A DNA stretch of 38,675 bases from an uncultured Bacilli bacterium (GTDB lineage: Bacteria > Bacillota_I > Bacilli_A > RF39 > UBA660), in the NCBI GenBank assembly GCA_947628965.1, contig CANRBV010000009.1, positions 1 to 38,675 of the forward strand, given 5' to 3'. Each line of letters begins with the position of its first letter. The stretch's first letter is position 1. Below, one piece after another: positions 1-38,675 of the stretch. Under the pieces are notes generated by a model that was not told where the DNA came from, ran no database searches, and worked only from the letters and a program-made list of their open reading frames with translations. The translations under genes and the position numbers were made by a program.

Positions 1-15
1 AAATTTAGTTGGATT

Positions 16-109
16 GGTTTGACAAACCTACACTGTGCGTTTATCTCCTTTTGTTATATTTCTATTTTAAACGCACAGTGGCCGACAAAATTGATTTAGA
101 AATTTTGTC
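16..109. repeat. Cluster of three inverted repeats
   Basis: Three hairpins lie side by side. The first is a 5-bp stem at 16-20/24-28. The second has perfect 13-bp arms CACTGTGCGTTTA (31-43) and TAAACGCACAGTG (68-80) around a 24-nt loop. The third is a 9-bp stem at 84-92/101-109. On the minus strand the loop of the large repeat contains AAAAGGAG, a Shine-Dalgarno-like string. No T-tract follows the large repeat on either strand, so it is not an obvious terminator. It may be a leader or a dispersed repeat belonging to something left of the window. Confidence 0.6.
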
Positions 110-111
110 AA

Positions 112-142
112 CAAAAAAATTAGAGTCTTTAAAAACTCTAAT
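112..142 (-). terminator. Rho-independent terminator of the antitoxin/toxin-remnant unit
   Basis: Read on the minus strand, ATTAGAGT and ACTCTAAT (135-142 and 119-126) form an 8-bp stem followed by a run of seven T. It lies just past the toxin remnant and would end that transcript. Confidence 0.8.
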
Positions 143-147
143 CATAA

Positions 148-237
148 TTATTCCAGTATATTAAGAATATCCATTTTTTAATATAGAACTCTAACAATGA
201 TAATTAATTTTTCATTTTCGTTTATAGTATAAAACAT
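148..237 (-). pseudogene. RelE/ParE-type toxin remnant (C-terminal piece with internal stop)
   Basis: The reading frame begins at an ATG overlapping the antitoxin stop (TGATG, 239-235), the usual coupling of an antitoxin-toxin pair. It encodes MFYTINENEKLIIIVRVLY, then a stop at 178-180, then KMDILNILE and a second stop at 148-150. The run of beta-strand residues followed by VLY and then DIL resembles the C-terminal end of RelE/ParE toxins, where a glycine-arginine normally follows LY. About 60-70 N-terminal residues are missing and the expected glycine codon position is now a stop. The toxin is therefore almost certainly inactive. The family assignment rests on a short stretch and on context. 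Confidence 0.6.
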
Positions 238-512
238 CAGCCTATGATATGATTCATACTTTCTAAAATTTCCTTTTTAGAATATCTTTTAGAGGTTTTA
301 TTCATTTCTAATTCTGCTTCTTTTAATTTCTCATAAACTATTTCATTAAAAGCATTTGATCTAATTTCAAAAGGTAATTTTTGCTCTCTCAAAACTGTTT
401 TTATAAACAGATTAACAGCAGTAGATACGTTCATACCAACACTATTACAAAATTGTTCAAAACCTTTTTTATCATTCGCATCAACGCGAACATTTAAATT
501 TAAAGATGCCAT
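237..512 (-). CDS. RelB/DinJ-family antitoxin (ribbon-helix-helix)
   Basis: This 91-residue protein starts at the ATG at 512, preceded by GAGGG at a good distance. An upstream in-frame ATG at 566 would place the promoter inside the gene, so it was rejected. The N-terminus (MASLNLNVRVD) forms the RHH beta strand. The segment with VSTAVNLFIKTVLRE followed by LPFEI is typical of RelB/DinJ antitoxins, which bind their own promoter and neutralise a RelE/YafQ toxin. The C-terminal half is charged and probably binds toxin. Its toxin partner next door is only a remnant, so this is now an orphan antitoxin. It may have decayed into a neutral relic, act on another toxin, or serve as a DNA-binding regulator. 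Confidence 0.8.
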   Translation of the reverse strand: MASLNLNVRVDANDKKGFEQFCNSVGMNVSTAVNLFIKTVLREQKLPFEIRSNAFNEIVYEKLKEAELEMNKTSKRYSKKEILESMNHIIG

Positions 513-536
513 AAAATATCCCTCATTTCTATTTTT

Positions 537-563
537 ATTATACGATTTTAATGCATTTGTCAA
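537..563 (-). promoter_or_regulatory. Promoter of the antitoxin gene
   Basis: On the minus strand TTGACA (558-563) is followed after 15 bp by TATAAT (537-542). The boxes are perfect but the spacer is short. The start codon lies 24 bp downstream of the -10. Confidence 0.6.
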
Positions 564-592
564 CAAAAATAAAAACCTATACCTAAAATTTT

Positions 593-1525
593 TTATTTCA
601 CTTTTTGACCAATTAATTTTTCTTTTGAAATGCCATTTAAATAATCTTTTATGCTCATTTCCTTTTTACCAAATGGTTTTATTCTATCTAAATAAAGTAT
701 TCCATCTTGGCAAGAAATACCTAAAGTATCTTTACTAATTTCTAAAATAACCCCTGTTTCTTTTACCTCTTTTTTTACAAAATGAACCTCCAAGACTTTC
801 ATTTCTTCTTTATCAAGCAAAAGATAGGCGAGCGGCCAAGGATTTAAACCACGAACTTGATTTTTTAATACCTCGCCATTTTTAGAAAAATCAAGATGCT
901 CATCTTCTCTTTTTATGTTATAAGCGAACGTTACTTTTTCTTCATCTTGTTTTATTCTTTTATTATCACCACGAAGAATACTTGGTAAAGTCTCGATTAA
1001 AAGATTTGCACCCATTTTTGCTAAAATATCATGCAAAGTTCCTACATTATCTTGTTCTTGAATCAAATATTTTTCTTGACTAATAATGTCCCCACTATCC
1101 ATGGCTTCATCCATATACATAATAGTAATTCCCGTTTGTTCTTCTCCATCTATTAAAGCATGATGAATTGGTGCTCCTCCCCTATATTTAGGTAGTAGAG
1201 AAGCATGAACATTAATACAACCATATTTTGGAGCATCAAGTAAAACTTTAGGAATAATTTGGCCATAGGCACAGGTAATAATGATATCTGGATTTGCCTC
1301 TAAAATAGGATCATATTCTAATCTTATTTTGGTAGGTTGAAAAACAGGAATATTATTTTTTTCCGCCTCTAGTTTAATAGGCGTTTTAGTTAATATTTGC
1401 TTCCTTCCCACACATTTATCTGGCTGTGAAACAACTAAAACAACATTGGTATTCTTTATTAATTCTTGTAAAACAGGAACGGCAAAATCAGGGGTTCCCA
1501 TAAACACAACTCTTAAATTATCCAT
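593..1525 (-). CDS. fmt: Methionyl-tRNA formyltransferase
   Basis: Fmt transfers a formyl group from 10-formyl-tetrahydrofolate to initiator Met-tRNA in the cytoplasm. The 310-residue protein has normal family length. The N-terminus (RVVFMGTPDFAVPVL) is the family signature. The catalytic-loop motif HASLLPKYRGGAPI around residues 106-119 carries the conserved His of formyltransferases, and the C-terminal part fits the tRNA-binding OB-like domain. The start is supported by AGGTGA six bases upstream of the ATG. It lies downstream of priA, a gene order common in Bacillota (priA-def-fmt), but here def is absent and a small membrane-protein gene sits between. A terminator upstream and its own -10 suggest separate transcription. 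Confidence 0.97.
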   Translation of the reverse strand: MDNLRVVFMGTPDFAVPVLQELIKNTNVVLVVSQPDKCVGRKQILTKTPIKLEAEKNNIPVFQPTKIRLEYDPILEANPDIIITCAYGQIIPKVLLDAPKYGCINVHASLLPKYRGGAPIHHALIDGEEQTGITIMYMDEAMDSGDIISQEKYLIQEQDNVGTLHDILAKMGANLLIETLPSILRGDNKRIKQDEEKVTFAYNIKREDEHLDFSKNGEVLKNQVRGLNPWPLAYLLLDKEEMKVLEVHFVKKEVKETGVILEISKDTLGISCQDGILYLDRIKPFGKKEMSIKDYLNGISKEKLIGQKVK

Positions 1526-1544
1526 TTGTTATCACCTAACTATT

Positions 1545-1573
1545 ATTATACAAAAAATAAAAAAAATTTACAC
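1545..1573 (-). promoter_or_regulatory. Candidate promoter of fmt
   Basis: TATAAT (1545-1550) lies 17 bp from a weak -35, GTGTAA (1568-1573). The -35 falls inside the terminator stem of the upstream gene and the terminator T-tract forms the spacer. Compare the same layout before priA and before the gene starting at 17944. Confidence 0.5.
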
Positions 1574-1587
1574 CCATTCGTGTAAAT
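1553..1587 (-). terminator. Rho-independent terminator after the small membrane protein
   Basis: ATTTACAC (1566-1573) pairs with GTGTAAAT (1580-1587) around a 6-nt loop. On the minus strand a long T-rich tract follows. Confidence 0.85.
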
Positions 1588-1602
1588 TATTTACTTAAAG
1601 TT

Positions 1603-1842
1603 CTAGTATATTCTTCTGTAACCTCTGGTTCTTCTTCCATTTTGGATTACTCCTAAAGCAAAAATTGCCGCAAAAACATTATTTTTATCCATATCTTGAA
1701 TTGAAATTCCTAATACTGCCAACAAAGCAGGTTCCAAAAAACAAATAATAAATTTACCAAATAATAATTTGTTTTTCATAGATTTTATTTTTTTTTGAAG
1801 TTCTTCCTTATTTTTTGGTTCTTTTACATTTTTAATTTCCAT
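1603..1842 (-). CDS. Small membrane protein, probably frameshifted at its C-terminus
   Basis: I do not recognise this 79-residue protein. The start is the ATG at 1842, eight bases after AAGGGGG; a TTG two codons upstream is less likely. Residues 1-35 are strongly charged (Lys-rich helix). Two hydrophobic segments follow (about 30-46 and 56-66). The last 13 residues in this frame are basic (QNGRRTRGYRRIY), which is odd. Another frame over the same bases (1587-1640) encodes an acidic tail, MEEEPEVTEEYTRTLSK, ending right at the terminator. A recent frameshift near 1641-1660 would explain both. It has its own promoter and terminator, so it is transcribed alone. Confidence 0.55.
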   Translation of the reverse strand: MEIKNVKEPKNKEELQKKIKSMKNKLLFGKFIICFLEPALLAVLGISIQDMDKNNVFAAIFALGVIQNGRRTRGYRRIY

Positions 1843-1875
1843 ATTCAAAACCCCCTTTTTGTTTGAATGTTTGCT

Positions 1876-1904
1876 GTATTACCACAAAGTTAAGTACATG
1901 TCAA
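1876..1904 (-). promoter_or_regulatory. Candidate promoter of the small membrane protein gene
   Basis: A perfect TTGACA (1899-1904) overlaps the priA stop codon and is followed after 17 bp by TAATAC (1876-1881). The -10 is weak (3 of 6). Confidence 0.5.
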
Positions 1905-4084
1905 ATCTTGGTTGGGTGAATATCAATTTCTAAATTTACTTTATTATTAAAGATAAACATTTTATCTAATTCTTTTAATGTTGGCATTAATTTATCATCA
2001 AAGCGATACTTTAATATAATACCAAAGCGATACACATTATTCATTTTAAAAACGCTGGCTGTTGTTGGTCCTAAAACAATGGTTTCTTCGCTTAAATTTT
2101 GTTTTAAATAGGTACAAACTTTACTAGCTTCTTTACTACATAAATCGTAATCTTTACTCGCTACTTTTAGGCTTATTAAATAATAAAAAGGCGGATATTT
2201 TAGTTTCTTACGAATTTGCATTTCATAATTATAAAATTTTTCATAGTTTTGCTCTTCTACACATTTTAAAATAAAGTTATTTGGATTATAGGTTTGCATG
2301 ATGACATTGCCTATCGTATCTTTTCTTCCAGCTCGACCAGATGCTTGACACAAAAGAGAAAATGTTCGCTCACCACTACGAAAATCGGGAATATTTAAAG
2401 AAGCATCCGCATTAATAATTCCTACTAAACTTACTCTTGGAAAATCGTGACCTTTACTAATCATTTGCGTTCCAAGTAGGATATCGTAATCTTGATTTTT
2501 AAATTTATTAATAATGGTTTCATAACTATTTTTCTTTCTGGTTGTGTCTGCATCCATTCTTAAAACTTTTAAATCTGGAAATTCTTCTTTGATTAAACTT
2601 TCTAACTTTTCAGTACCATAGCCATAAAAGTTCAATTCTTCATGGCATTTAGGACATTTATCCTTTTTTAAAATTGTATAACCACAATAATGACATCTTA
2701 AATTGTTTTTGGTCTTGTGATAAGTTAAAGTAATATCACAATTTGGACATTTATAAGTAAAACCACAGTTGCTACAAGTAATCGTGGTCGAATACCCTCT
2801 TCTGTTTAGAAGAAGAATTACTTGTTCTTTACGACTTACTGCACTTTCTATTTCCAATTTTAAGCGTTCACTTAAAATAAAGTTTCCTTTTTTAGCTTCA
2901 CTTGCCATATCGACCATTGTTACTATGGGTAAAAGTGCATGATTTACTCTTTTTTTTAGTTCTAGTCTTGTATAAAGATTTTTCGTTGATTTTGCCATTC
3001 TTTCAAGTGATGGAGTTGCGCTTCCTAAAACAATTGGAATTTGATTCAATTTAGCACGATATTCTGCAACATCTATAGCATTATATCTAGGAGTATTTTC
3101 TTGCTTATAGGTTTCCGAATGTTCTTCATCTACAATAATTATTCCTAAATTTTTTAAAGGAGCAAAAATAGCACTACGAGCTCCTATCACGATATCTACT
3201 TCATTTCTCGCAATTTTTCGCCATTCATCATAACGTTCCCCATCTGATAAACCACTATGAAGCACAGCAACTCGTTCTTCAAATCGAGCTTTAAAATTTG
3301 CAACAAATTGAGGAGTTAAACTAATTTCTGGCACTAAAACAATTGCTGTTTTCTTTTTTTTAATTACCTCATCAATGACTTGCATATACACTTCTGTTTT
3401 GCCGCTCCCTGTAACTCCATAAAGTAAGAATTGTTCATTTTTATTTAAACTTTTTAAAATCGTATCTTTCGCCTTTTGTTGTTCTTCATTTAAAAATTTT
3501 TTTTCATCTTCTAAAATACCTGTACTTTGTAAACGATAAACCTCTTCTTGTTCTTCTTTTATAATTTTTTTGTTTAAAAGAGTTTTAACACTAGAACTTG
3601 AAATTAAGTTTGCTTCCTTTTTCGATAGTTTTTCATTTTCATAAATTAAGTCAATAATTTCTTTTTGCAAATTATTTTTACAAAGTTCTATTGCACTTTG
3701 ATAGGGAATAGCAAGAATTAAATTGCTTTGATATTTTTTCTGAATATTTGTTTTTAAAGAAGCTTTTAGCGCTTTTGGTAACATCGTAGCATAAGCACTT
3801 GATAAACTACATAAATAGGTTTCTTTAATAAATTTTCCCATTTTAATAAGTTCTTCATTTAAAACGATTTCTTGGTCAACAATAGATAAGATTTCCAACA
3901 CTTCAAAATCTTCTTGAAGAGTTTCTTTTTTATCTAAAATAAAGCCTTCTAATTCTCGATGATTAAAGGGAACTTTTACTCTTTTGCCAATTTCTATTTC
4001 TTTTTGTAAGTTTTTAGGTACACTATATGTATACGTTTGATCCATTTGTTTATTTTTAAGTTCTAGAAGTACATCAATATACAT
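1901..4084 (-). CDS. priA: Primosomal replication-restart helicase PriA
   Basis: PriA is a 3'-to-5' DNA helicase that recognises stalled or repaired forks and reloads the replicative helicase. The 727-residue length is normal for Bacillota. The sequence shows the N-terminal 3'-DNA-binding region (about 1-105), Walker A GVTGSGKT at 223-230, the DEEH box at 319-322, and GSATPS near 354. Eight cysteines in CxxC pairs between 437 and 480 bind two zinc ions. The C-terminal helicase lobe carries QMISKGHDF and GRAGR motifs. The ATG start is preceded by AAAGGTGATG. It is followed by the small membrane protein and fmt on the same strand. Confidence 0.97.
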   Translation of the reverse strand: MYIDVLLELKNKQMDQTYTYSVPKNLQKEIEIGKRVKVPFNHRELEGFILDKKETLQEDFEVLEILSIVDQEIVLNEELIKMGKFIKETYLCSLSSAYATMLPKALKASLKTNIQKKYQSNLILAIPYQSAIELCKNNLQKEIIDLIYENEKLSKKEANLISSSSVKTLLNKKIIKEEQEEVYRLQSTGILEDEKKFLNEEQQKAKDTILKSLNKNEQFLLYGVTGSGKTEVYMQVIDEVIKKKKTAIVLVPEISLTPQFVANFKARFEERVAVLHSGLSDGERYDEWRKIARNEVDIVIGARSAIFAPLKNLGIIIVDEEHSETYKQENTPRYNAIDVAEYRAKLNQIPIVLGSATPSLERMAKSTKNLYTRLELKKRVNHALLPIVTMVDMASEAKKGNFILSERLKLEIESAVSRKEQVILLLNRRGYSTTITCSNCGFTYKCPNCDITLTYHKTKNNLRCHYCGYTILKKDKCPKCHEELNFYGYGTEKLESLIKEEFPDLKVLRMDADTTRKKNSYETIINKFKNQDYDILLGTQMISKGHDFPRVSLVGIINADASLNIPDFRSGERTFSLLCQASGRAGRKDTIGNVIMQTYNPNNFILKCVEEQNYEKFYNYEMQIRKKLKYPPFYYLISLKVASKDYDLCSKEASKVCTYLKQNLSEETIVLGPTTASVFKMNNVYRFGIILKYRFDDKLMPTLKELDKMFIFNNKVNLEIDIHPTKI

Positions 4085-4102
4085 AGCATCACCTTTTCTA
4101 TT

Positions 4103-4131
4103 ATTATAAAAGAAAAAAAAAGAACTAGCAA
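4103..4131 (-). promoter_or_regulatory. Promoter of priA, nested in an upstream terminator
   Basis: TTGCTA (4126-4131) and TATAAT (4103-4108) are separated by 17 bp. The -35 lies in the hairpin of the terminator of the gene at 4192-4740, and the spacer is its T-tract. Confidence 0.65.
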
Positions 4132-4140
4132 GAACTAGTT
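4112..4140 (-). terminator. Rho-independent terminator of the gene at 4192-4740
   Basis: AACTAG (4123-4128) and CTAGTT (4135-4140) form the stem; on the minus strand it is followed by C and nine T. Confidence 0.75.
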
Positions 4141-4191
4141 ATATTTTAAGAATGTTTTGTTCTTATTTGTAATCTTTACTTTTGATTTCAT

Positions 4192-4740
4192 TTAATTTTC
4201 AATGGAAAAAGAAGCATCTTCAGATTTTTTTAAACTCAAAGTAAGAGGTTTTATCGTATCAATATTATATTCATTGGCTAAAAATTCACATTGTGAAATT
4301 GGACAAGAAAAACTTAATAAGGGTATGTATACAAAATCATTTTTACTAGAATAAAAATCGATTTCCTCATTATCAAAAATTGTAAAAGAATATTCTTTTA
4401 AATACTTTTTTAATAAACGTTTGCTAACCCAAAAGTCAACTGGAAAATCTTGAAATTGTAAAAGAATATCAAAAGAAGTATCATTTAAAACCAAGCGGTC
4501 TTTAAGAATGGGAATATTAATAAAAATACTATCATTATAGATATGATGTTCCTCTTTTAATTTTTGAATTAAATAGGGAACAAAAATTTCTGTATTATAG
4601 ATAAATTGTTCTAAAAAAGAATTTTTTAGGTTCTCAATTTCTTCCCTTATTTCATCTTTTTTTCTTTCACTGTAAATATGTTTATAAAAATTCATTATAT
4701 CTTCACGATAATTTTCTACTCGAAATACTTCTTTATTCAT
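4192..4740 (-). CDS. Hypothetical cytoplasmic protein
   Basis: I do not recognise this 182-residue protein. It has no signal peptide or membrane segment. The N-terminal third is charged and helical (lysine- and glutamate-rich, about 20-45). The middle is mixed alpha/beta with hydrophobic strands such as ILKDRLVL and FDILLQF. The C-terminal part contains two nearby cysteines (CPISQCEF, around residue 150), which could form a metal site or be incidental. It has its own extended -10 promoter and terminator and lies alone between the rhodanese gene and priA. No function is proposed. Confidence 0.75.
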   Translation of the reverse strand: MNKEVFRVENYREDIMNFYKHIYSERKKDEIREEIENLKNSFLEQFIYNTEIFVPYLIQKLKEEHHIYNDSIFINIPILKDRLVLNDTSFDILLQFQDFPVDFWVSKRLLKKYLKEYSFTIFDNEEIDFYSSKNDFVYIPLLSFSCPISQCEFLANEYNIDTIKPLTLSLKKSEDASFSIEN

Positions 4741-4759
4741 TTTACTACCTCTTATAAAA

Positions 4760-4768
4760 ATTATAGCA
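4760..4768 (-). promoter_or_regulatory. Extended -10 promoter element for the gene at 4192-4740
   Basis: TGCTATAAT, read on the minus strand, fits the extended -10 pattern TGnTATAAT. It lies about 20 bp upstream of the ATG, and no good -35 is visible. Confidence 0.5.
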
Positions 4769-4808
4769 TATTTTTTTTAGTTGTAGAAAAAAGCATTTCC
4801 AATTTGTA

Positions 4809-4836
4809 AAAAAAAATACACGTATTTGTGCATTTT
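4809..4836 (-). terminator. Terminator of the rhodanese gene
   Basis: A short stem, TGCAC/GTGTA with one G-U pair, is followed by nine T on the minus strand. It sits immediately after the rhodanese stop codon. Confidence 0.6.
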
Positions 4837-4837
4837 T

Positions 4838-5107
4838 CTAAATTCCTGAATTTTCTTTCGTTACTTGTGTTACATCATAACCATAAAATTCTAATATACT
4901 AACAACTTTACGACTATGAATTCCTTTGTTACACATAATATAATATTTTTGGTTTTTATTTAGTAATTGTTTATAATTTAGTAATAATTTTTCATAAGGG
5001 ATATTAATACTTTCTGGATATGGATTTTTTTTAAAAGTAAGTTCATCGGACACATCAATTAATGTTCCCATACTTTTATCATATACATTTAAATCTATTC
5101 GTTTCAT
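4838..5107 (-). CDS. Single-domain rhodanese-like protein
   Basis: This 89-residue cytoplasmic protein has the rhodanese fold in its shortest form. It has IDVSDELTF (the LIDVR-like strand), INIPYEKL (the region normally reading A-x-N-I-P), and the active-site loop YIMCNKGIHSRKVV. The Cys in CNKGIHS is the persulfide-carrying residue. Such proteins carry sulfane sulfur for thiol modification or cyanide and sulfide handling; the substrate cannot be told here. It is followed directly by a terminator. A TATAAT lies 17-22 bp upstream of the start, but no clear -35 is visible. Confidence 0.85.
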   Translation of the reverse strand: MKRIDLNVYDKSMGTLIDVSDELTFKKNPYPESINIPYEKLLLNYKQLLNKNQKYYIMCNKGIHSRKVVSILEFYGYDVTQVTKENSGI

Positions 5108-5140
5108 ATTTATTCACCATTATATTATATGAAAAGAAAA

Positions 5141-5173
5141 GAATAAAACAGATGACTATGAACTAATCATCTG
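5141..5173 (-). terminator. Terminator at the end of the Tad/T4SS locus
   Basis: CAGATGA (5149-5155) pairs with TCATCTG (5167-5173). On the minus strand a TTTTATTC tract follows. The stem includes the last codons of the VirD4-like gene. Confidence 0.75.
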
Positions 5174-7346
5174 TAAAGAAATCATCAAAAAATTCATCAT
5201 CGGTTATAATATTATCATTTACAATAACACTATCAACATCAATATTAATCTTTGGTTTATCTGGAAGCTTATCCTCTTCTTTTTTAGAATCCTTTTTCTT
5301 TAAAGAAGTGGTTTCTTTATCTTTAGATATCATTTTTTCTGGTTTTAGTTGTTCTTTTTTCTCGTTAGTCATTTCTATTTTTTTCTTTTGATTTGCTTCC
5401 TCTTCGTCAAGTTCTTTTAATTTCTTATCAATTTCTGCTATCATTTTATCAATTTCATCATTCGTTGGAGGAACATTGTTCAAAAATGGGTTAGAACTTT
5501 GAAAAGGATCTGAATTTTTTAATGAGGACAAGCCATCAAAATTTGGTAGTCCATTAGGCATGGATGAAAATCCAGGACCAAATGGAGGCAATCCCATACT
5601 GGAATTTAGTTTTGAATCATCCAAACCATTTAACATCATTTTACGATTTTCTTCTGTTACAAATTTTTTAATATCAAATAAAGAAATCGGCTTTTCTTCT
5701 CTTTCTGGCAATTTGGCTTTTTCACGTTTAATACCCCAATCCATTTTAAAATCAGGTTCATACTTTGTCTTAAATGGATATTTTCTTAAACGAATAATGA
5801 TGGCTTCAAAAAGCTTTAATTTTTGTAAATCAGTTACAGTTACAAGTGGCGTTGAAGCCGTTTTTTCTTTTTCTTTTGATTTTACTTCCCCACACATTTT
5901 ACTGATTTCTTCTAGTGCTGCCATTTCCGTACTAATTAAATAAACCCAGTTACCACAGTTTCCTTTAATTACTTCTGCAACTTCTTTTCCATAAACATCA
6001 TTTAATTGGGCAAAGTTTTGGATAATGAACGTAAATCTAATATCACGACTACGAGCAGCAGATACCATAGAATCCACATCTTTAAGTGGAGGCATATTCG
6101 CAAACTCATCTAAGATAAAGTTCGTTCTAAACGGAAGTTTTCCTCCTGTTTCTTTTGCAACATCGATTAAAGTTTCATAACATTGTTTAATAAAAATAGT
6201 AAGTAAGCTATGATACGTTGTTTTTTCATCGTGTATAATCATAAAAACAGCTGTTTTTTCTTTCCCAATATCACGCATGTTAAAGTCACTATAACTTAAC
6301 ATTTCACTTAATTTTTCACGTGAAGCAAAAATACGTATCTTTTGTCTAAATGTTGAAGTAATACCACCTTGGGTATCCTTTGGAGCATTGATCGTATTAG
6401 AAGCAAAAATGTAAGGACTTGAAGATTCTCCTTTCATTTGAAAATAGGATTTTAAATAATTACTTGTAGCAAATCTTTCTTCTCCAACACTACTCATATA
6501 ATTTATGGAATTCAAATTAATTTCTTCTTCTTTGGCATCCATAAATAAACCTAAAGCTAGACCTGAAAAATAATCGGCTGCACTATTTTCCCAGAATGGT
6601 TCACTTTTATTATTTGGATCCCTTATAATATTTAATCCTACGTCATCTAGTAACTCAGTTGATTTATCCACATTACCATTTTTATAATATTGATAAGGCA
6701 AAGTTAAAGGATTCCAAGCATTTCCTTTTTGGGGATCACGGAAATTTAAAACAATAATTTTATATCCTTGATTTTTTAAATAAGTAGCACTGTATTCATA
6801 AATTTCCCCTTTAGGGTCAGTAATAATCATACTTTCGCCTTTTTTAGCAAGTAAATTTACCATTGGCTTAACTAAACATTCTGTTTTACCACTACCAGTA
6901 GAACCAATAACTAAATTATGGTAAGAGCCATTATCTACCCATATATCTTTACCATTATTAATAAGAGGTATGCCCGCTGCTGCTACTTTATTATCGGTAG
7001 CGAGTACATGCACAACATCTTTATCCTCTTTAATTTCTTTATCTTTACTCCAACGAGAATAACCTTTTTCCTCCTTTTCCTTTAAAGAAATACCAATTCC
7101 CTTTTTTTCACGATCAAAGATATAAGAAGAAACAGAAGTAAAAATAATTACAAGAGCTGCAAAAAACATTAACATCGTTAATATTAAATTATCTCCTACA
7201 AAAGCTGGAAATGGATTTAAGCCAAAGAATTCACCTTCATCAAAGAACGCTGTAAAATTAACAACCGCAATGGCACATAAATATAATAAAAAGATACAAA
7301 ATACAATAAATATTGCAAAATCTCTAGGAGATACTCTAAATTTCAT
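5163..7346 (-). CDS. Type IV secretion coupling ATPase (VirD4/TraG family)
   Basis: This family recruits substrates to a type IV secretion channel and powers their entry from the inner face of the membrane. I chose the ATG at 7346 because GGAGG lies eight bases before it; the ATG at 7361 has no usable site. The 727-residue protein has two N-terminal membrane helices (about 10-34 and 53-76). Walker A GSTGSGKT is at 148-155 and ITDPKGE at 175-181. Walker B ILDEFAN is at 411-417, with a QNFAQL sensor region at 443-448. After about residue 545 comes a non-enzymatic tail: a Pro/Gly/Asn-rich linker, a charged coiled coil, then a very acidic end (DDEFFDDFFTDD). It is the last gene of the locus. Confidence 0.93.
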   Translation of the reverse strand: MKFRVSPRDFAIFIVFCIFLLYLCAIAVVNFTAFFDEGEFFGLNPFPAFVGDNLILTMLMFFAALVIIFTSVSSYIFDREKKGIGISLKEKEEKGYSRWSKDKEIKEDKDVVHVLATDNKVAAAGIPLINNGKDIWVDNGSYHNLVIGSTGSGKTECLVKPMVNLLAKKGESMIITDPKGEIYEYSATYLKNQGYKIIVLNFRDPQKGNAWNPLTLPYQYYKNGNVDKSTELLDDVGLNIIRDPNNKSEPFWENSAADYFSGLALGLFMDAKEEEINLNSINYMSSVGEERFATSNYLKSYFQMKGESSSPYIFASNTINAPKDTQGGITSTFRQKIRIFASREKLSEMLSYSDFNMRDIGKEKTAVFMIIHDEKTTYHSLLTIFIKQCYETLIDVAKETGGKLPFRTNFILDEFANMPPLKDVDSMVSAARSRDIRFTFIIQNFAQLNDVYGKEVAEVIKGNCGNWVYLISTEMAALEEISKMCGEVKSKEKEKTASTPLVTVTDLQKLKLFEAIIIRLRKYPFKTKYEPDFKMDWGIKREKAKLPEREEKPISLFDIKKFVTEENRKMMLNGLDDSKLNSSMGLPPFGPGFSSMPNGLPNFDGLSSLKNSDPFQSSNPFLNNVPPTNDEIDKMIAEIDKKLKELDEEEANQKKKIEMTNEKKEQLKPEKMISKDKETTSLKKKDSKKEEDKLPDKPKINIDVDSVIVNDNIITDDEFFDDFFTDD

Positions 7347-7410
7347 TAAAAACTCCTCCATTTCCTTTTTTCTTTTTTATTTTACAATAAACTTATCCTT
7401 TTAGCAATTC

Positions 7411-8184
7411 TTAATCTACTAAATTTTTTAATTTTTTATTATCCACTTTATACAAATAAACCGTTGATTCTCCCACTTCACTAAAATAACCTTTTAATAG
7501 AACCAAATAATCTTCTTTATTATTAAGTATATTAATAATTCCCTTTATTTGATATACAGGTATTTCATAATTTTCATATTGATTATAAATTTCTTTAAAT
7601 AAAAGTTCTGTTTTATTTCCAATAACACTTATAACAAAAACAAATAATTTTTCATCTTCTGTAGTGTCATTGGCATTGGATAAAATCATAATTTTTTCTG
7701 TTCTTCCATCTTTATTAAAATCATATTCTAAAACGTCCTTTTGTTCCAAAGAAGAATAGGAAGAAATATTATTTTCTTTTAAATACTTATTTAATATTTC
7801 CATTTCTTCATTGTTGATAAAACGGGTTGTAAAATCCCTACTTTGTAAATTTAAATTTTCACTAGCCGCAATAAAATTATCACTCATATTTACCCAATTG
7901 TTATCAGCATCAAAAAAATTCCATTTTGTTATATAATTAATTGTAAAAGGTCCTTTTTTACTACCATTTTCATACACTAAAAATTTTTCTTTAGAAGAAT
8001 CATTTACGATTTCTTCTTGTTCTATATTGTTACATTTTTTTTCAGTACAAGAAAAACTAGCAATATTTGAAAATAATAAATATTTTTCTTTTTCCTCTTT
8101 GTTGAAAAGAAGAAAAATTAATAACCCAAAAAGACATAGAAACAATACAACATAAAAAGCTGGATTCTTAAAAATTTTTTTCAT
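7411..8184 (-). CDS. Membrane-anchored extracellular protein of the T4SS cluster
   Basis: I do not recognise the family. The start is the ATG at 8184, with AGGAG upstream inside the end of the hydrolase gene. An in-frame ATG further upstream would overlap that gene. The 257-residue protein has a Lys-rich N-terminus, one membrane helix (about 9-27), and an extracellular domain. The domain contains two close cysteines (SCTEKKC) and a calcium-loop-like DFNKDGRTEKIM reminiscent of FG-GAP/VCBS or EF-hand loops. Only 7 nt separate it from the hydrolase gene, so they are co-transcribed. By position and topology it could fill a VirB8-like scaffold role, but no sequence similarity supports this. Confidence 0.7.
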   Translation of the reverse strand: MKKIFKNPAFYVVLFLCLFGLLIFLLFNKEEKEKYLLFSNIASFSCTEKKCNNIEQEEIVNDSSKEKFLVYENGSKKGPFTINYITKWNFFDADNNWVNMSDNFIAASENLNLQSRDFTTRFINNEEMEILNKYLKENNISSYSSLEQKDVLEYDFNKDGRTEKIMILSNANDTTEDEKLFVFVISVIGNKTELLFKEIYNQYENYEIPVYQIKGIINILNNKEDYLVLLKGYFSEVGESTVYLYKVDNKKLKNLVD

Positions 8185-8191
8185 TTTTGCA

Positions 8192-10399
8192 TCACTCCTG
8201 ATATTCATAAACCACAATTTTATCTAAATCTGCTACATTATAAGTATTTATTTTACCGTTGCCTGGATCATAAACAATAAAGTTATCGTTTGATATTGAT
8301 TTTAATACAACGTAGTGTCCTCTTGGATGAGCATCATTTTTAAAATGCAATATAAGACTTCTATTGCTTCCAGCATATTTGTATACGGTATTCATTTTAT
8401 CTTGATTGCTACCTGTTAAGTCTTCATACGTTTTATATTGGAACGATGGAGCAAGAGCTTTAATTGCACTATTTCCCCAATACATTCCTGCTCCTTTAAA
8501 TCCTCCCGTAGAATTCATTAATTTAACAAGAGTTCCTGGATTAAATTCAACAACATTATTGATTTTAACACCAGAGCAAGATATAGCAATAGCTACCGAA
8601 GTAACGGCACATCCTGATTCTTTCATTGTTGTCTTTGAAGAACCTAAATGGATATTTCCCCATCTTTCATCTCCTTGACGCCATATTGTACAAGAACCAT
8701 TTCCTACTTCTCCAATTTGATAAGAAGGTATACATTGATCAGCACTTAAACCAAATATTTTTTGTCTAGCATCCAACATACTTCTTGCTTGAAATGTCAA
8801 ATAGGCTTCTTTATCTTCTGCCGTAGTAGCAACGCAATCCCCACCACCAGCAGTAGTACACGTTTTTCCAGAAGCACATGCTTCTCTTACCCGATCAGGA
8901 ATATTATTTCCATAAATAGCACTTGCATAGACACAGCCCCCAACTGACCAACTTCCAGGATTATACCAGTAATCTCCTAAATAGGCATAATGTCCCATCA
9001 ATTCATTTAAAGTGGAATACTTAGATACAAATTGTAAAAAACCAGCTACGCCACTACTTAAACTATTATAAGAGATACAAGCATCATATCCTCCTGTATT
9101 GGTACAACCAAGCCCCCAATAATTGTTTTTGCTTGAACCTGGAGAATACCCTTCTACATCAGCACGAATAAAAACAAGTTCAGGATTAATTCCATTTGCT
9201 ATAGCCATATCATAAATCATTCCAGCATTATCAGCAAGAATTCTAGCATTAGACTTTCTACTTGCATATTGCTCTGCTAATCTTATGAATTCCTCTTTAG
9301 ATAAAGTAGTACTCGTCATAGATATTGCGCTACAACCTATCCCACTATATAAATCACTAAAAGCATAGCTAATGGTATAATATTCGATATCTCTTCCATA
9401 ATAGTACTCAAGTAATCGATACAATTCATATTGGGAATCTACTTTTTCTAATAAATATTTGGCTCCATATAAACTCATAGATTCTAACTTTTTAGTATGG
9501 GTTTCTTTTACTTTAGGAATTTTTTTACCTTTTTTAATTTCTAAATCATCTACCCATTCTGCAGGAATTAATTGTTGTTCTTCAATATTTTCATTCATCA
9601 TATAATAAAAATAGTTTCTATTATACGATTCATTTTCGTCCTTTCTTTTTTTTATATAACTAAAGGGTTCATATAAAGCAGGAATAATATTTCCCTCTCT
9701 ACCAATAATAATTCCTTGAGAAAGTTGAATGGCCCCCATAATTTCAGAATATTTCTCTTCGCTTCCATCCAATTCTTTAAAACTTTTTGCTTGTTCATTA
9801 TAATTTTTTAATACCACACAATTGTCGGGTAATTCCGCAATCAAACGGCTTCTTGCTGCTATTGCCATTGCTTGATAGACAATTTCATTATCTACATCCA
9901 TAGCATTATTATTATCTGTCCAAACAACACCAGCTACAAAATCATCAATTTCATAGGATTCATATTGAAATCTTTCTGTATCATTTAAATTCACTAGACT
10001 AGGATCTGTAATCTCTTCATAATCTTCATCATATTGATGTTTTTTAGTGTAAGAATCATTTTCCCAAGCTAAATTTATTTTTTCACATGTAAGACTTTCA
10101 TAATATTCAGGTTTTGGTTCTCCAATACCTACCAAATCAAAATCTAAATGTTTAACTAAAATAGTTATAAATATTGGTAATGTTAAAAGAATGATTACTA
10201 TAATCAGCAAAGACTTAGGATTAAGTAATTTAGGTAAATTTTTCTTTTTTGTTAATCCTTTTGGTTCTTCTATTAATTGTTCTTCATTATTAAAATTATC
10301 ACTAGAAGAAGGATTTGCTATATCATTGGCAAATCCCTCAGATTGTTCTAAATTTTTCTCTTCTTCTTCTAATAAATCTTCTTCATCATTGAAGTCCAT
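8192..10399 (-). CDS. Membrane-anchored multidomain peptidoglycan hydrolase of the T4SS
   Basis: This 735-residue protein starts after AGGTGAGG. The cytoplasmic N-terminus (1-60) is acidic and a membrane helix spans about 63-83. Residues about 144-260 resemble a SpoIID-like domain (FVAGVV, then YQAMAIAARSR), but the glutamate usually found just after that first motif is not seen (VVWTDNN). Residues about 365-490 look like a glucosaminidase/lysozyme-type domain (VFIRADVEGYSPG, NNYWGLGCTNTGG). The C-terminus (about 570-735) is C39-like, with C597, H695 and D711 as the likely triad. In Gram-positive conjugation systems such enzymes open the wall for the channel (VirB1/CwlT role). That role is inferred from context. 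Confidence 0.85.
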   Translation of the reverse strand: MDFNDEEDLLEEEEKNLEQSEGFANDIANPSSSDNFNNEEQLIEEPKGLTKKKNLPKLLNPKSLLIIVIILLTLPIFITILVKHLDFDLVGIGEPKPEYYESLTCEKINLAWENDSYTKKHQYDEDYEEITDPSLVNLNDTERFQYESYEIDDFVAGVVWTDNNNAMDVDNEIVYQAMAIAARSRLIAELPDNCVVLKNYNEQAKSFKELDGSEEKYSEIMGAIQLSQGIIIGREGNIIPALYEPFSYIKKRKDENESYNRNYFYYMMNENIEEQQLIPAEWVDDLEIKKGKKIPKVKETHTKKLESMSLYGAKYLLEKVDSQYELYRLLEYYYGRDIEYYTISYAFSDLYSGIGCSAISMTSTTLSKEEFIRLAEQYASRKSNARILADNAGMIYDMAIANGINPELVFIRADVEGYSPGSSKNNYWGLGCTNTGGYDACISYNSLSSGVAGFLQFVSKYSTLNELMGHYAYLGDYWYNPGSWSVGGCVYASAIYGNNIPDRVREACASGKTCTTAGGGDCVATTAEDKEAYLTFQARSMLDARQKIFGLSADQCIPSYQIGEVGNGSCTIWRQGDERWGNIHLGSSKTTMKESGCAVTSVAIAISCSGVKINNVVEFNPGTLVKLMNSTGGFKGAGMYWGNSAIKALAPSFQYKTYEDLTGSNQDKMNTVYKYAGSNRSLILHFKNDAHPRGHYVVLKSISNDNFIVYDPGNGKINTYNVADLDKIVVYEYQE

Positions 10400-10423
10400 A
10401 ACCTCACCTACTTATCTTATGTA

Positions 10424-12208
10424 TTATAGTCCTCCACCACTACCAAATGAATCTAGTTCTTCTTGGGTTACGATAACATTAATACGCATTCTTCTATTAC
10501 CACAGATAAATAGTCCTTCCCCTTGATTGTAATATTTGATACTTTCTTGTTCTGCATCATTTAAATCAATTAATTTTCCTAAATCTTCCGTTGCTTGTTT
10601 ACGTAAGCCCATTATTAAATAGTAAGAAGCATTATCGAATATAGCTTTACCATGTACCAAAACATTTGGTGCAGCGAAATCCGTTGGTTGTTGGGTAATA
10701 ATAATTGTTCCTGTATTATACTTACGACTACGTCTTTGGATTTGGGCTAGGAATTCGGCTCCTAATTCATTTCTAGTTGATAAAAGCACGTGGGCTTCAT
10801 CTACACACATAACAGTATCTACATCTTTATCTAAACACAAACCCCAAGCATACTTCAAGATATTAAAGAATAAAGCATTTTTAATATTATCATCACTATT
10901 CATTAATTCTTTTATATTAAATACGATAAAATCGCTTTCAATACTTAAAGTAGTATGGCCTGTAAAATAGTATTTAAGTTCTTTAACAAGAGGTCTTACC
11001 TTTAATTCAAGACGTTCCATAACATCTTTTTCATGCGTTTTATCAGGCATAGATAAAAGTCTACCTTTGATGGTTGCATAAACATCATCAAACGTTGGAT
11101 AATCATTAGCAGTAAGTTTTGTAAAATCTGTATCGTAATCAATTTTATAACGTTTGTAAGTATCTTGAACAACTTCACTAAACATTGTTAGAACATCTTC
11201 TTCAATTGAAGGAGAATAATATTTCATAAATGCCTTCAATTGTTGTAAGGTTCTTGTTAAAACGGTATAGCCAAGTCCTTGCTCAATTTCTTCTTCATCC
11301 GCATCTACAACGATTTCCAAAGGGTTAATCATACCAAAAGCTCCACCCTTACCTAAGTCTAAGAAGTCTCCTCCAACAAAACGGGTCATTTCAGCAAGTT
11401 CACCTTCAGGGTCAATACATACAACTTTATATCCGTTTCTCAAGTGTCCTCTAATTAACAACTTAGCAGCAGTTGATTTTCCACTACCACTTGTACCTAG
11501 AATAATCATATTGGCATTATTACGATTGTTTTCTTTTTTTATTTTATATAAGAATTGATTAAATAAAACAACGCCTCCAGAAAAATCAACACCAAATAAA
11601 ATACTATTTCCTGGATCTTTAATACTATCAAATATAAAAGGATACATAGCAGCAACTGTAACAGATGGAATTGGTGTTCCCACACGATTTTCAATATCTT
11701 GTTTAGGGAATATTGGTAAAATAGATTTTAATACTTTCTCTTGTTCAAACATCAAAGGAATTCCACGCATTCCCATACCTTCCAAATAGTTTCGTACTTG
11801 CATTTTCTTCATTTCTAGTTCTTCTTTATTATCTGCGGAGATGAACAAATGCATTTGGAAATCAAAAATTCTAGCTTGAGTTGCTGCAAGCATTTGAATA
11901 AATTGTTCTAGAGATTCATAATCTTGACGAATGCGTTCTTGAAAGGTTTTATCATTTTCCGTTTGATATCTTTGTTTTAAATCTGCAATTTCTTTATTAA
12001 GCATTCTTTGTAAAGTTGAAAAAGCAATGGGAATATGTTTAATGGCTACTTTAACGCCAGAAATATTGGTAATATTGGCAAGATATCCTTCTGAAATATA
12101 TTTGGGATACGTTACAATTGTTAAAATTGTACAATACTTGCCACTAATCATCATTTCAGTTGGTTTAAATTCAATCCCCTTTGGGGCTAATTGACTTTTT
12201 ATATTCAT
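10424..12208 (-). CDS. VirB4-family ATPase, C-terminal motor part
   Basis: VirB4 proteins are the ATPases that assemble and drive type IV secretion channels. This 594-residue protein has Walker A GTSGSGKS at 238-245, CIDPEGELAEM at 264-274, Walker B CVDEAH at 468-473, and the QQPTDF motif typical of VirB4/TraC near 510. The first 200 residues include the end of the N-terminal VirB4 region. The ATG overlaps the stop of the preceding gene (ATGA, 12205-12208), so the two are translationally coupled. The preceding 184-residue protein appears to supply the missing N-terminal domain, which would make VirB4 split in two here. Confidence 0.93.
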   Translation of the reverse strand: MNIKSQLAPKGIEFKPTEMMISGKYCTILTIVTYPKYISEGYLANITNISGVKVAIKHIPIAFSTLQRMLNKEIADLKQRYQTENDKTFQERIRQDYESLEQFIQMLAATQARIFDFQMHLFISADNKEELEMKKMQVRNYLEGMGMRGIPLMFEQEKVLKSILPIFPKQDIENRVGTPIPSVTVAAMYPFIFDSIKDPGNSILFGVDFSGGVVLFNQFLYKIKKENNRNNANMIILGTSGSGKSTAAKLLIRGHLRNGYKVVCIDPEGELAEMTRFVGGDFLDLGKGGAFGMINPLEIVVDADEEEIEQGLGYTVLTRTLQQLKAFMKYYSPSIEEDVLTMFSEVVQDTYKRYKIDYDTDFTKLTANDYPTFDDVYATIKGRLLSMPDKTHEKDVMERLELKVRPLVKELKYYFTGHTTLSIESDFIVFNIKELMNSDDNIKNALFFNILKYAWGLCLDKDVDTVMCVDEAHVLLSTRNELGAEFLAQIQRRSRKYNTGTIIITQQPTDFAAPNVLVHGKAIFDNASYYLIMGLRKQATEDLGKLIDLNDAEQESIKYYNQGEGLFICGNRRMRINVIVTQEELDSFGSGGGL

Positions 12209-12759
12209 TCTGGCATCACCGTCCCTAGTGTAGTTGCTTGTCCACCATTAAAGAAATTATCGATAAGCATTCTTAAATCATTATTTGATACTTGTGTTGC
12301 GTTAAGTCCACACGTAGATAAATTGCTTATTAAATTGTGAATTCTTTTTTGAACAATATCCAATTTTTTCTCTTTAAATAAGATATAGTATTCTGTATCA
12401 ACCACGTTATATTCAGCACTCATAAACATATTGGCTTTATTAATATCTTGCATTATGAGTTTTCGAATTGCACCACTATTTGCATTATTATAAAGAATTT
12501 GCAATTGCGATAAATGAACGTTAATATCTACGGGACGATCCGCAATAATTAACCAGAATTCATAATCCATTGTATTATAAAAATTTCTTAAATTATAAAT
12601 GGTTTGATTTTGAGTGTCTTGATCCAAAATAAAGATGTTTTTAGGAGCAATTTTAACTCCTGTTACAAATTCATTTGAATCCAGTTGAATCATTCCATTC
12701 ATAATTTGTTTAATTGGAACCCAATCTTCCGTATATTTACTAGCTTTATTATTTTTCAT
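12205..12759 (-). CDS. VirB4 N-terminal domain as a separate protein
   Basis: This 184-residue soluble protein reads like the start of a VirB4/TraC protein (DWVPIKQIMNGMIQL, then FVTGVKIAPKNIF), a non-catalytic alpha/beta domain ahead of the ATPase. It has no Walker motifs. It ends in an ATGA overlap with the VirB4 motor gene and overlaps the PrgI-like gene by 11 bp, so the three are one tightly coupled unit. The two VirB4 parts together (about 778 residues) match a normal single-chain VirB4. The assignment rests mainly on position, size and the opening motif. Confidence 0.75.
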   Translation of the reverse strand: MKNNKASKYTEDWVPIKQIMNGMIQLDSNEFVTGVKIAPKNIFILDQDTQNQTIYNLRNFYNTMDYEFWLIIADRPVDINVHLSQLQILYNNANSGAIRKLIMQDINKANMFMSAEYNVVDTEYYILFKEKKLDIVQKRIHNLISNLSTCGLNATQVSNNDLRMLIDNFFNGGQATTLGTVMPE

Positions 12760-13060
12760 CTCTTATACACCAGCCTTTCCAATATAATCTTTTTCTATTA
12801 AATCCAAATAAAATAATATTTGTTAACAATTGCAATACATTATGATAATTTGGAACAGGCATAACTAAAAATGCTGAAATTAAGGCTGGGCATAATACAA
12901 GAAGTAACGAACTCATATCCATTTTATCATTAAGTAAAAATAGCAATCCTAAAGTAATCGTACAGCCTATTCCAAATATTACTAAATCAACTGGTGTAAA
13001 AAAGCCTAATATTAACATTGATTTTTTTGAATTTGCTGGTATTAAATAATTATTATTCAT
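12749..13060 (-). CDS. PrgI-like/VirB3-like small membrane protein
   Basis: This 103-residue protein has two membrane helices (about 18-40 and 48-67) and a C-terminal signature, FGFNRKRLYWKGWC, resembling PrgI-family proteins of Gram-positive conjugation clusters, which are placed as VirB3 counterparts. PrgI/VirB3 genes usually sit directly before virB4, as here. The protein would sit in the membrane and anchor VirB4. The final residues overlap the start of the VirB4 N-domain gene. Confidence 0.75.
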   Translation of the reverse strand: MNNNYLIPANSKKSMLILGFFTPVDLVIFGIGCTITLGLLFLLNDKMDMSSLLLVLCPALISAFLVMPVPNYHNVLQLLTNIILFGFNRKRLYWKGWCIRDEK

Positions 13061-13079
13061 CCCTTTTTATCCTCCACTT

Positions 13080-15095
13080 CTATTTTTTATCATTTGAACC
13101 CTTATCTGATTTACCTTTACTTGAAGAAACACCACTTAAACTTCCTAAACCTCCAGGAACACCTTTCATATCTTTAAAAGATTCTTTAAGCATAGATTCC
13201 TGAATGGCCGCTTCTTCTGCATGTTCTTCTCTCCAAGCTTTAACAGCCTTTTCTGTTTCACGTCGTTTAACATATTCTCTATTAGCCTTATATCTTTCAT
13301 TAATAATACCCATATTCTTTCTAACATTTGAAATAATGGTACTTTCATCCAAAGAAGCGTATTTAGCAATTTCATTTTCTAATTGTAAATTATGATATTC
13401 TTCTGTCTTTAATCTTTCAATTTGAGTTCTTAAATCATTATCTTCAAATTGAGAGCTTTTTAATTTATCAATTTCTTCTTGAATTTGTTTTTGTTTTACT
13501 GTATCAAATTCCTCTTCTGCTTTTAATAACTTATTATTTAAATCATTTAACTTACTCTCTCTTTGTTCATCATATCTTTTCGCTTTTTTATTGTAATCAT
13601 TTTGCATAGCTTCTATTCTACTTAATCTTTCTTTATCATATTTTGCTTTTTCTTTTGCCAATTGTTCATTTAATTTCTCATATTGATATTCCATGCTTGC
13701 TTTTTCTTGGTTTAACAATTTTTTAAATTCTTTTGAATTTTCAGTTCTTGAAACATAATTTTTGGCCTTTTTTTCATATGAATCTTGGATCTTTTTTTTG
13801 TAATCAGAAGGTAGTCGATCCCAGTAACTTCTTCCACCAAATAACCCTGATTTTCCTTCCATACCTAAAACATCTGAATAAACGCCTTGCCTTTGAGCCT
13901 TAAACTGATTCCCTCGACCTTTCCATCCTTTATATGCTCCATAACCCATTCCTGAAAGAATACCTCTAATTCCTGCATGGTTCACTCCTGCTGCCCAAAT
14001 GCCCCCTAAAGCTCCAGTAAATGCTCCCGTTACTCCAGCTATGGCAGGTACAGAGCTCAATTTTCCACCAATACCTAACTTAATGTTACCAGAATCAACT
14101 CCAATAGCATCACTAATTAACTTCGGTGCTTGCTTAGCAAAAACAAATAAGCCTAAAATAATAATTACTCTTTCAAACGTTCCAATTCCACCACTATTCA
14201 AAGATATAATGTTCCCATCAAAAATGGAACTACATATTTCTGTTATTAATACCATAATAAATAATCTTATAAAAACTTCTAAATAAGTTGCAATCGATGC
14301 TTTAACCCAATTATCAAATACTGATTTTTTTTCGGGTAAAATATGTAGAAGTATGGGAATAGGTGCTATTAATTGATAAAATGCCAATTTAAATACCCTT
14401 ACTCCTAAATCAATGCAGAAAGATAGAATAACATAAGCTAAAAATATTCCACATAATGTTCCTAAAATTGGAATATACGAAGCTCCCCCTTCACCTTCAT
14501 GTATTGGTTCTGCAAAAGTAGCAATATTCAAAAAATTATTACTATTCCCATTTAAAAGTACAGATTTCATTTCACCCCAGGTGGCCAAACCTGTCCCATC
14601 AGCATTATAAATACTCCCCTCAACACTATCGTCACTAAAGTTTAAAAATGCCGACATTAACTCGAAAGCAATTCTATTTCCACTTGTTGCGATATTCATA
14701 TTACTCGTTTCATTATTAAAGAATATATTACTTATAATATTTTCTCTAATAATTATATTTTGTAATGTTCTTGCATAACTAAATATTACTGGAACTATTC
14801 CCAATAAAATTAAGGAAATAATAATATTCGTAACTAATTTTGACGTATCCTTTGCTAAATTGTCTGGATTTATTAATGCTTTAAGTAAAGAATAAGCTAC
14901 AATAAAAAGCATTGATACACCGATTATGACATAGACTCTATCTATAATTTCTTGAAAAAAGCTGTCCTTAATTATCTCTGCGCCAGCTAAAGAAGAATAC
15001 AAAGAAAATAATTTGCTTATTACCCAATAGGTTAATCCATCAAGAAGCAAAAAAAGACCAGTCAATCCTGTTTGAAAAACTTCTTTTAATGTCAT
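13080..15095 (-). CDS. VirB6/TrbL-like polytopic membrane protein with long coiled-coil tail
   Basis: This 671-residue protein probably forms the inner-membrane channel of the T4SS. It has about six or seven membrane helices (roughly 10-30, 52-75, 85-105, 210-262, 270-292, 305-325), with an extracytoplasmic loop at about 110-205. A glycine-rich segment near 345-390 is followed by a cytoplasmic tail of about 280 residues. That tail is very rich in Lys, Glu and Gln with heptad-like spacing (about 435-640), so it is likely a long coiled coil. It ends in a Gly/Ser/Lys-rich stretch. The ATG at 15095 has GGGGTGA upstream at a rather long distance. Its order before PrgI/VirB4 matches Gram-positive conjugation clusters. 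Confidence 0.82.
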   Translation of the reverse strand: MTLKEVFQTGLTGLFLLLDGLTYWVISKLFSLYSSLAGAEIIKDSFFQEIIDRVYVIIGVSMLFIVAYSLLKALINPDNLAKDTSKLVTNIIISLILLGIVPVIFSYARTLQNIIIRENIISNIFFNNETSNMNIATSGNRIAFELMSAFLNFSDDSVEGSIYNADGTGLATWGEMKSVLLNGNSNNFLNIATFAEPIHEGEGGASYIPILGTLCGIFLAYVILSFCIDLGVRVFKLAFYQLIAPIPILLHILPEKKSVFDNWVKASIATYLEVFIRLFIMVLITEICSSIFDGNIISLNSGGIGTFERVIIILGLFVFAKQAPKLISDAIGVDSGNIKLGIGGKLSSVPAIAGVTGAFTGALGGIWAAGVNHAGIRGILSGMGYGAYKGWKGRGNQFKAQRQGVYSDVLGMEGKSGLFGGRSYWDRLPSDYKKKIQDSYEKKAKNYVSRTENSKEFKKLLNQEKASMEYQYEKLNEQLAKEKAKYDKERLSRIEAMQNDYNKKAKRYDEQRESKLNDLNNKLLKAEEEFDTVKQKQIQEEIDKLKSSQFEDNDLRTQIERLKTEEYHNLQLENEIAKYASLDESTIISNVRKNMGIINERYKANREYVKRRETEKAVKAWREEHAEEAAIQESMLKESFKDMKGVPGGLGSLSGVSSSKGKSDKGSNDKK

Positions 15096-15116
15096 AAGGC
15101 ATTTTCACCCCTTTCA

Positions 15117-15536
15117 TTACCATCCACATGTTTCTGAACTTATTTGCGCAATATTTAATAAAAAATCAATCAAAGTAGGCAAAACAAATATAATTGCCCC
15201 AATTATTAATCTCTTACCGAATTTACTTACTGCTGCTTTAATTTCATCTTGCTTTTGAGCAAGCATAGCTTTTACAAAATCCACAATGGAAAGAACAATT
15301 ATTAAAATTGGAATCACAATTTTAATAAAATGGAAAATTTGCTTTAAAAAATCTCCAAATGACCCTGTACATAAAACATTAGTATTTTCAAATTTTTGAT
15401 AAGTTAATGGCCTTATTAACTGAGAAACACCAACATTTTCAATACTTAAATTACCATTTTGTTGAGCATTTACGTTCATAAATCCAATACAAATTATTAT
15501 CAATATAAAAACTATCTTTTTACTAATTTTTTTCAT
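15117..15536 (-). CDS. VirB2-like subunit with signal peptide
   Basis: This 139-residue protein has a signal peptide (about 1-24, ending VNA-Q), a short ectodomain with one Cys, and two membrane helices joined by a charged loop. The core pattern KIVIPILIIVLSIVDFVKA, then QDEIKAAVSKFGKR, then IIFVLPTLIDF is shared with the genes at 15614-16756 and 18011-18397. Two-helix subunits with this topology in a T4SS cluster are most simply VirB2/TrbC-type pilin-like proteins. It is followed after 21 bp by the VirB6-like gene and has an extended -10 upstream, so it probably leads the T4SS core operon. Confidence 0.7.
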   Translation of the reverse strand: MKKISKKIVFILIIICIGFMNVNAQQNGNLSIENVGVSQLIRPLTYQKFENTNVLCTGSFGDFLKQIFHFIKIVIPILIIVLSIVDFVKAMLAQKQDEIKAAVSKFGKRLIIGAIIFVLPTLIDFLLNIAQISSETCGW

Positions 15537-15580
15537 GTTATCACCTACAATTTAAGTATCAGCCTACTTATTCTTTAATC

Positions 15581-15589
15581 ATTATATCA
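15581..15589 (-). promoter_or_regulatory. Extended -10 promoter element before the VirB2-like gene at 15117
   Basis: TGATATAAT on the minus strand matches the extended -10 pattern. The sequence AATTGATATAAT is identical to that upstream of the gene at 15614-16756. Confidence 0.5.
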
Positions 15590-15613
15590 ATTTTTACAAG
15601 ATATTGCTAGATT

Positions 15614-16756
15614 TTATTCTTTGTTACATTTATTTGGATTTAAAACACATGTATAACATTCCACAAAATTTGATTCGCTATTTTTTGAAAGCAAATCAAA
15701 AACAAAATTTACGATAGTAGGTATAATAAAAATAATAATAGCAATAAGGATTCTATTAATTAAAGATTTAGTAGCCTTCTGAATTGCACTATCTTCTGAC
15801 GTAGTTAAGGCTTTTGAATAATCTATAGTTCCCATAATTATTAAAATAATTGGAACTAATATTTTAACAATCATTAATAAATGCCCAATAAAATTTAAAG
15901 TTTTGATTACATCCTTATTATTACATAATTCATTTAATTCTATTCCTTTATTTATTAAATCGGAAGCTTCTCGACATGAAATATTAGAATTAAATGAATA
16001 ATTACATTTACCATTGCAATAATATTCAACATCACTATCATTTTTTATACTATTCCCACATATAAATGTATATAAATCAGGATCGTAAGTTTTTAATTGT
16101 GTTATGTTACCTAAATAATCATAGGTTCCCCATTTAATTTTCTTAGTTTTAGAATTAAAAAAAATGTCAGGGCAAGAATCGCCAATCATTCCGTCATTGA
16201 TCGTTTCTTCACTTCCATCTGGGTAAGTAATTTTAGTTTCACTATTAGGTGACTCTTTTTTTACTAGTATTGTTTTACTAGAGTTTTGACTTTTATAATT
16301 ACAAGTATATCCTTTTTCATGGAGTTCATGTTGCGGATCTGCAAAATATTTACAATTATTTAAAGGACAACTATATTCTTTAATATATAATGGCGTATCT
16401 GATGCTTCTGCATCAGACAATAAAATCAATGAACCACTTTCTTCTCCTGAAGTTTTAACTGCTAAAGATGGACATTGAAGGATTTCTGTAGACTCATTCA
16501 ATATTTTATACTTAATTAAATCTTGCTTTGTATTTGGGGCTATTCTAGTAAAAATATCTTGTGTCCCATCAATATTTTTAAATTCATAGTCATAAGTATC
16601 CATATTAGAATATGTAAAATCAATTAACATATAATAGGCAGCATTATTCCCCTCACTATCAAAGGAATATTCACAATATAATGTTTTATCCTCTTCGGCA
16701 TATACTTTTAAAAAACCAAAAAAAATTATAAATATTGAAAAAAATATTTTTTTCAT
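15614..16756 (-). CDS. Exported cysteine-containing protein with C-terminal VirB2-like domain
   Basis: This 380-residue protein has a signal peptide (1-20, VYA-E) and an extracellular domain of about 270 residues with many cysteines in pairs (for example CPLNNCKY and CNGKCNY), suggesting disulfides. A C-terminal two-helix module (about 292-352: KILVPIILIIMGTIDYSKA, RILIAIIIFIIPTIVNF) is followed by a short Cys-containing end. The module is the same as in the genes at 15117 and 18011. It therefore looks like a VirB2-like subunit carrying a large outer domain, perhaps a tip or minor subunit. That role is inference. Confidence 0.65.
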   Translation of the reverse strand: MKKIFFSIFIIFFGFLKVYAEEDKTLYCEYSFDSEGNNAAYYMLIDFTYSNMDTYDYEFKNIDGTQDIFTRIAPNTKQDLIKYKILNESTEILQCPSLAVKTSGEESGSLILLSDAEASDTPLYIKEYSCPLNNCKYFADPQHELHEKGYTCNYKSQNSSKTILVKKESPNSETKITYPDGSEETINDGMIGDSCPDIFFNSKTKKIKWGTYDYLGNITQLKTYDPDLYTFICGNSIKNDSDVEYYCNGKCNYSFNSNISCREASDLINKGIELNELCNNKDVIKTLNFIGHLLMIVKILVPIILIIMGTIDYSKALTTSEDSAIQKATKSLINRILIAIIIFIIPTIVNFVFDLLSKNSESNFVECYTCVLNPNKCNKE

Positions 16757-16781
16757 ATAAATCCCTACTTTTTCATAAATG

Positions 16782-16790
16782 ATTATATCA
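16782..16790 (-). promoter_or_regulatory. Extended -10 promoter element before the gene at 15614-16756
   Basis: TGATATAAT on the minus strand, 25 bp before the start codon. A palindrome (16798-16821) covers the place where a -35 would lie. Confidence 0.5.
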
Positions 16791-16797
16791 ATTATTT

Positions 16798-16821
16798 TAT
16801 AATTTTACTAGTAAAATTATA
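16798..16821. repeat. Perfect 24-bp palindrome over the promoter region (operator candidate)
   Basis: TATAATTTTACT is followed directly by its exact reverse complement. It lies upstream of the -10 at 16782-16787. There is no strong T-tract on the minus strand, so a repressor site is as plausible as a weak terminator for the gene at 16835-17944. It shares the TTTTAC half-site with the palindrome at 18462-18476. Confidence 0.5.
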
Positions 16822-16834
16822 GAAACAAATTTTT

Positions 16835-17944
16835 TTATCTTATTGTATATGGATTATTATAACTTCCATCACCACTAGCAAATAATACATCACTTCTTAA
16901 AGAAACAACAAAACGATTTTGAGCAGTAATATTTGTATAAGAAGATTCAAGCACACCTTTTCGAGAAACATAAAAAGCATTATAAGTTGTAGCTACATCT
17001 CCAGTCATTGTCCACCATTTAAATTTATTATCTGCTAAATAATTATAATTTTGACATTCTTTACTAATGGTTGTAGTGCATAATCCATCTAAACTTGCGT
17101 TCATATAATCATATACTGGCAATAAACCAATATATTGCTTTTCAATTTTCTCATTACATTCTAAATTGCCATTTTTTGAAGTGCTTTCTTCTCCTCTTTT
17201 TCCTACACATAAATCAAATGTAGATAAATATGGCTCGTAGCTTTTAAAATTATTTTCATAAAAATTTATAATATTTGTATAAGCTCTACTTAATAAAAAA
17301 TTGTTAATTCCTTTTTGAGATTCTTTTTCAGTATTATAGCGATCATCCCATTCTTCTGTAATGTCTGCTTTTTCCGTAGTAACAATTAATTCTATCGTTC
17401 CCTCTTTACTAATTTTTACAATTCTCCATATACGATCAGCAAAACTTACATAATTATTTGGATTTTGGCCTCTAAAAACAAGTTCATTATTCATCTCATA
17501 TAAGCCATCTCCTGTTTGAGATATTTTATTATTCTTTTTAATAACATCCATAAATTTTTCGGTTTTAAAATTATTACATGTTAAATAGGTTTGATATTTA
17601 TAATTATTGTTTGCAACAAAGTCAACCAAAATATTTGCTGTACAAGAAGAATCCTTAACATATTTTTTAAGTTCTTTTATATATTTATTAGTAATTAATG
17701 TATCAGCACTTACGACTATTGTAGGATTAGACTCTGTTGGAAACTCATTAGGATTATCCGTTAAATAACTACGTGTAGCATCTTCTAACTTTTCCTCTAA
17801 TTTTTCGTAAGAAATTTTAACACCTACAAACTTTACAGCTATTGAAATTGTTAAAATAATAAGTAGCATTACAAAAACAACACTTCCAAATAAAATTAGT
17901 TTTTGTTTTTTATTATCATCTATTTTCTTTATCTTCTCTTTCAT
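16835..17944 (-). CDS. Membrane-anchored surface protein of the T4SS/Tad locus
   Basis: This 369-residue protein has a Lys-rich start, one membrane helix (about 16-38), then a helical stalk and an extracellular domain. The domain opens with FRGQNPNNYVSFADRIWRIV and closes with VVSLRSDVLFASGDGSYNNPY. I associate this pair of motifs with a family of uncharacterised exported Bacillota proteins (DUF6273-like). The N-terminal helix plus stalk resembles a minor-pilin layout. Several cysteines lie in the outer domain. It has its own promoter. A display or adhesion function is possible but not shown by the sequence. Confidence 0.65.
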   Translation of the reverse strand: MKEKIKKIDDNKKQKLILFGSVVFVMLLIILTISIAVKFVGVKISYEKLEEKLEDATRSYLTDNPNEFPTESNPTIVVSADTLITNKYIKELKKYVKDSSCTANILVDFVANNNYKYQTYLTCNNFKTEKFMDVIKKNNKISQTGDGLYEMNNELVFRGQNPNNYVSFADRIWRIVKISKEGTIELIVTTEKADITEEWDDRYNTEKESQKGINNFLLSRAYTNIINFYENNFKSYEPYLSTFDLCVGKRGEESTSKNGNLECNEKIEKQYIGLLPVYDYMNASLDGLCTTTISKECQNYNYLADNKFKWWTMTGDVATTYNAFYVSRKGVLESSYTNITAQNRFVVSLRSDVLFASGDGSYNNPYTIR

Positions 17945-17965
17945 CTATGAATCACCATAATTAAA

Positions 17966-17994
17966 ATTATACACTATGACAAATAAAAAAGCAA
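17966..17994 (-). promoter_or_regulatory. Promoter of the gene at 16835-17944, nested in a terminator
   Basis: TTGCTT (17989-17994) and TATAAT (17966-17971) are separated by 17 bp. The -35 is the 3' arm of the terminator of the upstream VirB2-like gene. Confidence 0.7.
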
Positions 17995-18008
17995 TTTTTA
18001 CATTGCTT
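17985..18008 (-). terminator. Terminator of the isolated VirB2-like gene
   Basis: AAGCAAT (17989-17995) pairs with ATTGCTT (18002-18008), followed by six T on the minus strand. Confidence 0.8.
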
Positions 18009-18010
18009 AA

Positions 18011-18397
18011 TTATTCAGCATCACCTTTCCAAGCATCTTCTGCAGGGCAATCACCACTTGTAGGACTCGTTATACATTTTCTACAAACATCGTAATCAGC
18101 AGATATGTCCTCGTTACTGCTAAAATCGGTAACCAATCCAATTATAAATGTAACAATGGTAGGCAATAAGAATATAACTATTGCAGCAATAGCTCTTTTA
18201 ACTAAAGATGTCGTTGCTTTTTTTATTTCATCATCTTTACTTGCAATTACGGCTTTTCCTAAATCCATAACACCAAATATAATTAATAAAATAGGAATTA
18301 CTATTTTAAACACTAATAAAACATATCCTATTATTTGCCAAATATTCGCAGTTTTAGTACAAAAATTAATAGCATCCAACGTTAAATATAAATCCAT
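18011..18397 (-). CDS. VirB2-like subunit, transcribed as a single gene
   Basis: This 128-residue protein has two membrane helices (about 18-46 and 62-90) with the shared core KIVIPILLIIFGVMDLGKA, then KDDEIKKATTSLVKRA, then IFLLPTIVTF. There is no separate signal peptide. The C-terminal tail is acidic with three cysteines (CRKCITSPTSGDC). It is the smallest and simplest of three paralogues. It alone is bounded by a terminator on each side and has the best promoter of the region (TTGACA-17-TAAAAT). Separate strong expression suits an abundant structural subunit, so it may be the main T4SS pilin-like protein. That role is inference. Confidence 0.7.
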   Translation of the reverse strand: MDLYLTLDAINFCTKTANIWQIIGYVLLVFKIVIPILLIIFGVMDLGKAVIASKDDEIKKATTSLVKRAIAAIVIFLLPTIVTFIIGLVTDFSSNEDISADYDVCRKCITSPTSGDCPAEDAWKGDAE

Positions 18398-18431
18398 AAT
18401 TTATACCTCTTCTCTTTCTAATTCTATATTC

Positions 18432-18460
18432 ATTTTACTGGTTATTTTATTTAATGTCAA
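18432..18460 (-). promoter_or_regulatory. Strong promoter of the isolated VirB2-like gene
   Basis: A perfect -35, TTGACA (18455-18460), a 17-bp spacer and TAAAAT (18432-18437) lie on the minus strand. The start codon is 35 bp further on. Confidence 0.85.
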
Positions 18461-18461
18461 G

Positions 18462-18476
18462 TTTTACAATGTAAAA
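18462..18476. promoter_or_regulatory. Palindrome next to the -35 (operator candidate)
   Basis: TTTTACA-A-TGTAAAA is a perfect 15-nt palindrome immediately upstream of the -35 box, a position used by activators or repressors. Confidence 0.4.
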
Positions 18477-18510
18477 TATGTAAATTTTGTCAATCATTTT
18501 ATTCGATTAT

Positions 18511-18538
18511 CAAAAAATACTTTCCTTTAAGAAAGTAT
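18511..18538 (-). terminator. Terminator at the end of the Tad operon
   Basis: ATACTTTC (18517-18524) pairs with GAAAGTAT (18531-18538), followed by six T on the minus strand, directly after the TadZ-like gene. Confidence 0.88.
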
Positions 18539-18539
18539 C

Positions 18540-19535
18540 CTATGATTTAAATATATTGAACAATTTACTATTCTTTGTTTCAGTTTCATTTGATTCTTCA
18601 AAACGAACAAAACCTAATTTAACTAAAAGTTCTTCCAATTCTTTATGATTATCCAATTTATCATCTAAATAAGGAATATTAAAGAAAACTTTGCTTTTTG
18701 ATTCATATTCAAAATCTTTAACATCTCTTTGATTAAGAATACTTCTATTTAATATTATTTTTTTATCACGCAACTTTTCAAATGTTCTTTTATCCTTACG
18801 AATTAACTTATTTAATTTAATTAAACCTGGTTCAATTAAATAGAGAACTTCTGTACAAGAACTAATACTTCCACGATCATTTAAATCAACTAAAATTACT
18901 TCGGCTTCACTATTGGTAGCAATAAAAGATGGTAAATCCAAACTTGAAGTGCTTCGTAACGTTTTATCATTAAAATAGATAAAATCATGTTCATCCACTT
19001 CCACTGCAATAACATTATATTTTTTAGCAAGTTCTTTTTTTAATAAATATGTTAAAGTAGTAGATCCTGCATGATTGGTGACATTTTTTATACCAATAAC
19101 GCGTAAACCTAATTTATTGTAATCTCCACCTTCATCACTAGAAGTATTTATCGTATTTAATTGATGATATTGTGCTACATCCTTATATGAATTAGGATTA
19201 TTGATTAAAAATTTAATTGCATCGATATTTCTTGTAAAATTATAAATTCCCATAGAAATTAATGAAGATAAAAATTTTGGAGAGTTTACAACTTCTGAAT
19301 CATCTAATAAAAGAATAATATTACTAACATCCATACTCACAGATAAATTTTGTAGAGTTGTAATATCTTGATAATTTTTAAGAGCGGTAATATCTAATAT
19401 CATTTTATTATAATAAAAGTTTGTAAACTGATTGACTAAGTCTTCAACTTCAAACTCTCCATTAATATTTTTAATGATATCAATATCCAAAGTAGCTAGT
19501 AAGGATTGATATTTATTTGACACTATAACATTCAC
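18540..19535 (-). CDS. TadZ/CpaE-like MinD-superfamily protein
   Basis: TadZ/CpaE proteins mark the pole or site of Tad assembly. They pair an N-terminal receiver-like domain with an atypical MinD/ParA-type domain. This 331-residue protein fits. Residues about 1-125 are receiver-like, and from about 143 a MinD-like fold begins (VIGIKNVTNHAGSTTL, then ELAKKYNVIAVEVDE, then VILVDLNDRGS). The P-loop is degenerate: where Walker A normally has GKT/GKS there is GST, with no lysine. ATP hydrolysis is therefore doubtful and a structural role more likely. It is the last gene of the Tad unit and is followed by a terminator. Confidence 0.7.
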   Translation of the reverse strand: MNVIVSNKYQSLLATLDIDIIKNINGEFEVEDLVNQFTNFYYNKMILDITALKNYQDITTLQNLSVSMDVSNIILLLDDSEVVNSPKFLSSLISMGIYNFTRNIDAIKFLINNPNSYKDVAQYHQLNTINTSSDEGGDYNKLGLRVIGIKNVTNHAGSTTLTYLLKKELAKKYNVIAVEVDEHDFIYFNDKTLRSTSSLDLPSFIATNSEAEVILVDLNDRGSISSCTEVLYLIEPGLIKLNKLIRKDKRTFEKLRDKKIILNRSILNQRDVKDFEYESKSKVFFNIPYLDDKLDNHKELEELLVKLGFVRFEESNETETKNSKLFNIFKS

Positions 19536-19551
19536 TTTTTATTCCTCCTTT

Positions 19552-20037
19552 TTAATAAGATTGTAATTTATCAGCAGGATTTGTAATATTTTTGGTAGAA
19601 CCATTTACATCAAACTTAAATATATCTCCTAAAACTGGTAAATTAAAATAAAAGAATATATTCACCTTATAATAATAATTATTTTTATTATTTGAAATAG
19701 GAGAATGTACTTTTGTAACACAATAATAATATTCACTTTTATCATTTTTCGTCACGAGTGTTAAAGCTTGACTATTTAAATCTCTAACACCATAACTATT
19801 TTCAGGACAACCATGGGTTACAAAGTAAGCATTACTTTTCAAATAATTATTAATGATACCAATACTACCATTATCACCACTCGTCATTCCTTCGCGCTTT
19901 TCGATGATAGTTAATAATTCATTTTTTACTTTAAAAGCTTTTGTATAATTTAAAGATAAAGCTAGAAAAGCTACAAATATTAAAATAAATAGAATAACCA
20001 ATTGCGTTAACCAAATACCACCAATACCTTCTCTCAT
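19552..20037 (-). CDS. TadE-like pseudopilin
   Basis: This 161-residue protein starts MREGIGG, followed by one membrane helix (about 8-28) and an extracellular domain with two cysteines (HGCPENSYG and YYYCVTKV). The helix at the very N-terminus with a short charged lead is the TadE/TadF minor-pilin layout. It is a paralogue of the next gene (20034-20513), with matching CP and FYxLPxxxxxFxF elements. The two overlap by 4 bp (ATGA). It is probably a minor subunit that starts or caps the Tad fibre. Confidence 0.72.
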   Translation of the reverse strand: MREGIGGIWLTQLVILFILIFVAFLALSLNYTKAFKVKNELLTIIEKREGMTSGDNGSIGIINNYLKSNAYFVTHGCPENSYGVRDLNSQALTLVTKNDKSEYYYCVTKVHSPISNNKNNYYYKVNIFFYFNLPVLGDIFKFDVNGSTKNITNPADKLQSY

Positions 20038-20513
20038 ATTCCCACCTCATTCGAATGACTTATTATTTTAGTATCTCCAGAGACTCTAAAGTTAAATACA
20101 TTGTTAAATATTGGTAAATCCAATTGATAAAAAACAACTACTTGATAATACATCATACTTGGCAATTCGCTATTTCCACCAACTTCTACTGCTTTTAAAC
20201 AAAATGCAGGATTACGATTATTAATCTTTCCCTCTCTATCAAAGCCTTGGTAATTATCTCCATTTCCTACTTTAGGACAAGTTCCCGTTGTTCTATAGGA
20301 AGTATTTTTTAAGTATTCAACAATTTTTTTAATTGCAGGATCTTCAGGATTATTTAAATCCACTCCCTCTTCTCTTTCAATTGTATTTATAATTGCATCT
20401 TTAACATTAAATGCCTTGGAATGATTAATTGACATACACATATAACCTGTAAAAAGTAATATAAAAAAGATAACAATTTGAAAAATCCATGTTCCACCTA
20501 TCGCTTCTCTCAT
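20034..20513 (-). CDS. TadE-like pseudopilin, paralogue
   Basis: This 159-residue protein starts MREAIGG, has one membrane helix (about 9-28) and a KAFNVKDAI segment like KAFKVKNEL in its neighbour. Two cysteines sit at matching places (GTCPKVGN and FCLKAVEV). The C-terminus (YQLDLPIFNNVFNFRVSG) matches FYFNLPVLGDIFKFDVNG of the paralogue. A tandem duplication produced the pair. A minor pilin role is inferred from topology and context. Confidence 0.72.
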   Translation of the reverse strand: MREAIGGTWIFQIVIFFILLFTGYMCMSINHSKAFNVKDAIINTIEREEGVDLNNPEDPAIKKIVEYLKNTSYRTTGTCPKVGNGDNYQGFDREGKINNRNPAFCLKAVEVGGNSELPSMMYYQVVVFYQLDLPIFNNVFNFRVSGDTKIISHSNEVGI

Positions 20514-20526
20514 ACTATCACCTCAA

Positions 20527-20766
20527 TTAACCTTTCCAAGGGCATTGGAAATCTGCGCCTTGCTTTTTTCCATTTACATAATATTCACATGTAACATGAC
20601 CATTATTTAACGTTTTTTTATCACAAATAGCATCACTACACTTATTATTTGCAATAAATGTACTTCTAATGCTTGGCCACAAAACAGCAAAGAAAAAGAC
20701 CGATAGGATTCCTACCGCCAATACAACTACTACTGTCATATTTAGTTCACCTGTGGCCTCTTTCAT
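20527..20766 (-). CDS. Small Flp-like pilin
   Basis: This 79-residue protein begins MKEATGELNMTVV, identical over 13 residues to the next gene, followed by a hydrophobic helix to about residue 35. A small hydrophilic domain follows with four cysteines that probably form two disulfides. Size, single N-terminal helix, tandem copies and position beside TadB/C/CpaF fit Flp-type pilins. The usual glycine/glutamate cleavage motif is unusual here: the lead before G6 is only six residues. Whether it is cleaved is unknown. Confidence 0.68.
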   Translation of the reverse strand: MKEATGELNMTVVVVLAVGILSVFFFAVLWPSIRSTFIANNKCSDAICDKKTLNNGHVTCEYYVNGKKQGADFQCPWKG

Positions 20767-20794
20767 ATTCTTAACTCCTTATTTTATCTGTTTG

Positions 20795-21058
20795 TTATCC
20801 GTTGCTTATTGTATTACCTTTTTCGTTATTTGGACAAGTTACTGTATCTGTAGTTACTCCGTCTTCTTTTAAGTATGTACATGTACAAGTTCCACCAGAA
20901 GCAGGGCAATTACAATCAATAACATTAGCACATTTTGTACTATTTAAAATATTTGTTTTAATACCTGGCCAAATAAATGCATAGAAGAATGCAGCTACTG
21001 CTGCTATTGCTACTACAGTTACAACCGTCATATTTAATTCTCCAGTCGCTTCTTTCAT
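20795..21058 (-). CDS. Small Flp-like pilin, paralogue
   Basis: This 87-residue protein shares the MKEATGELNMTVV start and an alanine-rich helix ending FFYAFIWPGIK. The outer part has seven cysteines (CANVIDCNCP, GTCTCTY, VTCPN). GAGGAGG lies upstream at a good distance. With the gene at 20527 and the truncated copy at 21111 it forms a tandem pilin family. The different cysteine patterns suggest diverging subunits, not redundant copies. The promoter at 21278-21306 would drive this group. Confidence 0.68.
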   Translation of the reverse strand: MKEATGELNMTVVTVVAIAAVAAFFYAFIWPGIKTNILNSTKCANVIDCNCPASGGTCTCTYLKEDGVTTDTVTCPNNEKGNTISNG

Positions 21059-21249
21059 TTTATAAATTCCTCCTCTTTTTATTGAGTAGGATTAGTAGCA
21101 GCAGTATGCTTTATTCTTCTAACTCAGCTTTATTCATGCATGTATTCATGCACTCAGTATCTTCATTGCATTGGACTTCACAAGTACTCTTTTGAATACT
21201 TGCTTTTACATTAGGCCAAATAAATGCATAGAAGAATGCAGCTACTGCT
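20967..21249. repeat. 36-bp exact direct repeat between pilin and truncated pilin
   Basis: The same 36 bases lie at 20967-21002 and 21214-21249, 247 bp apart. They encode AAFFYAFIWP and flanking bases in the intact and the truncated pilin. The repeat is long enough for recombination between the copies. Confidence 0.85.
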
Positions 21250-21257
21250 ACTTCCAA
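21111..21257 (-). pseudogene. 5'-truncated third pilin copy
   Basis: In frame from 21257 (TTG) to a stop at 21111, 48 codons read (L)EVAVAAFFYAFIWPNVK, then a Cys-rich domain with five cysteines, ending in ELEE. It matches the second half of the pilin helix and the outer domain but lacks the conserved MKEATGELN start; an in-frame stop lies just upstream. GAGGG lies five bases before the TTG, so a short product is conceivable. A truncated silent copy is more likely. It lies between a good promoter and the two intact pilins. Confidence 0.7.
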
Positions 21258-21277
21258 CCCTACCCTCTATTACTCTT

Positions 21278-21306
21278 AGTATAATCTTTTTTTTCTTATT
21301 TATCAA
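21278..21306 (-). promoter_or_regulatory. Promoter of the pilin group
   Basis: TTGATA (21301-21306) and TATACT (21278-21283) are separated by exactly 17 bp on the minus strand, in the gap after tadC. It would give the pilins extra transcription over the upstream assembly genes. Confidence 0.72.
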
Positions 21307-21322
21307 TATTTATAAATTCGTT

Positions 21323-22111
21323 TTACATACCCATTAACATTAATACTGCAAATATTAAGAGTATCATAACACCTAAACCAGTTGTAATTAACATACTCAT
21401 GGTTTTAGATTCCATTTTTTCAAGTCTTTCTTTATATCTTGTTTCACGTGCTTTTTGTTGTAAATTAGAAATCGTTTTAGAAAAAGCTAATAATTGATCT
21501 TGCTTATGTTCTTGTCTACCTAAACTTAAACGATATAAAAGACGCATCATACGCATGGAATCTCTTACAGGATATTGTTTTGCAAAATTAACATAAGGAT
21601 CAATTTTATCATTACCAGCATTTATTTCATTAATTAATTCTTGTAATCCCTCTCTAAATATTGGAGGTGCATCATTAATCGATTTTCCAATAGCTACTGG
21701 TACCGTGTAGTGTTGAATTAAAATTTCCAAACTCTTTAGATAGTGCGGTAACATAGAATTAATTTCATGTAAATGGGCTTTATAGTATTTTTTAATATTA
21801 AAATAATCTAATTTAAATACTAAATAACCACCTATAACACTAAATAATAAAGTTATATAATTTAATTTTGATATAAAACAAAAAACCAAAACAACAATTG
21901 TAATTAATCCATTACGAACTCTTTTATTGAATAGAATATCACCATTTGCGCCATCACCATATTTGGCACGAACGTAAAAGTCCCAATCATCTTCTTTTAA
22001 TTTACGAAAATAGACTTCATTATCAGCTATAAAACGATTTGCACTAATTCTACCTGTATAATTCATGATAAAAAGGAAAATAACACCAACAATTAATATT
22101 TCTATAGCCAT
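21323..22111 (-). CDS. TadC-like inner-membrane platform protein
   Basis: This 262-residue protein belongs to the GspF/TadB-TadC family that forms the membrane base of Tad pilus machines. A membrane helix lies at the start (about 2-18), a pair at about 68-103 and one at the end (about 238-260), with a cytoplasmic helical domain between. YKERLEKMESKTMSMLITTGLG before the last helix is typical of the family. It begins 3 nt after the TadB-like gene, so the two are translated together. Confidence 0.82.
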   Translation of the reverse strand: MAIEILIVGVIFLFIMNYTGRISANRFIADNEVYFRKLKEDDWDFYVRAKYGDGANGDILFNKRVRNGLITIVVLVFCFISKLNYITLLFSVIGGYLVFKLDYFNIKKYYKAHLHEINSMLPHYLKSLEILIQHYTVPVAIGKSINDAPPIFREGLQELINEINAGNDKIDPYVNFAKQYPVRDSMRMMRLLYRLSLGRQEHKQDQLLAFSKTISNLQQKARETRYKERLEKMESKTMSMLITTGLGVMILLIFAVLMLMGM

Positions 22112-22113
22112 AT

Positions 22114-23013
22114 CTATTCAACCCCCACATCTGCATTATAGTACTTCTCACCACTTAATAAGAAATAACTATTAATAATTATAATTGCATGAAGTATCAG
22201 TTGAACATACCATATATCTAAGAGTTCGATATAACTATCTGTTCCAAGTAAAAATTGCATTGCCATAACAAGTAAGAATAAGGCAAGTCCAAAGGTTATA
22301 AAACGTTTATGGAAGTTTTTACGATCCGCTTGATCACGATAAACACCTTCAACTAAAGCATCGATATCTTGACTCATATTTTCCAAAGCTTCTCCTGAAT
22401 CTTTAGCACCTTCTTTAGTAATTTGTAAGAACAATTGATTCATATTTTTTACCATATAGAAAGGATATTTTTCATTAAAGAATTCAATAGATTCATCAAT
22501 TGTACCATTTTGATAAGACATATCAATCATGGTTTTAACATCCTGTAAAACAGGATCTTCTAATATTCCTGAATCTCTTACTCCTTCTAGAGATTTAACA
22601 AAACTTTGTGTTGTTGTAAATTCCATAATAACATTGGTTGTATAAATTTGAATTTGTTCAAAGATAAATTCACTATATATTTTTTGATATCTTAAATAGG
22701 CTAAATAAGGAATAAAAGCAACAGCAATTAAAGCATAAATAACTGTAATTACAACATTATAAAAATATAAGTAAGATATAACCCCTGCAACGCCCGCAAA
22801 TATGACAATTTGACTCGTATATTGTTTTGTCGTAAAGTCTTGTCCTAAAGATTTTACTTTTTCTCTTACCTCTTTATAACTATAAGGAGCAAACTTATCA
22901 TATGTATCTTTTACTTGTGTAATAAAGAAACGATACACATTTTCTCCATTATTTTGACGATAAGATACAACATATATTCCTATAATCCATAAAATAATTA
23001 ATTCCATTTTCAT
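22114..23013 (-). CDS. TadB-like inner-membrane platform protein
   Basis: This 299-residue GspF-family membrane protein pairs with TadC. The hydrophobic segments lie at about 4-18, 68-105, 233-253 and 266-288. Between them the cytoplasmic domain includes TTQSFVKSLEGVRDSG and a conserved acidic helical stretch (GEALENMSQDIDALVEG). It follows the CpaF gene by 10 bp. The order cpaF-tadB-tadC is the standard Tad order. Confidence 0.85.
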   Translation of the reverse strand: MKMELIILWIIGIYVVSYRQNNGENVYRFFITQVKDTYDKFAPYSYKEVREKVKSLGQDFTTKQYTSQIVIFAGVAGVISYLYFYNVVITVIYALIAVAFIPYLAYLRYQKIYSEFIFEQIQIYTTNVIMEFTTTQSFVKSLEGVRDSGILEDPVLQDVKTMIDMSYQNGTIDESIEFFNEKYPFYMVKNMNQLFLQITKEGAKDSGEALENMSQDIDALVEGVYRDQADRKNFHKRFITFGLALFLLVMAMQFLLGTDSYIELLDIWYVQLILHAIIIINSYFLLSGEKYYNADVGVE

Positions 23014-23023
23014 TTACTCCCTT

Positions 23024-24148
23024 CTATATCGTATCGACGGCTGTAGCCGTATTATTCGTAGGTGTTATATTTGATATAGTTTTAGTATTACTTCCTGTTC
23101 TAAATATATTTTCTGGAAGTAATACCCCTTGGATAGATAAGTAATCTTTTAAGTGTTGGGTTGGATTATTTAAAGTCATTTTTCCATCCATTGATTTTTG
23201 AAATATGGTATTTACTTGTGGTTTATTATCATCATCTACATAAAATTCACATATTTCCATAATTTCTCTTTGAAATCTTCCTAATTCTTTACTCATATAT
23301 CCTTTTACATAAACACCTATTTGAACATATCGATGAATTGTAGCTAAAAATTGTTCTACTTCTTGATTTGTCTCTAATAAACTATACATACGCATAGGTA
23401 TAGAAGAAGCTTTATCCGAGTGGATTGTTGACAAGATATGATGTCCAGAAGAAATTGAGTTACGAACTGCCAAAACAGCTTCTGCACTACGCACCTCAGA
23501 CAATAGAATCCATATTGGGTTTTGTCTCATACAAGTTACCAAAACATCGGTATAAGAAGCAATATTATTCGTTTTCATAGCTACAATATCTCGATGTGGA
23601 AAGATTCGATCTAAGTGAAGTTCCAAAGTATCCTCAATTGTAATAATTTTTTCATCCTCTTTTGTTGTACTTGCCAAGTATTTAACAAGTTCTGTTTTAC
23701 CTGAACCAGTCTCACCACTTACAATAATATTGGCATGCCCTTGAACACATTGTAATAAAAAATCTAATAAATCTTCTGAAACATATTTTTCGTTAATTAA
23801 TTTTTCTCTGTTCAATCGAATTTTTGAAGGAGTTTTACGGATTAAACAAGCTATACCATTTGTAGCAATTGAATCATGAATGAAATTCAAACGAAGTTCT
23901 GTAGACTCAGCATCCAAAAAAGGATGTGCCATATTAAAGGTTTTACCCATAACATTTGAACATTGAAAAGCTAGTTTTTCCATAAGAGCATTATTAATTT
24001 CAGGGCGTTCTACTTTGAATACACCACGAGAAAGTGTCTTTAACCAAACTTGTCCACCATTACTATAAGAAATATCGGTAACATCATCAATTCGCAAAAA
24101 TTCTTCTAATGGTCCAAAATCTAATTGCGAAAATATCGCATCATCCAT
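23024..24148 (-). CDS. CpaF/TadA-type secretion ATPase
   Basis: This cytoplasmic hexameric ATPase drives pilus assembly in Tad systems. The 374-residue protein has Walker A GETGSGKT at 145-152, the Asp box IEDT at 171-174, a Walker B-like strand WILLSEVR (213-220) with the conserved GEVR-type Glu/Arg, and the His box GHHILSTIHS (235-244). An N-terminal domain of about 90 residues precedes the core. The C-terminal 40 residues are Asn/Thr-rich and probably disordered. A VirB11 ATPase is absent from the locus, so this protein could serve both modules; that is speculation. Confidence 0.93.
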   Translation of the reverse strand: MDDAIFSQLDFGPLEEFLRIDDVTDISYSNGGQVWLKTLSRGVFKVERPEINNALMEKLAFQCSNVMGKTFNMAHPFLDAESTELRLNFIHDSIATNGIACLIRKTPSKIRLNREKLINEKYVSEDLLDFLLQCVQGHANIIVSGETGSGKTELVKYLASTTKEDEKIITIEDTLELHLDRIFPHRDIVAMKTNNIASYTDVLVTCMRQNPIWILLSEVRSAEAVLAVRNSISSGHHILSTIHSDKASSIPMRMYSLLETNQEVEQFLATIHRYVQIGVYVKGYMSKELGRFQREIMEICEFYVDDDNKPQVNTIFQKSMDGKMTLNNPTQHLKDYLSIQGVLLPENIFRTGSNTKTISNITPTNNTATAVDTI

Positions 24149-24190
24149 GCCTAGACACCTTCCTTCTTTTTATTCTTTTATAAACTTTTT

Positions 24191-25042
24191 TTATTGGTTA
24201 TTTGTATTATTATTGTTATCGTTATTGTTGTTATCTGAATTATTGGTTTGTGTATCTATAGTATTTTGTGGAATCGTTGCACTTTTTGATAAAATAAAGG
24301 AACGAATATAATCACTTGATACACGAGTTTCTCCAGGAGCTGCACTATAAGAGGCATTTCTTGGTACTGGAATAATTTCAATAGATGAACCAATATATCC
24401 AGCTTTCATTAATAAGTCATACATATCATTTGGTACAGCAAATAATAATTCAGATGGCGTACGAGATTCAACAGTAGATTCAAACACATGATTTCCTTGG
24501 CTATCTTTAACTGCTAAAACTTCAATACTTTCAATTAATTTACCAAACATTAATAAATTACTATCATCTACCCCTTTAAAGTATAAATCAATATAATTTC
24601 CAGGATAAATGGAATTACCATACGTTGAATGTAAATTTACTCCTAAACTATAAATCGTATAACCATCTGGTATATTTGCAAACGCACTATCTGGTAATTC
24701 TTCAGATGTTAAAATTTGTGATTTATAGAATAAACTATTTGCTGGAATAACAGCACCATAAGAGACATAGTTATTAATTAGATCACTCGCATTCGTAATT
24801 AAATTTGGACTATTTTTAACCATGCTACTAGATACTTCCATATAGCCAATCATTTCACTTGTAATAAGTGTTCTTGAAGATAACTCTTCCTTAGCATAAG
24901 GAACAGTTATTGGAGTCGTTGCTTGTTTTACACGATAATTATAACCTATGTATAATACTAATATCGCTAATAGCACTCCTAGTATTGTTACAGTATTTTT
25001 ATTTCCTAAAAATCTTTTAACTGTTGTCATTATATTTCCCAT
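24191..25042 (-). CDS. CpaB/RcpC-like protein with SAF-type domain
   Basis: This 283-residue protein has one N-terminal membrane helix (about 17-33). An extracytoplasmic SAF-like region follows (about 44-110: VPYAKEELSSRTLITSEMI and YVSYGAVIPANSL), then a beta-rich domain with FAVPNDMYDLL. It ends in an Asn-rich low-complexity tail of about 20 residues. AGGAGG eight bases before the ATG fixes the start. CpaB proteins stabilise Tad pilus assembly and in diderms meet the secretin. With no outer membrane expected here, it probably guides the fibre through the wall. Confidence 0.82.
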   Translation of the reverse strand: MGNIMTTVKRFLGNKNTVTILGVLLAILVLYIGYNYRVKQATTPITVPYAKEELSSRTLITSEMIGYMEVSSSMVKNSPNLITNASDLINNYVSYGAVIPANSLFYKSQILTSEELPDSAFANIPDGYTIYSLGVNLHSTYGNSIYPGNYIDLYFKGVDDSNLLMFGKLIESIEVLAVKDSQGNHVFESTVESRTPSELLFAVPNDMYDLLMKAGYIGSSIEIIPVPRNASYSAAPGETRVSSDYIRSFILSKSATIPQNTIDTQTNNSDNNNNDNNNNTNNQ

Positions 25043-25070
25043 TTTTCATTCCTCCTACATTTTTATTAAC

Positions 25071-25478
25071 CTATTCTTGACCTTGTAATTCAAGAACAGC
25101 GTCAACTCTATTTACAATATCAAATGAAGTTGAATCCCCAGCAATTATAAAGCTTCTTGTTTTACTAGTCACTTTAACACTTACTTTTGGTGGTGCTTCA
25201 TATATATCATAAAAAGATATCTCATAAGTATTAAAACTTACATTTTCAGCAAATCTTCTCAAGAAAGATTCGATGAATTTTTCGCGATCAATTTTTAATT
25301 CACCATGTTCGCGATAATATCCATAGTTTATAGCATCAACCATTGAGGCTTCTGTAACTTCCTTAATCAAGTAGTAATCTTCGGTATTTTGCGTCGTAAC
25401 ATTTGATATTAACATCATAATTACGATTACAAATACACCTAACAATATCAACCAATAGCCCCAGTATGTTTCTTTCAC
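25071..25478 (-). CDS. Minor pilin-like membrane protein
   Basis: This 135-residue protein starts at a GTG (25478) eight bases after AAGGGGTG. It begins MKETYWGYW, then one membrane helix (about 9-26) and an extracellular alpha/beta domain without cysteines. I associate it with a small uncharacterised family (possibly DUF5411), at low certainty. The start resembles the MKE/MRE opening of the pilins and TadE-like proteins in this locus, which argues for a minor-pilin role. It lies directly before cpaB. Confidence 0.6.
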   Translation of the reverse strand: MKETYWGYWLILLGVFVIVIMMLISNVTTQNTEDYYLIKEVTEASMVDAINYGYYREHGELKIDREKFIESFLRRFAENVSFNTYEISFYDIYEAPPKVSVKVTSKTRSFIIAGDSTSFDIVNRVDAVLELQGQE

Positions 25479-25494
25479 TAGCTATTCACCCCTT

Positions 25495-28281
25495 CTATTT
25501 CCAAGCTGAACCGTCTTCATAAGTAGTCCATTTATCATTACGTATTAGTTTTTCTTTTTTAAAGTAGCCTTCTTTAACACCATCATTTAAAAATTTACTT
25601 GTACCATTTTGATTAGAATCAAAATCCAAATCCTCAGAAACATAAGTGCCTGTTTTTTTATTGTAATCTCGAATCTTTTTCATGTTATTTGCATCCAACA
25701 CAAATCTATATTCTTCGGTTTTGTAAATTTCTTCTCCATTTTTTTCAATTTCATCTTGTGTAGCTTGTCCTTTTTCATTTGTCCAGTTTGAACCCAGCTT
25801 ACGATCATTAGGATTAAAGTCATTTAAAGATATTGTTCGATAAATATAAGTACTATCTCCATCAAAGATACAATTTACGCAATATACATCACATTCATCA
25901 CAAACAGGTTCTGGATCTGGAATCTCGCAATATTCTCCAACGCATTCATAATCACAATCATCGCAATCGACTACATATACACAAACATAATCGATATCCG
26001 TTGAAGAAGCATCTATATGATATTTTTCTCTCCACCATTGTACAACATCATCTAATCGGCCAGGTGCACATTCAGCTTTGTCATTATATTGTCCTAAATT
26101 ATGAATTTTAAGTGTCCATGTGTATACCCCTTTTGAAGTATTTAAAGCTACTGGGAATACAGCTCCTAAATAATAATAGTTATGTTGCAAGGCACTTTCA
26201 TCAGATACAGTTTCAATCGTTCCATGTGGATAATTTGTTGCAAAATCTTGTACATTTTTATAGTACGCATCTCCTTGCACTTCTATTTTACGGAAATAAT
26301 ATTTTGTATTTTTAGTAGAAATTTGATGAGCTTCATTAGAATTTTCGCATTCACCATTTACATCACAATTTACATAAAATACATCTTCTAATTGAGCAGA
26401 ATCTTTAGCTGTATATTCTCTGTCAATAGTATTTCCTTTTTTATAAGTTGCAGCACTTTTATCCGTATAAGTAGGCTCTCCATCTATCTTAAAATTAATG
26501 CTTGTATTATATTGTTCATTATAGTTAAATGAAACTTGTTTGTCATCCATACACATATCATTAATCCAACTATAGCAAGCTTCCATATCCTTTATAATTT
26601 CTTCAAGATTTTGTTTTGCTTTATTTAATTCGTTTTCTGCGTCAGCTAGTGCTTTATCTGGATTCCAATTCCTATTCTTTGGAACACAAACTTTATCGTT
26701 ATCTTTAGCAGGTTGTTCTACAACTCGAGTTCCCCATGTTTGACTATCCGTTTGTTTATTTGCAGTTTTAGTTTCACATCTACCAGTAGTATTATCGCAA
26801 GAAATATTATAGCCTTTATAGCTTCCACTAGGAATACTATATTCCGTTTCGGTTATAGTTTCTCCATCAATTCCATTGGTTTTAGGAGTACATGTAGTAG
26901 GATCTTTAGTTGGATTTTTAGCTAACTCTTTTTCTTTTTTAGCTTTTTCATAAGCATTTTTCTTATCAACTAAATTTCTTTGAGCTTCTATTACATCACT
27001 AACATATTTTTCAATATCAATTCCTTTATCTTCATCACCATTAGGATTTGTAGCATAACATGTTCTAACAGCATGAACATGAACTGGTTCTAATTCAAAA
27101 TATCTACCACTGGTTGTATATTTTGCTCCAGGCATTGAAATTTGATAATCTTCTTTACAATAAACAGCACAATAGGGATTATCGTCTAATTGGCCATCCT
27201 CCATTTTATATGTATTGCCTGCTTCATCTTCATTATTTAAAATACAATATTTAACATCTGTTGGAGCTGTAATCGTTATATGTTTATCTTGAGCATCATC
27301 GCAAAAAGTATCAACAGATATTTGTGTTTCTTGATTACATTTATCTTCTTCCTTTTCAGGCTCTTCAGGTACATCTTCACAAGTTACATCGCCAAACTTT
27401 TTACTTACTGTGATTTCGTTATCATCAAGAGGAATATTTGTAAAGATAAACATATTTTGATTGCCTAATCCTTGAGTTGTACATAAAACAGGTCGATTTT
27501 GCAAAGTTGTAGAGCCTGTTCCATCATTTCCATAGCTAGCCTTTAATGTAAAATTACATTTTCCCTCTTTTAAAGTTACACTTACTGTTTTATCACTTGT
27601 ATTCGGTGTAGCACTACAACCGCCACCACAAGTAAATTTTATATCCTCAAATTTTAAATTTGTTGTTACTTGAATAACGTAATTTTGGCCATCATGTGAC
27701 TTTTCACTCATGCTTATAGCAGGATTTGAAGATAAACTACCACTAGCTTTACCTAAAAAACTATAATCTCTTGGGTTATTTATCGCAATTGCATGTGCTT
27801 CTTCTGCCCAGCTTTGAGCTTCTTTTATATCTGGCGTCGTATCAGGCATAAGATTTGAGTCTACTCCAGCACTATAAAAATTCATTCCACTTAATCTTGC
27901 CAATCTTCTGATTGCTTCTTGTAGTTTCCAATGGGATCCTGAATGTCGTTCAAAAAGTATAGACAAAGCGGTTCTTTGTATATCATTAAGATTATTATCG
28001 GAACAAGTTGCTTGCGTTGGTTTATAGCCACCATGCATTGTAAGACCTGGATCTGGGCAATATGCAGATATATTTTGACCATTACCAATATTTAAATAAA
28101 AATAATTATCCCATGCATCAAGAGGTTTTCCTGTTCCGTACTCTAAACGATAATATCCTTTAATAGGTGAACTACTACTCCATCTTACAGTTGCATTGTA
28201 CGCATAAATATTAGTTGGTAATAGTATTAAAGTACCTATTAATATTGTTACTATTAATTTAAATTTATTTTCTTTTTTCAT
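25495..28281 (-). CDS. Large exported cysteine-rich surface protein, possible thioester adhesin
   Basis: This 928-residue protein has a signal peptide (about 1-27). The N-terminal domain has C75 in ISAYCPDPG and Q121 in WKLQEAIRRLA. Their spacing and context resemble the Cys-Gln pair of thioester domains in Gram-positive adhesins. A middle region with many CxxxC-like pairs and a charged helical segment (about 425-460 and 545-570) follows. Near residues 765-803 nine cysteines lie within about 38 residues. No LPxTG motif or C-terminal membrane anchor is visible. It starts at a TAATG overlap with the membrane-anchored protein before it, so the two probably act together. Adhesin is inference. Confidence 0.65.
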   Translation of the reverse strand: MKKENKFKLIVTILIGTLILLPTNIYAYNATVRWSSSSPIKGYYRLEYGTGKPLDAWDNYFYLNIGNGQNISAYCPDPGLTMHGGYKPTQATCSDNNLNDIQRTALSILFERHSGSHWKLQEAIRRLARLSGMNFYSAGVDSNLMPDTTPDIKEAQSWAEEAHAIAINNPRDYSFLGKASGSLSSNPAISMSEKSHDGQNYVIQVTTNLKFEDIKFTCGGGCSATPNTSDKTVSVTLKEGKCNFTLKASYGNDGTGSTTLQNRPVLCTTQGLGNQNMFIFTNIPLDDNEITVSKKFGDVTCEDVPEEPEKEEDKCNQETQISVDTFCDDAQDKHITITAPTDVKYCILNNEDEAGNTYKMEDGQLDDNPYCAVYCKEDYQISMPGAKYTTSGRYFELEPVHVHAVRTCYATNPNGDEDKGIDIEKYVSDVIEAQRNLVDKKNAYEKAKKEKELAKNPTKDPTTCTPKTNGIDGETITETEYSIPSGSYKGYNISCDNTTGRCETKTANKQTDSQTWGTRVVEQPAKDNDKVCVPKNRNWNPDKALADAENELNKAKQNLEEIIKDMEACYSWINDMCMDDKQVSFNYNEQYNTSINFKIDGEPTYTDKSAATYKKGNTIDREYTAKDSAQLEDVFYVNCDVNGECENSNEAHQISTKNTKYYFRKIEVQGDAYYKNVQDFATNYPHGTIETVSDESALQHNYYYLGAVFPVALNTSKGVYTWTLKIHNLGQYNDKAECAPGRLDDVVQWWREKYHIDASSTDIDYVCVYVVDCDDCDYECVGEYCEIPDPEPVCDECDVYCVNCIFDGDSTYIYRTISLNDFNPNDRKLGSNWTNEKGQATQDEIEKNGEEIYKTEEYRFVLDANNMKKIRDYNKKTGTYVSEDLDFDSNQNGTSKFLNDGVKEGYFKKEKLIRNDKWTTYEDGSAWK

Positions 28282-29030
28282 TATAATACTCTACTCCTTT
28301 TCTTTTTAATAAGAATCACAGTAGTAGCAACCCCCGCTACAACAATAACTATTCCCACTGAATAAATTATCAGTTTATTATTTTCGTAAAATTCTTTTAA
28401 TTTGTCAAGAAAATTTTTAGGTTTTTCCACTTCAGGAGTAACTACATCTTCTTTCTGAGCATATTTTTCTATATTCTCATAAAAATAGGTAGCATTAACA
28501 TTTTCGGTTGGTATAAATTCTTGACAGTAATAATAATTGGGATTATCAGCACATATTTGTAATTTTGAATAAAAGTTATACATCGGTGTTTGTAATTCAA
28601 AAATTCGATATCTTTCTCCCACACAGGCATATTTATTAGAAAATACTTCAATGGTATAAGTATTTAATTCTTCGACATCCGTTGTAGTTATTTCAGCTAC
28701 ACCATTATCTGTATCACTATATTTAAATGTGTATTCTTTATTATCATTTTTTGAAGTGACTTTAACATATATATCATCTGTAATATTCAAAATGTTTATT
28801 TTTAATCCTCTAGTATAATCATCAATTTCATCTGGTACATCTTTACCATTATCAATATCTAATGTTTTTCCTAGATATACATCCACTGCTTCATATGTTG
28901 CTTTTACATTACCAACTATATTGTTTAATTCAGCTTGTTCACTATAGCTACATAAACTTGCGGCACTTACAACATGAGGAATAAATAATACAATTGCCAG
29001 TAAAAACAATTTTTTCAAATTTGTTTTCAT
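28281..29030 (-). CDS. Exported protein with C-terminal membrane anchor, first gene of the Tad/T4SS locus
   Basis: This 249-residue protein has a signal peptide (about 1-23, VSA-A) and an extracellular beta-rich domain with cysteines (LCSYSEQ, YACVGERY, QICADN, YYYCQEF). A helical stalk (LDKLKEFYENNK) leads to one C-terminal membrane helix (about 217-240) and a positive tail (KKKRSRVL). I do not recognise the family. The 3' end overlaps the start of the 928-residue protein. It might anchor that partner, which lacks a membrane segment of its own. The promoter at 29063-29091 starts the transcript here. Confidence 0.7.
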   Translation of the reverse strand: MKTNLKKLFLLAIVLFIPHVVSAASLCSYSEQAELNNIVGNVKATYEAVDVYLGKTLDIDNGKDVPDEIDDYTRGLKINILNITDDIYVKVTSKNDNKEYTFKYSDTDNGVAEITTTDVEELNTYTIEVFSNKYACVGERYRIFELQTPMYNFYSKLQICADNPNYYYCQEFIPTENVNATYFYENIEKYAQKEDVVTPEVEKPKNFLDKLKEFYENNKLIIYSVGIVIVVAGVATTVILIKKKRSRVL

Positions 29031-29062
29031 CTAATCCACCCAATCTCAATAAACCTGCATTG

Positions 29063-29091
29063 ATTATATCATAGAGTATAAGGAAATACAA
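29063..29091 (-). promoter_or_regulatory. Main promoter of the Tad part of the locus
   Basis: TTGTAT (29086-29091), a 17-bp spacer and a perfect TATAAT (29063-29068) lie on the minus strand. The start codon is 33 bp downstream, after GGGTGG. Confidence 0.85.
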
Positions 29092-29185
29092 GCAGAAAGT
29101 TTATCAAATCTCAATTCTTCTTTTGTAGAAATTTCTTATAGCAAAGAGTAAGATTTTATGATATATTTTAATTGGTGATTTAAGA

Positions 29186-29626
29186 ATGAAAAATAAAAAA
29201 AAGATTTTTTTAATTATATTAATTGCATTATTATTGATAGGAGGATGTTTGTTAGTTTATAAACTAACAAATAAAAAATACAGTAATATTGTTTCTATTA
29301 CAGTTTCAGAATTAGAAGCAAAGATTCAAAATAAAGAAACTTTTATACTCGTAGTAAGTCAAACGGGTTGCAGTCATTGTAAACAATATTTACCAGAATT
29401 AAATCGAACTTTAAAAAAAATTAATTTAACAGCTTATGACTTAAATGTTACAGGCCTAAAAAGCGAAGAAGCTACTACTTTAAATAAATATATTAATTTT
29501 TCTGGTACTCCAACTACTTTCTTTTACCGAGATGGAGAAGAAAAAACAACCCTTAATCGTATTACGGGATATGCAGATGAAATTAAAATTTTAGAAAGAT
29601 TAAAATCTTTGGGGTATACGGAATAA
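29186..29626 (+). CDS. Membrane-anchored thioredoxin-like protein
   Basis: This 146-residue protein has a Lys-rich start, a membrane helix (about 7-25) and an extracytoplasmic thioredoxin fold. The active site is C62-S-H-C65 (TGCSHCKQYLP) and the cis-proline loop SGTPT is at 106-110. Such proteins oxidise, reduce or isomerise disulfides outside the membrane. It is divergent from the Tad/T4SS locus, whose exported proteins are rich in cysteine, so it may serve them. It overlaps the next gene by one base (TAATG). A possible -10 (TATGAT, 29157-29162) lies upstream but no clear -35. Confidence 0.82.
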   Translation: MKNKKKIFLIILIALLLIGGCLLVYKLTNKKYSNIVSITVSELEAKIQNKETFILVVSQTGCSHCKQYLPELNRTLKKINLTAYDLNVTGLKSEEATTLNKYINFSGTPTTFFYRDGEEKTTLNRITGYADEIKILERLKSLGYTE

Positions 29627-30348
29627 TGAAAAAATATCTTTATTTTATTAAAGGAATGCTTTATGCTTTTCTTTTATTTATATTATATTTTTTTATCTTA
29701 CCTTCTATATGTGCAACTATTTTAGATAAACCTTTACATAGTTCTAATTTTTGGATTAACAACCTTGCATATTTATGTGTTTATCTTCTTATTTTCTTAG
29801 TTTTACTTTTCATTGTCCATAAAGATATTTTTAAACAATTTAAAGATTTTATTCATGATCCTAAAAAATATTTAAATAAAGGATTCTCTTACTGGGTTTA
29901 TGGTATAATTGTCATGTTAATTTCTAATTTAATTATCACTTCTTTAGTTGGAAGTATTTCGGTTAATGAACAAACCACCAGAGAAACTTTACTTCAATCT
30001 CCTTTATATGCTATTCCAACCATTGTTTTCTTTGGTCCTTTTTTAGAAGAAATTGTTTTTCGTTATGGTCTTCGTAAAGCTTTTAAAAAAGAAATTTTTT
30101 ATGCCCTTACTTCTGCAATTATTTTTGGGGGATTACATATTCTAACTGCTATAGATACGTTTACCCTTACAAATATTTTTGCGCATATAAAAGAATTTCT
30201 ATTTATAATTCCGTATGGTTCTCTAGGCTATTATTTTGCTAAAGCTTATTATGAAACAGAAAACATTTTTTCATCCGTTATTCCTCATATGTTACACAAT
30301 ACTTTAAGTGTTATTTTAATTTTAATTACGAGCTTTTTAGGTTTTTAG
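29626..30348 (+). CDS. CPBP-family intramembrane metalloprotease
   Basis: This 240-residue polytopic membrane protein has the CPBP (Abi/CAAX protease) motifs: E141-E142 with R146 (FLEEIVFRYGLR), an H171 in FGGLHI, and a later HMLHN with further histidines, all placed in membrane helices. About seven helices are visible. Members cleave membrane peptides or act in bacteriocin immunity; the substrate is not indicated. It is coupled to the thioredoxin-like gene by a TAATG overlap, with the metallophosphoesterase-like gene 10 bp downstream. Confidence 0.88.
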   Translation: MKKYLYFIKGMLYAFLLFILYFFILPSICATILDKPLHSSNFWINNLAYLCVYLLIFLVLLFIVHKDIFKQFKDFIHDPKKYLNKGFSYWVYGIIVMLISNLIITSLVGSISVNEQTTRETLLQSPLYAIPTIVFFGPFLEEIVFRYGLRKAFKKEIFYALTSAIIFGGLHILTAIDTFTLTNIFAHIKEFLFIIPYGSLGYYFAKAYYETENIFSSVIPHMLHNTLSVILILITSFLGF

Positions 30349-30358
30349 GAGATAAATT

Positions 30359-31234
30359 ATGGAAGAAAAAAAACAAACAGAAAAAAGAAAGCATTCTTTT
30401 GTTAAAAAAACAATTCTTTTTCTTATTTTATTTTTAGGTTGTTTTTTTAGTTATATTCATTTTGTAGAACCCAATATAATTACAGTAAAAGAATATGCTA
30501 TTGTAGACAATAAACTACCTTATTCTTTTCATGGTTTAAAAATTGTAGAATTTTCAGATGTTTACTATGGATGTAATATGGATGAAAAAAAATTAGAAAA
30601 AATAATAACGAAAATAAATGAGTTAAAACCAGACGTAGTTTTTTATGCAGGAGATTTAATTTGTAATAGTGTTGTTATAAATGAAGAATCTGAAAATAAA
30701 GTAAAGGAACTTTTAGGAACCATACAAGCCAAATTAAAAAAATATGCAGTTTTAGGAGATCAAGATTACACAGATAAAATACGTTATATGGAACTATTAG
30801 AAAGTGCTGAATTTACTATTTTAAATAATAAGAGCGATCTTTTATATTATGGTAGTGCTGAACCAATTTTATTTATTGGAACTACTTCTCTTTTAGAAAA
30901 AGAAGTAAATTTAGAAGAAGCCATAACCAATACAGAAGATATTTCTTCTTATTATAAAATCTGGTTAAGTCATGAACCCCTTATTATGGATAGATTAGAA
31001 AATTTTAGTGTGAAACCCAATTTAATTTTTTCTGGCCATACTTTAGGTGGACTCTTCCGTTTACCATTTTTCTCTACAATGTTTCAAGAAGAAGGTACAG
31101 GAAATTATACTAAAGATTTCTATCAAAAAGGCATTATGAAAATGTATATTTCAAATGGTGTTGGTACTTCGAAATACCCTGTAAGATTTTTAAATCCTCC
31201 TTCTATTTCTTTATATCGTTTTTATCAATATTAA
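30359..31234 (+). CDS. Metallophosphoesterase-like membrane protein with lost metal ligands
   Basis: This 291-residue protein has an N-terminal membrane helix (about 18-34) and a calcineurin-like domain of the YkuE/YaeI type. Several metal-binding motifs are altered. The usual D-x-H is FSDVYYG (65-71), GNHD is GDQD (133-136), and GHTHGG is GHTLGG (226-231). GD at 98-99 and SHEP at 204-207 remain. The C-terminus (GVGTSKYPVRFLNPPSISLYRF) is a good family match. Loss of at least three ligands suggests a pseudoenzyme or altered metal use. The gene end overlaps trmB, on the opposite strand, by 32 bp. It starts after TAGGAGA, in one operon with the two genes before it. Confidence 0.82.
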   Translation: MEEKKQTEKRKHSFVKKTILFLILFLGCFFSYIHFVEPNIITVKEYAIVDNKLPYSFHGLKIVEFSDVYYGCNMDEKKLEKIITKINELKPDVVFYAGDLICNSVVINEESENKVKELLGTIQAKLKKYAVLGDQDYTDKIRYMELLESAEFTILNNKSDLLYYGSAEPILFIGTTSLLEKEVNLEEAITNTEDISSYYKIWLSHEPLIMDRLENFSVKPNLIFSGHTLGGLFRLPFFSTMFQEEGTGNYTKDFYQKGIMKMYISNGVGTSKYPVRFLNPPSISLYRFYQY

Positions 31235-31853
31235 ATTTTGTGGCATTTAAATAATTAATTTTTATTCCTTGTTTTTTAAATTTTTGTTCATATTCCGTTT
31301 CAATGTTTTCTATATCTGTATTTGCTAAGTCTAATGATACTTCATTAAAATGATATCCTGCATTGTTGATATTTAAAAGACTACTAGCAAATAGTATTAA
31401 ATTATCCGTCTTTTGAATAATATGTTTTGCATCCACAAATAAATCTTCATAAATATCTAAAAATTCAGGACTTGTTAATCGTCTTTTGGCATGACGTTTT
31501 TTAGGCCAAGGATCAGAAAAATTTAGATAGATACAAGAAATTTCATGATCAAAAATATCTTTTAATAGTTTTGCATCGAGACATAAAAAACGTAAATTAG
31601 GTAAAGGACTACTCTTTTCTATAGCGCGAACTAAAATACTTGCATATTTTTCAATTCCAATAAAATTAATATTTGGGTATTTTAGGGCCATTTCATAAAT
31701 GAATTTCCCTTTACCCATACCTATTTCAATATGAATTTCATGATCATTAGAAAAAAGACTTTTAAAATTTCCTTTTAATTCTTGAGGTTTTTTTATCACC
31801 ATACTTGAATTTTCTATTATTTCTTTTGCATTTTTTATATTTCTTAATCTCAA
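31203..31853 (-). CDS. trmB: tRNA (guanine-N7)-methyltransferase
   Basis: TrmB methylates G46 of tRNA using S-adenosylmethionine. The 216-residue protein has the family start (MRLRNIKNAKEII), the SAM-binding loop IEIGMGKGKF, the FSDPWPKKRH signature, and RRLTSPEFL. The start codon is TTG at 31853; no ATG fits, and the N-terminus aligns with the family from this point. The ribosome site is weak. It is convergent with the metallophosphoesterase-like gene and overlaps it by 32 bp. Confidence 0.95.
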   Translation of the reverse strand: MRLRNIKNAKEIIENSSMVIKKPQELKGNFKSLFSNDHEIHIEIGMGKGKFIYEMALKYPNINFIGIEKYASILVRAIEKSSPLPNLRFLCLDAKLLKDIFDHEISCIYLNFSDPWPKKRHAKRRLTSPEFLDIYEDLFVDAKHIIQKTDNLILFASSLLNINNAGYHFNEVSLDLANTDIENIETEYEQKFKKQGIKINYLNATKFNIDKNDIKK

Positions 31854-31882
31854 CTTTTATCACTACTTTCTATACCTTTACA

Positions 31883-31888
31883 TATAAT
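31883..31888 (+). promoter_or_regulatory. -10 element of the small coiled-coil gene
   Basis: TATAAT lies 20 bp before the ATG at 31908, with AAAGGAAG as ribosome site between. No convincing -35 is seen. Confidence 0.45.
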
Positions 31889-31907
31889 AAATCAAAGGAA
31901 GTGTTTT

Positions 31908-32231
31908 ATGAAAAAAGACCGTAACGCCTTTTTTAATGAGGCAAATTTTCAATCATCAAGCTTTATGGGAAATCCCAATATGCCAAATATGAATTATCCA
32001 AATTATAGTGGAGCTCAAGCGAGCCAAAGTTTCTACTCTGGTCCTGTACCTATGAATTATCCAAATATGAATCAAAATATGAACAACGACTATTTAAGCG
32101 ATTTTGAATCTCGTATGGCAAAAATTGAACGTCAAATTAATCGCTTAGATGCACGCGTAAGTAAACTAGAATCCAAAGGTCTTATGACCACCGAAAACTT
32201 TGATAATACCACAAATATGTATATGCTTTAA
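31908..32231 (+). CDS. Small Asn/Met/Pro-rich protein with C-terminal coiled coil
   Basis: I do not recognise this 107-residue protein. The N-terminal 60 residues are low complexity, rich in Asn, Met, Pro, Ser and Tyr (repeats of the type NPNMPNMNYPN). Residues about 66-92 form a clear coiled coil (FESRMAKIERQINRLDARV). There is no signal peptide or membrane helix. The pattern resembles small spore-coat-like or scaffold proteins of Bacillota, but this is only a resemblance. It is transcribed alone and ends at its own terminator inside the neighbouring convergent gene. Confidence 0.7.
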   Translation: MKKDRNAFFNEANFQSSSFMGNPNMPNMNYPNYSGAQASQSFYSGPVPMNYPNMNQNMNNDYLSDFESRMAKIERQINRLDARVSKLESKGLMTTENFDNTTNMYML

Positions 32232-33877
32232 TTTAAACTTATCTTGCCAAAGGTAAGTTTTTTTATGATTTTATTTAAATAAGATCGTCCAAAAATTTTA
32301 TCTAAAATACCCATTTTATAGGCAATTACAAAATAAGTAAGCGCTCCTAGTAGACTAATAATTGCAATATATAGGATACAAGATATACGACTGGCAACAT
32401 TTAGAGGAAGAATCATTTTTAAAATAACCACCACTATAGTCATAACAAAGGTCGGAATTAATATTTTAAAAAGCATTTTCAAAGTAGATTTATATTTCAA
32501 AGCATGATTCTTTTTAAGCGTTTTTAATGCAATGGTAAAGGCAGTTATATAGCCAATAGCTGTAGCAAAAATGGCTCCTAAATAAGGTTCTAAGTTTAAT
32601 TGATTAAATAAAAGCATTAAGGGAACATTTAAAAACATATTGGTAAGAAAACCGATAATGGTACTTTTATAAACTGTTTTAAATTTATTTAATCCTTGCA
32701 AAGTGGAATTCGTAACCATATAAAGATTAATAAATAAAGAGACAAAAACCCTTATGGCAAATATCACAGTACCTGCTTCATTCGCTCCATAAAATACACT
32801 CCATACACTTTTAGAAAGTAAAGATAACCCTACACACATTGGAATACAAATAAGTAAGATTAATTGTAAAGCTTTGTTTAATTTATCTTCAACTTCATCC
32901 CAGTCTTTTAAAGTATAGGCTCCAACAATGGTCGGAATTAAACTGGTAGTCATACCAACGGCAATTGAATTTACAATCATGCATATCTTAGTACTCCATG
33001 TTGTAATTGCAGTAGTAGCAAATTCAACTTTAGGAGCATCAATTCCTAAAAATTCTAAAGTACGCATAATCATCACCATATCTAAAAAATCATTAATAGA
33101 AGCGGCAATGGCAATGATAATAAAGGGAATGGCATAAGTAATTATTTTTTTACGAATCTCTTGATTGGTTATTTTGTCTTTTTCTTTTACTTCTTTTAAA
33201 CCGAGACTTTCTTTATTTTTTCTAATTTTAGTTAGGATATAAAGCAAGGATGCAATTCCTCCTGCACAAGCACCAAAAACAGCTATACCGATAGTATTTT
33301 TTAATGACAACCCAAATATATGAATAGCTAGATAACTTCCCCCAAGGATAAAACATATTCGCACAATTTGTTCTATTACTTGACTAATAGAAGAAATACT
33401 AAAAACATTATGTCCTTGCAAGTAGCCTCTAGATACTCCTAAAAAAGGAATGACCAAAATAGCACAGGAAACAGATCGAATTACAAAAGTTACATCTTCT
33501 ATAGTATTTCCTCCCTGCAAATTTCCAAGTATTAAGGTTGCAATACTAGGGGCAAAAAGAAATAAAATTATAAAAATAGTAATTGAGATACCTAAAACTA
33601 TTTTTTTTCCTATTTGATAAGCTCTTTGTTTTGCTTCATAAAGTTTAAGTGTATTTAATTCTTTAATAATTTTAGAAATAGCAATAGGAAGTCCAGCACT
33701 CGATATATCTAAAAAAATAATATAAATATTATACGCATAGGCGTACAAAGCACTTCCCTTTTCTCCAACCATAGCATAAAAGGGAATGACATAAATCATT
33801 CCTAACAATTTTGTAATAATAATTGCTAAAGTTGCGATTATAGTGCCTTCAATAAAGGAACTTTTTTTCATATTCAT
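32228..33877 (-). CDS. MurJ/SpoVB-type lipid flippase (MOP superfamily)
   Basis: This 549-residue polytopic protein has about 14 membrane helices. The start (FIEGTIIATLAIIITKLLGMIY) and GVSRGYLQGHNVF are typical of the SpoVB/YtgP group, which includes lipid II flippases (MurJ) and a sporulation form (SpoVB). Arg and Lys residues inside the first helices fit lipid II transport. Which of the two forms it is cannot be decided here. It starts four bases after the cse60 stop. Its 3' end overlaps the small coiled-coil gene by a few bases and contains that gene's terminator. Confidence 0.88.
   Translation of the reverse strand: MNMKKSSFIEGTIIATLAIIITKLLGMIYVIPFYAMVGEKGSALYAYAYNIYIIFLDISSAGLPIAISKIIKELNTLKLYEAKQRAYQIGKKIVLGISITIFIILFLFAPSIATLILGNLQGGNTIEDVTFVIRSVSCAILVIPFLGVSRGYLQGHNVFSISSISQVIEQIVRICFILGGSYLAIHIFGLSLKNTIGIAVFGACAGGIASLLYILTKIRKNKESLGLKEVKEKDKITNQEIRKKIITYAIPFIIIAIAASINDFLDMVMIMRTLEFLGIDAPKVEFATTAITTWSTKICMIVNSIAVGMTTSLIPTIVGAYTLKDWDEVEDKLNKALQLILLICIPMCVGLSLLSKSVWSVFYGANEAGTVIFAIRVFVSLFINLYMVTNSTLQGLNKFKTVYKSTIIGFLTNMFLNVPLMLLFNQLNLEPYLGAIFATAIGYITAFTIALKTLKKNHALKYKSTLKMLFKILIPTFVMTIVVVILKMILPLNVASRISCILYIAIISLLGALTYFVIAYKMGILDKIFGRSYLNKIIKKLTFGKISLN
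32236..32264 (+). terminator. Terminator of the small coiled-coil gene, inside the flippase coding end
   Basis: AACTTATC (32236-32243) pairs with GGTAAGTT (32252-32259) with one G-T pair, followed by a run of T. Confidence 0.75.
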
Positions 33878-33881
33878 TCAC

Positions 33882-34061
33882 TCATTCTTTTGGACTATAC
33901 ACAATTAAAGCCGAAAAACAATATATTTGTTCTTCTCCTGAAACTGCAATAGCCACGTTGTACTTGATATCTATTATATCACTATTTGTAGAAACAAGAA
34001 AAGTATTTATTGTCTTTTCTAAATCTTTTTCATGAGATTCATCAAAAACTTTAACTTTCAT
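33882..34061 (-). CDS. Cse60-like small protein
   Basis: This 59-residue protein starts MKVKVFDESHEKDLEKTIN and contains IIDIKYNVAIAV, matching my recollection of the sporulation protein Cse60, a short conserved Bacillota protein of unknown biochemical role. AGGAGGG lies six bases before the ATG. It is encoded four bases upstream of the SpoVB/MurJ-type flippase and shares its transcript. An extended -10 (34081-34089) lies upstream. The family also occurs outside spore formers, so it does not prove sporulation. Confidence 0.82.
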   Translation of the reverse strand: MKVKVFDESHEKDLEKTINTFLVSTNSDIIDIKYNVAIAVSGEEQIYCFSALIVYSPKE

Positions 34062-34080
34062 ATTTGCCCTCCTTTTTTCT

Positions 34081-34089
34081 ACTATAGCA
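34081..34089 (-). promoter_or_regulatory. Extended -10 promoter of cse60 and the flippase
   Basis: TGCTATAGT on the minus strand fits the extended -10 pattern with one mismatch in the hexamer; the -35 region is only T-rich. Confidence 0.45.
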
Positions 34090-34126
34090 AAAAAAATAGA
34101 CGAAAAAAGGAAGTTTTAGTACCAAA

Positions 34127-34160
34127 ACAAAAAAAAGCATCATAAAAAATTTATGTGCTT
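34127..34160 (-). terminator. Terminator of leuS
   Basis: AAGCACATAAA and TTTATGATGCTT form a stem with one bulge, followed by eight T on the minus strand, directly after the leuS stop. Confidence 0.8.
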
Positions 34161-34161
34161 C

Positions 34162-36579
34162 TTAATTTTTATCTTTTACTACAATATTTACGATTTTATT
34201 AGGAATGACAATCGTTTTTATAATTTCTTTATTTTCAATATATTTTTTTACGTTCGTTTCATCTAAAGCTTTCTTTTTGATACTATCTTCGCTTTCTTCA
34301 TTTGTAATTAAGATTGTTCCACGCACCTTACCATTTACTTGAACCGCTATATTTTTTTCATTATCAATTGTTTTAGATTCATCATAAATAGGCCAAGAAG
34401 ATTCACAAATTGGTTTATACCCAATACTTTCATTTAACTCTTCCGTAATATGAGGAGCAATTGGGTTTAAAAGGGTTAATAACACATGATATTCTTCTTT
34501 GGTAATACTTGGACAATCCTCAAATTGATTCGTTAAAATCATAAGAGTGGAAACGGCCGTATTATAGCCCATTGTTCTTAAATCATTTTCAACTTTTTTG
34601 ATACTCTTATGAATTAAAGCTTCATTTTCTTTTTGATACCCTGTTCCTTCTCTAACTTTCTCTTTTAAACGAATGACTTTTTCAATAAAGCGTTTGCAAC
34701 CACGCAAAGAATCGGTACTCCATGGGGCATCTTGTTCATAATCTCCCATAAATAGTTCATAAACACGTAAAGTATCTGCACCATATTCTTTTACAATGTC
34801 ATCGGGATTGATAACGTTACCTTTACTTTTACTCATTTTTTCATTATTCGAACCAAGAACCATTCCATGACTTACACGTGTCCATATCATTTCACTTTTT
34901 GGTACTAAGCCAATATTGTGTAAGAATTGTACCCAGAATCTTGCGTATAACAAATGTCTTGCAGTATGTTCCATTCCTCCGTTATACCAATCGACTTTTC
35001 CCCAGTAGTTCATGGCATCCTGACTTGCAAATTCACTTGTGTTATGCGGATCCATATATCTTAAGAAGTACCAACTAGAACCAGCCCATTGAGGCATAGT
35101 ATCGGTTTCACGTTTTGCAGGACCTCCGCATTTTGGACATGTACAATTGACCCAATCCGTAATTTTAGCAAGTGGACTTTCTCCGTTATCGGTAGGTTCA
35201 TACTCCGTAACATCAGGAAGTAAAAGTGGTAAATCTTCCTCATCCATTGGAACCCAACCACATTTTGGACAATCAATCATTGGTATTGGTTCTCCCCAGA
35301 ATCTTTGTCTTGAGAAAATCCAATCACGCATTTTATAGTTATTAACACGTCTTGCAACGCCCATATTTTCTAGCTTTTCGGTAATTTTTTCTTTCGCATC
35401 TTCGACGATTAGGCCACTAAACTCTTCAGAATTTATCAATTTACAATCTTTTCCTAAATAATCATGTTTTTCAAAGGCTTGTTTTTGTATATCTCCACCG
35501 TGAATAACTTGAATGATCTCTAAATCATGTACTTTAGCGTATTCATAGTCACGTGCATCGTGAGCAGGAACTGCCATAACCGCACCTGTTCCATAGCTAC
35601 CTAAAACAAAGTCTCCTAAGAAAATTGGAACATGTTTATCGTTAACAGGATTAATAGCTTCAAGACCTTTTAAAATACACCCAGTCTTTCCTTTATTAAG
35701 TTCTGTACGATCCATATTAGATTTTTTCTTTGTTTCTTCAATATAAGCTAAAACCTCTTCTTTATTTTCTACTCTCGGAAGCAATTCTTGGATAAGTTTT
35801 CCATCTGGTGCTAAAACAAAGAAAGTAATTCCGTAAATCGTTTCAATACATGTAGTAAAAATAGAAAACTTTCCTCCTCCAACAATTTCGATGTCTACCT
35901 CAACTCCCGTAGATTTACCAATCCAGTTTATTTGACCAAGTTTTACTTTTTCAGCAAAGTTGGTATTATTTAGTCCTTCTAATAAACTTTCTGAGTAATC
36001 ACTCATGCGAAGCATCCATTGAGATTTTTCTTTTTGAATAACGGCTGTACCACAACGTTCACATACCCCCCCTTGGCTATCTTCGTTAGATAATACACTT
36101 TTACATGTTGGGCACCAGTTTACTGGAATCGTATCTTTGTAAGCCATACCATGTTTATAAAATTGTAAGAATTGCCATTGGGTCCATTTATAATACTCTG
36201 GATCCGTTGTTGAAAATTCTCTTGACCAATCAAAAGAATATCCTAAATCTTGCATTTGACCTTTAAACGTTTTAATATTTTCTTTTACAGCTTCTTTAGG
36301 ATGAATATGATTTTTGATTGCATATTGTTCAGCAGGTGCACCAAAAGCATCCCATCCCATTGGGAATAACACATTATACCCTTGCATGCGCATCATCCTT
36401 GCCATTGCATCATTTGCTGTATAGCTACGAACATGTCCTACATGCAAGCCACTTCCTGAAGGATACGGAAATTCTACTAATATATAGTAAGGATTTGCTC
36501 CTTCATTTTTAGTTACAAACGTTTTATGGTCTTCCCAATATTTTTGCCATTTCTTTTCTATTTCTTTAAAATTCATCAT
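34162..36579 (-). CDS. leuS: Leucyl-tRNA synthetase
   Basis: LeuRS charges tRNA-Leu. The 805-residue protein has normal bacterial length. The HIGH-type motif HVGH is at 46-49, a zinc-type insert has CPTC and CERC near 156-176, the CP1 editing domain spans roughly 220-400 and the KMSKS motif lies near residue 580. In the editing domain the threonine-rich TTRPDT motif reads TTCIET (242-247), while the GTGAVMAVPAHDARD segment keeps its aspartates. AAGGAG precedes the first ATG, which overlaps the stop of the preceding membrane-protein gene (ATGA). Expression is under the leucine T-box at 36966-37167. Confidence 0.97.
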   Translation of the reverse strand: MMNFKEIEKKWQKYWEDHKTFVTKNEGANPYYILVEFPYPSGSGLHVGHVRSYTANDAMARMMRMQGYNVLFPMGWDAFGAPAEQYAIKNHIHPKEAVKENIKTFKGQMQDLGYSFDWSREFSTTDPEYYKWTQWQFLQFYKHGMAYKDTIPVNWCPTCKSVLSNEDSQGGVCERCGTAVIQKEKSQWMLRMSDYSESLLEGLNNTNFAEKVKLGQINWIGKSTGVEVDIEIVGGGKFSIFTTCIETIYGITFFVLAPDGKLIQELLPRVENKEEVLAYIEETKKKSNMDRTELNKGKTGCILKGLEAINPVNDKHVPIFLGDFVLGSYGTGAVMAVPAHDARDYEYAKVHDLEIIQVIHGGDIQKQAFEKHDYLGKDCKLINSEEFSGLIVEDAKEKITEKLENMGVARRVNNYKMRDWIFSRQRFWGEPIPMIDCPKCGWVPMDEEDLPLLLPDVTEYEPTDNGESPLAKITDWVNCTCPKCGGPAKRETDTMPQWAGSSWYFLRYMDPHNTSEFASQDAMNYWGKVDWYNGGMEHTARHLLYARFWVQFLHNIGLVPKSEMIWTRVSHGMVLGSNNEKMSKSKGNVINPDDIVKEYGADTLRVYELFMGDYEQDAPWSTDSLRGCKRFIEKVIRLKEKVREGTGYQKENEALIHKSIKKVENDLRTMGYNTAVSTLMILTNQFEDCPSITKEEYHVLLTLLNPIAPHITEELNESIGYKPICESSWPIYDESKTIDNEKNIAVQVNGKVRGTILITNEESEDSIKKKALDETNVKKYIENKEIIKTIVIPNKIVNIVVKDKN

Positions 36580-36944
36580 TCATCTCTCCTTTGTAATTTT
36601 TTTAAATGTCTTCCATAAATCTCATATAGGGCATAGATAAGTAAAAATAAGAGGACAAAGCCAATTCCTAATTGTAAAAATATATAGGTATCTATACTGG
36701 AAACAAATGTCCCTACTCCTGAAATAATAAAACTATTAATTAAACACATCCATTTCAATTCTTTTTTATAGTTTATTTTATTTTTATTTAACTTAAATTT
36801 TTTTATGACATAACTCGTTATCATAATAGTATCTGTCTTTTTTTTCTTAATTTTACGATAATCCCAAATATATTGTACGCAATAAATAATAACAAAAAAA
36901 ACTAGAAAAAAATAAAGAATAAATGTAGGACTATTACTATTCAT
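36576..36944 (-). CDS. Small membrane protein between the T-box and leuS
   Basis: This 122-residue protein starts at the ATG at 36944, six bases after AAGGTG. It has three membrane helices (about 7-26, 66-82 and 89-110), a basic cytoplasmic loop (KKKKTDT, KKFKLNKNKINYKK) and a basic C-terminus. I do not recognise the family. It is the first gene after the T-box leader and overlaps leuS by 4 bp, so both are made when leucine-charged tRNA is scarce. It may relate to leucine or peptide handling, but nothing in the sequence shows this. Confidence 0.75.
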   Translation of the reverse strand: MNSNSPTFILYFFLVFFVIIYCVQYIWDYRKIKKKKTDTIMITSYVIKKFKLNKNKINYKKELKWMCLINSFIISGVGTFVSSIDTYIFLQLGIGFVLLFLLIYALYEIYGRHLKKLQRRDE

Positions 36945-36965
36945 AAAAAACACCTTTCTAAAAAT

Positions 36966-37167
36966 TAAAAAACACGGACATCTTCTTAAGGACGAAAATG
37001 CCGTGGTACCACCTTAATTCCTAGTTAAAACTAGCTTTACATCTTTTATAGGAGATGAACCATTTAAGCTCCAAAAGCAAGTTCGTAAATTTTTATTTGT
37101 TTACTTTCACCAATGTAAACTCTCTTTAAAAATAAAAGGTTTTACTACTACTCTTTTTTCATTGCTT
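36966..37167 (-). ncRNA. T-box leader, leucine specific
   Basis: On the minus strand the leader contains the T-box core AAGGTGGTACCACGG (37001-37015). A terminator follows: CACGG with CCGTG (37001-37005 and 36973-36977), then six T. The 5' part shows Stem I with GAGAG and an apical loop TTGGTGAAAG. The specifier region GAACTTGC places CTT, a leucine codon, at 37079-37081. Uncharged tRNA-Leu would pair with the specifier and T-box and stabilise the antiterminator, turning on the membrane protein and leuS. The specifier assignment fits the downstream gene. Confidence 0.93.
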
Positions 37168-37173
37168 TTAAGT

Positions 37174-37202
37174 ATTATATTAAATTTAAAGTGATTTTTC
37201 AA
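37174..37202 (-). promoter_or_regulatory. Promoter of the T-box leader and leuS operon
   Basis: TTGAAA (37197-37202), a 17-bp spacer and TATAAT (37174-37179) lie just before the leader. Confidence 0.85.
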
Positions 37203-37221
37203 CGTTTTTTAAATTATTTGT

Positions 37222-37252
37222 TAAAAAAAATAGGAATTTTATATTTTCCTAT
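37222..37252 (-). terminator. Terminator of the VPKTG surface protein gene
   Basis: ATAGGAA (37230-37236) pairs with TTCCTAT (37246-37252), followed by eight T on the minus strand. The stem includes the stop codon. Confidence 0.85.
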
Positions 37253-37995
37253 TTTCTAACTTGTTTTATTATATAAAAACTACTTAGGAATAATCCTAAA
37301 AAGGCTAAAGTTGAAAGTACATAAACATCTCCTGTTTTTGGTACATCATCTTTTTCATCCTCTTTGGATTCTTCTTCTTTTGGTTCATTTGCTTTTTTTA
37401 CTTCTTCATATTTTGCAAAGTTCCATAAAACTTCATCACTATCTTTGGCTTGTAAAACAACTCCTGTTGGATTAATTTTCATAGTAACAGTTTGATCAAT
37501 TTCTCCATTATGATCCCAATCAAATGTCCAAACATAGGTAATCATTTTATTGGCAATTGTTGCATTTTTTAAATGTTCTTCTGTAATTGCTCCAAAGACA
37601 TTGATAAAATGAGGTTCGCTTTGCTCATCATAATCTTTTTTAAGAGTATCTTGACTATTCCAAAACAATTTATCTTCAGAATTGCCAGATTTAAATGTAG
37701 CTTGTTTTAGAGTCTCAATTGGAATATCTTTTGGTGCAACAATTTGAGCCCCAATCCAAGCGGCATCTATAGATCTTCCAATACCAGTATCGGCTGGAAC
37801 TATTTTTAAATCAGCAGTATTATAGGTAATCACTACGTTATTAGTTCCATTTCCAACTATCTCAGGAGTTCCTCCTTTGTAAGAATCATTAGCATTTAAT
37901 ACTGTTACGTTTTCTAGTGTTAAGGCATGAACTTGTGGTATAAAAATCATACCAATAAGAAGTAAAATAAAGCCAATTAAATTTTGCTTTTTCAT
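37249..37995 (-). CDS. Exported surface protein with VPKTG sortase-type anchor
   Basis: This 248-residue protein starts at the ATG at 37995, after GGAGGG; an upstream in-frame start has no such site. A signal peptide (about 1-24, ending VHA-L) is followed by a beta-rich extracellular domain. It contains DWDHNGEIDQTVTM, a loop resembling a calcium site. An acidic Lys/Glu-rich spacer precedes VPKTG, a hydrophobic helix and a basic end (KQVRK). That order is a cell-wall sorting signal, with V in place of the usual L. No sortase lies in the window. The ligand is unknown. Confidence 0.75.
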   Translation of the reverse strand: MKKQNLIGFILLLIGMIFIPQVHALTLENVTVLNANDSYKGGTPEIVGNGTNNVVITYNTADLKIVPADTGIGRSIDAAWIGAQIVAPKDIPIETLKQATFKSGNSEDKLFWNSQDTLKKDYDEQSEPHFINVFGAITEEHLKNATIANKMITYVWTFDWDHNGEIDQTVTMKINPTGVVLQAKDSDEVLWNFAKYEEVKKANEPKEEESKEDEKDDVPKTGDVYVLSTLAFLGLFLSSFYIIKQVRK

Positions 37996-38043
37996 ATTTT
38001 TCCCTCCTATTGGTAGTATGAGCAAAATTCGACAAAAGTATAC

Positions 38044-38070
38044 AAAAAAAGAAAACAATTATTTGTTCTC
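38044..38070 (-). terminator. Terminator of the Rpn-like fragment
   Basis: GAGAACAA and TTGTTTTC form a stem with one G-T pair and a 4-nt loop, followed by seven T on the minus strand. It overlaps the stop codon of the fragment. Confidence 0.75.
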
Positions 38071-38325
38071 GTATTCTTCTTGAATTTTTTTTATTTCGTC
38101 CTGAGTTAAACTAGTTATTTCTATTATTTGTTCTATTGTATTAACTCCTAATTGAAGCATCTTCTTAGCTGTTTCAATTGCTTTTTTCTTTTCGCCTTGA
38201 ATAATCCCTTCATCAACACCCATTTGATACACCCCTGCTTCTTCTAGTTGCTTCTTGTCATAGAATAAATAAGCATCTAATGCTTTTTCATAGTCCTCTA
38301 CCTTTTTATTTATCTTCTTCATCAT
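38059..38325 (-). pseudogene. C-terminal fragment of an Rpn-type nuclease/transposase gene
   Basis: The 88-codon frame begins MMKKINKKVEDYEKALDAY and ends with KAIETAKKMLQLGVNTIEQIIEITSLTQDEIKK. That end is the helical tail typical of Rpn/PD-(D/E)XK-family putative transposases. The catalytic N-terminal domain is absent, and an in-frame stop lies eleven codons before the first ATG. About 130 bp are nearly identical to the neighbour at 38370, so it is a duplicated 3' piece. It could still be translated as a small helical protein. Confidence 0.65.
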
Positions 38326-38636
38326 TTCACTTCCACCATAATCTACTTCCTAATAATACACATTTTTATTTAAATCAAACTTTCCTTTTCTAAATCTTCG
38401 ATTTTGTCTATAGATAATTCTGTTGCTTCTGCAATTTGATTATGATCAAGAACTCCCATTTCTAATAACCTCTTGGCTGTTTCAATTGCTTTTTCATTCT
38501 TACCATCATCAACACCCATTTGATACATCCCTGCTTCTTCTAGTTGCTTCTTGTCATAGAATAAATAAGCATCTAATGCTTTTTCATAGTCCTCTACTTT
38601 TTTATTTATCTTCTTCATCATTTCACTTCCACCATA
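38211..38636. repeat. 130-bp direct repeat in the two Rpn-like genes
   Basis: Positions 38211-38340 and 38507-38636 differ at only two of 130 bases by my reading. Sequence on either side diverges sharply, including the C-terminal parts of the two genes. Confidence 0.85.
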
Positions 38637-38675
38637 AACCTCTTCTCGTAACTTTCTATCTTCACACACAAAGAT
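38370..38675 (-). CDS. Rpn-type nuclease/transposase, C-terminal part, cut by the window edge
   Basis: The frame is open to the right edge, so the true start lies outside. A GTG at 38669 is probably internal. The visible 101 codons include CEDRKLREEVYGGSEMMKK and a tail, AIETAKRLLEMGVLDHNQIAEATELSIDKIEDLE. This resembles the C-terminal region of Rpn recombination-promoting nucleases, whose PD-(D/E)XK domain would lie upstream. It shares about 130 bp with the downstream fragment, but the last 45 residues differ. Whether the full gene is intact cannot be seen. Confidence 0.65.
   Translation of the reverse strand: MFVCEDRKLREEVYGGSEMMKKINKKVEDYEKALDAYLFYDKKQLEEAGMYQMGVDDGKNEKAIETAKRLLEMGVLDHNQIAEATELSIDKIEDLEKESLI

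Follow-up and report, generated by a model that had tools for sequence, protein, structure and literature searches.

A review of December 2025 describes the type IV secretion systems (T4SSs) of Gram-positive bacteria as lacking VirB2, with the exception of those of Patescibacteria (PMC12857230), among which Saccharimonadia carry arrays of VirB2 in their T4SS (PMC12102498; also reviewed in PMC12857230). The locus described here, which encodes three VirB2-like paralogues designated B2a, B2b and B2c, resembles the patescibacterial systems in its monoderm-type T4SS with VirB4, PrgI/VirB3-like and VirB6-like proteins and a coupling protein, in mostly lacking a relaxase and in sharing the cell with a separate, here predicted, type IV pilus. 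It differs in belonging to another phylum, in that the T4SS adjoins a Tad-like cluster, and in having conserved cysteine tails, outer domains that move between scaffolds and a leading pilin with its own conserved promoter.

Integrative and conjugative elements (ICEs) of mollicutes offer a further comparison. The nearest NCBIfam names of B2a/B2b, B2c and the VirB6-like protein, all sub-threshold, are Mbov_0395/MMCAP2_0565 pilin-like, MMCAP2_0566 and Mbov_0396, respectively, and mollicute genes of family PF18895 adjoin a large membrane protein gene in a VirB6-like position. These genes are, however, parts of mobile elements, and the loci read had one small pilin with neither a Cys tail nor an outer domain and, in the short stretches read, no adjacent Tad cluster. 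Alignment profiles of B2a and B2c had zero matches in mollicute loci, so the link consists only of the PF18895 and sub-threshold NCBIfam matches. In archaea, the Ced and Ted DNA-transfer pili comprise the VirB2-like two-helix pilins CedA1 and TedC with VirB6- and VirB4-like partners, and Ced of Sulfolobales works beside the separate type IV pilus Ups (PMC9905601). CedA1 functions with its signal peptide uncleaved, and B2a would do likewise, but a sequence relationship was not shown, and the structural similarity of B2a to TedC, the Pyrobaculum conjugative pilin (8dft), was not significant (Z 4.9, 3.6 Å over 89 residues, not above unrelated rows).

Gene content and setting of the locus

The window, a stretch of 38,675 nt, derives from a family of uncultured, small-genome gut Bacilli related to mycoplasmas. 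The three pilin genes were found as minus-strand ORFs where the earlier note had placed them, between a Tad-like cluster and a T4SS cluster (Table 1), and housekeeping genes flank the locus on both sides. The T4SS cluster encodes VirB6, PrgI/VirB3, a split VirB4, a C39 hydrolase and VirD4, including the VirB4 ATPase and VirD4 coupling protein of a monoderm-type (FATA-like) system and linking the pilins to VirB6, VirB3/PrgI and VirB4. The PrgI match and the VirB6 match to the Mbov_0396/TrbL families were sub-threshold; gene order and size agree with both assignments. None of the family searches pointed to a VirB8-like subunit. The order of the B2 pilins and VirB6-PrgI-VirB4N-VirB4-C39 is fixed throughout the genus and was also found beyond it. 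On the other side, a CpaF/TadA-type ATPase and a CpaB/RcpC-like protein lie beside small Flp-like ORFs, as in Tad pili. The TadB, TadC, Flp and CpaE-like ORFs had no family match in our searches, and they are named by position, with size and N-terminus as further guides for the first three.

Table 1. Features of the three-pilin locus and its neighbours (all coordinates refer to the window)
Feature	Position	Strand	Remarks
VirD4/TraG coupling protein	5163..7361	-	PF02534, 1.9e-53
C39-type cysteine peptidase	8192..10399	-	PF13529; VirB1-like position
VirB4 ATPase	10424..12208	-	PF19044, 6.5e-13
VirB4N, N-terminal part of split VirB4	12205..12759	-	Assigned by position; split conserved
PrgI/VirB3-like protein	12749..13060	-	Sub-threshold PF12666
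VirB6-like polytopic membrane protein	13080..15095	-	Weak NCBIfam matches: Mbov_0396, pLS20_p028 and TrbL families
B2c	15117..15536	-	139-aa VirB2-like pilin; signal-peptide-like N-terminus; invariant Cys near C-terminus; directly before VirB6
B2b	15614..16756	-	380 aa; signal-peptide-like N-terminus; beta-rich Cys-containing outer domain ~21-275; C-terminal pilin module 281-380, tail CxxC...PxxC
P369	16835..17944	-	Single-TM protein with outer domain; kept between B2a and B2b in genus
Terminator 3' of B2a	17982..18008	-	AAGCAAT-loop-ATTGCTT-T run
B2a	18011..18397	-	128-aa VirB2-like pilin, proposed major subunit; signal peptide not evident; Cys13, 105, 108, 117 invariant in family
B2a promoter, TTGACA-17-TAAAAT	18432..18460	-	Predicted from sequence and conservation
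Palindrome TTTTACAATGTAAAA	18462..18476	.	Abuts -35 box; operator-like; partly conserved in genus
Terminator of upstream gene 18540-19535	18512..18541	-	Essentially particular to this genome
CpaE-like position	18540..19535	-	Named by position; no family match
Two small Flp-like pilin candidates	20527..21058 (20527-20766, 20795-21058)	-	Position and N-terminus only
TadC-like and TadB-like membrane proteins	21323..23013	-	Position and size only
CpaF-type secretion ATPase	23024..24148	-	PF00437, 4.6e-27; closest solved relatives CpaF (7.7e-18) and VirB11 (1.1e-15)
CpaB/RcpC-like protein	24191..25042	-	PF16976, 1.5e-5, slightly below cut-off

Pilin modules and exchangeable outer domains

The earlier note had proposed that the three proteins are VirB2-like paralogues with a common two-helix core, and this was borne out by BLASTP and by hhalign comparison of the modules. 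B2a aligned with B2b at 40 % identity over 93 aa (BLASTP E 3e-14; hhalign probability 99.9, E 4.5e-34) and with B2c at 42 % over 53 aa (E 6e-10; probability 99.3, E 4.4e-20). B2a scored 25.0 bits against PF18895 (T4SS_pilin), under the curated Pfam cut-off of 26.6; 22 of 23 B2a orthologues matched this family at E values up to 0.1 (best 4.6e-7), and several relatives within the taxonomic family passed the curated cut-off in a six-frame search. A TrbC match over threshold was not found with the B2c alignment, and sub-threshold Pfam matches to 7TM receptors, Frizzled and the RnlB antitoxin were rejected. AlphaFold2 modelled B2a as a two-helix hairpin (helices 17-51 and 55-89; pLDDT 79.8), the helices of the B2b module span residues 281-319 and 322-359, and both proteins have the two long hydrophobic helices and short charged loop of VirB2-type pilins. 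The four cysteines of B2a were invariant in 42 sequences. Judged from the model, the match of B2a to the VirB2 fold is weak: Foldseek returned no significant structural match and VIA-align no convincing pilin match, and a PDB sequence search with the B2a profile gave chance matches only, mostly to GPCRs and nucleoproteins.

The large cysteine-containing outer domain that had been ascribed to one paralogue is present on B2b at this locus, but it is not a fixed property of that paralogue, as in relatives such a domain is borne by B2b, by B2c or by the two together. Pilin modules sorted by scaffold in all cases (87/87), whereas 11 of 83 outer domains had their best match on the opposite scaffold; outer domains are exchanged between B2b and B2c. 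The B2b outer domain itself was without a Foldseek or VIA-align match, which is not evidence of a new fold. B2c-type genes were the last pilin genes ahead of VirB6 in nearly all T4SS loci.

A separate transcription unit for B2a

Judged from sequence, B2a is its own transcription unit with a predicted strong promoter and a terminator. The promoter matches 11 of 12 consensus positions and is followed by a Shine-Dalgarno-like AAGAGG. Such sites are frequent in this AT-rich DNA (123 observed vs 125 expected), so a lone match is not exceptional and the promoter is noteworthy for its conservation instead: it was kept in 15/15 same-genus genomes checked (one of them rescored with its listed start), vs 0.7 % of shuffles. 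Across the family, 78 of 86 B2a-type genes scored at least 10/12, the promoter remaining near consensus in essentially all orthologues, even where neighbouring genes change, and none of 117 other pilin genes scored 11 or more. A promoter of this strong type occurred outside B2a only at the Flp-like pilin position and at no other T4SS gene.

The earlier note had B2a standing alone between two terminators behind this promoter, and all three elements were found. Both hairpins are real (-14.6 and -11.5 kcal/mol; z -5.9 and -4.0); the one 3' of B2a was conserved in 15/16 genomes, whereas the one on its 5' side, ending the upstream gene, is present but essentially confined to this genome. Because the conserved promoter-terminator unit is its own and is predicted to be strong, B2a is the probable abundant subunit. 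The proposal that one paralogue is an abundant structural subunit and that the other two are minor or specialized is likewise supported by this B2a-only arrangement, by the position of B2c and by the swappable domains of B2b and B2c.

Proposed role of the pilins

Homology, gene order, domain exchange, co-occurrence with VirB4 and the conservation of both the expression unit and the cysteines lead us to favour, as fairly probable, a chromosomal VirB2-bearing T4SS that has no linked relaxase and uses three pilins, one major and two specialized, beside a Tad-like pilus. B2a would be produced in excess from its own unit and build either a channel wall or a short pilus on a VirB6/PrgI/VirB4 platform, on which B2c, adjoining VirB6, may lie closest to the platform or start assembly. 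B2b, along with B2c in some relatives, could then act as a decorated minor subunit showing an exchangeable recognition domain, and disulfide bonds between the conserved extracytoplasmic cysteines probably brace the subunits. First contact with another cell may fall to the neighbouring Tad-like pilus, after which the T4SS would transfer a protein or DNA substrate selected by VirD4.

Across 117 genera, VirB4 orthologues were found in 97 and TadB-like orthologues in 96; both occurred in 86, and in 36 they lay no more than 20 kb apart on one contig. That B2a is instead a platform or accessory subunit of the Tad-like pilus, leaving only B2b and B2c to the T4SS, we consider unlikely. In a subclade of at least eight genomes (L096, L100, L102, L108, L110, L113, L123, L131), the TadC-like gene is immediately followed by B2a and VirB4 lies on a different contig, and B2a could there serve the Tad-like machine; the strong promoter type common to only B2a and the Flp-like position points the same way. 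Against this, B2a orthologues head T4SS pilin loci without neighbouring Tad genes (L080, L088, L099, L091). Pilins are also present with VirB4 where no TadB orthologue was detected (G464, in 9 contigs, G488, G525 and G520) and absent from G515 (3 contigs) and G493, which have a Tad-like set and no VirB4 orthologue. The pilins thus follow the T4SS, and it is this presence/absence test that ranks a Tad role for B2a lower; in several other Tad-only drafts with pilins, the contig ends beside the pilin. An alternative in which the B2 proteins serve the T4SS as small membrane channel or scaffold subunits and never assemble into an extracellular pilus also seems improbable. The literature portrays known Gram-positive T4SSs as devoid of pili (PMC12857230, PMC12102498) and solved pilins gave no significant match, but the similarity to PF18895, the dedicated predicted strong promoter and the large outer domains of B2b/B2c would better suit a multi-copy, surface-exposed polymer.

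We give little credence to the cluster being a conjugative element whose relaxase is lost or elsewhere and whose pilins serve conjugation. A VirD4 coupling protein is present, mollicute ICEs have a pilin-like gene adjoining a VirB6-like gene, and genome G000 has one PF03432 relaxase, on contig C3, the T4SS being on contig C9. With PF03432 as the one family searched, however, no relaxase was found on the locus contig or in most genomes of the genus, and the locus was not classed as an ICE because no such relaxase is linked to the T4SS. Nor is conjugation favoured by the flanking housekeeping genes or by the VirB4 orthologues, which show 65-85 % identity and span most of the 117 genera; B2a was unmatched among 72,556 plasmids, and the best plasmid VirB4s among those listed were ~29 % identical.

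In contrast to the reviewed picture of Gram-positive T4SSs (PMC12857230), VirB2-like pilins are here a chromosomal trait that an entire family of Bacilli has long retained, beside a Tad-like pilus cluster. The conserved single-gene promoter and scaffold-swapped outer domains provide handles on whether monoderms build T4SS pili and on the function, in gut bacteria, of a T4SS that has no linked relaxase. More tentatively, and with the balance leaning against it, the locus may encode an apparatus for cell contact that is related to, or has converged on, the one found in epibiotic Patescibacteria, and in which the Tad-type pilus captures a cell and the VirB2-piliated T4SS, with interchangeable recognition domains on its minor subunits, docks and exchanges material. 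If true, a common but uncultured lineage of the gut would be expected to live attached to, and dependent on, a partner.

Organization of the locus and its pilin-like proteins

The minus-strand block opens with two large surface-type genes, a DUF5411 gene and a Tad-like set comprising a CpaB/RcpC-like gene, CpaF and two membrane proteins at the TadB/TadC positions. Small Flp-like ORFs, two more small membrane-anchored ORFs and a CpaE-position gene precede B2a, P369, B2b and B2c, and the block ends with a type IV secretion system (T4SS) cluster of VirB6-like, PrgI-like, split VirB4, C39 peptidase, a smaller protein and VirD4. Family searches gave firm identities for CpaF, VirB4 and VirD4, whilst TadB, TadC, CpaE and Flp are names by position alone. 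The window is a single contig (C9) with 29 % G+C, and the genome measures 1.23 Mb (91 % complete). GenBank relatives, many of animal-gut origin, are deposited mostly as uncultured Bacilli, Tenericutes, Mycoplasma or Candidatus Ventrenecus, and the lineage is probably of RF39 type. The strong PF17424 match before CpaB ties DUF5411, a family of unknown function, to the Tad-like locus. A third Flp-like copy, which is degenerate, lies between the TadC-like gene and the Flp-like gene of 87 aa; its end (...VAVAAFFYAFIWPNVKASIQKSTCEVQCNEDTECMNTCMNKAELEE) can be read, but stops interrupt its N-terminus. Just beyond the pilus block lies a membrane-anchored thioredoxin-like protein gene, adjoined by a CAAX-type protease gene. 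At the contig end, a tandem pair of near-identical short ORFs (MMKKINKKVEDYEKALDAYLFYDKKQLEEAG...) represents a recent duplication.

Coordinates of features in and around the pilin locus
Feature	Position	Strand	Remarks
Minus-strand block	29030 to 5163	-	Surface-type genes, Tad-like set, pilins, T4SS
DUF5411 gene	25071-25478	-	135 aa; PF17424, 4.8e-57
Degenerate Flp-like copy	~21110-21260	-	
Palindrome	18462-18476		Adjoins B2a -35 box
B2a	18011-18397	-	VirB2-like; 128 aa
P369	16835-17944	-	Single-TM protein
B2b	15614-16756	-	VirB2-like; 380 aa
B2c	15117-15536	-	VirB2-like; 139 aa
VirB4	10424-12759	-	Two overlapping ORFs (184 + 594 aa); same split in relatives read
Thioredoxin-like gene	29186-29626	+	CSHC motif; weak PedC/BrcD and TrbB similarity
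Thioredoxin-like and CAAX-type protease genes	29186-30348	+	
Tandem short ORFs	38059-38669	-	

The sequence motifs that an earlier note had claimed for three paralogues proved real, reflecting a homologous module that all three share, in which a short charged loop lies between two long helices. The recurrent family match was PF18895 (T4SS_pilin), which matched 22 of the 23 B2a-type sequences and, in the B2c alignment, 15 of 18; the window copies score below the curated cut-off, whereas relatives from the same taxonomic family exceed it. Cys13, Cys105, Cys108 and Cys117 of B2a are invariant (n=42 sequences), the last three forming a CxxC...C tail whose CxxC also occurs in the B2b module, and B2c has a single invariant C-terminal Cys. 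If topology is positive-inside, these residues lie outside the membrane, making disulfides likely, albeit unproven.

Predicted expression of B2a and exchange of outer domains

TTGACA-17-TAAAAT was present upstream of B2a in all 15 genus genomes scanned (TAGAAT in one), and its distance to the start codon is nearly constant; in one genome the site scored 11/12 from its corrected start. Within the genus, B2a was the only T4SS gene to reach 11/12, a score otherwise seen only at the Flp-like position (6/8 and 3/14 for two small ORFs, f87 and f79). Family-wide, 78 of 86 B2a-type genes scored at least 10/12 and 0 of 117 other pilin genes at least 11, with a small bias from B2a windows being 30 bases longer; the eight lower-scoring B2a-type genes were additional short paralogues, not the leading gene. 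The terminator directly downstream was kept in 15/16 genomes and almost never matched by shuffles. Of the claim that B2a stands alone between two terminators behind this promoter, the promoter and downstream terminator are conserved, but the upstream one, despite its strength in the window (z -5.9), is not. Together, the conserved elements predict a single-gene transcription unit, as expected of an abundant subunit, which supports the proposal of one abundant and two minor or specialized subunits. The palindrome TTTTACAATGTAAAA beside the -35 box, with similar AT-rich half sites recurring upstream of several genus orthologues, suggests a putative operator.

For 87 family-locus pilins with long N-terminal domains, we sought the best match in another genome. 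The C-terminal module matched the same pilin scaffold (B2b- or B2c-type) in 87/87 cases, whereas the N-terminal domain matched the other scaffold in 11/83, for example a B2c domain (L057) with 60.5 % identity to a B2b domain (L053). The outer domain has thus been exchanged between scaffolds, a behaviour that would suit a recognition or adhesin role. A large outer domain had been ascribed to one paralogue, which holds for B2b in the window, but two relatives (L041 and L045) have a short B2b position and a long B2c. Structure comparison found no recognized fold for the domain, model confidence being low for much of it.

The machine served and its relation to known systems

VirB4 orthologues occurred in 97 of 117 genera, TadB-like genes in 96 and both in 86 (Fisher p 0.0003, uncorrected for relatedness and assembly gaps); in 36 genera they share a contig and lie no more than 20 kb apart. 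Elsewhere the two sets are separate: some genomes carry CpaB-CpaF-TadB-TadC-B2a while their T4SS lies on a different contig, an arrangement that would favour B2a serving the Tad-like machine, and in others the T4SS loci contain arrays of five to eight pilins but no Tad genes adjoin them. Three such arrays (L080, L088 and L099) lie 10-18 kb into each locus, just upstream of VirB6, most of their pilins having long divergent N-terminal domains. Against a Tad role, pilins were present in four genomes with VirB4 and no detected Tad (G464, G488, G520 and G525) and missing from G493 and G515, the latter (3 contigs) having the Tad-like set without a VirB4 orthologue; in several other Tad-only drafts pilins are present, with a contig end beside them. 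Since their presence tracks VirB4, we place the pilins with the T4SS and give a Tad role of B2a a minority probability. As far as tested, the locus is not a mobile element: the one relaxase family searched (PF03432) was not on its contig and was absent from most genus genomes, and B2a had no match among 72,556 plasmids.

Monoderm-type T4SSs with arrays of 2-11 VirB2 genes, usually without relaxase, are known from Patescibacteria (PMC12102498), described as the single exception among Gram-positive T4SSs (PMC12857230). In mollicutes, PF18895 genes have as neighbour a gene in a VirB6-like position, and such families are called ICE pilin-like proteins in NCBIfam, so a blanket claim of VirB2 absence already went too far. 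In archaea, Ced/Ted systems combine VirB2-like pili with homologues of VirB4 and VirB6, Ced working with Ups pili (PMC9905601), and host binding by Saccharibacteria also uses type IV pili (PMC12206443). Our literature search found no account of this locus in these Bacilli, two papers on the lineage being silent on pili. In sum, the paralogue observation is confirmed and strengthened, its interpretation is supported, and a putative lifestyle reading of the locus is attractive.
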